Assembly: GCA_963924555.1 (NCBI GenBank)
Contig: OZ004584.1
Span: 8,377,753-8,441,752, forward strand
DNA: 64,000 nucleotides
Origin: Crambe crambe
Lineage: Eukaryota; Porifera; Demospongiae; Poecilosclerida; Crambeidae
Direction of reading: 5' to 3'
Shown here: positions 1 through 64,000 of the stretch, in pieces
Layout: each line of letters begins with the position of its first letter
Numbering within the stretch: the stretch's first letter is position 1
The notes under the pieces: model-generated
What the model was told of the DNA's origin: nothing
Seen by the model: only the letters and a program-made list of their open reading frames with translations
Databases searched by the model: none
Made by a program: the position numbers and the translations under genes

Positions 1-2349
1 CTGATTAATGAGAGGGGCAAAAGAGAGTCACTCATAATACTACCGGGCGGTCTTTATTGATTGCTGATTAATGAGAGGGGCAAAAGAGAGTCACTCATAA
101 TACTACCGGGCCGGTCTTTATTGATTGCTGATTAATGAGAGGGGCAAAAGAGAGTCACTCATAATACTACCGGGCCGGTCTTTATTGATTGCTGATTAAT
201 GAGAGGGGCAAAAGAGAGTCACTCATAATACTACCGGGCCAGTCTTTATTGATTGCTGATTAATGAGAGGGGCAAAAGAGAGTCACTCATAATACTACCG
301 GGCCGGTCTTTATTGATTGCTGATTAATGAGAGGGGCAAAAGAGAGTCACTCATAATACTACTGGGCCGGTCTTTATTGATTGTTGATTAATGAGAGGGG
401 CAAAAGAGAGTCACTCATAATACTACCAGGCCGGTCTTTATTGATTGCTGATTAATGAGAGGGGCAAAAGAGAGTCACTCATAATACTACTGGGCCGGTC
501 TTTATTGATTGCTGATTAATGAGAGGGGCAAAAGAGAGTCACTCATAATACTACTGGGCCGGTCTTTATTGATTGCTGATTAATGAGAGGGGCAAAAGAG
601 AGTCACTCATAATACTACTGGGCCGGTCTTTATTGATTGCTGATTAATGAGAGGGGCAAAAGAGAGTCACTCATAATACTACTGGGCCGGTCTTTATTGA
701 TTGCTGATTAATGAGAGGGGCAAAAGAGAGTCACTCATAATACTACTGGGCCGGTCTTTATTGATTGCTGATTAATGAGAGGGGCAAAAGAGAGTCACTC
801 ATAATACTACTGGGCCGGTCTTTATTGATTGCTGATTAATGAGAGGGGCAAAAGAGAGTCACTCATAATACTACTGGGCCGGTCTTTATTGATTGCTGAT
901 TAATGAGAGGGGCAAAAGAGAGTCACTCATAATACTACTGGGCCGGTCTTTATTGATTGCTGATTAATGAGAGGGGCAAAAGAGAGTCACTCATAATACT
1001 ACTGGGCCGGTCTTTATTGATTGCTGATTAATGAGAGGGGCAAAAGAGAGTCACTCATAATACTACTGGGCCGGTCTTTATTGATTGCTGATTAATGAGA
1101 GGGGCAAAAGAGAGTCACTCATAATACTACTGGGCCGGTCTTTATTGATTGCTGATTAATGAGAGGGGCAAAAGAGAGTCACTCATAATACTACTGGGCC
1201 GGTCTTTATTGATTGCTGATTAATGAGAGGGGCAAAAGAGAGTCACTCATAATACTACTGGGCCGGTCTTTATTGATTGCTGATTAATGAGAGGGGCAAA
1301 AGAGAGTCACTCATAATACTACTGGGCCGGTCTTTATTGATTGCTGATTAATGAGAGGGGCAAAAGAGAGTCACTCATAATACTACTGGGCCGGTCTTTA
1401 TTGATTGCTGATTAATGAGAGGGGCAAAAGAGAGTCACTCATAATACTACTGGGCCGGTCTTTATTGATTGCTGATTAATGAGAGGGGCAAAAGAGAGTC
1501 ACTCATAATACTACTGGGCCGGTCTTTATTGATTGCTGATTAATGAGAGGGGCAAAAGAGAGTCACTCATAATACTACTGGGCCGGTCTTTATTGATTGC
1601 TGATTAATGAGAGGGGCAAAAGAGAGTCACTCATAATACTACTGGGCCGGTCTTTATTGATTGCTGATTAATGAGAGGGGCAAAAGAGAGTCACTCATAA
1701 TACTACTGGGCCGGTCTTTATTGATTGCTGATTAATGAGAGGGGCAAAAGAGAGTCACTCATAATACTACTGGGCCGGTCTTTATTGATTGCTGATTAAT
1801 GAGAGGGGCAAAAGAGAGTCACTCATAATACTACTGGGCCGGTCTTTATTGATTGCTGATTAATGAGAGGGGCAAAAGAGAGTCACTCATAATACTACTG
1901 GGCCGGTCTTTATTGATTGCTGATTAATGAGAGGGGCAAAAGAGAGTCACTCATAATACTACTGGGCCGGTCTTTATTGATTGCTGATTAATGAGAGGGG
2001 CAAAAGAGAGTCACTCATAATACTACCAGGCCGGTCTTTATTGATTGCTGATTAATGAGAGGGGCAAAAGAGAGTCACTCATAATACTACTGGGCCGGTC
2101 TTTATTGATTGCTGATTAATGAGAGGGGCAAAAGAGAGTCACTCATAATACTACTGGGCCGGTCTTTATTGATTGCTGATTAATGAGAGGGGCAAAAGAG
2201 AGTCACTCATAATACTACTGGGCCGGTCTTTATTGATTGCTGATTAATGAGAGGGGCAAAAGAGAGTCACTCATAATACTACCAGGCCGGTCTTTATTGA
2301 TTGCTGATTAATGAGAGGGGCAAAAGAGAGTCACTCATAATACTACCAG
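1..2349. repeat. 64-bp tandem satellite array, about 36.7 copies
   Basis: Head-to-tail array starting at the window edge. The first unit is 63 bp (one C missing), then 35 exact 64-bp periods, then a 46-bp partial unit. Each unit starts CTGATTAATGAGAGGGGC and ends TCTTTATTGATTG. Units are almost identical. The few differences lie mainly at the CpGs of the ACCGGGCCGG block (ACTGGG, ACCAGG or GCCAG variants). The array ends 61 bp from the 3' splice donor of the last visible kinesin exon, so it sits inside a kinesin intron. It may extend past the left edge. Confidence 0.98.
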
Positions 2350-2409
2350 TATAATTATATATGTATAGTTTGCCAGATTGCAAAAAATAATCATTCATAA
2401 TAAACTCAC

Positions 2410-5400
2410 CTGTAGTTTATCAATTTCTTCCTCGAGAAAGTGTTTGGCAGAGTTGCTTCTCTCGATCTCCTTGTCCTTAGTGTCATAGGAGACAGCTAAT
2501 TCCTCAAGGGCCTGCATTACTTCCTTCACCTCTGCCTGGGAGTTGTCCAGCTCTAGCGAGATGTCGGACATTTGTTGCTTGAGGGTGTAATTCTCTTGAT
2601 CACAGGCCTTGTGCAGGTCCTCCAATGCTCTCAACTGAGCAGTGACATTCTTTATCAACTCAATCTGGTTCTGGATAATCTCCTCCTACATTAGAATGGA
2701 ATACAGGGACTGAGCTTTAGGTTGAAATTGGACTACATGATGACATAATGTCTGGAATGGAGATTCCCCATGGTTAAATGGTGCTGATGTAAATGATGCT
2801 GTGATGTAATCCCTATGGTAATGATGCTGATAATGTAATGGGGATACCCCTATGTTAATGATGCTGATGTAATGGGGATACCCCTAAGTTAATGAATGAT
2901 ACTGATGTAATGGGGATACTCCTATGTTAATGATGCTGATATAATGGGGATACCAATGGGGATACCCCTATGTTAATGATAGACCTTCACCTTCTCCTCA
3001 ATGATTGCATTGAGTCTAGACTGTTCTTCTAAGTGGGTGGGGCTGAGGACCCCACTGGACATGCTCGTTGGGGAGGTGCACAGGGAGTCCACCGAAATGT
3101 CCTTAAGGGTGAGATTCTGTTGTTGTTCTTCAGGGACTTGCTTACCACTCCTCCATCGACCCAACTCTGCCTCATAGCTACAAAACATTGAAATAATAAA
3201 GTACCAGCCGCAGATCCCCTCCCTCCTTCCTCTTCCCCCCCCCCCCCCCCCCCCCTCCACCACACACACACTTGTGGATAGCCTTCCTACTTCATACCTT
3301 CTGACAATAGCTCTGAGTTTGGAGTTTGTGTCCTTCAGTTTGTTGTATCTGATCTTCCACTCCTCAGCAGTCAACTCCACATTAATCTCAACCTATGGGG
3401 TGAAAAAAAAATCCAATAAAACGACAACAAAATCAATGACAACGACAACAAAACAACAACAACAATAATAACAACAACTACAACAAGAATGTTGAAGTAC
3501 TGTTATTGTAACTGCTTCATTACTTTATTCCTGACAGACTTTGCACGGTCACCAAACATGAGTGTGCTCTTAGTTTCTGTCGCATTGTAGGAGCTGGGAG
3601 AGCAACAGATGATGAGAGTGGTCCTTGCGTTGCCTCCGAGGCTCTCCTGCAGCACTCGAGTCAGCTTGCTGTCCCGATAGGGAATGAACAGCTTCTGCAG
3701 GTACAAAAGTGGGACCCTCAGATCAACAAACTGGACTCTCCACTTAGAGAGTACAATAGCTACTCCTTCAATGGGTGGGGCATGATTTCATCTTTTTGGA
3801 GTGTGAATTAAGTAAGTCCAAACCACAAAATACATGAAATTTTCCCTCCCTAAAATCCCCACTATGATTGCATATACCAGTCGGTGTTCTCTCCAGCATA
3901 CCTAAGAGCATAGGGGTCCACTATGCTTTCAAGTACATCTTAGGGCTAGCCTTAGTCCTAGCCCCTTGATGTGTGAAACTACCCCTATTCCTTTACTAAT
4001 ATTTTTAAGGAGAATACACCACCTACGAAGCACTTACATTTCCCTCAGAGAGAGCAGATATGACATTGCTGAGTGCCAGTAGAGACTTGTTGATGGTCTT
4101 TGCCTCCTCTAGAGTAAGTCCCTGTGCATTAGTCTTGTCCACCTTCTCAGAACCGGCCAAGTCCACCAGGTAGAGTTTCCCAAATATGGTCTTATGGGAT
4201 TCTTTGTTCTCCTGTTTGATGTTGAACAGGAACACAGCATGGCTGCGTGAGCTGTGTGCGTTCATGTCTGCAGGGAAATATGGACCAAGGGGAGGAGGGA
4301 AGGAGAAGTGAGGGGAAGAGGAGAAGGGGAGGGGTGGGGAAGAGAGGGGAGGAGGAGAAGGGGAAGGGGGAAGGAGGAGAGACGGGCAGCAGGAGAGAGG
4401 GAGAGGGGGGAAGAGTGGAAAAGAAAGAAAAGGTGGGAGGGGCAGGAAGAGAAAGAATGTATGTTTATCATGGTATTCTAAATATACATTATATTATTTC
4501 CCTTGGCCCTTACTTGTGACGGACACACTTCTGTTAGCTCTGCCTTCCTCTATCACCTCCAGGACCTCTTCAGGGGTCGTCACAAAACGCTCCGTCACCC
4601 CCTAAGGCGATCAAGACACACCTCGAGATCATAAAAAATTTAGAAACGAAACAATCAATGCTAGTACCTTTACATAGGGCACCTTGTCCTTGGTCTCTCC
4701 AATGGCTAGGTTAGTTTTTGAAACTAAAAATTATTAACGATAACAACAAAATGAAATGATAAACAAACAAATAAACAACATAATCATGTGATCTGGTGTG
4801 TCCATACACTCCCATGGTTTCCCCACTACTAACTCACCATCCAGCAGGTCTCGTATCTTCTCCATGTAGATCTCAAAGTAGGAGACTTTGATATGGACCT
4901 CCACACTGGCGTCCACACTGTACAGCTGCTCAAACATGTCCGCCACTATCCGAGGAATGATCCCCTGTGACGTCTCGCTGTTCAACTCCCCCTGCAATCA
5001 GTAGAAATAATCATGAAAGCAAGAGAACAAACAGAACAAGCAGGAGTGCATTATTGTGGATTGTGACATTAAATACTTCAGAGCAGCATCTCAGTTGAAT
5101 GATACAAACATACCTCCATAGTGTGAGTCTTCCCACTGGCTGTCTGTCCGTAGGCAAAGATGGTTGCATTGTACCCATACAGAACATCTGTAAAGAAAAA
5201 AAAAATGTAATGATCCACTGGTGAGTGCCAGTCCTTAATGACTAAAATAATGTCAGTGACAAGTTACACCCCAAAAAGTTATGCCATATGATAATATAGC
5301 GATGGTGTGGTGGTTTAGGGTGGAGGGTGCCAGTAATGCTCTAAGTAACAGCATGACAAAGGATGACTTATGGCTGATTTCACTGTCAATTTTGGTCTTG

Positions 5401-6443
5401 TGTCTGGTTTAATTCCTCTTAAAGGTCATGCATGTCAGAGGAGAAGGAGGGGGAGGGGGGAGGGATGTACTCTCTATACCTCACCTTGGACCAGTGGCCT
5501 TGCTGATATGCTGTACACATCGCTCTGAGTGGAGTAAGGTTTGAAGACATGATCATAACTGTACATGCGGCCCTGCATGTGAAATACATGTGATAGGCAT
5601 GTGACATGCAAGTATGTGTGATATGCATGTGGTATGCATGTGATGTACATAAAATATGCAAAGAATCACTAAATATCTATGAGAAACCATGTCATTATGA
5701 ATCGACCAACTAATTCCATAGATAGAGCTGTCTACAAGTTGATGTACTCTGGATTCCAAGTCCCAAAGTGTCAACAGTGAAAAGGTTTCAGGTCAACAGT
5801 GAAGAGATTGCACTCACGAATACTGCGAACATGCATTTCTATCACTTCACAAGCCAAAGCTGTGGAAACTTACCAGGTTATCATTACCTTCCAAGGAAAC
5901 AGTATATCTATCCCAGTAAACTTCACTGTGGAAACTTGTTCCAGGGAAACAGCATATTTAGCCAAATAAACTTCACAAGCCAAAGCTGTGGAAATTTGGA
6001 ACCAGGTTCATTACCTTCCACAACATGCTACGTATGAAAGGTAGCACAACTCTCTACTGATTGGCAACATATGTTAATAGTCCAACTCGTCAGACACAAC
6101 TGCTCTTCATAACTCATGGAGATAGTCCAACCATTACAGAATACAGGATAAAACCTTGGGACAACCACAGCAAAAGCAATGGCTGATCAGCTTGTCTTTA
6201 GAAATAATTATGACTATTCAGTCTTTGATGTTGAGATGTCAATAAGGCCCCTTAGTACGCACTTATAAAGGGAAAGGTGGATTCCAGAGAGAGAGAGAGA
6301 GGGGTGGATAATAACTCAACATTCTTTAAGTAGATTTGCAGCCAAATCATCAAAGAGGAACAAGTGTGAGCTACACATACCAATACATTAAGTAGTTAGG
6401 TTTTGGCTATGCTAAGAGAATAAGAATGATACAGTCCCTCCCT

Positions 6444-6540
<97 letters not shown>

Positions 6541-7809
6541 TGCTTTAGGTCTTTGAGAGCAAGACATCCAGTATCCATTCAGTAACTGGAGCATGCAATG
6601 TTTCAAATTCCTAATGCAAATTACACACATAGAGACTAATTTAGGGTACTCTTGTGGGACTTTGCTTTAGGTCTTTGGGAGCGAGACATCCAATACCCTG
6701 CCCTCTATTCAGTCGGTGTTTATTGAACAACTGGAGCATGCAATGTTTCAAATTCCTTGTTGCAATTAAACATATCGAGTTACCATTCAAGCGGCTCCAT
6801 TTCAAGCCTCATTGATCCACTGTAAGATGATAGGGAGCAAAATATTTAGAGCTATTCAAAACATGCTATAATATTGTGGACCATTGGTTATCTCCTTGTA
6901 TTATAGGTATTATAGTGAATAGACCTTAGAGCCAGAGCCTGAGAGGTGGTACAAACCACTAACATTATCCTCTCTTCCCATGTGAACAAAAATAGGTGGT
7001 GCTTGTAAGAAATGAAAGACGAGGACTCACCCAAGGTGTACTGGGGGACCTCCCCTGTAATAATAAGGATAATCTCTCCCTCCATCATTAATTGCAGATA
7101 ACAACATGCCAAATTATCCAGCTAAGGTATCCACAATACAGAGGAAATTGGATCCCTCATCATTCAGTAGAATGTGGGATCAATATGTCCTCCATCACAG
7201 AGCAATCAATGTTCAAGTGTCCATAAGCTTTATACTAATTCCCCAAACAGTGCCTGCTAATAATGCACGTGTGTGTGCCTAATAGCCTCAATGGAGGATG
7301 TGATGTACATAGTCCACATAGCTAGGGACAAATATGGGAAAATTATACATATTTTCCAGTCTTCCTCCACATGCATTATAAAATTATTAAGTCAATGTTT
7401 AATACACATCACGGGATTCACTTTACATTGCTGGAAACACCAGCATAATGAACCCAAGTCTTCTGTATGTTGATCTCAGTATGTGATTTCAATACCAACA
7501 TTTTTACCACCCGAAGTTAGCTAGGTCTGTATTTGAAGGCTAGGCTTTTCTCTACTGACAGAACAGCGCCACACAAGCCTAAGGCAATACAATGTGAATT
7601 TTCTCTTCCCAATAACTGCTTCAAAGGCACTGTTTGTGGAGGGGGAGGGGAGGGAAGGGAATGGAGTGGAACTAAAAACTCACCCCCAGGCTCACTGTGG
7701 TCTCTGAAGGAAAATCAACCACTACTGACGAATTTCCTTTCTCCTTCTCGTTGAGAGGGCGGACACGACACATCACCCTAACACGACAGTCTCTTCCGCT
7801 CGAGCTCAT
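2410..7809 (-). CDS. KIF5: Kinesin-1 heavy chain (KIF5-like), N-terminal 515 residues, continues off left edge
   Basis: Plus-end-directed microtubule motor ATPase that carries vesicles and organelles. Eleven phase-consistent exons are visible: 7684-7809, 5485-5572, 5114-5187, 4838-4991, 4668-4723, 4514-4601, 4038-4267, 3524-3694, 3298-3392, 2991-3177, 2410-2685. The start is ATG at 7809, followed by [11 protein letters not shown], the usual first motor strand. The P-loop GQTASGKT is in exon 3, SSRSH (switch I) and DLAGSEK (switch II) in exon 7, and YRDSKLTR plus LGGNARTT in exon 8. Exon 9 gives the neck linker NVELTAEEW, typical of kinesin-1. Exons 10-11 are stalk coiled coil with [17 protein letters not shown], which is KIF5-like. 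The distal stalk and tail lie outside the window. No lesion is seen. It is divergent from the dynamitin gene at 8158. Confidence 0.95.
2818..2979. repeat. Imperfect 34-38 bp minisatellite in kinesin intron 10
   Basis: Four to five degenerate units of the form TAATGATGCTGATGTAATGG followed by GGATACCCCTATGT. They lie wholly between kinesin exons 2410-2685 and 2991-3177. No coding meaning is seen. Confidence 0.85.
3236..3256. repeat. Poly-C tract in kinesin intron 9
   Basis: An uninterrupted run of about 20 cytosines between CTTCC and TCCACC, followed by a short CA repeat. It lies between kinesin exons 2991-3177 and 3298-3392. The run length may be uncertain in the assembly. Confidence 0.9.
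4280..4455. repeat. Purine-rich GGA/GAG low-complexity intron
   Basis: About 175 bp almost entirely G and A on the plus strand, filling the intron between kinesin exons 4038-4267 and 4514-4601. On the transcribed (minus) strand this is a long pyrimidine tract. Several open frames cross it only because it lacks stop codons. Confidence 0.85.
5768..6040. repeat. Short degenerate direct repeats in kinesin intron 1
   Basis: The phrases CTTCACAAGCCAAAGCTGTG and CAGGGAAACAG or AAGGAAACAG recur two to three times over 270 bp, as does AGGTCAACAGTGAA near the left end. They lie in the 2.1-kb first intron of the kinesin gene. This looks like a decayed tandem repeat. Confidence 0.6.
6436..6540. repeat. 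(CT)n microsatellite in kinesin intron 1
   Basis: CCCT units pass into a run of more than 40 CT dinucleotides. It is within the first kinesin intron (5573-7683). The rest of that intron holds no exon I can support. Confidence 0.95.
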
Positions 7810-8157
7810 GATGCTCTGCTTGCGAAGTCCACGTGCAGTGAGCTAGAAAGCCTTCCTTCTCCTTGCAACTCCACTCTTATCTGTCGCAGACAAACTCCAC
7901 CATTGCTCAGCCCAAAGGTTTTCTGGCGTCGGTTGCTGCACACACTAACTACTGTCTCTAGGTCTGCAGCACTTTTCTCCGCCGCTTTTCCACCTTGCAG
8001 CTAGCTACAATACTTGCATTCTTGTACTGCAGTCATTTTTATTGCCATTTGAGTATTGCATGCAGCTGCAGTATAATGCATATTATTCTAAATAGAGCCC
8101 TCCATAATAAGAGCACGTGAGCTTAATTTGTTAAGGAACTAGGGAGAGTTCGAAGAT
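7810..8157. promoter_or_regulatory. Bidirectional promoter region between kinesin and dynamitin
   Basis: 348 bp separate the kinesin ATG (minus strand, 7809) from the dynamitin ATG (plus strand, 8158), so both promoters and both 5' UTRs must fit here or in upstream introns. No clear TATA box at a fixed distance was seen. The role is inferred from the head-to-head gene arrangement. Confidence 0.6.
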
Positions 8158-10196
8158 ATGACTCAGTTTGTAAGTCATTGGTCGGGTTCCCTAGTAAATT
8201 GTTGCTTGTGACTAGCCAGCTATCGTTATAATTTTCATCTTCAGGCTAGAGACCAGGACATATTTGAAACTCCTGATGTCCCTGAGGAATCTTTCAACTA
8301 TGATGTTAGTCAAGTGTAGTCTTAGCAAGTCTCTCTCTAATTGACTCCTCTCCTGTGTGTAGGACGACCAGAAAAGTGCTGCTGTCCTGCAGCTTCAGGT
8401 CAACATGAAGTCGTCCTATAAAAAATTTCAAGGAAAATCACTAGATGGGAAAGACATAGGTAAGGGAATAAATGGAGGGTTTCGTCATTTAAAAGAACTA
8501 GCCCTTGCCTCTCAGGTTTCCTACACTCTGAAGTTGGAAGAGGAACTGGGCACGTGCCACACCTCTGATTTTTCCCTTCCTTTCAGTGCTTTATGTATTA
8601 ATTTCCTTATTCCTTATTAGGCCTCCCCCCACCCCAACACTGTACCTATGAATTCATATTAGACTTTTCCAGTGTGCCATGTCTCTGGTTCTCTCTTTTC
8701 AGACTTCTCAGATAATGTGAACCGCCTGGCCCAGTGTGGGTTCAGAGTTCAGCCTAGTCAGTTTGAGGGTGTGTCTTGTGAACATGAAGTGGAAACAGTG
8801 ATGCAGCGTTACCTCAGGCTGAAAGAGGAAGTGGGACAGCTGGCCTCTGATGTAGAGAGGATCCAGGAGGCCCAGGAGAGTTCTGAGAAACTTCTGGAAG
8901 TATCCCCTGCCGACCTGCTTCAAGATGTAAGTGAATGAAGAGGAGTCCCTTGAGTGCAGGGGCTACCCCTCTTCTGTTTCTTTCTTCCCTGCCCTTATTT
9001 ATCACCAACCACACCATCTCTTCTCCCACAGGTCCAAGTTCTGCAGAAGCAGCTACATGGCTTGCAGCTGGACCGAGTGCTGGGAATGGACATGATGGTA
9101 TCGGCGGAACATCCCTATCAGGCCGTCCTGATGCGTGACCTGCAGGCACAAATCAAGTCACTCAAACTTGAGGAATCTGGTGATGAGAGTCCCAACAGGA
9201 ACCCAGTTTATGAAGTGTTCACACGAACTGAGGCAGCAAAGTTTGCACACCTTTCAAAAGTAAACAATTATGGGGTGTGGTTTCCTGTTATAAGAGTACT
9301 AGCACATTTGTTGTGGGTGTGGTTTCCTGTCATGTGACCTGGAGTTTTATTTTGTTCAGTTGAGTGAAGTGGAGAAGAGATTGGTCCAGTTAGAGTCACT
9401 AGTGGGAGATGAGGAACAGACAGTGGTAAGTTATTACAACTGACAGAAGCAGCTTCTACACATTACACTTCTCCCCACATAGTCTTCAGTCACTGGAGGC
9501 CTCGACAGTAAAGAAAAGAGTCTTTCTGTGAGTCACATGACTTTAATTCAACATCACAAGGTCTCAATTCTTTTCACCTTCAGTCAGCAGTGTTGAACCT
9601 CCAGGGTCGAGTGGCTCTTCTGGATCCTGACCATATAACATCCATCAGTGCCCAACTGCAGGTCAGTCCAAGACAGACACACTGGAATCTCCATGTGTTG
9701 TATCCTTCTTTTCCTCTTTCAGGGACTACTGTCTCTCTTGGAGCAGGTGGAAGCAAAAGAAGGCGCAAAAACTGAAGACCCAGAGAAGTCTGCACAAGTA
9801 ATGTGTCCATGATTCAGAGAATGACAAGTCCTTTACTTCACTGTCTGTTTTTAGGTATCTGAAGCACTGGAGACAGTTGGTCGCTTGGCCAGTGTAGCCC
9901 CTCTGATTCCAGATCTCGTGGAACGTCTCCATGCCCTGAAGGACCTGCACGAGAGGGCTGCCCAGTTTGCTGGGTCGGTGGCATACATCTCTGACAGTCA
10001 AGACCAACTCTCCAAGCAAACCACCGAGTTACAATCTCTACTCAGTCAGGTCTGATAACTAAGCAGATAGTAATGTGTTCTCATTTCCTGCCCATCCCAT
10101 CAGGTACAACTGTCACTTCAAAAGAACATGTCCACACTTCATTCAGAGTTTGCAAATCTTGGATCCAGAATCGAATCATTACAGACCAAATCTTAA
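8158..10196 (+). CDS. DCTN2: Dynactin subunit 2 (dynamitin, p50), intact gene
   Basis: Shoulder subunit of dynactin, the cofactor that activates cytoplasmic dynein and links it to cargo. Eleven exons keep one frame: 8158-8169, 8245-8304, 8363-8459, 8703-8926, 9032-9259, 9360-9425, 9483-9527, 9584-9661, 9723-9797, 9855-10049, 10104-10196 (TAA). The product is about 390 aa, close to the usual 400. The N-terminal DIFETPDVPEE matches the dynamitin VYETSDLPED motif; KSSYKKF and DFSDNVNR follow. The rest is coiled coil: LSEVEKRLVQLE, then LIPDLVERLHALKDLHERA, which is characteristic of the family C-terminal half. This is the parent of the two decayed copies downstream. The 3' end lies 276 bp from the convergent gene A stop. 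Confidence 0.93.
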
Positions 10197-10471
10197 TTCA
10201 TACTATTTCTTATTGTGCAGTACATAGGAACTCATTGGGAAATGAAATAATCATGAGGTAATAATAATTGTGTTTCTTTTGTAAATCCATCAAAAACAGT
10301 TTTGAAGGTCCTACAGGACACGCAATATCAAAACAGATTGAACAGAATTCACTATGTGCATAAAGACTTGCCTAGCAATGGTCCATTGAAGTTCTGACTC
10401 GTCACTGAGTCACTTGTACTGTAGGAAAGGCCATGCATGGGATGACATCAGTAAACTACCCAGTAAACTAG

Positions 10472-13400
10472 CTAGTATAACACCTTACCTCTTGGGTGTG
10501 CTGTGGCTATCCTTTTGAACATTCCTCCATCAAGCTTCCTAACACCAGCTGCTAGTTGCCTCCAACTCGGTTTGCCATATTTGGCAGTGTTGTAATTCTG
10601 ATTTAACCACTGACTAATGGTGTCGTAAAGGCACCTGCAAGAGTTACTGCGGATATCCTCAATGACACTGGTCTTCAGTCTGAGGTAAGAAGCAAGGACA
10701 TCCCAACTGGCCTTCAAGTCCTCCACTTCATCCATCACATCTGCTATGTCTTCAGGATCTATTACCAAAGTAATATTAAAGTTTGAGGGAGAATTGATGA
10801 CTCACCTAGTTCAGAATCATCTATCATTTGTTTCCACTCGGTTCCACTGACCTGATAGAAATATAATCCCTTCACTAGTAAAAATCAAATGGCAACTGAG
10901 AGATTAACTCACATGTCGTCCAGCACTTGATGGGGAAGTCCCTGATTGATTGGTTGCTGGGAGTGGAGTAACATGACAGTGGAGACCTTATGAGAAGAAA
11001 GAAGTGACATGTTGCAAGTGGACATTCGTGATGTGTGGTCATCATGACCACTTGGAGACTCACTGGATTGAGGTGCTGATTGAGGTCCTCTCATATGTCC
11101 TCCACCATCAGTGCTAGGGGAACAGTGGGTGTGGCTAGAGGTAGAAGCCTCACTCGTACTCAACGATGTCTTGGGTGTCTTGGATGTGCTGGCAACATCT
11201 GTAGGAGATATCACCACTAGATACATGCAATATCAAGGTCATCTTAATTCCTCACATTTCTTCCTCAACACTTCACAGATGGCCTCAGCAGACTGAGTGT
11301 GTCCAGCCTTCACACACACCTCCAGCAAGTTCCCATAAGTGGCTGCAAGGCCATGCCTCGCCTTCCACCTCCTCAGTGCCTCTCGTCTATTGGTCAAACA
11401 GATTGTAGTGATTCATGCTGGACTCTCAGTTGGGGGGTTGACACATGAAACCATGAAAGCCATAAAAGCTTATCATTTTGAGTGTTTGTAAAGTAATCCA
11501 AGGCTAAATGGTGAAAGTTCAATGATTTGTGGTCACAGGTGTATAGTCACTGGAGAAAGAGTGATCTTGAAGTGACAATGTGTACAAAACCAAGACCACG
11601 TTTTTGGTTGGTGGAAGGTAATAAATAGAATCCTAATAAATTAACACATTAAACCACCTCTCAAAATAGTTGCAAAAAGAGGCAATATCCAGGTCTCACC
11701 TCTGCAGTGCAGGTTCATTCTGATACTTCTTTTTGATGTCACTAATGTCAATGGCAGTTAGTCCCAGAGGAACAGAGAGCTTCTCCTCCCAGTCCAGTGA
11801 GTGGTCCGCTATCTCATTCAGGTCCCTGTCCACTCCCCCATGGCCCCAGTCCAACTGCCGCTCCAAGTAGAGGCATGCATCCACTGGGAGATGTGAGAGG
11901 TAGGATTGGTAATCTGGTCCTGTGGCATGTAGTTACAGTGTAGAGTGGATCCATGGAGGATAATGGGACTCACACTAACCTGAGGGGAGTACTGGGTCAG
12001 GTCCATTCACACCACTTCCATCTCCAGTCATGGGCTACAGTAGTACAATGAGAACTCAAGTCATGTCCATTGCATATATTAAGACACTACTCTATATAAT
12101 ACACACCATACCATATGCACACTTCAGAGCAAGGTACTTGCTACAATTTACTTACCTTTCCAAACCAAACCAAATGCTGACTTTGCATATAAACTGGATC
12201 AGGTTCTTCGGGATCTTTAAGGCAAACCATGATGTGAGGAGAAGTCTCTCCACTGTCCACAACGCACAAGTGGTCTCTTCCAGGGTGAGAGGGACACTCA
12301 AAGGAGAGTTGGTAGCTCACAGAAAAGCCATAGTTCATACGAGAGGTGACTGTCTTCAGTGTACACTCAATGATCTCTTGGATGGCACGACACACATCAT
12401 GTGTTGGGGTCATGGTGATCGGTAGTCTCTTGATGGATACCTCGTAGTACTTTGGTTGGGAGATGAGGGTGATGGTGTCGTAATCAGCTCCAAATCGAAA
12501 CTGCACTCGGTTCTTCTTGATGCCTTTTTCGATCAATTTGAGTGAGCTCTGTCCAACTAAGTTGGCAATGGTGGCAGGAAAGACCCCAAGGGGTACAAAA
12601 CCACATTCGTATCGAATCAAAAGAGAGGCAGGAAGGAGTTGGTTGGAATCAATCTTTTGAAAATCACTTAGTTCTTCACTGCTCACATTCTCAAGGACAC
12701 AGGGCATTAGGTAGACCTTTGAACTCTGTGAAGGGTCGGACTGGACTATGGGAGCTGTGATGTTGAGGTATTCCAGCAGCTTCACCAGTTGCTCCGGGGG
12801 TATATAATCTCCTGAAATATCAATAATACTTCTTTTTATATCTTCAAGGGAGAACTGTCCTGTTTTCCTAAATCTCTCAGAGGCAGCCACACCCATTCGA
12901 CCGAACTTAAAAGCATTAATGATCAGATTGGTCACACTATCGAAAACAATTTGAATGTTACAAATGACTGTTTCCTTTAACTCAGGTAGGTTGGGGAAGT
13001 ACATCAGGACTCCGGCATGGTGGTGGAGGAACCACAGAGCTGTCTTTGTATCAGCAGCTGTCATGCCAAGCCTCTCAGCAAGTTCCAGACAACTCTGCAG
13101 ACTGGCTATTCTCTTGTCTCTCTTTCGCAGGCAGAGACTCAGCATCAGCCATGCAGCTGGGATGCGAAGCTTCTTGAAGTGCTTCTGCAAACCTTTCTCC
13201 AGAAAGGTACGAATCTCTCTGACTTCATCTGCTCCACCCGTCATGTTGTTTATGGGGAGTACCATCCTGCCTTCAGAGGAAAACTGGACCAGATCGTCCC
13301 TGAAGAAATCGGTAGATCGAATCGTACGTTGCAGTTTTTGATCGAATTTGTCGATCTCCTCTTCAGACACTTTATCTTTATGTGTCCCGATTATGTATGC

Positions 13401-16400
13401 AACAGATTTGGAAGAAGAAACTAAAAGCTCGTCCAATTTGGAATCAGAGGCCCCTTCGTTACTCTCTTGTGAGCTGTACGACTTGAAGCAAGCGATACTG
13501 GATAGAGCGGAGAGAAGGACTTCTTCCACAGTATAGGTGGATTCGACCGGCAAGGTGGACTCACCTGATGGACTGAGGAAGGAGATAGTGTAACTTTTCT
13601 GGAGGTCATCGATCAACTTACAGAATAAAAGGTAAAGGGCAGGACCGATGGTGAGTGCTGGGAGCATGTCCATCAGCTCGGGATGGCCCCCTGTGTCTTC
13701 CATGTTCAGTAGTGCTGCGTCCTTGAAGAGCTGCTTCATATGACTCCAATTCTTGGCACTCATGGCATTACGGAACAAGTCAGCCATTTCCTTTACATCA
13801 GAGTGTAGAGTACTGCTATCTCGTTCAATCAGTGCAGGAGGGTCTGATAAAAAATCAGATTTTTTCTTAGAAGAAGGTACCTCTGGTGACTTAAGATTGG
13901 TGTTGGAATGTACTTCTTGAGTAGAAGGTGTTTCATCATGAATGGTGGACCCATCACTCACACTTTCTTCATTGGAGTTGATGCTGGACATTTTCTGTTG
14001 AAAAATCTGCTGATAGAAGAACTGCAGGAACATGTGTGCCTCGTCTGTGAGGTTTTCGGCCACTAACCAATCTGTTTGTGTCACCATGGCTGTAGTGCAG
14101 GAGAGGTTCCTGATGATCACTCGTCCTGACTCAACTGCACCCGTACTAGGCTGCTCTGCCTCTCCAGCTGAAGCAATGTCTGTGATCTCTCCAGTCAGGC
14201 GGCGACGGGTCGTTGTCTTTCCCAAACGAGGACCTCCAACGAAAGCCATTTTGACAAAGAGCATTTCTATGGATTCTTGTGTGGCAAGGATTTGACGGTA
14301 TGCATTCACATACTCAGATTTGCCTGAAGGGATAAGAGAGAGTTTTTATAACACAGATGTCTTATATCAGAAGAGTACAGTTCTTTTAAATAATGCACAC
14401 CTGGCTGATAACACGCTGTTACTTAATTTAGAGGGTCTGAAAGTGCCTGATTTATTCCACTATCTGAACCTTAACTTTAGGAGGTTTAGTCAACTTATCT
14501 CAAATAGCATTTTTAAAAGGGGGTGGGGTGGGGATTTGCCTCCCCTGGAACCTGCTATGTGATTTATATGGTCTAACACAGTAAAGAGTGTATTCCAAAG
14601 AGTGCATAAGTTAGCACATTAAGATAGGATATTGTCTCCCCCACAACTTTTCTAGATGAAGGTCTGGGAATTGGATGATACCTACACAATACACCTTTGC
14701 ATGAAATCTCTACTCACCAGTGAGGTAGTCCTCAATCTGCTCACTCAGTTCTTTCAGTTTAAGTTTCTTCAATACATCAAACAGAGACGTCCAGGTTGGA
14801 GAAAGACGACTCTTTCCTGGAGATTTCCATTGGCTGATCACTATTTTAACAGATTTAGCATTATCAGACAGAAGTTGACGCAGGTCAGTCCAACTCAAAT
14901 TGATTCCAGCAGCTTTTACCAGTTCAGTGTTGACCTTTGCCAGTGACGTGACCACCTGGATTCCTACTCCCTCCAGTCTAGAGAGAGCACTCATGCTGAA
15001 TTGACTCTCTGGGTTGAATGGGGTCACTAGGAATGGGATAAATTACAAAGCAGTAAAATTGGGACCTCCAGAGTATTTAAGAATTGTTGGGATGGACCAT
15101 TTTGATTTTTGATACTATTACATCATCATGACATAATCAATTATTTGGGCAGAATTCAGTAGTCACCTTTCAATGATGCCTTGAACACCCTGTTACTATA
15201 TCCAGATGCACCCCATCCCCCTAACACCACCAATTCTCCTGTGGGGAGGACAATAGTAGCAGTTCTACATAACTTTATAGGCGAATTCCCCACGTGTAAC
15301 CAGGAGAGGGTGTGGAGGGAGTAGGCACAGATCTCAGAGGAACGAGCATTACTAAGACCTCCAGTAGATATCAGCTGATTTGCAAATGATGAAGGAGAGG
15401 AATATTTGAAATGAATCTGTAACTCACTCCACAAACCACTGGAGTGTGACATTTCTTGAGTATGGTCTTCATTAAGGAGTGACTCCAACTTGCAGTGAAA
15501 TACTGAGTCACCCTGTCCATCGCCACCCATCAAATACAGTCTTCCTTTATGGAGAGTGGATTTCAAACGACTGCATGCTTTAGGTAGAGGTTGAACAGAC
15601 GACCACTCATTGTCTTTGAGTATCTCCACTGCATTCACTTCATCCTCTCCACTTGCTCTACCACCTGATACCACCAAACATTCGGGACTTCCAGTGTTCA
15701 ATGCTGATGAATAATAACGACTAGTTGGCATTGGTGGCAGTGATGGTTGCCAGTTCGTTCCTCCTTTAAGTGTCCATAGTTTATTTGTAGCCATATCAGT
15801 ATCAGGTTCCATTCCACCAACAAGCACCACCTGAGAGTGGTAGGTGGTGAGGCCATAGTAACAGGTGGGTGTGGTCACCAGTGACCATGAGTTCAAATCA
15901 GTGGAGGAGATAAACAATGAGGAATTACTTTCCCATGATGATGTGTCCCCTCCTATATATATCTTGTCCTGCAGTAGCACACATTGGGCATCATTCATAC
16001 CCACTGGTAGTGGAGTGCACTCTGCCCAGTCAAGTGAGGCTAGGGGGTGGAGGATGTCAACCTGTAGAGGTATAGTAGAGAATACCGTATGGGTAGATAT
16101 TTTCGAGGAATTAAAATTTCATGAATATCAGTACCAAGCTAGATTATAGGATTTTAACTTCGCTTCGCATGCACTGCAATATATCGCTCGTGCGCAGTTT
16201 AAAGCATATGTGGTGCACCAGTGATCGTGAGCAGCTGGAAGGATGACCAGTTTTAGTTACCCTTCAATGGTTAGGGAATTTCACGTCTATTCATATAGCG
16301 AAGTTCTGAAGCGAAGATGTAGAGAGCCATCTGGAAAGATCGAGGTCAAGTACTCCGTAATGACTAATTGATAGGTTATTGAATGTTTAAAATTTCGTGA

Positions 16401-16507
16401 AATGCAAAGTGACCGCGAAAACCACGAAATTAAAATCCCTCGAAAATATCTACCCATATACGGTAGTTACTTTGCACACATGCACAACAGGGGGTCGTCT
16501 TTGACAT
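10472..16507 (-). CDS. Gene A: Kelch-Death-ROCO-Death-Death protein, about 1,434 aa
   Basis: Exons: 16471-16507, 15167-16039, 14718-15026, 12156-14323, 11980-12034, 11700-11919, 11256-11386, 11064-11198, 10913-10956, 10806-10851, 10472-10758 (TAG). All phases agree. Residues about 13-303 hold six Kelch repeats, each with a diglycine (YIGG, LVGG, VSGG, LMGG, STGG, LGGW). Residues 304-406 are a Death-like helical domain. Residues 407-1129 are a Roc-COR-like GTPase with P-loop GGPRLGKT near 436, G3 DTGG near 616 and G4 THKD near 720; the COR part includes RIPAAWLMLSLCLRKRD. Residues 1148-1264 are a Death domain (DHSLDWEEKLSVPLGL, LRRWKARHG, AEAICEVLRK). Then comes an S/T-rich tail. The last Death domain ends FKRIATAHPRG. 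Predicted cytosolic signalling protein; ligand unknown. Its first intron carries a MITE. Exon 1 is the least certain part. Confidence 0.82.
16083..16465. mobile_element. TA-target MITE with about 40-bp terminal inverted repeats
   Basis: The left end TACCGTATGGGTAGATATTT is mirrored at the right end by AAATATCTACCCATATACGG followed by TA. The paralogous sites in genes B, C and D read GAGAATAGTTACCTTGC with one TA and no insert. Gene A therefore shows the filled site with a duplicated TA. The element lies in gene A intron 1. No transposase ORF is seen, so it is non-autonomous. Confidence 0.88.
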
Positions 16508-16688
16508 AATGGAGGGACAGAATAGAGGGCCTGTACATGGAGGTGTGTCACATAAAAGGGGCGTGGTTGTCTGCAGCAGAGAATGTATAGACTCATTGCA
16601 GTTTCAGTAACATTATTGGACTTGTCTGTATATTACCAGCACACAACCACCATGTTGGAGGTAGTCTCCTGCCCCTTCTCCATGAGAC

Positions 16689-16857
16689 TACAGTGGAACC
16701 TCCCAATAATGGACACTCCAAATAAAGCACACCTCTCTGTAAAGGACTATGTTGCTGTCCCACCATAGTACTTTGTGTATTAAATGACCTCTGAATAAAG
16801 GTCACCTCTCTATAAAGGACACTTTCAACTTGTCTGTTATTTGGAGACTCCACTGTA
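16689..16857. mobile_element. Short MITE with TACAGTGGA ends, copy 1
   Basis: 169 bp starting TACAGTGGAACCTCCCAATA and ending with the inverse TTGGAGACTCCACTGTA. The inverted repeats are about 20 bp and imperfect. The flanking TA suggests a TA target duplication. The element recurs at the same relative place upstream of genes B, C and D, so it was inserted before the segment was duplicated. Confidence 0.7.
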
Positions 16858-18174
16858 TGTTGGAGGTACAAGGTAGAGGAGAAATTGTACTAGTTTACAT
16901 GTTAGGAGGTGGTTAAGTGTTTGTTTTCATAATTATTGCAACTAGTTGATTGTAAGAACTTATAATGCTGTTAGTTATCTGTTGTTTGCAAGGGAGAAAA
17001 CAAGTCTATAGCAATAGAAGTGTACTTTCATCATCTTAGACCCACCCCTCTAGTCATAGGTGTAGTGCTGGGTCAGACAGGTCAGATCAATATAAGCCAA
17101 CACATCTTTCACATCCTGATGGTCTTGTATGGTCCATTAATGTGGTTTACATTACTTCAGTCCTAGTGAATTAGTTTACCGACACCTCCCAGATTCTTCA
17201 TACCACTCAGGTTACAGGTATCATGGGGGAGAGCCTGACTAGCGAGACTATTTGTCTGACCAATGCACAAAATACTGCTATACCTCTGTAGTGTGTGACA
17301 GTTTTATGAATGGCACATTAATGTGGAATATGAGAGGAATAAAGGAGGATAGCACAACTGATGGAGAGATAAGTTCATGGTGGACAACCATGCCTCCTTA
17401 CAAGCAATCATTCAAGCATAGCACTGGCAAGTTGTCAGAAGAAAGAGCAGAGGCTACAGTTTTGATAATGGCATTACTAGTAATTCCTTTTTGGTGGATC
17501 TTTCACAAGAATGGTCGCCATCTATGTGACACGCCCCCTGCTCCTCGTGCAGGTTCTCCATTCTTCATGTACTGTGTGTGACACACACCTAAACACTGAG
17601 ATGGCGAATTTTTAACCCTTGAGACAGACACTGGCACAAGTAGGTGACAGGCTTGGGTAAACTGAGCTTACTGAGAGCTTAGTCTTGGGTACGAGGCTAA
17701 CTGAGAGCTCTGCTAATAAACGAAGTAATGCCTCTTGCTGAATATATCTGTTGTCAGCTTTAGCAAGGGTCAAGGGTCACATTCCTTGGATTGTAGTGCC
17801 ACCAGATCAAACCAGGACTTACTTTATTCTATCTGGACCCCACCCTTTGTCGGCTGTGGATGGACCTTCAGTTGAAGTCTACCCTTGAAAAAGTGTTAGT
17901 GAGGATAGGGAAGTGTTCAGTGTTGTTGAGGAGAGACTTGTGATTGATGTGTATTTGACCAACATGTCAACATGTGAAGTTTGTAGTGGTACAAGATGAA
18001 GCTGCTACAAATGTTAAAGGAACTGCTACAGACATTCAAGATGGTTTCTCAGAGGATTGGATTTACCAGAAAGCTTGAAATTGACAGCCACTTATTATCT
18101 CATTGTTGTAGGAGAGTCTATTGTGGACTAGTGAGATATATAATTCATTCTAGTGCAGTCTTGGATCTTGTCAA
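16858..18174. other. Non-coding duplicated spacer upstream of gene A
   Basis: No gene supported. Parts match the spacers after 28485, 41917 and 52829 (for example GTTAGGAGGTGGTTAAGTG and CACATGTTAGG-type stretches). A 109-codon open frame at 17252-17581 overlaps a segment that in the other copies is shortened and interrupted. It resembles no family and I do not call it a gene. Confidence 0.6.
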
Positions 18175-18614
18175 CTAGTCTGGCCCAGCTTTTCTTTTTT
18201 TGGGGGGAGGGGGAAGAAAAGTGGTCTGAGAGCTCTAGCATCAACTACTTGTGATGCCCGAGTTTTCTCTCAAATAAACGTGTGTTGAATAATTTTCCGA
18301 AGCCAGTCGGTAGAATTGTGAACGCATTGCCCTTATAAATCGCTGATACAACTTCCAGCTGTTCAGGCTTCAGGCCAGGTATTCCTAGCTCTTCAAGCAC
18401 AGCTCTCAGTGACTTCTCCATAGCTCTGGAATGAATTGTGAGTGTGTCTCACCAACATTATACTACTTCACGTGACTGAATAGAGCAATCTGATTGGCAT
18501 GCAGCTATAGTTGCGTGCACGGGCGTTACAAGTAGTTGATGCTAGAGCCACCAGACCATTTTTCTTCCCCCTCCTCCCAAAAGAAGAAAAGCTGGGCTGG
18601 TGACACCAGACTAC
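18175..18614. mobile_element. DNA transposon-like element with about 90-bp inverted repeats
   Basis: The left arm (about 18175-18258) begins TAGTCTGGCCCAGCTTTTCT and contains GGGGGAAGAAAAGTGGTCTG and CTAGCATCAACTACTTGT. The right arm (about 18522-18614) is its inverse, ending AGCTGGGCTGGTGACACCAG then ACTA. The two arms match over nearly their whole length. The 260-bp interior contains a RecQ-like coding fragment on the minus strand. It looks like a deletion derivative of a larger element. Family not assigned. Confidence 0.75.
18245..18421 (-). pseudogene. RecQ-type helicase N-terminal fragment (58 codons) inside the TIR element
   Basis: The open frame from ATG 18421 to TAG 18245 contains ELGIPGLKPEQLEVVSAIYK and then LPTGFGK. 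This matches the start of RecQ-like helicases: the KPEQ/RPxQ Q-motif and Walker A PTGxGKS, here with L in place of S. Homology stops right after the P-loop. No other helicase motif follows, so it cannot be a working helicase. The end of the ORF runs into the left inverted repeat. Confidence 0.7.
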
Positions 18615-18734
18615 TTGTCCACCTCCCATCTGCCACTGTTTACCCATCTATGTTCATGCAAGGTGGAATGTAATTTACTGCCCACACACACATCCAGGAA
18701 GTTAAGTTTGGATGGCCTCATCTAGTACAAGTCA

Positions 18735-18825
18735 TACCTTCTCCTGTCCCTCCATCAGACTCTCAGTAGTGGAGTGCACTCTGCCCAGTCAAGTAAGGCA
18801 AGGGGGTGGAGCCTGTAGAAGTACA
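18735..18825 (-). pseudogene. Scrap of Kelch-gene 5' exons
   Basis: The minus strand reads a short exon-like piece encoding ESDGGTGEG before a GTATG donor, fused to the first bases of the Kelch exon (TGGGCAGAGTGCACTCCACT, then the stretch before it). It resembles the exon at 30467-30495 and the Kelch exon start at 16039. No open gene is attached to it, so it is a duplication remnant. Confidence 0.5.
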
Positions 18826-19163
18826 GCGAAAATAGTTATCTGGCTTGCACACATTCACAGCAGGGGGCCTTAGAAACTGCTTTATCAGGAGATCACAAAC
18901 GCAAATCCCTCTGTAAAGACCTCGCAAGGTATCTTAGCCACGCTCTCCATCTACCTGTCCCTAGATAGTCTCATCAATATCACATCCGATCAAATTCCTC
19001 CAGCTCTTCCGCTGATCTCTTCCTAGTTTCGTAACCACTTCCGCCAGGCACTCTGATCTGACAATAATTGGTTGGTCAGGTCGGGAAAAGGGTCGTCACC
19101 AACAAAGATAACCACGTGACTTGACGCCCACGCACTAGACAAGCTCTGCCTTGCTAGGAAGAT
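18826..19163. other. Upstream region of the GLUT pseudogene
   Basis: No gene supported. The sequence near 19070-19140 (GTCACCAACAAAGATAACC, TTGACGCCCACGCACTAGAC) recurs near 35600-35650 and 43250-43310. It is therefore a duplicated promoter-like segment of the transporter gene. Confidence 0.45.
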
Positions 19164-21884
19164 ATGGCTACTGAACAGCAGTCAGAGAAATCTCCACTGA
19201 TTGGCTCGCCCGTTTCCAGTCCGGAACTGGACCAGGTGAGCATGGATGAACCTGCCAGGAATAAACTTGATTCGGATCCAAATATCCTCACAAGTTTTGA
19301 TGATAAAAAGGTTAGCAGTTAGTTCATGTTCATTAGTTACTCAGAGCACTAGTAGAGAGAAACCTATCTATGGTTATGGCTTACCCATAATAATTATGGC
19401 AAATAACGGAAGCTCCACCCTAACCACACCCCTCCTTCTCTTCTAGGAGGTGTGGCACATGACATTGCTCTACATATTATCCCTTCAGGCAATGGTTCTA
19501 TTAGTGGGTGTGGTATATAATATCACATGACATTGGTTTTCCTTTAGGATGGTTCTCCTCTGGAAAAGGTGCACCAACACCGACAGCAGACTAAATGGGC
19601 AGGGCTGACAGTGACCCTGCTGTTGTCAGTGTTGGCAGGAGTGTTGGGCTCCAGTACACAGTTTGGTTACAACACAGGTGTCATCAACAACCCAAAACAG
19701 GTCAGGCAAAATAAACTCGGGGGTGGGCCATTTTAGGACCTTAGACTGTCCTCGGTCTCTTCACATGTTAGTCAAGTCAAGGCTGACTCACTCACCATCA
19801 CATTACAGCAGCATCACATTATGACACCCTCTCTTTTGTTACCTAGGTGATATGAGACTCCTTTGCCAATAACTCCTTTAGTGAGCCAGCAATGACTGTT
19901 GCTGTGTCAATATATGCCATTGGTGGAATGATAGGAGCTCTTGCAGCTGGCATAGTAGCAGACTGGATTGGCAGGTCAGGAGAGAGAGAGAGAGAGAATG
20001 GTCATGTGACTGACAACCTGACCATCTATTCAATTACATTCTTACCATGGTGTCTATATAGACAGGTTCCATCATGACATACTTTTCTCTCTTTTTTCTC
20101 CTCCTAGAAAGTACACAATGCTGTTGAACAACACTGTGATCATTGCTGGTGTCATATTTGAGTCCTTTGCTTTCCATCCAGCCATGTTCATCATTGGACG
20201 CATCCTGGTCGGCATCAACTCAGGTAATGGTTGCTAAGGGTAACAAAAGGGTAGCATTACATTATATGAAGATAGTGTTCCTGAGATATTGTATCCCCTC
20301 CTCAGGGATCAACACAGTCATCGTTCCTATGTACATCTCAGAGATATCTCCAGTGAATCTGAGAGGATCCATGGGAGTCTGTCATCAAATGGCCGTTGTC
20401 TCCACCATCCTCTTCTCCCAGATCCTAGGAATAAAAGCAGTCAGTATTTAATGCTACCTCTAGGTCATGTGATGGTCATAGCCTCGATGCTACTTCTGTC
20501 ATGTGATATATATAACCTTGTGCTCAGTCTTACGATACCTTCCCTATGCTAACTCTGTCATGTGGTAGACATGCATATAACTGTCATGCATGTCATGTGA
20601 TGCACCTTTCATTGTCATGTGGGATCCTTATCATGTGATACACCATGTGACTATTATGTGATTTTGAACCTGTGCAGATTCTTGGCAGACCAGATTCAGA
20701 GTTTTATGGTTGGAGGATTTTATTTGCCCTAACTCTCATATTCTCTGCCTTCCAGTTGGCACTGTTACCATGGTTACCACAGAGCCCTAAATATCTGTTC
20801 GTCAAATGCAAAAAAGTAGAAGCAGCTATCCATGGTGAGTGAATCCAAATACTAAAAACGAAATTGTGATTGGCATAATTCTAGCTCTGAAGCGCTTGAG
20901 AGGAAATGCTGATATCAACCAGGAGCTACAGCTAATGAGAGTGAGTCTAGTGATCATGTGACCTGCTATTAATGTCACATGACTGTAATGATATAGGATG
21001 AATTGAAGGATCTTGAGCGTCCAAGAGGTCACACTGATTCAGTTTTTCAAGATTCCTCACTTGTTTCGAGCTTTGTGCATAAGTAACATGCTGCACTTGT
21101 CACAACAGCTGAGTGGCATCAATGGAGGATAGTTTCTTGTGGTGGACACCCTTTACCAGATGTTTCTGCATACCCACAGCTCTTGTATTATAGTAATAAC
21201 ATCTTCCAAGCAGCGTCTCCTCATGATGTTGATATAGCAACAGTTGTGTCGATCTATAGGTGTGGTCCTTGTCATAGTAACATTCATAACAGTAAGTTAG
21301 TTTCATGTTGTTTGACCAATCTGACCTTAGACCCCTGCAGGTCTTCCTAGTCCATGGAGTTGCTAGGGCGACGCACACTCATGTTGTATGGGTTAGGAGG
21401 CATGACCATCTCCTTTACCATCCTCACCAGTATGTTCTGCTTCCAGGTAAGGTAACCATGGATACAACTAAGTTGAACTAACAGCTAGCCCAATTAACAC
21501 AAGACATCTTACCAATCCCCCCAATAAAGGCATGATAGTTTTAAAGTATAAAACTTTGAGTTGACACATGGTGTGTATTATCTCTTGTTTTCATTTCGTT
21601 TTGAAAAGTGATGAGGAGGCAGTGCGTCCCGTGACAGTGCCTGCTGTTCTACTGGTCATGAGCAGTTTAGGAACAGTTGCTTTCTTTGGACTTGGCCCAG
21701 GTAATATGGAATCATCCTTCAGTTTAAACACAGATTTCCTCTTCATTTGTGATTGATTACAGGGGGCATCCCTTGGTTGATGGTGTCAGAGCTCTTCATG
21801 CAAGAGGCATGCAGTAACCGTAGCAACCATAGTGAATTGGATGGCTAATTTTGCTGTGGGATTTTTCTTTCCTTTCATACTGGT
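19164..21884 (+). pseudogene. GLUT/SLC2-type sugar transporter, decayed copy 1 with 5' end
   Basis: Class I/II facilitative hexose transporters are 12-helix membrane proteins of about 500 residues. Exon 1 (19164-19235) encodes a cytosolic N terminus. Exon 2 (19548-about 19699) gives TM1 with STQFGYNTGVINNPKQ. Later exons give IGGMIGALAAGIVADWIGRK, VPMYISEISPVNLRGSMG (PMYxxEISP hallmark), LPWLPQSPKYLF (PESPR-like), LKRLRGNADI, QLSGIN, LLGRRTLMLYG, GIPWLMVSELFMQEA, and TIVNWMANFAVGFFFPFIL near 21884. Lesions: an in-frame TGA just after the acceptor before 19860 (VI-stop-DSF), frameshifts around 21040-21180, and a frameshift between FMQEA and the next helix. The last helices are missing; the copy ends at a duplication junction. 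Confidence 0.85.
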
Positions 21885-21944
21885 AAATTTCAAAACGTTT
21901 TGAGCTACTGATCAAATGTCAAGAATTACTTGGACCTGATCAAT

Positions 21945-22065
21945 AGTTACCTTTTAATGATGCCTTGAATGTCCTTTCACTCCATATAGAGATACATTCA
22001 ACCCCCGAGACCACCAATTCTCCTGTGGGGAGGACAATACTACCAGTCCCTCAAATAGCTGGATG
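21945..22065 (-). pseudogene. Antisense Kelch-exon 3' fragment at a duplication junction
   Basis: Matches the 3' end of the Kelch exons (compare 15164-15280): the splice donor end, CAATGATGCCTTGAA-like sequence, then CACCAATTCTCCTGTGGGGA. It lies between the end of the GLUT pseudogene and the start of a dynamitin pseudogene. Too short and diverged to function. Confidence 0.75.
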
Positions 22066-22089
22066 GTGTCAGTTCTGCATTAATAGGAT

Positions 22090-23245
22090 GTTACAAAGTG
22101 TTCACACGAAGTCTACACACCTCTCAAAAGTAAGCAATTACCTATGGATCATGGGGGTGTGGTTTCCTGTCATGTGATCTAGCTGATAGTTCAGCTCTAG
22201 GAAGCCTTCCTTACTGTATGTACTACAGATTGTAGTGGGTGTGGTTTCCTGTCATGTGATCCTTCTGGATGAAAGTATATTTTATTCAGTTGAGTGAAGT
22301 GGAGAAGAGATTGGTCCAGTTAGAGTCACTAGTGGGTGATGAGGGACAGACAGTGGTAAGTTATTACAACTGACAGAAGCAGCTTCTACACATTACACTT
22401 CTCCCCACATAGTCTTCAGTCACTGGAGGCCTCGACAGTAAAGAGAAGAGTCTTTCTGTGAGTCACATGACTTTAATTCAACATCACATGGTCTCAATTC
22501 TTTTCACCTTCAGTCGGCATTGTTGAACTTCCAGGGTCGAGTGGCTCTTCTGGGTCCTGACCACATAACATCCATCAGTGCCCAACCACAGGTCAGTCAG
22601 TTACAACTTTTCTTATAAATGTGTCCATCCCTGCTACGTAAGTCCAAGGCAGACACACTGGAATCTCCATGTGTTGTATCCTTCTTTTCTTCTTTCAGGG
22701 ACTACTGTCTCTCTTGGAGCAGAAGAAAGCACAAAAACTAAAGACCCAGAGAAGTCTGCACGAGTAAGCACAAATATTAAATGTCTCCATGATTCAGAGA
22801 ATGACAAGTCCTTTACTTCACTGTCTGTTTTTAGGTTTCTGAAGCACTGGAGACAGTCGGTCGCTTGGCCAGTGTAGCCCCTCTGATTCCAGATCTCGTG
22901 GAACGTCTCCATGCCCTGAAGGACCTGCCCAGTTTGCTGGGTCAGTGGCATAAATCTCTGACAGTCAAGACCAGCTCTCCAAGCAAACCACGGACTACTC
23001 AGTCAGGTCTGTTACAGATCTAGCACTTAGAATGGGTATGGTCCTCTTCAAAGCAAGATATGAGGACTGCATGTCTGACCAAATTGAAGCTTTTGTTTTT
23101 GTTTGTTTGTTTAACTGTGCAGATAATAATGCGTTCTCATTTCCCCATCCCATCAGGTACAACTGTCACTTCAAAAGAACATGTCCACACTTCATTCCAA
23201 GTTTCAAGATCTTGGATCCAGAATGGAATCATTACAGACCTTAAT
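22090..23245 (+). pseudogene. Dynamitin (DCTN2) pseudogene, copy 2, 3' half
   Basis: Contains remnants of dynamitin exons 5 (end) to 11: GTGTTCACACGAAG with part of exon 5 deleted, LSEVEKRLVQLESL, the SSVTGGLDSKEKS exon, the LNFQGRVALLGPDH exon, and the C-terminal exon near 23157-23245. The exon after LLSLLEQ has lost 10 bp against the intact gene, giving a frameshift. The LPDLVERLHALKDL exon is internally deleted. The first four exons are absent. No product is expected. Confidence 0.9.
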
Positions 23246-23504
23246 TATCTTGTGCAGTATACATAGGAACTCATTGGGAAATGATGTAATTGTGCATTAA
23301 AAATAAGAAAATTAGTTCTTTTGTAAATCCATCCATTAAGAGTTCTGAAGTCCTACAGGACACGCAATATCAAAACAGAATGAAGAGTATCCACTTTCAC
23401 TATGTGCATAAAGACTTACCTATTGTAGCAAAATTAATGGTTGCACTTTCTAGTTCCAAGGACTTGATCACTTATTCATGGTTGCTGCATGCAGGAGACA
23501 GACA

Positions 23505-26500
23505 TCAGTAAACTAGATAGTATAACACCTTACCTCTTGGGTGTGCTGTGGCTATCCTTTTGAACATTCCTCCATCAAGCTTCCTAACACCAGCTGCTAG
23601 TTGCCTCCAACTCGGTTTGCCATATTTGGCAGTGTTGTAGTTCTGCTTCAACCACTCGGTAATGACGTCGAACAGGCACCTGCTACAATTTCCAGAGTTA
23701 TTCCTGCGGATGACCTCAATGGCACTGGTCTTCAGTCTGAGGTAAGTAGCAAGGGTGTCCCAACTGGCCGCCAAGTCCTCCACTTCATCCATCACATCTG
23801 CTATGTCTTCAGGATCTATTATCAATGCAACATTGACTCATTGTAAGTTTGAGGGAGATCAGATGACTCACCTAGTTCAGAATCATCTATCGTTTCAAGA
23901 ACTTGTTTCCACTCGGTTGCTGGGAGTGGAGTAACATGGGAGTGGAGACCTAGAAATAATTAAGAATGAAATTATGTTGCAAGGAGACAAGGAATTGTTT
24001 GCACTACCAGTACTGACCAGACTGAGGTGAGACAGGTCCACTTGTACTCTCTCCACTACTATCAGTCAGAGGCTACAATGAAATAAGATATGCAATATGT
24101 TTACCAGTTATAACACGAGACTCATTATGAATATTATAAAGTCAGATTATCTTGGTCACTTTAGACTATATATCATGTTCACTAAGGTTCTCTACTCTAT
24201 ATAATGCACACCAAATCCTTACGTCACGACTTCAGGGCAAGGTACTTGCTACAATTTACTTACCTTTCCAAACCAAACCAAATGCTGACTTTGCATATAA
24301 ACTGGATCAGGTTCTTCGGGATTCTTGAGGCAGTCCATGATGTGAGGAGAAGTCTCTTCACTGTCAACAACGCACAAGTGGTCTCTTCCAGGGTGGGAGG
24401 GACATTCAAAGGAGAGTTGGTAGCTCACAGAAAAGGCATAGTTCATATGAGAGGTGACTGTCTTCAGTGTATGCTCAATGATCTCTCTGATGGCATGACA
24501 CACCTCGTGTGTTGGGGTCTTGGTGATCGGTAGTCTCTTGATGGATACCTCGTAGTACTTTGGTTGGGAGATGAGGGTGATGGTGTCACGATCAGCTCCG
24601 AATCGAAACTGCACTCGGTTCTTCTTGATGCCTTTTTCGATCAATTTGAGTGAGCTCTGTCCAACTAAGTTGGCAATGGTGGCAGGAAAGACCCCAAGGG
24701 GTACAAAACCACATTCGTATCGAATCAAAAGAGAGGCAGGAAGGAGTTGGTTGGAATCAAATTTTCGAAAGTCATTCAGTTCTTCACTGCTCACATTCTC
24801 AAGGACACAGGGCATCAGGTAGACCTTTGAACTCTGTGAAGGGTCAGACTGGACTATGGGAGCTATGATGTTGAGGTATTCCAGCAGCTTCACCAGTTGG
24901 CCCAGGGGTATATAATCTCCTGAAATACCAATAATACTTCCTCTGATATCTTCCAGGGAGAACTGTCCTGTTTTCCTAAACCTCTCAGAGGCAGCCACGC
25001 CCATTCGACCGAACTTAAAAGCATTGATGATCAGATTGGTCACGCTATCAAAAACAATTTGAATGTTACAAATGACTGTTTCTTTTAACTCAGGTAGGTT
25101 GGGGAAGTACATCAGGACTCCGGCATGGTGGTGGAGGAACCACAGAGCTGTCTTTGTATCAGCAGCTGTCATGCCTAGCCTCTCAGCAAGTTGCAGGCAA
25201 CTCTGCAGACTGGATATTCTCTTGTCTCTCTTTCGCAGGCAGAGACTCAGCATCAGCCATGCAGCTGGGATGCGAAGCTTCTTGAAGTGCTTCTGCAAAC
25301 CTTTCTGGAGAAAGGTACGAATCTCTCTGATTTCGTCTGCTCCCCCCATCATGTTGTCTATGGGGAGTACCATCCTGCCTTCAGAGGAAAATTGGACCAG
25401 ATCGTCCCTGAAGAAATCGGTAGATCGAATCGTACGTTGTAATTTTTCATCAAATTCGTCGATCTCCTCTTCAGACACTTTATCTTTATGTGTCCCGATT
25501 ATGTATGCAACAGATTTAGAAGAAGCTAAAAGCTCGTCCAATTTGGAATCAGAGGCCCCTTCGTTACTCTCTTGTGAGCTGTATGACTTGAAGCAAGCAA
25601 TACTGGATAGAACTGAGAGAAGGACTTCTTCCACAGTATAGGTGGACTCGACTGGCAAGGTGGACTCACCTGATGGACTGAGGAAGGAGATAGTGTAACT
25701 TTTCTGGAGGTCATCGATCAACTTACAAAATAAAAGGTAAGGACCGATGGCGAGTGCTGGGAGCATGTCCATCAGCTCGGGATGGCCCCCTGTGTCTTCC
25801 ATGTTCAGTAGTGCTGCATCCTTGAAGAGCTGCTTCATATGACTCCAATTCTTGGCACTCATGGCACTACGGAACAAGTCGGCCATTTCCTCCACGTCAG
25901 AGAGTAGAGTACCACTACCTCTAAGTCTTTCCATCAGTGGTGGAGGGTTGGATAAATGATTAGACTTTTTCTCAGAAGAAGGTACCTCTGGTGACTTAAG
26001 ATTGGTGTTGGAAAGTTCGGTCCTATGTATTTCTTGAGTAGAAGGTGTTTCATCATGAATGGTGGACCCATCACTCACACTTTCTTCATTGGAGTTGATA
26101 CTGGACGTTTTCTGTTGAAATATCTGCTGATAGAAGAACTGCAGGAACATGTGTGCCTCGTCTGTGAGGTTTTCAGCTGCTAACCAATCTGTTTGTGTCA
26201 CCATGGCTGTAGTGCAGGAGAGGTTCCTGATGATCACTCGTCCTGACTCAACTGCACCCGTACTAGGCTGCTCTGCCTCTCCAGCTGAAGCGATGTCTGT
26301 GATCTCTCCAGTCAGGCGGCGACGGGTCGTTGTCTTTCCCAAACGAGGACCTCCAACGAAAGCCATTTTGACAAAGAGCATTTCTATGGATTCTTGTGTA
26401 GCAAGGATTCGGCGGTATGCATTCAAGCAGTCAGTTTTGCCTGAGGGGATAAGAGAAATACATTCTAAAACAGATGTGCTACAGCTCGAATGAGAAGAGT

Positions 26501-28222
26501 ACTTTGAAGCAGTATTCTAAATAATGCACATCTGGCAGTGGGGGTGGGTGGGCCAGGGGGATTTACTTTCTCCCTTACTAGAACTTTGCCTCTCCATGGG
26601 ACCTTGCTGTGTAGAGTGTATTCCAAAGGGTCGAGGTAAGAGATATTGTTTTCTAGATGAAGGTCTGGGAATTGGATGATACTTTGTATGGAATCTCTAC
26701 TCACCAGTGAGGTAGTCTTCAATCTGCACACTCAGTTCAATCAGTTCAAGTTTCTTCAATACATTAAAGAGAGAAGTCCAGGTTGGAGGAAGACGACTCT
26801 TTCCTGGAGATTTCCATTGGCTGATCACAATTTCAACAGCTTTAGAACTATCAGACGGAAGTTGATGCCAGACAGTCCTGATCCCAGCAGCTTGTATCAG
26901 TTTAGTGTGGACCTTTGCCAGTGACGTGACCACCTGGATTCCTACTCCCTCCAGTCTAGAGAGAGCACTCATGCTGAATCGACTCTCGGGGTTGAATGGG
27001 GTCACTGGGAATGGGATAAATCATAAATCAGTTAAATTGGGACCTCCAGAGTATTTAAGAATTGTTGGGATAGACCATTTTGATCTTGTGATACTATTAC
27101 ATCATCATGACATAATCAATTATTTGGACAGAATTCAGTAGTCACCTTTCAATGATGCCTTGAACACCCTGTTACTCTTTCTAGATACACCCCATCCCCC
27201 TAACACCACCAATTCTCCTGTGGGGAGGACAATAGTAGCAGTTCTACGTGACTTTATAGGCACATTCCCCACATGTAACCAGGAGAGGGTGTGGGGGGAG
27301 TAGGCACAGATCTCAGAGGAATGGACACCACTAAGCCATCCTCCAGTAGATATCAGCTGATTTGCAAATGATGAAGGAGAGGAAAGTTCTAGATGAGTCT
27401 GTAACTCACTCCACAAACCACTGGAGTGCGACATTTCTTGAGTATAGTTTTCATTAAGGAGTGACTCCAACTTGCAGTGAAATACTGAGGGACCCTGTTC
27501 ATAGCCACCCATCAAATACAGTCTTCCTTTATGGAGAGTGGATTTCAAACAACTGCATGTTTTAGGTAGAGGTTGAACAGACAACCACTCATTGTCTTTG
27601 AGTATCTCCACTACATTCATAAAACCCCCTTTAAAACCACCTGATACCACCAAACATTCGGGACTTCCAGTGTTCAATGCTGATGAATAAAGACGACTAG
27701 TTGGCATTGGTGGCAGTGATGGTTCCCAGTTCGTTCCTCCTTTAAGTGTCCATAGTTTATTTGTAGCCATATGAGTATCAGGTTCCTCTCCACCAACAAG
27801 TACCACCTGAGAGTGGTAGGTGGTGAGGCCATAAAAACGGGTGGGTGTGGTCACTTGTGACCATGAGTTCAAATCAGTGGAGGAGATAAACAGTGGGGCT
27901 TCACTTTCCCATGATGATGTGATCCCTCCTACATATATCTGGTCCTGCAGTAGCACACATTGGGCATCACACATACCCACTTGTATTCGAGTGCACTTCA
28001 CTGGTAGTGGAGTGCACTCTGCCCAGTCAAGTGAGGCTAGGGGGTGGAGGATGTCAACCTGTAGAGGTATAGTAGAGAATAGTTACCTTGCGCACATACA
28101 CAACAGGGGGTCGTCTTTGACATAATGGAGGGACAGAATAGAAGGCCTGCACATGGAGGTGTGTCACATAAAAGGGGCGTGGTTGTCTGCCATCTTAGAG
28201 AGCAGAGAATGTATAGACTCAT
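23505..28222 (-). CDS. Gene B: Kelch-Death-ROCO-Death protein lacking the first C-terminal Death domain, about 1,315 aa
   Basis: Exons: 28087-28222 (or from ATG 28123), 27146-28036, 26705-27004, 24264-26440, 24018-24072, 23872-23949, 23505-23815. All phases agree with no stop. Six Kelch repeats, a Death-like domain, then Roc-COR with GGPRLGKT, DTGGHPE and THKDKV. The post-COR linker (LTDSSGESTSGPVSPQSG) differs from the other copies. The Death domain that follows it in genes A, C and D is deleted. A new 78-bp exon joins the linker to the last Death domain (DPEDIADVMDEVEDL to ATAHPRG). That exon includes bases that are intronic in the other copies. The loss of one death fold suggests altered partner binding. 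It lies downstream of dynamitin pseudogene 2 in convergent orientation. Confidence 0.82.
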
Positions 28223-28314
28223 TGCAGTTTCAGTAACATTATTGGACTTGTCTGTATATTACCAGCACACAACCACCATGTTGGAGGTAGTCTCCTGCCC
28301 CTTCTCCATGAGAC

Positions 28315-28484
28315 TACAGTGGAACCTCCCAATAATGGACACTCCAAATAAAGCACACCTCTCTGTAAAGGACACTTGTTGCTGTCCCACCATAGTACTT
28401 TGTGTATTAAATGACCTCTGAATAAAGGTCACCTCTCTATAAAGGACAATTTCAACTTGTCTGTTATTTGGAGACTCCACTGTA
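28315..28484. mobile_element. Short MITE with TACAGTGGA ends, copy 2
   Basis: Same element and position relative to gene B as 16689-16857 has to gene A. It was duplicated with the segment. Confidence 0.7.
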
Positions 28485-28499
28485 TGTTGGAGGTACAAG

Positions 28500-30460
28500 G
28501 TAGAGGAGAAATTGTACTAGTTTAAGTTATCCTGTTGCTTGCAAGGGAGAAAACAAGCCTATAGCAATAGCAGTGTACTTTCATCATCTTAGACCCACCC
28601 CTCTATCTGTCTACAAGCCATGTGTACTTGTGTGGAAAAGCTGGAATATGAGAGAGATAAAGGTAATTCTTATTAACTGATGAAGAGATAAGTTCATGGA
28701 GGACAACCTTGCCCCTTGCCCCTTTTACATGACACACTCCCTGCTCCTTGCGCAGGCTCTCCATTCTTCAGGGCTGGATCCAGGGATGGTTGCAATCCTT
28801 CTTTTATTCCCAAGATAGGACTGTAGCTAAAATGGTGGACTGTATGTAGTACCCCAGAAATTTTGACTATGCCCACTTAGCCCAGCCATGTCCATTTTTA
28901 CTTGATACTTAATCTTGTGTTTCTGTTTGCCCTCAAAATTGTGTGCTGCATTAGCTACAGTTACACTCAATCTCCAAGAGACATCTTTGAAGTGATGTTG
29001 GGCATGGTCACAGGTGTGATTGTTAAAGGGAATAACAGTTAGTATGGCAGGGGTGGCACAACAGGTGCTGCTGATATGACTTTTGCTGTACCACTTTTAT
29101 AACTGGTCAGGAAGAACTGTACCAGTTCTACAGTGCATGGACTACAGGCTTGCTATGTTAATTGGAAAATGCACAAGACATTAATATCAGTTACACACCC
29201 TCACTAAAGCTATGACAGTTCATTTCATGTAAAAAAACAGACACAACATTTTTGGAAACTTATTTTTCTTTCCCTTTCACTAAAAAGTATTAAAATTAAG
29301 GTGAAATAATCATACTGAGTTTTCAAGGCTAGAGGTGCACCACATTTCAAGTGGTTGTGCCACCCCTGTATGCACTAATGTGTGGCCAAAGTAGCTACAG
29401 TACGTTGGAATTTTGGGTAATGATCACCAAAATAATGCTCATCCAGCATGACCACCATGAGGTCAGACTCACTCACTCTAAGGTCAGAGTTCAAACATGC
29501 ACACCATAAAGCTCAAGCATTGAAATTTTAGTTGGCTGATCTAGTGAGCTCTAACCAAGGATACAATTTGGAGGGGGTGGGACCCTCCATACCACGGAGA
29601 AAATTCACTAGGGTAAAATGGGTCACTCTTCATGACTGCTTAGTCCATCGAAATGCAGAGGTTAAGCTTTTTCTCAGACAGCACCACAGTAATTCCGAAA
29701 AGATAGAGTGCAGGTTGAAATAATGTAGAATTAAATTTTAAAGTGTGCAGCTAATAAATTGATAAAAATCAAATTCATGGGGTAATTCCAGTCGGCTCAT
29801 CTATTTCACAGTTAAAGCTGTATAAAGATGTATGAAGTCGAATTATTATTTGCACCTGTTTAGATGCTACATGGACCTGGAGACAGTTGTAACTAAGTTC
29901 TATCAACCATTTGCAGTGATTTAGATTGAAGATGATGATGAATTCATTAATACTGTCTGGATACAATAATAGCATGTCAATTCCTGGCCTCTTTGCCCAG
30001 AACCTTGAGAGTTACTTCTCTGACAGTTCCAGACAAAGGTTAAAACCTAATACTTGTAAAATGTTTATTTACACACAATCGGTAAGGGGTCTGGTTTGAG
30101 ACTAGTCTACTTACTAGGTCCTAGTGGCAATATTTCCTGTGTCTGATCTTTAGCTACAAACTAAAGTGTAGTTAATATAAAATTCTGAAGTCTTGACTAG
30201 TGAATAGGACCCCTACCCTGAGTCCAACTATTCTATAGATCCCATAGATGTCAAATACACTCTCTCTTTGGATGGCAGCAAGATAATGTTAAATACATAT
30301 ATGTACATGAAAGTAGTTAGTCTCGCCTAGCCTTTCCTTTTTGTTTGGCTAGGCTAGCATCATGTGATGCTTTAGAGTGATTCTTGCACTTAGGCATTGG
30401 CACAATCAACAGACCAGTTTAACAACTAGTAAATTTAGCTAGCTAGCTTTTATCCATACC
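28500..30460. other. Non-coding duplicated spacer upstream of gene B
   Basis: No gene supported. Nearly the same sequence lies at 52850-54200 (for example GGCAGGGGTGGCACAACAGG at 29046 and 53453), so it is part of a segmental duplication. Open frames here are short and not conserved between the two copies. Confidence 0.65.
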
Positions 30461-30466
30461 TTCCCC

Positions 30467-30886
30467 TGTCCATCCATCAGATTCTTCCTCGATCTTACAT
30501 TATAACTCCAGATTGCTTCTTTCCAATCAACCAAATATCACGTGATCATAAGGACTACTTTGAGCATGCGCATTGAAAAAAGATAGATTGTACTTTGACC
30601 TTTCTACTGTGGGGTACATAGTGCAATTACAAAATAGTTCACTTTTACGATTGCAGTCTTTCTCGTTCCACTTCATGTCTTTGATGAGCTCATGATAATC
30701 AGCTTTCTCCAAGCAGCTAATGAATGTTTGCAGCAACACTGGCTGCAATCCTTTGCCTTTTATCCATTGGATGAACACTTCATTCAATACGTTGACTACC
30801 GTTGATTTGTCCTTCTTTATGATTTTCATCTTGTCACCTGTATCATCTTCCAAGAGGCATATAATAAATTTCTCGTAGTCGGCCAT
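30467..30886 (-). CDS. Orphan Death-fold exon pair, probable N-terminal part of a family member
   Basis: The open frame from ATG 30886 encodes a helical domain with STVVNVLNEVFIQWIKGKGL, then LQTFISCLEKADYHELIKDM. This is the pattern of the last helices of a Death domain (LxxWLxGKGLxPVTWxTLIxCLxxA). A plausible GTAAAA donor near 30647 could join it to a short exon at 30467-30495 encoding IEEESDGWTGEG before a GTATGG donor. I cannot show that it splices to gene B, because the phase would put a stop at one possible Kelch acceptor. It may be a fragment or the start of an unresolved gene. Confidence 0.5.
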
Positions 30887-30889
30887 TGC

Positions 30890-32585
30890 TGAAGCAAAGT
30901 CTATGGCTTTTCCAGTACGTGGGGGAAGTGTCTGAGATCAAATAATTTCGGCTTGCCATCTGCAGTCATTTGAATAAGAGCTATGAATTACATGTGACTT
31001 ATGTAGTTCTTGCTCTCTATCATCACAAAATCATTACTAGTTAGGCCATACCAATTTGATTATATGTTTCGCGGGCCCTACCTACCCAATTTTTTCAAGT
31101 TTGAAATGAAAATGATAGTTCAGGGTCAAAGGTTAAGCCCTTGCCAACTCTCACCTGTCACCCAAAACGGCAAATATAGCTTGGCTCGTGACAGCTAAGT
31201 GAGTCTAACAACCTTCCACTAGGCAGGCGAACAAAAAACCCAAACTCACTCACCAAAGAGTAAATTTTTAATTAATAATAATTAATTCATGTTACCTTGA
31301 TAATGAGAATCATTATCATTTTCATTTCTACCTACCGACCCAATATCAAGAGCCAGTTCACCTGCGAAACATAAAATCAAATAGGTATGGCCTAGAACAG
31401 TGAGGAGTGAAATGATCTGACAAAATGTCAGACCATGGGAAGAGTTGATCAGCCATATATTATGACATGGCCTTTAATATGATGTCAGACCAAAGCAAAT
31501 CTTGATCAGACATTTGACCTTTTGACCCGGTAAATAGGCTATGACAGACTGTTATAATCCAGGGGGAGGTCGGACAAGCTTTTCGCGAAAATGGCTCACA
31601 AAGCTTTGCAAGAATAGACACGCAGTAAAGAATGGTTGGAATGTAATTAACCTGATGTTTGATAGGCTGTTTCTCCAGCTTTAAGCGTTTGTAGATCATT
31701 TCCCCTGGGCACAAGAAAGATCTAGTAAGCTAGTTGCTAGAAAGCAAACCAGTTTTAGCTTAATATTCAGTTAGCAATTAACCTTTTTTTCTGAATTTCC
31801 AAAACAGGACGGGGATGGATTGGGTTCAGTTGATTTTCAGAGAAATCTACCTGTTAGAGAGCTATCTACAGTCCAATTCAAGTTCATTCAAAGCGTACAC
31901 ATCTCGAGGAATAGCAACTTCAAAAAATGTATTGAAATTCTTGTGAATAAAAAGTGCCTACTCAGCAATAATTGACCTTGTCCGACCCCCCCTCCCCCCC
32001 GGTTATAATCCTCACTGCTTGGTTACAAAAATGTTGTGCATTATTTAGAATCTCAGATTGAATAAGGTCCATTAACAGTATTATGAGTTGGTTAATTGGG
32101 TTACTGTATCCCTGAGGAAATCATGCTAAACTCACTCAGTTTGTTAGGTGATGCTGGGAACACTGCATTGCTGTTGGGTCCATGGATCCCTGTGAAAACC
32201 ATAACAACAATACATCATGTAGTTGTTAAGTTAGGAAGAACTTACAGAAGAAACAGAACATGGAGAAAATCAGTAGAGCCATCAGCATTAAGCATACACA
32301 TTTTCTTGACCAATATCAGGACTTGTCTGTGGGTGAACAAAATCATAGTATCTGATGGATTATTTGGTTTCATTTAATGACTATAGGAACCCAACACATA
32401 AATATTGACTGCAGCTATAATTGCACTCACCCCCACTAGGGAGTGGACCAAGTGGTTTCTACCACACAACTAAGTTAACTGAGTACAAAAATATTCCTTC
32501 TAAATATCATGAAGGGATGGCCTTAAATCTAGCTGGGTTGTGTTAAATACTGCAAAATAGTGGACATTCGCGATGTGCGGTTACC
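30890..32585. other. Intergenic region, no supported gene
   Basis: AT-rich sequence with direct pieces repeated at 57056-57560 (for example GCTGTTGGGTCCATGGATCC near 32170 and 57067). A polypyrimidine run lies at 31985-32000. Short open frames at 31460-31714 and 32096-32377 show no recognisable domain. Confidence 0.55.
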
Positions 32586-32690
32586 TGATTGAGGTCCTCT
32601 CATATGTCCTCCACCATCAGTGCTAGGGGTACAGTGGGTGTGGCTAGAGGTAGAAGCCTCACTCGTACTCAAAGTGTCCTATACAACCAG
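32586..32690 (-). pseudogene. Fragment of the S/T-rich tail exon
   Basis: Matches the tail exon of genes A, C and F (minus strand encodes SEASTSSHTHC then PSTDGGGHMRGPQS). The flanking Death-domain exons are absent on its 5' side. It marks the end of the segment shared with 57400-57800. Confidence 0.75.
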
Positions 32691-33198
32691 TTATTAAAAG
32701 TGATGTCATAATACTATGATTGGTCATTGCTAGACATGTGACATTACAAATATAGTGTTCAAACTGACAATCCACAGTACTTGCATTAGTGATAATGGTC
32801 CTTTTTCAGTACAGAATGCAAATGCTCTCAGTCTGACACTTCATGGTCTTGAAAAATGAGCTATTATGCTCCACACTTTAATTTCTACTTCATAAATATT
32901 TTACACTACACAGTGAGGACATCCCAAATCTATTGGTTGTTTCTAAGGCAACTCAGCTGGAACAATAAGGTAGGTAGGCATGAAAAGGAAAAGAATCTAT
33001 AGTTGTGAACAATTCTACTGCCTTTGAGCACTGTATCATTAGGCCAAGCAGAGAATGCTGGCTGGTTTTAAATACAATGTGCCATGTGCTGTTTTTTCTT
33101 CAAATTTTTCTTATGTTTTTAATCAAGTGTAAATAATATATTTCAACATTAGTTTTGGGTAGGTAGGGCCCGAGAAACAACTAATCTACTCCACTTAC

Positions 33199-33885
33199 TT
33201 ACCCGAGCAGGCCAAAAACAGCTCTGTTCTCCTCAATGGGAAGGAAGGACCCTCTTAGCCCATCGCAAACCCTTCTTATGTATACGCACTTGAACAGCTC
33301 CTGATTGGTGAAGTTGACCCACTTCCTCTGGGTCTCCCCTATTCCTCCTCCCCTGTGCCATTCCAGCAATACCTGAAGATGAAGAGAGAAATGAGATTTA
33401 ATCACATGATAATACTCCATCAAAACTGTCATCTTCTATGTATTGGGAAGAACAATGGCCCCTTCTAGATCTCCCCCTATACATATGTTATAAATGCATC
33501 ATCAATGCAATGCAATTATCTCTACTTTTCTGTGTTCCACTACCCATTGATCCACCACCACTACCCATTGATCCACCACCACTACCCATTGATCCACCAC
33601 CACTACCCATTGATCCACCACCACTACCCATTGATCCACCACCACTACCCATTGATCCACCACCACTACCCATTGATCTACCACCACTACCCATTGATTC
33701 ATTTTCCAATGAGGTTCAACTCAGTTTGAATCGTATTAATGAGAGACAGACTCACTTGTATGTGGGTGAGGTCACTTTAGGAGAGAAGGGGCTCAGAAGC
33801 TGCTCTGATGAAGTTGCTCTTCCACTGACCGGCCAGCAGTGGTCAGCACCAGGCAGCTGCATCCCATCAGACTCATCCTGTAATG
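33199..33885 (-). CDS. Two exons of an unrecognised gene, partial
   Basis: One exon-like piece (about 33765-33880) opens after TTACAG and encodes DESDGMQLPGADHCWPVSG, ending at a GTGAGT donor. A second (about 33200-33375) follows CTTCAG and encodes EWHRGGGIGETQRKWVNF, then CVYIRRVCDGLRGSFLPIEE, ending at GGTAAGTAAG. The phases of the two do not match directly, so an exon may be missing or the model is wrong. I recognise no domain. The intron between them contains the 21-bp tandem repeat. Confidence 0.35.
33537..33703. repeat. 21-bp tandem repeat, 8 copies
   Basis: The unit CTACCCATTGATCCACCACC plus A is repeated about eight times with one or two changes. Because 21 is a multiple of three and the unit lacks stops in several frames, it opens long reading frames on both strands. 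The plus-strand reading would give PLPIDPP repeats. I see no evidence it is translated. Confidence 0.93.
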
Positions 33886-33999
33886 GCATAGACAAAATTA
33901 ATGCATGCTCGTTCTGTGAGTACAAACAAACAAGTAAAACCTGTTCAGAATACATTAGAATCATCATCAGTATAGAAGCTAGAAACAACTGGTGATGGA

Positions 34000-35640
34000 A
34001 ATAGCAGACCTACATAATTCATCAGGATATTGGCCAACAACTTCAACACATCTGAGACTGATACACAATCTATTGTTAGGGGTGGTTAAAAAAATCGACC
34101 AAACAATTTTTTCCCTCTCTGAAGATTAAGCATTGAGCCTTTGATATGGAAATCACTTTTATATCTGCTATACTGAAAGTTATGAAGGTTAGCAGGTCTT
34201 CAAATTGAGATATGTGATACAATTGAAAGGCAAATGAAATAAGATAAGAAAAGAGGAAGAAGTGATCTGTGACCATGGAGTGAGTGATGAGAGGTATCAC
34301 AACATCAGATACACCCTTTACGATCATATCAAAGGGAAGTGTGATTTTGGACTACTGAGTGAAGTGTGCGAGTTAAGGAGTCAAACAAAACTAAAAACAA
34401 TCTCTGCCCATCACATCTCAGCTCATGTATAAATATGTCCCTACCTCTTCAGTCCTGTGTCCATGAAAAACCAAAGGTAGGTTTCAATACAATCACACAT
34501 ATAGATTACCAATGATATTGGCAGCAAGTATATATAAGGTCCACTTGATTAACTGTGGCTTTGGAGTTGGGCTACTTAAAAGGAGGCTATGTAAATTTTG
34601 GTTTGATTTCAGATCAAGATGAAACAGTTGTGTAAACTTGAGGCTGTTCCTGAATAGATTATGGCTTTTCCTCAATAGAGGAGTTTTATAGTGCTAACTT
34701 GCATTGGTGCATCATGTACAATACTAGATAGACTTTGGCACATAATTTTGGGGTAGGTTCTAGCATCATGATCACTTCAATAGTACTCGTGACTGATCTT
34801 GATCTGGTCCAACTTAACATCCTAGATAAGTTACTTACCCTATACATAATTAACTGTGATGTCTAATGATGTCATGTTCCTCTCAATAAGTATTATACCA
34901 CACCCCCAAACACCTGACCCTTTATCTCCATTCATGCAGGTCATCACACAATTACTACAGACCTGCCAATCAAGCTAACATGGGTCCTCCAAACAATCCC
35001 CACACACACACTCCATCAAGTGCGTGTGCTGTGTGGTCCCGCAACTAAACCTCGATCTAAACATTAGGCCAAACCAATTAAATTTCCTGTTTCTCATCAC
35101 AAAAATATGAAAAATCCAATGCTGCGTGTGAAAACAAAAACAAAAACAAGGACTTTCCAGCTGCACTGAGTTATGTAGCTAGATAGATTTAATAGCTAAC
35201 TTGGTCTACATAAAGCTAGCTAGTGTGTGTGACATTAAAAACAGCGAATTTTTTGCCTAACTTAAGCAGCTGTCACTAATTACTCACAATGAGTCTCTCT
35301 ATTATTTATGATTAGACTGACACAGCAAAGAAAAAGTTTGTTTGTTTTTCAATTTTGGCAAAAATCAATGAGGGAGCTGAGGAAATTTATTTGGTTTGGT
35401 TTGGCCTTATGGATCCAACCCTGATTTCTTGCTGCTTCATCAGATACAAGGATATCATTCCCCTGTAAATTAGCTACATGAAAACTCCATACCTCCTCCA
35501 TCACACTTCCAGTTCGTATTAGAATCAGCCGGGTCCGCGAGACCAACACTAACCTGCATAATCATGGTGACAAGTTGGCAATGTCCAATTTAGTATGGTC
35601 GGGTAAAGGGTTGCCATCAAGAGAGACGTGTATTGACGCC
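34000..35640. other. Duplicated non-coding segment, first of three copies
   Basis: No gene supported. Parts of 34480-35640 recur at about 42270-43270 and 54470-54850 (for example TAGATAGACTTTGGCACATA, and GATACAAGGATATCATTC near 35443 and 54668). The minus strand has a possible short 5' exon ending GTGATGGAGGAG before GTATGG (near 35490). It is shared by the three copies but leads to no clear gene. Confidence 0.5.
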
Positions 35641-35850
35641 CGCGCACGCAGCTTAATTGTGAATTAAAAAATTAATAATAAGAAAATTAATTCCTTTGTA
35701 AATCCATCCATTAAGAGTTTTGAAGTCCTACAGGACACACAATATCACAATAGAATGAACAGTATCCACTTTCACTATGTGCATAAAGACTTACCTATTG
35801 TAGCAAAATTAATGGTTGCACTTTCTAGTTCCAAGGACTTGATCACTTAT

Positions 35851-38800
35851 TCATGGTTGCTGCATGCAGGAGACAGACATCAGTAATACCCAGTAAACTA
35901 GATAGTATAACACCTTACCTCTTGGGTGTGCTGTGGCTATCCTTTTGAACATTCCTCCATCAAGCTTCCTAACACCAGCTGCTAGTTGCCTCCAACTTGG
36001 TTTGCCATATTTGGCAGTGTTGTAATTCTGGTTTAACCATTGACTAATGGTGTTTAAAAGACAACGGAACCTGTCGGAGTTATTCCTGCGGATGTCCTCA
36101 ATGACACTGGTCTTCAGTCTAAGGTAAATAGCAAGGTCATCCCAACTGGCCGCCAAGTCCTCCACTTCATCCATCACATCTGCTGTGTCTTCAGGATCTA
36201 TTTATCAATGCAACATTGACTCATTGTAAGTTTGAGGGGGTTCTGATGACTCACCTAGTTCAGAATCATCTATCATTTCAAGAACTTGTTTCCACTCAGT
36301 TCCACTGACCTGATAGAAATATAATCCCTTCACTAGTAAAAATCAAAGGGCAACTGAGAGATTAACTCACATGTCGTCCAGCACTTGATGGGGAAGTCCC
36401 TAATTGATTGGTTACTGGGAGTGGAGTAAAAAGACAGTGGAGACCTTATGAGAAGAAAGAAGTGACATGTCACATTGGACATTCATGATGTGTGGTCATC
36501 ATGACCACTTACCGGATTGATGTGCTGATTGAGGTACTCTCATATGTCCTCCACCATCAGTACTAGGGGAACAGTGGGTGTTGCTAGAGGTAGAAGCCTC
36601 ACTTGTAATCAAAGATGTCTTGGGTGTCTTGGACGTGCTGGCAACATCTGTAGGAGATGATCACCACTAGATACATGCAATATCAAGGTCATCTTAATTC
36701 CTCACATTTCTTCCTCAACACTTCACAGATGGCCTCAGCAGACTGAGTGTGTCCAGCCTTCACACACACCTCCAGCAAGTTCCCATAGGTGGCTGCAAGA
36801 CCATGCCTCTCCTTCCACCTCTTCAGTGCCTCTCGTCTATAGGTCAAAGAGATCAGTTATTCACACTGGACTCTCAGTTAGAGGGGATGACACATGAAAC
36901 CATGAAAGCCAAAAAAAAAGAAAAAAGAGAGTATTATTTCAAGTGTTTGACTTGAGGTCACACTAAGTACATGTGAAGTACAAAAACAAGACCACATTTT
37001 TTGGTTGGTGGGAGGGAATAAATAGAATCCTAATAAATACACAAATTAAACCTCCTCTCAAAATAGTTGATCCCCACCCCTAAAAGAGGCAATACCCAGG
37101 TCTCACCTCTGCAGTGCAGGTTCATTCTGATACTTCTTCTTGATGTCGCTAATGTCAGTGGCAGTCAGTCCCAGAGGAACAGAGAGCTTCTCCTCCCAGT
37201 CCAGTGAGTGGTCTGATATCTCATTCAGGTCCCTGTCCACTCCCCCATGGCCCCAGTCCAACTGCCACTCCAAGTGGGGGCGTGCATCCACTGGGAGACG
37301 TGAGAGGTAGGATTGGTAATCTGGTCCTGTGGCATGTAGTTACAGTGTAGAGTGGATCCATGGAGGACAACGGGACTCACACTAACCTGAGGGGAGTACT
37401 GGGTCAGGTCCATTCACACCACTTCCATCTCCAGTCATGGGCTACAGTAGTACAATGTGAACTAAAGTCATGCACATTGCATATATTAAGGGACATTAAT
37501 ACACTACTCTATATAATGCACACCATACCATATGCGCACTTCAGGGCAAGGTACTTGCTACAATTTACTTACCTTTCCAAACCAAACCAAATGCTGACTT
37601 TGCATATAAACTGGATCAGGTTCTTCGGGATTCTTGAGGCAGTCCATTATGTGAGGAGAAGTCTCTCCACTGTCAACAACGCACAAGTGGTCTCTTCCAG
37701 GGTGAGAGGGACATTCAAAGGAGAGTTGGTAGCTCACAGAAAAGGCATAGTTCATATGAGAGGTGACTGTCTTCAGTGTATGCTCAATGATCTCTCTGAT
37801 GGCATGACACACCTCGTGTGTTGGGGTCTTGGTGATCGGTAGTCTCTTGATGGATACCTCGTAGTACTTTGGTTGGGAGATGAGGGTGATGGTGTCACGA
37901 TCAGCTCCGAATCGAAACTGCACTCGGTTCTTCTTGATGCCTTCCTTGATCAACTTGAGTTTGTGTGAGCTCTGCCCAACTAAGTTTGCAATCGTGGCAG
38001 GAAAGACCCCAAGGGGTACAAAACCACATTCGTATCGAATCAAGAGAGAGGCAGGAAGGAGTTGGTTGGAACCACTCTTTTGAAAGTCACACAGTTCTTC
38101 ATTGCTCACATTCTCAAGGACACAGGGCATTAGGTAGATCTTTGAACTCTGTGAAGGACTGGGATCAGACTGGACTATGGGAGCTATGATGTTGAGGTAT
38201 TCCAACAGCTTCACCAGTTGCTCCAGGGGTATGTAATCTCCTGAAATACCGACAATACTTCTTCTGATGTCCTCCAGGGAGAACTGTCCCGTTTTCCTAA
38301 ACTTCTCAGAGGCAGCAACACCCATTCGACCGAACTTAAATGCATTGATGATCAGATTGGTCACACTATCGAAAACAATTTGAATGTTACAAATAACTGT
38401 TTCCTTTAACTCAGGTAGGTTGGGGAAGTACATCAGGACTCCGGCATGGTGGTGGAGGAACCACAGAGCTGTCTTTGTATCAGCAGCTGTCATGCCAAGC
38501 CTCTCAGCAAGTTGCAGGCAACTCTGCAGACTGGCTATTCTCTTGTCTCTCTTTCGCAGGCAGAGACTCAGCATCAGCCATGCAGCTGGGATGCGAAGTT
38601 TCCTAAAGTGCTTCTGCAAACCTTTCTCCAGAAAGGTACGAATCTCTCTGACTTCATCTGCTCCCCCCGTCAAGTTGTTTATGGGGAGTACCATCCTGCC
38701 TTCAGAGGAAAATTGGACCAGATCGTCCCTGAAGAAATCGGTAGATCGAATTATACGTTGCAGTTTTTGATCGAATTTGTTGATCTCCTCTTCAGACACT

Positions 38801-41565
38801 CTATCTTTATGTGTCCCGATTATGTATGCAACAGATTTGGAAGAAGAAGCTAAAAGCTCGTCCAATTTGGAATCAGAGGCTCCTTCGTTACTCTCTTGTG
38901 AGCTGTACGACTTGAAGCAAGCAATACTGGATAGAGCTGAGAGAAGGACTTCTTCCACAGTATAGGTGGACTCGACCGGCAAGGTGGACTCACCCGATGG
39001 ACTGAGGAAGGAGATAGTGTAACTTTTCTGGAGGTCATCGATCAACTTACAAAATAAAAGGTAAAGGGCAGGACTGATGGTGAGTGCTGGGAGCATGTCC
39101 ATCAGCTCGGGATGGCCCCCTGTGTCTTCCATGTTCAGTAGTGCTGCATCTTTGAAGAGCTGCTTCATATGACTCCAATTCTTGGCACTCAAGGCATTAC
39201 GAAACAAGTCAGCCATTTCCTTTACATCAGGGTGTAGAGTACTGCTATCTCGTTCAATCAGTGCAGGAGGGTCAGATAAAAAATCATTCTCTGGTGACTT
39301 AAGATTGGTATAGGAAAGCTTGGTCCTATGCATTTCTTGAGTAGAAGGTATTTCATCATGAATGGTGGACCCATCACTCACACTTTCTTCATTGGAGTTG
39401 ATACTGGATGTTTTCTGTTGAAAAATCTTCTCATAGAAGTACTGCAGGAACATGTGTGCCTCGTCCGTGAGGTTTTCAGCTGCTAACCAATCTGTTCGTG
39501 TCACCATGGCTGTAGTGCAGGAGAGGTTCCTGATGATCACTCGTCCTGACTCAACTGCACCCGTACTAGGCTGCTCTGCCTCTCCAGCTGAAGTGATGTC
39601 TGTGATCTCTCCAGTCAGGCGGCGACGGGTCGTTGTCTTTCCCAAACGAGGACCTCCAACGAAAGCCATTTTGACAAAGAGCATTTCTATGGATTCTTGT
39701 GTGGCAAGGATTCGGCGGTACACATTCAAATACTCAGATTTGCCTGAAGGGATAAGAGAGAGTTCAGTTTCTAATACGGATGTCTTATATGAGAAGAGTA
39801 CAGTTCTTTTAAATAATGCACACCTGGCTGATCACGCACTGTAACAGTTACGAATTTAGAGGGTCTGAAAGTGCCTAATTTATTCCACTATCTGAACCTT
39901 AACTTTAGGAGGTTTAGTCAACTTATCTCAAATAGCATTTTTAAAAGGGGGTGGGGGTGGGGATTTGCCTCCCCTGGAACCTGCTATGTGATTTATATGG
40001 TCTAACACAGTAAAGAGTGTATTCCAAAGAGTGCATAAGTTAGCACATTAAGATAGGATATTGTCTCCCCCACAATCTTTCTAGATGAAGGTCTGGGAAT
40101 TGGATGATACCTACACAATACACCTTTGTATGAAATCTCCACTCACCAGAGAGGTAGTCCTCAATCTGCACTCTCAGTTCATTCAGTTCAAGTTTCTTCA
40201 ATACATCAAACAGAGACATCCAGGTTGGAGGAAGACGACTCTTTCCTGGAGATTTCCATTGGCTGATAACTATTTCAACAGATTTAACAGGATCAGACAG
40301 AAGTTGACCCTGTCGCAGGTCAATCCAACTCAAATTGATTCCAGCAGCTTTTACCAGTTCAGTGTGGACCTTTGCCAGTGATGTGACCACCTGGATTTCT
40401 ACTCCCTCCAGTCTAGAGAGAGCACTCATGCTGAATTGACTCTCGGGGTTGAATGGGGTCACTGGGAATGGGATAAATTGCAAAGCAGTTAAATTGGGAC
40501 CTCCAGAGTATTTAAGAATTGTTGGGATGGACCATTTTGATCTTGTGATACTATTACATCATCATGACATAATCAATTATTTGGGCAGAATTCAGTAGTT
40601 ACCTTTCAATGATGCCTTGAACACCCTGTTACTCCATCTAGATGCACCCCATCCCCCTAACACCACCAATTCTCCTGTGGGGAGGACAATAGTAGCAGTC
40701 CTACTTAACCCTATAGGCAAATTCCCAACATGTAACCAGGAGAGGGTGTGGGAGGAGTAGGCACAGATCTCAGAGTAAGGATTATTACTAATATCTCCTC
40801 CAATAGATATCAGCTGATTTGCAAATGATGAAGGAGAGAAACGTTCGAGATGAATCTGTAACTCACTCCACAAATCACTGGAGTGTGACATTTCTTGATT
40901 ATGGTCTTCATTAAGGAGTGACTCCAACTTGCAGTGAAATCCTGAGGGACCCGGTCTACAGCCACCCATCAAATACAGTCTTCCTTTATGGAGAGTGGAT
41001 TTCAAACGACTGCATGCTATAGGTAGAGGTTGAACAGACGACCACTCATTGTCTTTGAGTATCTCCACTACATTCACTCTTCCTCCTTTATCTGTACCAC
41101 CTGATACCACCAAACATTCGGGACTTCCAGTGTTCAATGCTGATGATGAATCACGACTAGTTGGCATTGGTGGCAGTGATGGTTGCCAGTTCGTTCCTCC
41201 TTTAAGTGTCCATAGTTTATTTGTAGTCATATAAGTATCAGGTTCCTCTCCACCAACAAGCACCACCTGAGAGTGGTAGGTGGTGAGGCCATAATAACGG
41301 GTGGGTGTGGTCACTTGTGACCATGAGTTCAAATCAGTGGAGGAGATAAACAGTGAGGCATCACTTTCCATTGATGATGTGTACCCTCCTCCAAAATATA
41401 TCTTGTCCTGCAGTAGCACACATTGGGCATCAAACATACCCATTGGTAGTGGAGTGCACTCTGTCCAGTCAAGTGAGGCTAGGGGGTGGAGGATGCCAAC
41501 CTGTAGAGGTATAGTAGAGAATAGTTACCTTGCACACATGCACAACAGGGGGTCATCTTTGACAT
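35851..41565 (-). CDS. Gene C: Kelch-Death-ROCO-Death-Death protein, about 1,461 aa
   Basis: Exons: 41529-41565, 40603-41478, 40147-40461, 37573-39743, 37387-37441, 37107-37326, 36706-36836, 36513-36647, 36371-36414, 36255-36309, 35851-36197. Phases agree throughout and no stop interrupts the frame. Same order as gene A: six Kelch diglycines, Death-like domain, Roc-COR (GGPRLGKT, DTGGHPE, THKDRV), first Death domain, S/T-rich tail, last Death domain. Kelch loops after the diglycines differ from the other copies (for example GGGYTSSMESDAS and GGTDKGGRVN). The Ser-rich insert in the GTPase is shorter than in gene B. The C terminus runs 25 codons past HPRG before a stop because the donor-like GTAAGG is read through. 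It has no dynamitin copy beside it. Confidence 0.84.
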
Positions 41566-41755
41566 AATGGAGGGACAGAATAGATGGCCTGCACATGGAG
41601 GTGCGTCGCATAAAAGGGGCGTGGTTTCTGCCATCTTAGAGAGCAGAGAATGTATAGACTCATTGCAGTTTCAGTAACATTATTGGACTTGTCTGTATAT
41701 TACCAGCACACCACCACCATGTTGGAGGTAGTCTCCTGCCCCTTCTCCATGAGAC

Positions 41756-41916
41756 TACAGTGGAACCTCCCAATAATGGACACTCCAAATAAAGCACACC
41801 TCCCTGTAAAGGACACTTGTTGCTGTCCCACCATAGTACTTTGTGTATTAAATGACCTCTGAATAAAGGTCACCTGGACAATTTCAACTTGTCTGTTATT
41901 TGGAGACTCCACTGTA
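41756..41916. mobile_element. Short MITE with TACAGTGGA ends, copy 3
   Basis: Same element as 16689-16857, in the same place upstream of gene C. A small internal deletion near 41875 removes the CTCTCTATAAAGG stretch found in the other copies. Confidence 0.7.
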
Positions 41917-41929
41917 TGTTGGAGGTACA

Positions 41930-43190
41930 AGGTAGAGGAGAAATTGTACTAGTTTACATGTTAGGAGGTGGTTAAGTGTTTGTTTTCATAATTATTGCAA
42001 CTAGTTGATTGTAAGAACTTATAATGCTGTTAGTTATCTGTTCTTTGCAAGGGAGAAAACAAGTCTATAGCAATAGCAGTGTACTTTCATCATCTTAGAC
42101 CCACCCCTCTATCTGTCTACAAACCATGTGTACTTGTGTTCTTATGAAGGACATAAGCTGGAGTATGAGAGGGATAAAGGTAAGTGTGGAGGATTCTTCT
42201 GTACATTGCACTGTGAATGTCCACTGTGTGCATGGTCACAGGTGTTTGCAGTGATCTTCCAATTGGAACACTAAAACCAAAATTTACATAGCCTCCCTTT
42301 CAAGTAGCCCAACTCCAAAGCCAAGGTTAAGTCCTTTGAAAGGAGGCTATGTAAATTTTGGTTTTGCTGTTCCAAATGCAATTCTCTATTGGAAAAGCCA
42401 TAATCTATTCAGGAACAGCCTCAAGTTTACACAGCTGATTTTAGATTTGCATCGTGCATTGTGCAATTATCTGCAGTACAGTAGATTTCAGGATGGTTGT
42501 CCATAAGGAATGAGAAAAAGGTAGTGGCTTACAAGGACCTAAGAAACCTGATCCTTTCATGTCCTATATAATCCATGCAGTTGTGTAAATGATTCCCCAA
42601 ACCTTCCTGACAACCAACCTGCAATGGACAGTGCAATATGTATACTAGATAGGCTTTGGCACATTATGCTGGCATAATTTTGGGGGTAGGTTCTAGCCTC
42701 ATAATTATGATTAATAGGTAATGATCACTTCAATAGTACTCATGACTAGTTTTAAATTTTATACAGCATCAGTTATGTTCCAGTCCATCTGTGACTGATC
42801 TTGATCTGGTCCAACTTAACATCCTAGATAAGTTACTTACTCTATACTTAATTAACTGTCATGTCTAATGATGTCATGTTCCTCACTCTCAAATACCTGA
42901 CCCTTTGTCTCCATTCATGCAGGTGATCACACAATGCCCTACCACTTACTACAGACCTGCCAATCAAGCTAACATGGGTCCTCCAAAAAATCTCCACACC
43001 CATACCATATACATGTACAAACTTCCATCAAGTGGATGTGCTGTGTGTGGTGCCCCTACTCCTGTTTAATCCAACCCTGATTCTTGCTGCTTAATGATAT
43101 CCCCTGTAAATAGTTACATGAAAAACTGCATACCTCCTCCATCCTTCCAGTTCGTCTTAGAACCAAGACTAACACTGGTGTGCTTTTAGT
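41930..43190. other. Duplicated spacer between gene C and GLUT pseudogene 2
   Basis: The first 250 bp match the spacer upstream of genes A and D. From about 42270 it matches 34560-35640. No gene supported. Confidence 0.55.
42273..42366. repeat. Inverted repeat (foldback), arms about 30 bp
   Basis: CCAAAATTTACATAGCCTCC followed by CTTTCAA at the left is mirrored by TTGAAAGGAGGCTATGTAAA then TTTTGG at the right, with a loop of about 30 bp. Only one arm is obvious at the related site 34580-34600, so the second arm may be lost or diverged there. Confidence 0.75.
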
Positions 43191-43299
43191 GAACCATGGC
43201 AATTCCGCAAGGTGATGCAGCTCAGCAGCGAGCGTGGTTGATCTGGCCGGGTAAAGGATCGCCATCAACGAAAACAACCTCATTACTTGACGCCCACGC

Positions 43300-43428
43300 A
43301 CTAGATAAGACAGCAAATTGGATTGGCAGGTGGGTGAGGAGAGAGAGAGAGAGAGAGAGAGAGATCTATTCAATGTGGGCATTATTACCTTGTTGTTCAG
43401 AGAGAGAGATCAATTCAATGTGGGCATT

Positions 43429-43462
<34 letters not shown>

Positions 43463-45100
43463 ATTCAATGTGGGCATTATTACCTTGTTCTTCCCCCACC
43501 ACTACCTATTCTTACCATGGTCTCTATATGGACAGGTTCCATCATGACACAATGCTGTTGAACAACACTGTGATCATTGCTGGGGTCATATTTGAGTCCT
43601 TTGCTTTCCATCCAGTCATGTTCATCATTGGATGCATCCTGGTCGGCATCAACTCAGGTAACACTGCTAATTAAGGATAACACTGAATAACATAAGGCAG
43701 CATTGCATCACATTGAGAATATAATTATTATATGAAGATATTCTATCCCCTCCTCAGGGATCAACACAGTCATCGTTCCTATGTACATCTCAGAGATATC
43801 TCCAGTGAATCTGAGAGGATCCATGGGAGTCTGTCATCAAATGGCTGTTGTCTCCACCATCCTCTTCTCCCAGATCCTAGGAATAAGAACAGTCAGTAAT
43901 TAATGCTACCTCTAGGTCATGTGATGATCATGTGATGGTCATAGCCTCAATGCTACCTGTCATGTGATATATACAACCTTGTTCTCAGTACATCTTACGA
44001 TACCTTCCCTGCACTACCTCTATCATGTGGTCGACTTGCATATATCTATCATGCATGTGATATACGTGTCATGTGATGCCTTTCATTGTCATGTGGGATC
44101 CTTATCATGTGACACACCATGTGACTATCATGTGATTTGAAATTTTGCAGATTCTTGGCAGACCGGATTCAGGTTGGAGAATTTTGTTTGCCCTATAACT
44201 CTATTCTCTGCCTTCCAGTTGGCACTGTTACCATTGTTACCACAGAACCCTAAATATCTGTTTGTCAAATGCTAGAAGCAGCTATCCATGGTGAGTGAAT
44301 GCGAATGCTAAAAATGAAATTGTGATTGCTCTGAAGCGCTTGAGAGGAAATGCTGATATCAACCAGGAGCTACAGCTAATGAGAGTGAGTCTAGTGATCA
44401 TGTGACCTGCTATTAATGTCACATGACTATAATGATATAGGATGAATTGAAGGAAATTGAGCATCCAAGAACGAAGGTCACACTGATTCAGGTTTTCAAG
44501 ATTCCTCGATCACTTGTTTTGAGCTTTGTGCATAAGTATTATGCTCCACTTATCACAACAGCTGAGTGGCATCAATGGAGTAAGTTAAGGATAGTTTACT
44601 GTGGTGGATGTTTCTGCACTCTTATAGTAATAACATCTTTTAAGCAGCTGGTCTGTCTGCTCATGATGCTGATATAGAAACAGTCATGTCTGCAGGTGTG
44701 GTCCTTGTCATAGTAACATTCATAACAGTTTTTATTGTTTGACTGATCCGAACTTTAAACCCCTGCAGGTCTTCCTAGTGGAGTTGCTAGGGCAACGCAC
44801 ACTAGGATCGAGGCATGACCATCTCCTTTACCGGTGTCCTCACCAGTATGTTCTGCTTCCAGGTAGGTAACAACTATAACAGCCCAACGACATCTTACCA
44901 TAAGTTACCAACCCCCCAATAAAGGCATGATAAAAAGGATACATTACAAACAGTTGGAGTGTATAGTTTTAAGATAATGGCTCTATAAAACTTTGGTGTG
45001 AGTTACTGTAATCTCTTGTTTTCAGGATGGTCTCTATATGGCAACTTGAATAGTGATGGAGGAGGCAGTGCATCCTGTGACAGTGCCTGCTGGTCATGAG
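43300..45100 (+). pseudogene. GLUT/SLC2-type sugar transporter, decayed copy 2
   Basis: Lacks the first exons. Recognisable pieces: ANWIGR (near 43316), NTVIIAGVIFESFAFHPV (from about 43560), VPMYISEISPVNLRGSMG (from about 43770), RILFALxL with a deletion before it (44170-44200), LKRLRGNADI (from about 44336), a loop exon with LIQVFKIPRSLVLSF (44480-44540), and the LLGQRTL-type piece near 44785. Several frameshifts and small deletions separate them. The copy ends near 45100, where it is fused to dynamitin exon 3 sequence. It shares intron sequence with copy 1, so both descend from one transporter gene. Confidence 0.83.
43337..43462. repeat. Two (GA)n microsatellite blocks separated by a repeated 60-bp unit
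   Basis: GA runs at 43337-43363 and 43432-43459, each followed by TCTATTCAATGTGGGCATTA and TTACCTTGTT. A shorter GAGAGAGA copy lies at 43399. They lie in what was an intron after the DWIGR exon of the transporter (compare GAGAGAGAGAGAGA at 19980-19996). Confidence 0.9.
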
Positions 45101-46910
45101 AACAGTAAATCACTAGATGGGGAAGACATAGGTATTAAAGGGAATAAATGGTGGGTTTCATAAGAGAACTAGTCCTTGCCTCTCAGATTTCCCTATACTC
45201 TGAAATTTTTAGGGAAGAGGAAGAGGAACTGGGCATGTGCCACACCTCTGAATTTTCCCTTCCTTCCAGTGCTTTATGTAGTAATTTCCATCTTCAATGT
45301 TCCAACACTGTACCTATCAATTCATGTCAGACTCTTCCAGTGTGCCATGTCTCTGGTTCTCTCTTTTCAGACTTTTCAGAAAATGTGAACCGCCTGGCCC
45401 AGTGTGGGTTCAGAGTTCAGTTTGAGGGTGTGTCTTATGAACAAGAAGTGGAAACAGTGATGCACCGTTACCTCGTGCCGAAAAAGGAAGTGGGGCAGCT
45501 GGCCTCTGATGTAGAGAGGATCCAGGAGGCCCAGGAGAGCTCTGAGAAACTTCTAGAAGTATCCCCTGCCGACCTGCTTCAAGATGTGAGTGAATGAGTG
45601 GGAGTCCCTTAAGTGCAGGGGCTACCGGTCTTGCTTCCCTGGCCTTATTTATCACCATTTCATCCAACCACACCCTCTCTACCCCTCTTCTGGTAGTGTA
45701 ACTATACCATCTCTTCTCCCACAGGTCCAAGTTCTGCAGAAGCAGCTACATGGCTTGCAACTGGACCGAGTGCTGGGAATGGACATGATGGTATCGGCGG
45801 AACATCCCTATCAGGCCATCCTGATGCGTGACCTGCAGGCACAAATCAAGTCACTCAAACTTGAGGAGTCTGGTGATGAGAGTCCCAACAGGAACCCAGT
45901 TTATGAAGTGTTCACACAAACTGAGGCAGCAAAGTTTGCACACCTTTCAAAAGTAAACAATTATGGGGTGTGGTTTCCTGTCATGTGACCTGGAGTTTTA
46001 TTTTGTTCAGTTGAGTGAAGTGGAGAAGAGATCGGTCCAGTTAGAGTCACTAGTGGGTGATGAGGAACAGCCAGTGGTAAGTTATTATATACAAGTGGCA
46101 GAAGCAGCTTCTACACATTACACTTCTCCCCACATACAGTCTTCAGTCACTGGAGGCCTCAACAGTAAAGAGAAGAGTCTTTCTGTGAGTCACATGACTT
46201 TAATTCAAGATCACATGATCTCAATTCTTTTCACCTTCAGTCGGCAGTGTTGAACCTCCAGGGTCGAGTGGCTCTTTCGGATCCTGACCACATAACATCC
46301 ATCAGTGCCCAACTGCAGGTCAGTCAGTTACAACTTTTCTTATAAAATATGTCCATCCCTGCTAAGTCCAAGGCAGACACACTGGAATCTCCATGTATTG
46401 TATCCTTCTCTTCCTCTTTCAGGGACTACTGTCTCTCTTGGAGCAGGTGGAAGCAAAAGAAGGCACAAAAACTGGACCCAGAGAAGTCTGCACGAGTAAG
46501 TACAAATGTGTCCATGATTCAGAGAATGATAAGTCCTTTACTTCACTGTCTGTTTTTAGGTTTCTGAAGCACTGGAGACAGTTGGTCGCTTGGCCAGTGT
46601 AGCCCCTCTGATTCCAGATCTCGTGGAACGTCTCCACGCCCTGAAGGACCTGCACGAGAGGGCTGCCCAGTTTGCTGGGTCAGTGGCATACATCTCTGAC
46701 AGTCAAGACGAGCTCTCCAAGCAAACCACCAAGTTACAATCTCTACTCAGTCAGGTCTGTTAAACTAAGCAGATAATGTGTTCTCATTTCCTGCCCATCC
46801 CATCAGGTACAACTGTCACTTCAAAAGAACATGTCCACACTTCATTCCGAGTTTGCAAATCTTGGATCCAGAATGGAATCATTACAGACCAAATCTTAAT
46901 TCATACTATT
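45100..46910 (+). pseudogene. Dynamitin (DCTN2) pseudogene, copy 3, lacks 5' exons
   Basis: Begins inside exon 3 (AAATCACTAGATGGGGAAGA) and retains exons 45371-45585, 45725-45952, 46011-46076, 46140-46184, 46241-46318, 46423-46495, one near 46560-46755 and a last exon near 46808. The first five keep frame; the exon at 45371 has a clean 9-bp deletion removing three residues. The exon at 46423-46495 is 73 bp against 75 in the intact gene: two bases are lost at ACTGGACCCAG, giving a frameshift. With no start or first three exons it cannot make dynamitin, though the body is much better kept than copy 2. Confidence 0.88.
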
Positions 46911-47172
46911 TCTTATTGTGCAGTACATAGGAACTCATTGGGAAATGAAATAATCATGATGTAATAATAATTGTGTTTCTTTTGTAAATCCATCAAAGAG
47001 TCTTGAAGGTCCTACAGGACACGCAATATCAAAACAGATTGAACAGAATTCACTATGTGCATAAAGACTTGCCTAGCAATGGTCCATTGAAGTTCTGACT
47101 CATTACTGAGTCACTTGTACTGCAGGAGAGGCCATGCATGGGATGACATCAGTAAACTACCCAGTAAACTAG

Positions 47173-50100
47173 CTAGTATAACACCTTACCTCTTGGGTGT
47201 GCTGTGGCTATCCTTTTGAACATTCCTCCATCAAGCTTCCTAACACCAGCTGCTAGTTGCCTCCAACTCGGTTTGCCATATTTGGCAGTATTGTAGTTCT
47301 GATTTAACCACTGACTAATGGTGTCGTAAAGGCACCTGCAAGAGTTACTGCGGATATCCTCAATGACACTGGTCCTCAGTCTGAGGTAAGAAGCAAGGAC
47401 ATCCCAACTGGCCGCCAAGTCCTCCACTTCATCCATCACATCTGCTATGTCTTCAGGATCTATTATCAATGCAATATTAATGACTCATTGTAAGTTTGAG
47501 GGAGATCTGATGACTCACCTAGTTCAGAATCATCTATCATTTCAAGAACTTGTTTCCACTCAGTTTCACTGGCCTGATAGAAATATAATCCCTTCACTGG
47601 TGAAAATCAAATGGCAACTGAGAGATTAACTCACATGTTGTCCAGCACTTGATGGGGAAGTCCCTGATTGATTAGTTGCTGGGAGTGGAGTAACATGACA
47701 GTGGAGACCTTATGAGAAGAAAGAAGTAACATGTTGCAAGTAGATATTCATGATGTGTGGTTACCATGAACACTACTTAGAGACTCACTGGATTGAGGTG
47801 CTGATCTTCGCATATGTCCTGGACTGTCAGTGCTAGGTGGATAGTGGGTATGGCTAGAGGTAGAAGTCTCACTCGTACTCAAAGATGTCTTGGACGTGCT
47901 GGCAACATCTATAGGAGATGATCACCACTAGATACATGCAATATCAAGGTCATCTTAATTCCTCACATTTCTTCCTCAACACTTCACAGATAACCTCAGC
48001 AGACTGAGTGTGTCCAGCCTTCACACACACCTCCAGCAAGTTCCCATAAGTGGCTGCAAGACCATGCCTCTCCTTCCACCTCCTCAGTGCCTCTCGTCTA
48101 TTGGTCAAAGAGATTTAGTGATTCATGCTGGACTCTCAGTTAGAGGGGGAGATTTGCCCTCATGCAAGTGGAGGGGATGTTAAATGGTATTCTTATTTCT
48201 CGGGTGAAAAACTTTGGGAGGATATCTCTTCCCCCACCATATGAACCACTTCAAATGAGAACACTCACCTCTGCAGTTGAGGTTTATTCTGATGCATGGT
48301 CTTGATGTCACTAATGTCAGTGGTAGTCAGTCCCAAAGGAACAGAGAGCTTCTCCTCCCAGTCCAGTGAGTGGTCCGCTATCTCATTCAGGTCCCTGTCC
48401 ACTCCCCCATGGCCCCAGTCCAACTGCCGCTCCAAGTGGGGGCGTGCATCCACTGGGAGATGTGAGAGGTAGGATTGGTAATCTGGTCCTGTGGCATGTA
48501 GTTACAGTGTAGAGTGGATCCATGGAGGACAATGGGACTCACACTAACCTGAGGGGAGAACTGGGTCAGGTCCATTCACACCACTTCCATCTCCAGTCAT
48601 GGGCTACAGTAGTACAATGAGATGAATAAGTGATACAATATGATCAAGCACTTACCTCTCCAAACCACACTAAGTGCTTCTCTTTCATTTCCACGGGCTG
48701 GGGATCTTTCATGTCCAACAGACAGTGCATTAGGTGAGGAGAGGTCTCCCCGCTCTTCACGATGCACAGATGGTCCATCTCAGGGTGAGTGGGACACTTG
48801 AAGGACACGTTGTGCTCCATGCAAGAAGCATAGTTTGTTCTTGAGATGACCGTTTGAAGAGAAGACTCTACGATCTTTCGTACTTTGACACAAACCTCGT
48901 GCAGTGGGGTCTTAGCACTCGAAAGTCGAGTGATTCGTACCTCGTAGTATTTAGGTCGGGAAATGAGGGTGACCACATCAGCATCACATTCATAACGAAA
49001 CTGGACTCGATTCTTCTTGATTCCTCGTTGGATCAAGGTAAGTGAGCTGTGACCGACGAGGTTGGCTGTTGCAGCTGGGAAGATGCCAAGTGGTACAAAA
49101 CCACACTTGTATCGGATCAGGACAGAAGCTGACAAGAGAGGGTTTGAGTCATGTCCTTGCAATGTGTCCAGTTCTTTACTTGTTGCATTCTGAAGGACAC
49201 AAGGCATTAGATAAGTGACCTCTGAACTCTTGTTAGACAAGGTCTGAGAAGAATTGCTGGGATGGGACTGAGTAATGGAAGCTATGATGTTGAGGTGTTC
49301 CAGCAGCTTCACCAGTTGCTCCAGGGGTATGTAGTCTCCTGAAACACCATCGAGACTTCTTCTGATGTTCTCCAGGGAGAACTGTCCCGTTTCCTTGAAT
49401 CTCTCAGAGGCAGCTATGCCCATTCGACCGAACTTAAATGCATTGATGATCAGATTGGTCACGCTATCGAAAACAATTTGAATGTTACAAATGACTGTTT
49501 CCTTTAACTCAGGTAGGTTGGGGAAGTACATCAGGACTCCGGCATGGTGGTGGAGGAACCACAGAGCTGTCTTTGTATCAGCAGCTGTCATGCCTAGCCT
49601 CTCAGCAAGTTGCAGGCAACTCTGCAGACTGGCTATTCTCTTGTCCCTCTTTCGCAGGCAGAGACTCAGCATCAGCCATGCAGCTGGGATGCGAAGCTTC
49701 TTGAAGTGCTTCTGCAAACCTTTCTCCAGAAAGGTACGAATATCTCTGACTTCATCTGCTCCCCCTGTCATGTTGTCTATGGGGAGTACCATCCTGCCTT
49801 CTGAGGAGAACTGGACCAGATCGTCCCTGAAGAAATCGGTAGATCGAATCGTATGTTGTAATTTTTGATCTAATTTGTCGATCTCCTCTTCAGACACTTT
49901 ATCTTTATGTGTCCCGATTATGTATGCAACAGATTTGGAAGAAGAAGCTAAAAGCTCGTCCAATTTGGAATCAGAGGCTCCTTCGTTACTCTCTTGTGAG
50001 CTGTACGACTTGAAGCAAGCAATACTGGCTAGAACTGAGAGAAGGACTTCTTCCACAGTATAGGTGGACTTGACCGGCAAGGTGGACTCGCCTGATGGAC

Positions 50101-52566
50101 TGACGAAGGAGATAGTGTAACTTTTCTTGAGGTCATCAATCAACTTACAAAATAAAAGGTAAAGGCCAGGACCGATGGTGAGTGCTGGGAGCATGTCCAT
50201 CAGCTCGGGATGACCCCCTGTGTCTTCCATGTTAAGTAGTGCTGCGTCTTTGAAGAGCTGCTTCATATGACTCCATTTTTTGGCACTCATGGCATTACGG
50301 AACAAGTCAGCCATTTCATCCACGTCAGAGAGTAGAGTACCACTACCTCTAGGTCTTACCATTGGTGGAGCAGGGTCGGATAAAAGTTCAAACTTTATCT
50401 CAGAAGTAGGTACCTCTGGTGACTTAAGATTGGTGTTAGAAAGCTTGGTCCTATGTACTTCTTGAGTAGAAGGTGTTCCATCATGAATGGTGGACCCATC
50501 ACTCACACTTTCTTCATTGGAGTTGATGCTGGACGTTTTCTGTTCAAAAATCTGCTGATAGAAGTACTGCAGGAACATGTGTGCCTCATCTGTGAGGTTT
50601 TCGGCTGCTAACCAATCTGTTCGTGTCACCATGGCTGCAGTGCAGGAGAGGTTCCTGATGATCACTCGTCCTGACTCAACTGCACCCGTACTAGGCTGCT
50701 CTGGCTCTCCAGCTGAAGCGATGTCTGTGATCTCTCCAGTCAGGCGGCGTCGGGTCGTTGTCTTTCCCAAACGAGGACCTCCAACGAAAGCCATTTTGAC
50801 AAAGAGCATTTCTATGGATTCTTGTGTGGCAAGAATTCGGCGGTACGCATTCAAATATTCAGATTTGCCTGAGAGGATAAGAGAGTTCAGTTTCTAACAA
50901 AGACTCAAACATAGTAGCTATTCCAAAAAGACTAAATTTTTTTGAGGATGGTGTATAAGCTACCACATAGAGATAGGATATTGTCTCCCCCACGACTTTT
51001 CTAGATGAAGGTCTGGGAATTGGATGATACCTACACAATACACCTTTGTGTGAAATCTCTACTCACCAGAGAGGTAGTCCTCAATCTGCACACTCAGTTC
51101 TTTCAGTTCAAGTTTCTTCAATACATCGAACAGTGACGTCCAGGTTGGAGGAAGACGACTCTTTCCTGGAGATTCCCACTGGCTGATAACACCTTCAACA
51201 GCTTTAGCACGATCAGACGGAAGTTGATGCCAGATAGTCTCATTCGAAGTAATTCCAACTGCTCTTATCAATTCAGTGTGGACCTTTGCCAGTGACGTGA
51301 CCACCTGGATTCCTACTCCCTCCAGTCTAGAGAGAGCACTCATGCTGAAGTGACTCTCGGGGTTGAATGGGGTCACTGGGAATGGGATAAATTACAAAGC
51401 AGTTAAATTGGGACCTCCAGAGTATTTAAGAATTGTTGGGATGGACCATTTTGATCTTGTGATACTATTACATCATCATGACATAATCAATTATTTGGGC
51501 AGAATTCAGTAGTCACCTTTCAATGATACCTTGAACACCCTGTTAATCAATCCACCTCTCATTCCCCCTAACACGGCCAATTCTCCTTTGGGGAGGACAA
51601 TAGTAGCAGTGCTACTCAACTCTATAGGCAAATTCCCAATATGTAACCAGGAGAGGGTGTGGGGGGAGTAGACATAGATCTCAGAGGAAGAGCCAGTACT
51701 AAACAATCCTCCAGTAGATATCAGCTGATTTGCAAATGATGAAGGAGAGGAACGTTTGAGATGGATCTGTAACTCACTCCACAAACCACTGGAGTGTGAC
51801 ATTTCTTCTTCATTAAGGAGTGACTCCAACTTGCAGTGAAACACTGAGCGACCCTGTTCATAGCCACCCATCAAATACAGTCTTCCTTTATGGAGAGTGG
51901 ATTTCAAATGACTGCATGCTTTAGGTAGAGGTTGAACAGACGACCACTCATTGTCTTTGAGTATCTCCACTACATTCAAACAAGACCCTATATTTGCTTC
52001 ACCACCTGATACCACCAAACATTCGGGACTTCCAGTGTTCAATGCTGATGAATAATAACGACTAGTTGGCATTGGTGGCAGTGATGGTTGCCAGTTCGTT
52101 CCTCCTTTAAGTGTCCATAGTTTATTTGTAGTCATACGAGTATCAAGTTCTATTCCACCAACAAGCACCACCTGAGAGTGGTAGGTGGTGAGGCCATAAT
52201 AACGGGTGGGTGTGGTCACTTGTGACCATGAGTTCAAATCAGTGGAGGAGATAAACAGTGAGGCATCACTTTCCCATGATGGTGTGTACCCTCCTATATA
52301 TATCTTGTCCTGCAGTAGCACACATTGGGCATCATACATATCCACTGGTAGTCGAGTGCACTCTGCCCAGTCAAGTGAGGCTAGGGGGTGGAGGATGTTA
52401 ACCTGTAGAGGTATAGTAGAGAATAGTTACCTTGCACACATGCACAACAGGGGGTCGTCTTTGATATAATGGAAGGACAGAATAGAGGGCCTGCACATGG
52501 AGGTGTGTCACATAAAAGGGGTGTGGTTGTCTGCCATCTTAGACAGCAGAGAATGTATAGACTCAT
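47173..52566 (-). CDS. Gene D: Kelch-Death-ROCO-Death-Death protein with a divergent COR end, about 1,477 aa
   Basis: Exons: 52431-52566, 51517-52380, 51067-51375, 48656-50868, 48549-48603, 48269-48488, 47967-48097, 47789-47908, 47635-47678, 47519-47573, 47173-47459. Frames and phases are intact. The start used by genes A and C is ATA here, so translation must begin at the in-frame ATG 52566 or further in. Order of domains as in gene A. The GTPase half (GGPRLGKT, DTGGHPE, THKDKV) is near-identical to A-C, but the last 210 or so codons of the Roc-COR exon (about 48656-49290) are strongly diverged (for example YKCGFVPLGIFPAATANLVG). The following Death domains are again near-identical, so the gene is a mosaic. 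Convergent with dynamitin pseudogene 3. Confidence 0.84.
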
Positions 52567-52658
52567 TGCAGTTTCAGTAACATTATTGGACTTGTCTGTA
52601 TATTACCAGCACACAACCACCATGTTGGAGGTAGTCTCCTGCCCCTTCTCCATGAGAC

Positions 52659-52828
52659 TACAGTGGAACCTCCCAATAATGGACACTCCAAATAAAGCAC
52701 ACCTCTCTGTAAAGGACACTTGTTGCTGTCCCACCATAGTACTTTGTGTATTAAATGACCTCTGAATAAAGGTCACCTCTCTATAAAGGACAATTTCAAC
52801 TTGTCTGTTATTTGGAGACTCCACTGTA
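52659..52828. mobile_element. Short MITE with TACAGTGGA ends, copy 4
   Basis: Same element as 16689-16857, in the same place upstream of gene D. Confidence 0.7.
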
Positions 52829-55154
52829 TGTTGGAGGTACAAGGTAGAGGAGAAATTGTACTAGTTTACATGTTAGGAGGTGGTTAAGTGTTTGTTTTCA
52901 TAATTATTGCAACTAGTTGATTGTAAGAACTTATAATGCTGTTAGTTATCTGTTCTTTGCAAGGGAGAAAACAAGTCTATAGCAATAGCAGTGTGCTTTC
53001 ATCATCTTAGACCCACCCCTCTATCTGTCTACAAGCCATGTGTACTTGTGTGGAAAAAGCTGGAATATGAGAGATAAAGGTAATTCTTATTAACTGATGA
53101 AGAGAAAAGTACATGGCGGACAACCATGCCCCTTTTATATGACACACCCCCTGCTCCTTGCACAGGCTCTCCATTCTTCAGGGCTGGATCCAGGGATGGT
53201 TGCAATCCTTCTTTTATTCCCAAGCTAGGCCTGTAGCTAAAATGGTGGATGTAGTGCCCCAGAATTTTTGACCACGCCCACTTAGCCTAGCCATGTCCAT
53301 TTTTAATTGATAATTAATCTCGTGTTTCTGTTTGCCCTCAAAATTGTGTGCTGCATTAGCTACAGCTACACTCAATCTCCAAGAGACATCTTTGAAGTGA
53401 TGTTGGGCATGGTCACAGGTGTGATTGTTAAAGGGAATAACAGTTAGTATGGCAGGGGTGGCACAACAGGTGCTGCTGATACGACTTTTGCTGTACCACT
53501 TTTATAAACTGGTCAGGAAGAACCATACCAGTTCTACAGTGCATGGACTACAGGCTTGCTATGTTAATTGGAAAATGCACAAGACATTAATATCACTTAC
53601 ACACCCTCACTAAAGCTATGACAGTTCGTTTCATGTAAGAATAACAGACACAACATTTTGGAAATTTATTTTCTTTCCCTTTCACTAAAAAGTATTAAAA
53701 TTAAGATGGAATAATCATACTGAGGCTAGAGGTGCACCACATTTCAAGTGGTTGTGCCACCCCTGTATGCACTAATGTGTGACCAAAGTAGCTACAGTAC
53801 GTTGGAATTTTGGGTAATGATCACCAAAATAATGCTCATCCAGCATGACCACCATGAGGTCAGACGCACTCACTCTAAGGTCAGAGTTCAAACATGCACA
53901 CCATAAAGCTCAAGCATTGAAATTTTAGTTGGCTGATCTAGTGAGCTCCAACCAAGGATACAATTTGGAGGGGGTGGGACCCTCCATACCATGGAGAAAA
54001 TTCACTAGGGTAAAATGGGGTAATTCTGGTCACTCTTCAGGACTGCTTAGTCCATCGAAATGCAGAAGTTAAGCTTTTTCTCAGACAGCACCACAGTAAT
54101 TCCAAAAAGAGAGAGTGCAGGTTGAAATAATGTAGAATTTAAAAAAATTTAAAGTTTGCAGCAAATAAATTGCAAATTCATGGGAGTCAGCTCATCTATT
54201 TTGCAGTTAAAGTTGTATAAAAGATTTATGAAGTCGAATTATTATTCATTATTCTGTGCTAGTCCTCACTCTCAGAAGCATTCTATGCAAGCTGTTATGA
54301 AAGAAGTGATTTGTTTGTGTCGCTACCAACTGGTTAGTTGCTATCAAATTATCATGTCTTACCTTTTGTTTTTGACCATAAGCTTGGCTTGAGAGGGATA
54401 CATTACACACTTTACAATAATAGTCATCAGTCCCACAAATAATGAACTAAGTTATTTTCACTACCTCTTCGATAACCTAGCTCTATACATGCTAGAGACC
54501 TGCCCATCAAGCTAACATGGGTCCTACAAAAAATCCCCACACCCACACCATATACACGCACACACACACACTCCCCATCAAGTGCATGTGCTGTGTGTGC
54601 CCCTAGTCCTGGAACCACACCTATCTAAACATCCCTGGATCCAACCCTGATTCTTGCTGCTTCATCAGATACAAGGATATCATTCTCCTGTAAATTAGCT
54701 ACATGAAAACTACATACCTCCTCCATCACACTTCCAGTTCCTCTTAGAATGAGCCGACTCTGAGACTAACACCAGTGTGCATCTGCTGAACTATGTATGG
54801 GTGGACCACTTCCACAAGGTGATGCAGTGCTGAGGAATCTGGAATGCAATACAGAGGTTTTCAGGTTGGTTGACACTGCAGAAATAAATTCGTCCTTCAC
54901 TAAAATTAAGACCATTGCATTTGTATGACAGATTATTTTGACTGATCTAGTGACATGTTATTTACAGCTCACACTCTCCAGGCCTGTAGCCTGTAGCCAG
55001 CAGGTGGCTCAGTGGGCTTGAGCCTCCCTCCCCCTTTGATTTATGAAATAATTATAGCATAAGAATAGTAGCTAAGGAATTTGCTTCATGTGCTCAAGAA
55101 ATTATTGATCAGCACAGTGGTCAGCATGTGGTTCACTTTCATCCTGACTAATCA

Positions 55155-55295
55155 ATATTTCATCTGTTATAAATGAATTGCTAATGTTGATTCAACTTTT
55201 CAGGAGTCGTTGAGTCAATAATCATGGACAATCTACTCAATGATTCCTGGAAAGTTGAATCAACATTATCAATTCATCTATCACAGATGAAATAT
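55155..55295. mobile_element. Near-perfect inverted repeat, 61-bp arms (foldback element)
   Basis: The left arm 55155-55215 (ATATTTCATCTGTTATAAAT through AATGTTGATTCAACTTTTCA to TTGAGT) is mirrored by the right arm 55235-55295 with about five mismatches. The loop is 19 bp. Its ends and length fit a small MITE or foldback sequence. No second copy was noticed in the window. Confidence 0.85.
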
Positions 55296-56879
55296 AGCTA
55301 ATGCAAGACCTTAACACTATTCATGTTCAGTTGACACGAGCACTGATGGGTTAGTCATTTGAGGATTCTGACATTCCATTAGTTCCTCGAGACCAGAAAC
55401 ATTTCCAGACCAAACCCATCAACTACATGCAGGCATCATACACACTCTCTTGAGGGTTTCATGGGGTACTTGAACCTTTAGAATTTAGGTTGTAGGTGAG
55501 CATGCATGCTCAGTTTACCCAAGGTCATCATGTACGATGTTAGTGCAATGGAATGTGCTCTCAATCCAGTTCCCAGTATCACACCAGGGTTTCATCTACT
55601 GTGGGGGGAGGGCCCCCCCCCAAAAAAAACAACAACAAAAAAATAACTTTTTTTTTATGTTGTTTATATGTAACTACAAAAAAGTTAGCAAGAAGTTGTT
55701 TAGAAACACTTGGGTCCTCATCTGAGACGTCACCAGAACTAGGCCTAGGCCTAGGCCTTCTGATAACAAATCTGTCCATGATGGTTAAGCTCATGTGTGT
55801 CTTAACCAGACCACAGCTACTTAATGATCAGGCTTAAGATGGTTTAGTTCATGGTTTCATAGGATTTCCTCACCCAAGAAAGAATCTCCCTTAGTATTGG
55901 CATTTGCTAAAATGGTTGGAGAATTACCCAATAATGAATCCTCCAAAAACAAGTAAAATTTTCTTTTGCATTCCACGCAAGAGGGGGCACATCCCCCCTT
56001 GCCATGGCCTATGGCCACGCAATCCCCCCAAGGTGAAATTCCTAGATGAAACCCACTATTATCACAACTAGAGCTATAGAGGTTCACCACAGTAAAACTG
56101 TTACGTATGCCTGACCAGTTATAACCTACATGATACCTAGTCTTGCGAGCCAGACATATTGCATGCCAGATGTATTTTCTCCTTCCCCCTCCCCTTTCTT
56201 CCACAATACGTCTGGCTCGTGAGACTACACGATACCATAGCTACAGTGATATGATGCATAAAAAACAGAGAGGTTGATCATTAATTGCAAGCTTGTCAAC
56301 ACCACCCTTGGAGAATGAAAATGTGTAGCTGACAGACTTAATAAGCTATTAAATTTGTTATTCTGGCTTGTGATCTCCCTTGGGCCAAGGGTTGTTTGGG
56401 AACTGCCTCATGTCAAGAAATGCAGCTGTTTGCTAAACATCAGTGCATGGGTGTGCTTTAGGGTGTGGTTAAGCAAAAGTGAACATGGCCATGGAAATAT
56501 TTTCCCCCACACAAGTGCATGGATATCCTTCAGCCACCCCTTTTCTAAAATCCTGGCTACAGCCCTGCAGTCTCTCTTACCAAAAGATACAATTTGGAGG
56601 GGGAAGGACCCTCCTTACCATGTAGGAAATTCACTATCACAAATGTATCTCTTACCATGACCTTACAAATGAATAGGACCCCTACCCTAAGTCCAACTAT
56701 TCTACAGATCCCTAGATATCCAAATATTCATGGAAGTAGCAACATTAGAGTGATTCATCATTTAGAGAGGCACTTTAGGCATTGGCACAGTCAACAGACC
56801 AGTTTCACAGCTAGTAAATTTTAGCCAGCTAGCTTTTATTCATACCTTCTCCAGTCCCTCCATCAATTTCTTCGATCAG

Positions 56880-57055
56880 CTCCCGAAAGCGACCCGCCCT
56901 TCTTTTCCACCCACTATTTATCACGTGATACTTTGAGCATGCGCATTGAAAATACATTGTACTTTGACCTTTCTAGAGAAGTAGAGCAATTACATTAGAG
57001 GCAATTGCTACCAACAAAATAGGAACTATAGTTCACTTTTAAGATTGAAGTCTTT
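56880..57055 (-). pseudogene. Truncated copy of the orphan Death-fold exon region
   Basis: Matches 30480-30665 (ATCACGTGATACTTTGAGCA, GAGCATGCGCATTGAAAA, TGTACTTTGACCTTTCTA). It breaks off within the Death exon and is joined directly to the sequence of 32165. The ATG and first helices seen at 30886 are missing. Confidence 0.8.
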
Positions 57056-57627
57056 CTCTGCATTGCTGTTGGGTCCATGGATCCCTGTGAAAACCATAAC
57101 AACAACATAACAATACATCATGTAGTTGTTAAGTTAGGAAGAACTTACAGAAGAAACCAAACATCATAGTGGAGAAAATCAGTAGAGTCATCAGCATTAA
57201 GCATACACATTTTCTTGACCAATACCAGGACTTGTCTGTGGGTGAACAAAATCATAGTATCATCTGGTTTCATAACAAGAGTTCTTATTGAGAGCAAAGG
57301 GGCAAGACTGTGATCACCATGGAGGGGGGTTTCCCAATGATAACTATTGAATGTTCTGGGATTGTTCCTGGTGCAGTCTGAGTTTTAATGACTATAGGAA
57401 CCCAACACAAGCACAAACATAAATATTGACTGTAGCTATAATTGCACTCACCCCCACTAGGGAGTGGACCAAGTGGTTTCTAACACACAACTAAGTCCAA
57501 AACATTCCTTCTAAATATCTAAATAAAAAGGTTATGAAGGGATGGCCTTAAATCTAGCTGGGTTGTGTTAAATATTGCAACTTCATATGAAAATAAGTCC
57601 CACAATTACCATAAATTTATTAATCAA

Positions 57628-60600
57628 TTATGATGGGGAAGTCCCTAATTGATTGGCTGCTGGGAGTGGAGTAACATGAGAGTGGAGGTCATAATATTAA
57701 GAGCAGAAAGAAGTACCACTATGTTGTTAGTGGACATTCACAATGTGTGGTTACCTGATTGAGGTCCTCTCATATGTCCTCCACCATCAGTGCTAGGGGA
57801 ACAGTGTGTGTGACTGGAGGTAGAAGCCTCACTTGTACTCAAAGATGTCTTGGACGTGCTGGCAACATCTGTAGGAGATGATCACCACTGGATACATGCA
57901 ATATCAAGGTCATCTTAATTCCTCACATTTCCTCAACACTTCACAGATAACCTCAGCAGACTGAGTGTGTCCAGCCTTCACACACACTTCTAGCAAGTTC
58001 CCATAGGTGGCTGCAAGGCCACGCCTCTCCTTCCACCTCTTCAGTGCCTCTCGTCTATTGGTCAAACAGATCAGTGATTCACACTGGACTCTCAGTTAGA
58101 GGGGGAGATTTGTCCTCATGCAAGGGGAGGGGGAGGGGAGAGACGTTAAATGGTATCCTTATTTCTCAGATGAAAATTTAATGTTTGTTGGCATCTATCT
58201 GAGATATCTCTTCCCCCACCATAATAACCACTTCCATGAGAACACTCACCTCTGCAGTTGAGGTTCATTCTGATACTTCTTCTTGATGTCACTAATGTCA
58301 GTGGCAGTCAGTCCCAGAGGAACAGAGAGCTTCTCCTCCCAGTCCAATGAGTGGTCTGCTATCTCATTCAGGTCCCTGTCCACTCCCCCATGGCCCCAGT
58401 CCAACTGCCGCTCCAAATGGGGGTGTGCATCCACTGGCAGACATGAGAGGTAGGATTGGTAATCTGGTTCTGTGACATGTAGTTGCAGTGTGGAGTGTGG
58501 TGGAGCCTTAAGTGTGGAAGGTGTATCAGCTCCTCCATTATCTAGAGTATGGCATATGCCATTAATAACACAGAAATTAAAAGGCTTACCTCTAACACTA
58601 ATATTGAAGCCGAGTTCTTGGTCCAGTCCTTCCACTATCAATTTAATAGAGTTTGAGCGTTCATTTGCTAGATCAGGTCCAGTTGGAAGATATTGCACTG
58701 TACATCTTGGAGGATAATCAGGACACTCTGAAACTTCCCAACCTAACTCTTCAGGTATATGAATGTTTCTCTTCAAGATCTATAAGCAGGAGAGAAGAAT
58801 TATTGGATGTGTGCCTTGCATAGATGGCTACATAATAAACAGACTGACCTTAGCAGGTTCTTTGTGAAATCTAATTTCCCATCCGTTTGTTTGGTCTACA
58901 GAAAGAATGATTTCATCTGATGTCAGCCGAGTGGTGGCTGTGGTCACTTCCCATTCCCCTTTCATCACAGTTTTATCACAATGCTATGTGCACAAAGATG
59001 GAGGGAAATATGTTAGTAGCCCACAAAAGTATCCAGTTATTCTGTAATGCAAGAACCTGCTATACTTCATCCTCACTTACCTCTGTGTATATGGCATGGT
59101 ACAGACAGGTACAGAATACTGATAAGTTTTGAGATAAACTTTTGTATAATCTTGCAGAGTAATAGAAATTGTTTGCTGAAAAAATCATTAAAGGAGGTGA
59201 AAGTAGCAACTATAAAAGTACATCATATTTACCTTTGGATGTAGTAGACCTTTTTCTTTTAGCTGCTCGTATTAAACAAAAATGTGATAGTTTGATTTCT
59301 CCCACGTGGTTCGCTGTTTTGAACACCCCCTTGGCCCCCTTTATTTCCTTGAAGACAAACACTGGACGAGACTCCCTGTATTTAGGAGTGAATCTGGCTG
59401 AGAGGAACACCATGTCATCACAGTCCTCCTCACTCTCCAGACTGGCATAATGATGGATCTTGACTGTTACAGCTTTCTGAAATTTCACCCTCCTGCTGGG
59501 TTGGATCGAGTAAGCTGGACTAGCTGGCTCATAATCCTCAGGTAACTCAAATGGTCCACTCAAGCAGGTACGGACAGTTACTATAAGAGATTCTTTGAAC
59601 TTTGAATCATCATCAGGGATGAGCAACTCTATTCCAGTGCCTTTGAGACTAACTTCTCTTTTGAATGTAATTTCTTCTTGTACGATTGGTTCCTGATGAA
59701 ATACTATCCCATGGCTTTGGCTTGGACTGGACTCTGAGACATTTTCTGCACACAATCAATAGTCAAGCACATGCATAGACTTCAGCATCCACTCCCACTC
59801 ACCATGAAATCCACTCTTTAGTCTTGGCGAATAGGAGACCAGCTCACTGAGTGTTGCTACAAGTTAGAGAAATAAATCGAGACACTGAAGAGTGTATTTC
59901 AAAACAGTGGAGTTGACAAATCTGATTTAGGAGGACATCAGTAAACTACCCAGTAAACTAGCTAGTATAACACCTCACCTCTTGGGTGTGCTGCGGCTAT
60001 CCTTTTGAACATTCCTCCATCAAGCTTCCTAACACCAGCTGCTAGTTGCCTCCAACTCGGTTTGCCATATTTGGCAGTGTTGTAATTCTGATTTAACCAC
60101 TGACTAATGGTGTTTAAAAGACAACGGAACCTGTCGGAGTTATTCCTGCGGATGTCCTCAATGACACTGGTCTTCAGTCTAAGGTAAATAGCAAGGTCAT
60201 CCCAACTGGCCGCCAAGTCCTCCACTTCATCCATCACATCTGCTGTGTCTTCAGGATCTATTTATCAATGCAACATTGACTCATTGTAAGTTTGAGGGGG
60301 TTCTGATGACTCACCTAATTCAGAATCATCTATCATTTCAAGAACTTGTTTCCACTCAGTTCCACTGACCTGATAGAAATATAATCCCTTCACTAGTAAA
60401 AATCAAAGGGCAACTGAGAGATTAACTCACATGTTGTCCAGCACTTGATGGGGAAGTCCCTAATTGATTGGTTACTGGGAGTGGAGTAACACAACAGTGG
60501 AGACCTTATGAGAAGAAAGAAGTGACATGTTACATTGGACATTCATGATGTGTGGTCATCATGACCACTTAGAGACTCACTGGATTGAGGTGCTGATTGA

Positions 60601-60904
60601 GGTCCTCTCATATGTCCTCCACCATCAGTGCTAGGGGAACAGTGTGTTTGACTAGAGGTAGAAGCCTCACTTGTAATCAAAGATGTCTTGGGTGTCTTGG
60701 ATGTGCTGGCAACATCTGTAGGAGATGATCACCACTAGATACATGCAATATCAAGGTCATCTTAATTCCTCACATTTCTTCCTCAACACTTCACAGATGG
60801 CCTCAGCAGACTGAGTGTGTCCAGCCTTCACACACACCTCAAGCAAGTTCCCATAGGTGGCTGAAAGGCCACACCTCTCCTTCCACCTCCTCAGTGCCTC
60901 TCGT
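57628..60904 (-). CDS. Gene F: Death-ZU5-UPA-Death protein (or 3' half of gene E)
   Basis: Exons with matching phases: 59979-60257 (Death domain ending HPRG at a GTGAGG donor), 59803-59856, 59233-59745 (ZU5: GTGIELLIPDDDSKF, VSLKG, KAVTVKIHHYASLESEED, VFLSARFTPK), 59081-59118, 58849-58983 and 58250-58779 (UPA-like: NGWEIRFHKEPAK, IPEELGWEVSECPDYPPRC), then the second Death domain (58250-58430 region plus 57927-58054), the tail exon 57755-57868, and 57628-57659 ending TAA. About 607 residues from the first Death domain. ZU5-UPA-Death is the signalling core of UNC5, ankyrin and PIDD-type proteins. Upstream family exons (60774-60904, 60315-60369 and tail pieces) connect it to gene E. Whether it has its own start is unresolved. 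Confidence 0.75.
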
Positions 60905-61179
60905 CTATAGGTCAAACAGATCAGTGATTCATGCTGGACTCTCAGTTGGGGGGTTGACACATGAAAGCCATAAAAGCTTATCATTTCGAGTGTTTGCAAA
61001 GTAATTTAAGGCTAAATGGTGAAAGTTCACATTACACATGGATATGTGGTCACAGGTGTAGAGTCACTGGAGAAAGTGTGATCTTGAAAGCATAAAGAAC
61101 ACGTGAAGTGACAATGTGTACAAAACCAAGACCACATTTTTTTTCTTTGTTTGTTTGGTGGGAGGGAATAAATAGAATC

Positions 61180-64000
61180 CTAATTAATATACAAATTAAA
61201 CCTCTCAAAATAGTTGATCCCCACCACAAAAAGAGGCAATATCCAGGTCTTCCTCTGCAGTGCAGGTTCATTCTGATACTTCTTCTTGATGTCACTAATG
61301 TCAGTGGCAGTCAGTCCCAGAGGAACAGAGAGCTTCACCTCCCAGTCCAGTGAGTGGTCCGCTATCTCATTCAGGTCCCTGTCAACTCCTCCATGGTCCA
61401 AGTCCAACTGCCACTCCAAGAGGGGGTGTGCATTCACTGGGAGACGTGAGAGGTAGGATAGGTAATCTGGTCCTGTGGCATGTAGTTACAGTGTAGAGTG
61501 GATCCATGGAGGACAATGGGACTCACACTAACCTGAGGGGAGAACTGGGTCAGGTCCATTCACACCACTTCCATCTCCAGTCATGGGCTACAGTAGTACA
61601 ATGTGAACTAAAGTCATGCACATTGCATATATTAAGGGACATTAATACACTACTCTATATAATGCACACCATACCATATGCACACTTCAGGGCAAGGTAC
61701 TTGCTACAATTTACTTACCTTTCCAAACCAAACCAAATGCTGACTTTGCATTTTCACTGGTTCACGATTGTCAGGATCCCTGAGGCAGTCCATAATGCGA
61801 GGATGAGTCTCTTCACTGTCCACAACACACAAGTGGTCTCTTCCAGGGTGAGAGGGACATTCAAAGGAGAGTTGGTAGCTCACAGAAAAGGCATAGTTCA
61901 TACGAGAGGTGACTGTCTTTAGTGTACGCTCAACAATCACTCGGATGGCATGACACACCTCATGTGCTGGGGTCTCGGCAAACGTTTCTCTCTTGATGGA
62001 TACCTCGTAGTACTTTGGTTGGGAGATGAGGGTGATGGTGTCACGATCAGCTCCAAATCGAAACTGCACTCGGTTCTTCTTGATGCCTTCTTCAATCAAC
62101 TTGAGTGAGCTCTGCCCGACTAAGTTGGCAATGGCAGCAGGAAAGACCCCAAGGGGTACAAAACCACATTCGTATCGAATCAAGATAGAGGCAGGAAGGA
62201 GTTGGTTGGAATCAATCTTTTGAAAGTCACTCAGTTCTTCACTGCTCACATTCTCAAGGATGCAGGGCATCAGGTAGACCTTTGAACTCTGTGAAGGATC
62301 AGACTGGACTATGGGAGCTATGATGTTGAGATGCTCCAGCAGCTTCACCAGTTGGAGTAAGGGAATGTGATCTTTCTTGATGGCCGCCAAAGAATCTTGT
62401 AAATTTTTCACTTCAAAGTACTGGAAGTCTTCTTCACGTTCTTCAGGACTTTTTCCTTTTGTCCAGATATGACGATACTTGAAAAGTGCTGCTGCTATGT
62501 CTTTGAAGGGGATGAAGTCCAAACGTTCGTCTCTTGTTTCTTGCTCCTTTAAAGCTTCCTTCACATCTTCAAATGAAAACTGTCCAGTTTTCCGGAATTT
62601 TTCCCGAGCTGCCCTCTTCACTTTGCCGAATTTGAAAGTGTTGACGATCATGTTGGTCACACTGTCGAATACGATTTGTACGTCACAAATGACAGTGTCT
62701 TCAAGCTCAGGAACGTCAGGGAAGTACATCAAGACTCCAGCGTAATGGTGAAGGAACCACAAGGCCACTTTAGTTTCCTTTGGGGACATGCCAAACTGCC
62801 AAGCTAGTTCCATGCAGTACTCCAGGCTCAGCATTCTCAGCACTTGTTTGCGAAGACAGAGACTGAATATGAGCCAAGCTGCTGGAATGGGGATCTTCTT
62901 GAAGTGGTGCCGAATGTGATCCTGAAGGAATTTGTGAATGGAATCCACCTCTTCCTTACCTCCTGTCTTGTTGTCGACTGCAAGGACCAACTGATCCTTC
63001 TCGGCAAACTCAATGAGACCTTCTTTATAGAAGCTAGTGTTCGTGATGGTACTTTTCAGCTCATCGTCGAATTTCTTGATCTCTTCTTTGCTCACCTTGT
63101 CTTTGTGAGTAGCGACTATGAAAGCTACTGAATTGGATGATGGCTGAACAAACTTGGCTGCTGGATTGAGGTCAGAGATGTCTCCACCTAAAGTGTTATC
63201 AGGACAAGTGCGACAGCAAGCAACGGCAGACAGGGCTTGGAGTATCATCTCCTCCACGGTGTACGTCGATTCCACCGGTATGGTGGACTCACCTGTCGAT
63301 GGATCCAGGTACGATATGCTATAGCGACTCTTGAGATCGTCAATGAGTTTGCAGAAGATCAGGTACAGGGAAGGACCCATTACGAGAGCTGGTAGCATGT
63401 CCATGAACTCTGGCTGGCCTCCAGTGTCTTCCATCTTGACGAGAGCAGTGTATTTGAGTGTATACTTGATCACCTCCCAATCCTTGGAAGCCATTGCCTT
63501 CGTCAACATGTCGTTTATGTCGAATGCAAAGTTGATATCGGCTGGACCGTTATAAGCTGATTCTTCCTGCTGGGGCTCAACCTCTACTGGTAGCCCTGAC
63601 TCCTCTGCATCTTCCATGGGGACATTTGGTTGAATAGAGCCGACACTCGTGCTTGCAGAATTGAACTGAGACTGGGTCTCCGTTGCCTGAGGTGGTGGGC
63701 CCTCTGGCGTGATTAAGAGTGATCTATCCACTGATGGTTCAGACACTACAACGGAGTTCGTTTCATAGAAGAACTGGAGGAGCATGCGTGCTTCGTCTGA
63801 AAGACCTTGGAGAGATGACCAATTCTCTGAAGATATCACAGCTGTACTGCTAGAGAGACTTCTAATGATGACTTGTCTGGATTCGATTGTTCCCGTGCTA
63901 GGCTGCTCTGCCTCTCCAGCTGAGCTGATGTCTGCGATCTCTCCCGTCAGGCGGCGACGCATTGAAGTCTTTCCCAAACGAGGAGCACCAACAAAGAGGA
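61180..64000 (-). CDS. Gene E: Roc-COR plus Death domain, N terminus beyond right edge
   Basis: The long Roc-COR exon runs from the edge to 61719. Its P-loop APRLGKTS lies at the edge, G3 DTGGQPEFMD near 63415, G4 THKDKVSKEE near 63090, and the COR block PIPAAWLIFSLCLRKQ near 62870. The 5' part is clearly diverged from A-D and has an extra segment (RHIWTKGKSPEEREEDF). From about 62345 to 61719 it is near-identical to A-C. The linker exon 61533-61587 and a Death exon starting 61472 follow. The usual donor after CTGCAGAG is lost (GGAAGACC instead of GTGAGACC), so the frame runs on to a stop at 61180. Splicing into gene F exons would need another donor. Any Kelch region would be outside the window. 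Confidence 0.78.

Follow-up and report, generated by a model that had tools for sequence, protein, structure and literature searches.

Antibody CDR loops and the LRRs of lampreys are familiar analogues of a variable face. For the sponge genes considered here, the closest analogues appear to be the fungal NACHT-WD40 genes and the brown-algal LRR-ROCOs. The NWD and HNWD genes of Podospora anserina (het-d, het-e and het-r) are described as NACHT-WD40 allorecognition receptors, and the selected codons reported for their WD40 repeats fall in the d-a loop (7 and 9) and in the b-c turn (25 and 27) (PMC1805685, PMC2873952). The brown-algal LRR-ROCOs have been proposed as immune receptors (PMC11378527). 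Among the matches listed from the open-licence PMC literature there was no paper describing sponge receptors of a diversifying Kelch-Roc-COR-Death type, which is not proof of their absence.

The stretch of Crambe crambe DNA analysed in this work (“the window”, 64,000 nucleotides) carries a tandem array of genes, A to D, all on the minus strand and each with a Kelch exon; near-identical Kelch propeller genes occur by the dozen in the genome, in several families. The order of exons in the unit is Kelch, a death-like linker, a Roc-COR-like exon and Death. The Kelch exon of gene A (15167..16061) encodes a complete six-bladed propeller, as judged from the open frame, splice borders set by eye (an AG acceptor and an AAAG/GTGACT donor), the Pfam Kelch match and the matches of the family alignment to PDB profiles, and its N-terminal LDWAECTPLP forms strand D of blade 6. 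The corresponding exons of genes B (27146..28058), C (40603..41500) and D (51517..52402) have 83-86% protein identity to that of gene A. The following gene of the array has its Kelch exon (L014) just beyond the window edge, while its Roc-COR-like exon, with a Roc of type 2, is at 61710..63998 on the minus strand.

The Kelch assignment draws on several kinds of comparison. The exon matches Pfam Kelch_6 with an E value of 1e-13 and the KLHDC2/KLHL20/DRC7 domain with 55.8 bits (cut-off 50), a PDB profile search with the family alignment returns designed Kelch proteins, KLHL12, KBTBD10 and KEAP1, and Foldseek aligns the Kelch model to KEAP1 with an E value of 1e-10 and a TM score of about 0.5 over 205 columns. 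In the family alignment a diglycine ends strand B in each of the six blades. The assignment of loops to faces is based on strand topology and on an AlphaFold model that is only moderately confident, with a mean pLDDT of 60.8 and its weakest part beginning at residue 210. Both BC and DA loops contribute to the substrate face in KLHL20-DAPK1 (PMC6720452) and likewise in KEAP1 (PMC4668279), where the first-pass annotation had named the b-c loop as a ligand contact.

The remainder of the unit is less clearly matched. In gene C an open frame between Kelch and Roc (frame X, 40043..40558, minus strand) resembles a death fold by eye only, and a Pfam scan of it gives no family above chance; the Kelch donor and the AG acceptor of frame X are in phase (phase 1), and both this match and the gene order are observed directly. 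The Roc-COR-like GTPase exons lie on the minus strand at 12144..14345 (gene A), 24252..26516 (B), 37561..39831 (C) and 48647..50893 (D). That of gene A has a P-loop (GGPRLGKTTTRR), DTGG and GTHKD, all recognized by eye, and a COR-A match of 27.1 bits; all four of the window exons scanned, out of five present, score 25.0-28.9 bits for COR-A, below the cut-off of 35.3, and none of the four matches a Pfam Roc family. A 61% identical homologue at C1:5302152 exceeds the cut-off, with 36.0 bits. Searched against PDB profiles, the Roc-COR alignment gives no match at E 0.01, the matches of an NCBIfam search are all far below cut-off, and the AlphaFold model from the five window sequences (pLDDT 30.9) provides no usable structure.

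A predicted Death domain is found downstream of Kelch in the array unit. The Pfam Death family (PF00531, cut-off 22.6 bits) matches, on the minus strand, the second half of the first C-terminal Death domain of gene A (11242..11412, 25.9 bits), the second such domain of the same gene (10475..10801, 22.6 bits, at the cut-off), the second half of the first Death domain of gene C (36692..36856, 26.1 bits) and the second Death domain of gene D (47176..47484, 23.1 bits). The second Death domain of gene C (35854..36201, minus strand, 16.6 bits) and the segments at 60760-61005 and 59965-60261 score below the cut-off, and there is no PF00531 match in three presumed first halves (11699-11932, 61183-61485 and 58249-58779); the Death exons of gene B were left out of these scans. 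From the sequence, one transcript probably runs through Roc-COR and Death. A Pfam scan of the Kelch, linker, Roc-COR, Death and ZU5 pieces detected neither BTB, BACK or F-box domains nor NACHT or LRR.

The measurement of selection was carried out on 30 genomic Kelch paralogues of the window family, 29 of them distinct, taken from 125 protein matches; a 31st match (71%, two stops) was left out, as was L036, identical to L035, from the C6 set. L032, which has one synonymous difference from L031, was left out of the recombination and codon-position, blade-wise tree, face-comparison and gap-free analyses, and L037 and L038 were left out of the loop and flank counts and of the recombination, exon-exchange, gap-free and intron analyses. 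The codon mixture model is a purpose-written script, used in place of PAML or HyPhy and run on a fixed FastTree tree. The alignment was in view when the loop borders were set on gene A; the independent check is a recount with DSSP-defined loops, which covers blades 1-4 only.

The loop sequences that the first-pass annotation quoted for blades 1, 3, 5 and 6 are present on the minus strand where it had placed them. Its claim that differences cluster right after the diglycine holds in all six blades, 2 and 4 included, but the claim passed over six DA loops in which differences also accumulate. Among the 29 distinct paralogues, amino acid change is concentrated in all six BC and all six DA loops, while the AB and CD loops of the opposite face and the strands are constrained. 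Far from being even across the exon, pN/pS is 2.7 in BC and 2.2 in DA, against 0.5 in AB, 0.9 in CD and 0.4 in the strands. In gene A, where these calls come from pN/pS by region and the codon model, the hypervariable BC loops 1 to 6 are at 15921..15947, 15786..15812, 15636..15659, 15507..15521, 15339..15356 and 15195..15215, and the DA loops are at 15990..16004 (loop 6-1, three hypervariable codons), 15852..15866 (1-2, one), 15708..15725 (2-3, one), 15567..15581 (3-4, one), 15393..15407 (4-5, two) and 15261..15278 (5-6, three), all on the minus strand.

The codon mixture model gives a likelihood ratio (2dlnL) of 892 for the 29 distinct paralogues, compared to a maximum of 2.7 in nine recombination-free null simulations, and thus the clustering at loops is beyond chance. 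One of the nine simulations produced 73 sites above 0.95 despite a likelihood ratio of 0.4, and for this reason a site list is relied upon only if the likelihood test itself is significant. The expectation of omega above 1 only at loops of one face is essentially what is observed, since 36 of the 37 selected sites are in BC or DA loops (BC 25/45 columns, DA 11/32, strands 1/177, AB 0/15, CD 0/28). When DSSP is used to define the loops of blades 1-4, BC and DA hold 19 of the 23 selected sites and none of 21 opposite-face loop residues is selected; strand residues are selected also (4/78). In the short constrained segments AB4-AB6, CD2, D6, C3, A4 and A5 of the propeller, pN slightly exceeds a near-zero pS. 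Window genes A-D alone give pN 0.348 and pS 0.106 in BC, 0.169 and 0.088 in DA, 0.026 and 0.039 in the strands, and 0.040 and 0.021 in AB plus CD, the last with only three synonymous differences. The 37-site face differs in each of the 28 genes compared, with a median of 27 differences. The BC/DA face is thus under strong diversifying selection with the rest of the propeller held fixed, in support of the earlier proposal of a recognition face diversifying on a fixed scaffold.

The Kelch exons also recombine and are exchanged between genes. No permutation out of 300 reached the observed PHI value, which indicates strong recombination, and the Kelch loops are nearly unlinked from each other. There are two types of Roc, 52-55% identical, and the Kelch exons are intermixed between both, from which it follows that Kelch exons move between genes.

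Four further Kelch families in the genome (C13, C12, C3 and C14) show selection concentrated in BC and DA, with 22 of 22 selected sites in these loops in C13, 17 of 19 in C12 and 6 of 6 in C3, and a likelihood ratio of 84 in C14. Loop labels outside the window family come from alignments with gene A in which identity is about 30%, and mean pN/pS is below 1 in some loops (C12 DA 0.65, C9 DA 0.94, C3 BC 0.71, C3 DA 0.79). For C13, 17 of the 20 fetched exons were used, the more divergent L063-L065 being left out; L062 and L066, among those used, are located outside the 2.19-2.45 Mb array. Members of C3 are scattered across 4.6-7.2 Mb.

A rival reading is that the loops simply mutate faster than the rest of the exon, or tolerate more change. 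Synonymous change in the loops is at most mildly raised as far as tested: in favour of this rival, over all columns pS is 0.101 in BC plus DA and 0.056 elsewhere (about 1.8 times), and blade-wise analysis gives a pS of 0.154 at selected codons, while in gap-free columns it is 0.040 in BC, 0.102 in DA and 0.055 in the strands, so that BC shows no increase. Loop pN is 0.263 (26% of nonsynonymous sites differ) and reaches 0.450 at selected codons, whereas the intron adjoining the Kelch exon has a mean difference of 0.026 (24 of 27 genes, those with an acceptor caught by the pattern; in the remaining three, outside this mean, the acceptor and then TGACTCC are visible) and the 500-bp 3' flank a difference of 0.087. 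Loop pN is therefore too high for relaxation alone. Since that flank is intron for about 141 bp, the other 350 bp or so belonging to the next open frame, which differs by 0.099, the contrast with the intron alone is wider than the 500-bp figure gives. In the pair L013/L014 the intron has 4 differences in 141 positions, while the loops have 50 nonsynonymous and 3 synonymous differences. The AB and CD loops, moreover, hold none of the selected columns (0/43), and undirected hypermutation fits poorly because variation at selected codons is much greater at bases 1 and 2 (49% and 45%) than at base 3 (20%). A mutational hotspot or relaxed constraint is accordingly a highly improbable explanation. 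Adenine-directed mutagenesis of the DGR type was rejected separately: the selected codons include sites where the third base is an invariant A while the first two positions show all four bases. Recombination or misalignment could also inflate omega, and the strong PHI signal, the gaps in 27 of 55 BC columns and the significance of the Roc-COR exon in the same test lend this some weight. The Roc-COR exon (8 exons, L046 left out) has a pN/pS of 0.34 and yet gives a 2dlnL of 30.9 with 5 of 699 sites, and part of the likelihood signal may therefore stem from recombination. The recombination-free null simulations remain at or below 2.7, however, trees built blade by blade place 39 of 41 selected sites in BC/DA, gap-free columns place 18 of 18 there (with BC pN 0.258), and pairwise counts that require no tree agree, which leaves an artefact barely credible as the source of the pattern.

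The reading that is considered probable is that the window contains tandem genes for intracellular receptors, composed of an N-terminal Kelch propeller, a death-like linker, a Roc-COR-type GTPase and C-terminal Death domains, in which the variable Kelch face binds a fast-changing target and the output is NLR-like. The top face, made of six BC and six DA loops, would grip the rapidly changing target, and its occupation would release the GTPase module, which could then form a dimer or oligomer and nucleate a Death-domain assembly with a cell-death or inflammatory output; the propeller would stand in for the LRRs of an NLR-like receptor. New faces would be generated by tandem duplication, selected point substitution and the exchange of Kelch exons or blades between genes. 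The genes most likely encode cytosolic sensors that function like NLRs; the cytosolic location, the protein nature of the target and the signalling output are inferred, as is immunity in preference to another arms race. It is about an even prospect that the Kelch propeller serves more generally here as a variable-face scaffold, with at least five families diversified, with the Kelch cassettes of the window family passing between two old Roc-COR/Death backbones, and with a large recombining germline repertoire of intracellular sensors as the result. Kelch cassettes may also be exchanged somatically.

Architecture and analogy point to a role in immunity or allorecognition, which the present data do not separate. 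If the same receptors were directed at a conspecific target in tissue fusion or rejection, and not at microbes or viruses, their alleles should also be extremely polymorphic. A probable sponge host, in which mitochondrial COI is read with TGA as tryptophan, the near absence of linkage between Kelch loops and the allorecognition function of the Podospora genes, which are selected in the same loops, are all consistent with this, but dozens of copies in several families are a better fit to many targets than to a single polymorphic locus, and a cytosolic architecture is unusual for recognition at tissue contact, so that allorecognition is judged unlikely without being negligible. It is quite improbable that the face has no defensive role and instead recruits fast-evolving internal partners, such as selfish elements or, as with Kelch E3 adaptors, substrates of regulated turnover. 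BTB-Kelch ligases do recruit degrons via this face according to structural reports (PMC6720452, PMC4668279), but the scanned pieces contain Roc-COR-like and Death segments in place of BTB, BACK or F-box. On the preferred reading, a defence receptor, the genes represent a candidate class of recognition receptor in an early-branching animal that combines Kelch, a Roc-COR-like GTPase and Death, and about 37 residues together with 28 naturally shuffled faces make it possible to test what sponges recognise, and by what means.

The combination of domains differs from that of each of the known systems. In DAPK1, a ROCO kinase, Roc-COR precedes a C-terminal Death domain, as it appears to do in the window genes, but DAPK1 is a single-copy gene with an N-terminal kinase and ankyrin repeats. 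In BTB-Kelch (KLHL) proteins, BTB and BACK precede Kelch, and neither was found in the window exons scanned, from Kelch onward. By the exons scanned, the window genes are outside the class of metazoan NLRs (NACHT plus LRR), having a Roc-COR-like exon in that place, and would be NLR-like in their working only. KEAP1 and KLHL20 are not known to belong to diversifying tandem families. They share with the window genes the six-bladed Kelch propeller and its BC and DA substrate face, in a BTB/CUL3 context (PMC4668279, PMC6720452). The NLR-like and TRADD-N genes of sponges and other marine invertebrates are similar in their large lineage-specific expansions and in joining Death-like domains, NTPases and repeats that include WD40, but are based on NACHT or TRADD-N, and the word “kelch” is absent from the main text of both reports (PMC12909245, PMC8195603). 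The brown-algal LRR-ROCOs, as reported, pair a ROC-COR GTPase with an exon-encoded, shuffled recognition domain under diversifying selection on one face, which the window genes with their Roc-COR-like exon resemble, although there the shuffled units are 72-bp LRR exons, while the window has a Kelch exon and no LRR in the exons scanned (PMC11378527). The Podospora NWD genes, as published, have WD40 and NACHT where the window genes have Kelch and a weak COR-A match, contain near-identical repeats within each gene where the six Crambe blades differ and exchange takes place between genes, lack a Death domain and belong to a fungus and not an animal. They nevertheless share a beta-propeller sensor joined to an NTPase, a putative one in the window genes, concerted evolution with exchange between loci, and a family within one genome, and selection acts in their DA and BC loops as it does in the window Kelch exons, a convergence that extends down to the same two propeller loops.

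Each of the four Kelch exons in the window (genes A to D, at 15167..16061, 27146..28058, 40603..41500 and 51517..52402, all on the minus strand) encodes one complete six-bladed Kelch propeller, in which the N-terminal LDWAECTPLP is strand D of blade 6. By eye, the exons begin at an AG acceptor and end at an AAAG/GTRACT donor, and the domain is assigned to Kelch by Pfam for gene A, by a PDB profile search with 28 paralogues and by Foldseek with the model of A; the loop sequences that the first-pass annotation quoted were checked against the four exons and are correct. A protein search of the same genome (143 Mb, 119 contigs) yields 125 matches at or below 1e-10, and the best 30 of these, 78-100% identical to gene A, were kept. 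The Kelch exon is open in all 30, of which 24 lie in the array at 8.39-8.68 Mb of contig C6 that includes the window, four at 3.16-3.30 Mb and one at 8.17 Mb of the same contig, and one on contig C12. The mitochondrial COI contig is readable only with TGA translated as tryptophan, which, together with the Death, ZU5 and Roc-COR-like genes, points to a probable sponge.

Amino acid change in this family is concentrated in the loops that follow each diglycine (BC) and those between the blades (DA). Among 29 distinct exons, the BC loops have a pN/pS of 2.74 and the DA loops one of 2.18, with 0.49 and 0.86 in the AB and CD loops of the opposite face and 0.44 in the strands, and pN exceeds pS in all six BC and all six DA loops taken singly; it is also above a near-zero pS in some short constrained segments (AB4-AB6, CD2, D6, C3, A4 and A5). 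Comparison of codon models M1a and M2a on the Kelch exons of the family gives a 2dlnL of 892 and an omega of about 9 for 14% of sites, and the sites above 0.95 occupy 25 of the 45 BC columns, 11 of the 32 DA columns, one of the 177 strand columns and none of the 15 AB or 28 CD columns. When strands are taken from the DSSP assignment of an AlphaFold model built on the four window sequences, which is moderate (pLDDT 60.8) and poor beyond residue 210, the selected sites in blades 1-4 fall at 15/41 BC, 4/36 DA, 4/78 strand, 0/11 AB and 0/10 CD positions, the four strand residues being two at the start of A1 and two in B1. The 37-site faces differ in all 28 genes compared (median 27 differences), and Arg, Asp, Tyr and Ala are more frequent in them than in the rest of the exon. 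The DA and BC loops of KEAP1 create the substrate pocket (PMC4668279), and the DAPK1 peptide bound to KLHL20 contacts every DA loop and all but one of the six BC loops (PMC6720452).

In nine null simulations under M1a, 2dlnL does not exceed 2.7. With a separate tree for each blade, which protects the test from the effect of exchange between blades, every blade is significant (2dlnL 76-122; 28 genes) and 39 of 41 selected sites are in BC or DA loops. Restriction to the 249 columns having neither a gap nor a gapped neighbour (26 genes) leaves all 18 selected sites in these loops, with pN 0.258 and pS 0.040 in BC (strand pS 0.055) and 0.205 and 0.102 in DA. Tree-free pairwise counts in 27 genes give pN 0.263 and pS 0.101 in the loops, and 0.029 and 0.056 in the remaining exon. 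The all-column and gap-free figures thus show that synonymous change over all columns is somewhat raised in the loops, but not in the gap-free BC columns. Undirected hypermutation of the loops does not fit the selected codons, in which 49% of pairs differ at the first base, 45% at the second and 20% at the third; the third base is fixed in many of them, and the base-position pattern is the mark left by selection on amino acids. In the 500 bp after the Kelch exon, a stretch comprising an intron and the next open frame, divergence is 0.087 (27 genes), and in one pair of loci (L013/L014) the intron differs at 4 of 141 bases and the loops by 50 nonsynonymous and 3 synonymous changes. Measured by itself in 24 of these 27 genes, the intron of about 141 bp has a divergence of 0.026, which is lower than both the scaffold synonymous value (about 0.055) and that of the next open frame (0.099), and may be either a conserved element or a tract of frequent conversion.

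The loops are combined almost independently, since none of 300 permutations in the PHI test is as low as the observed value and BC-loop distances in different blades are at most weakly correlated (r -0.08 to 0.37). Two types of gene can be told apart by the Roc half, where identity between types is 52-55%, against 72-83% at the COR end. The Kelch exons do not follow the Roc type of their gene: the framework has a pS of 0.055 between types and of 0.051 and 0.060 within them, and the Kelch tree of 27 genes needs 8 type changes, compared with 9.2 when types are shuffled, a count no higher than 8 occurring in 299 of 1000 shuffles. At L031 and L032 the Kelch exon and 3' flank are almost without difference and the 5' flanks sharply diverged, the footprint of conversion or a segmental copy. 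At the COR-B end of the Roc-COR exons (columns 480-725), synonymous and nonsynonymous divergence climb toward the 3' end (pS from 0.03 to more than 0.3), which suggests a conversion gradient along the gene.

Selection on the same loops is found in other Kelch families of this genome, named here by contig: C13 (17 of 20 fetched exons; 2dlnL 354; 22/22 selected sites in BC or DA), C12 (16 exons; 247; 17/19) and C3 (12 exons; 60; 6/6), with pairwise counts in four C9 exons giving pN/pS of 1.40 in BC and 0.94 in DA. Against replication, mean pN/pS is below 1 in the C12 DA loops (0.65) and in the C3 loops (0.71 and 0.79), where synonymous change is nearly saturated. A further array at C14:4.1-4.4 Mb (L099-L106), in which changes cluster at PPPWxYxG, at MKKxxCSM and directly after GG, has a different Kelch arrangement; seven distinct exons of eight give 2dlnL 84 and eight sites above 0.9. 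By eye, four of these belong to the DA-like PPPWxYx and MKKxx stretches, and of the remaining four, one immediately follows GG, one is in a strand and two are in further loops. A Death domain at C12:733794-733997 (+), which precedes a same-strand Kelch exon of the C12 family by about 1.6 kb, may indicate that this family has its own Death-Kelch architecture.

In gene C, by eye, the phase 1 Kelch donor joins an open frame (X) in frame at an AG acceptor, and all four genes have, further downstream, an open frame that is Roc-COR-like and 734-757 aa long. The four window exons scanned score 25-29 bits for COR-A, below the cut-off of 35.3, which a 61% identical homologue on contig C1 exceeds, and P-loop, DTGG and THKD motifs can be recognised by eye. 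Pfam Death domains follow, at four places in the window at or over cut-off and three below. The peak 19-residue mean hydropathy in gene C is 1.33 for the Kelch exon and 0.82 for X; that of the Roc-COR exon, 1.72, slightly exceeds the customary threshold of 1.6 but lies inside the presumed GTPase core, so there is no obvious membrane segment between Kelch and GTPase. Constraint is evident in the Roc-COR exon (pN/pS 0.34; eight exons), although M2a is significant there as well (2dlnL 30.9), with 5 of 699 sites, toward the variable 3' end. COR-A genes are hugely expanded in the genome (of 339 candidates 150 were scored, and 149 of these exceed the cut-off), at C1 8.1-9.4 Mb, C11 7.1-7.3 Mb, C5 5.8-6.3 Mb, C3 7.5-7.8 Mb and C8; by eye many lie apart from the Kelch families, and they may carry other sensor domains.

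Between gene D and its neighbour in the array, at 57755-59755, the window also holds a ZU5 exon (59213-59755) and Death-like pieces, which could be either an additional fragment or a ZU5-Death gene that has inserted there. Long open frames on the plus strand (11979-12425, 37351-37842 and 61497-61922), which overlap the COR end of Roc-COR exons or run antisense to it, are probably a by-product of codon usage, and a low-complexity frame with tandem PIDPPPL-type heptad repeats (33402-33995, +) is probably not a gene. Positions 1-2349 are a 64-bp tandem repeat array of about 2.3 kb whose self-matches are 98-99% identical.

These Kelch-Roc-COR-like-Death genes are best explained as candidate sensors in a molecular arms race, NLR-like in their working, a reading based on the fixed propeller of which only the ligand face diversifies, its presumed coupling to a switch GTPase and Death domains, and the recombining arrays. 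They are not classed as NLRs, since neither NACHT nor LRR was found in the exons scanned. Among the matches listed from the open-licence literature, no description of Kelch faces diversified in this manner was found. One study reports that Death-like and TRADD-N proteins with propellers are expanded in marine invertebrates, and that the sponge Amphimedon has a greatly expanded TRADD-N set (PMC8195603). The closest analogues are the NACHT-WD40 genes of Podospora, where four codons per repeat, in the d-a loop and b-c turn, are selected and evolution is concerted between loci (PMC1805685, PMC2873952), and the brown-algal LRR-ROCOs, whose LRR exons are described as shuffled and positively selected (PMC11378527).
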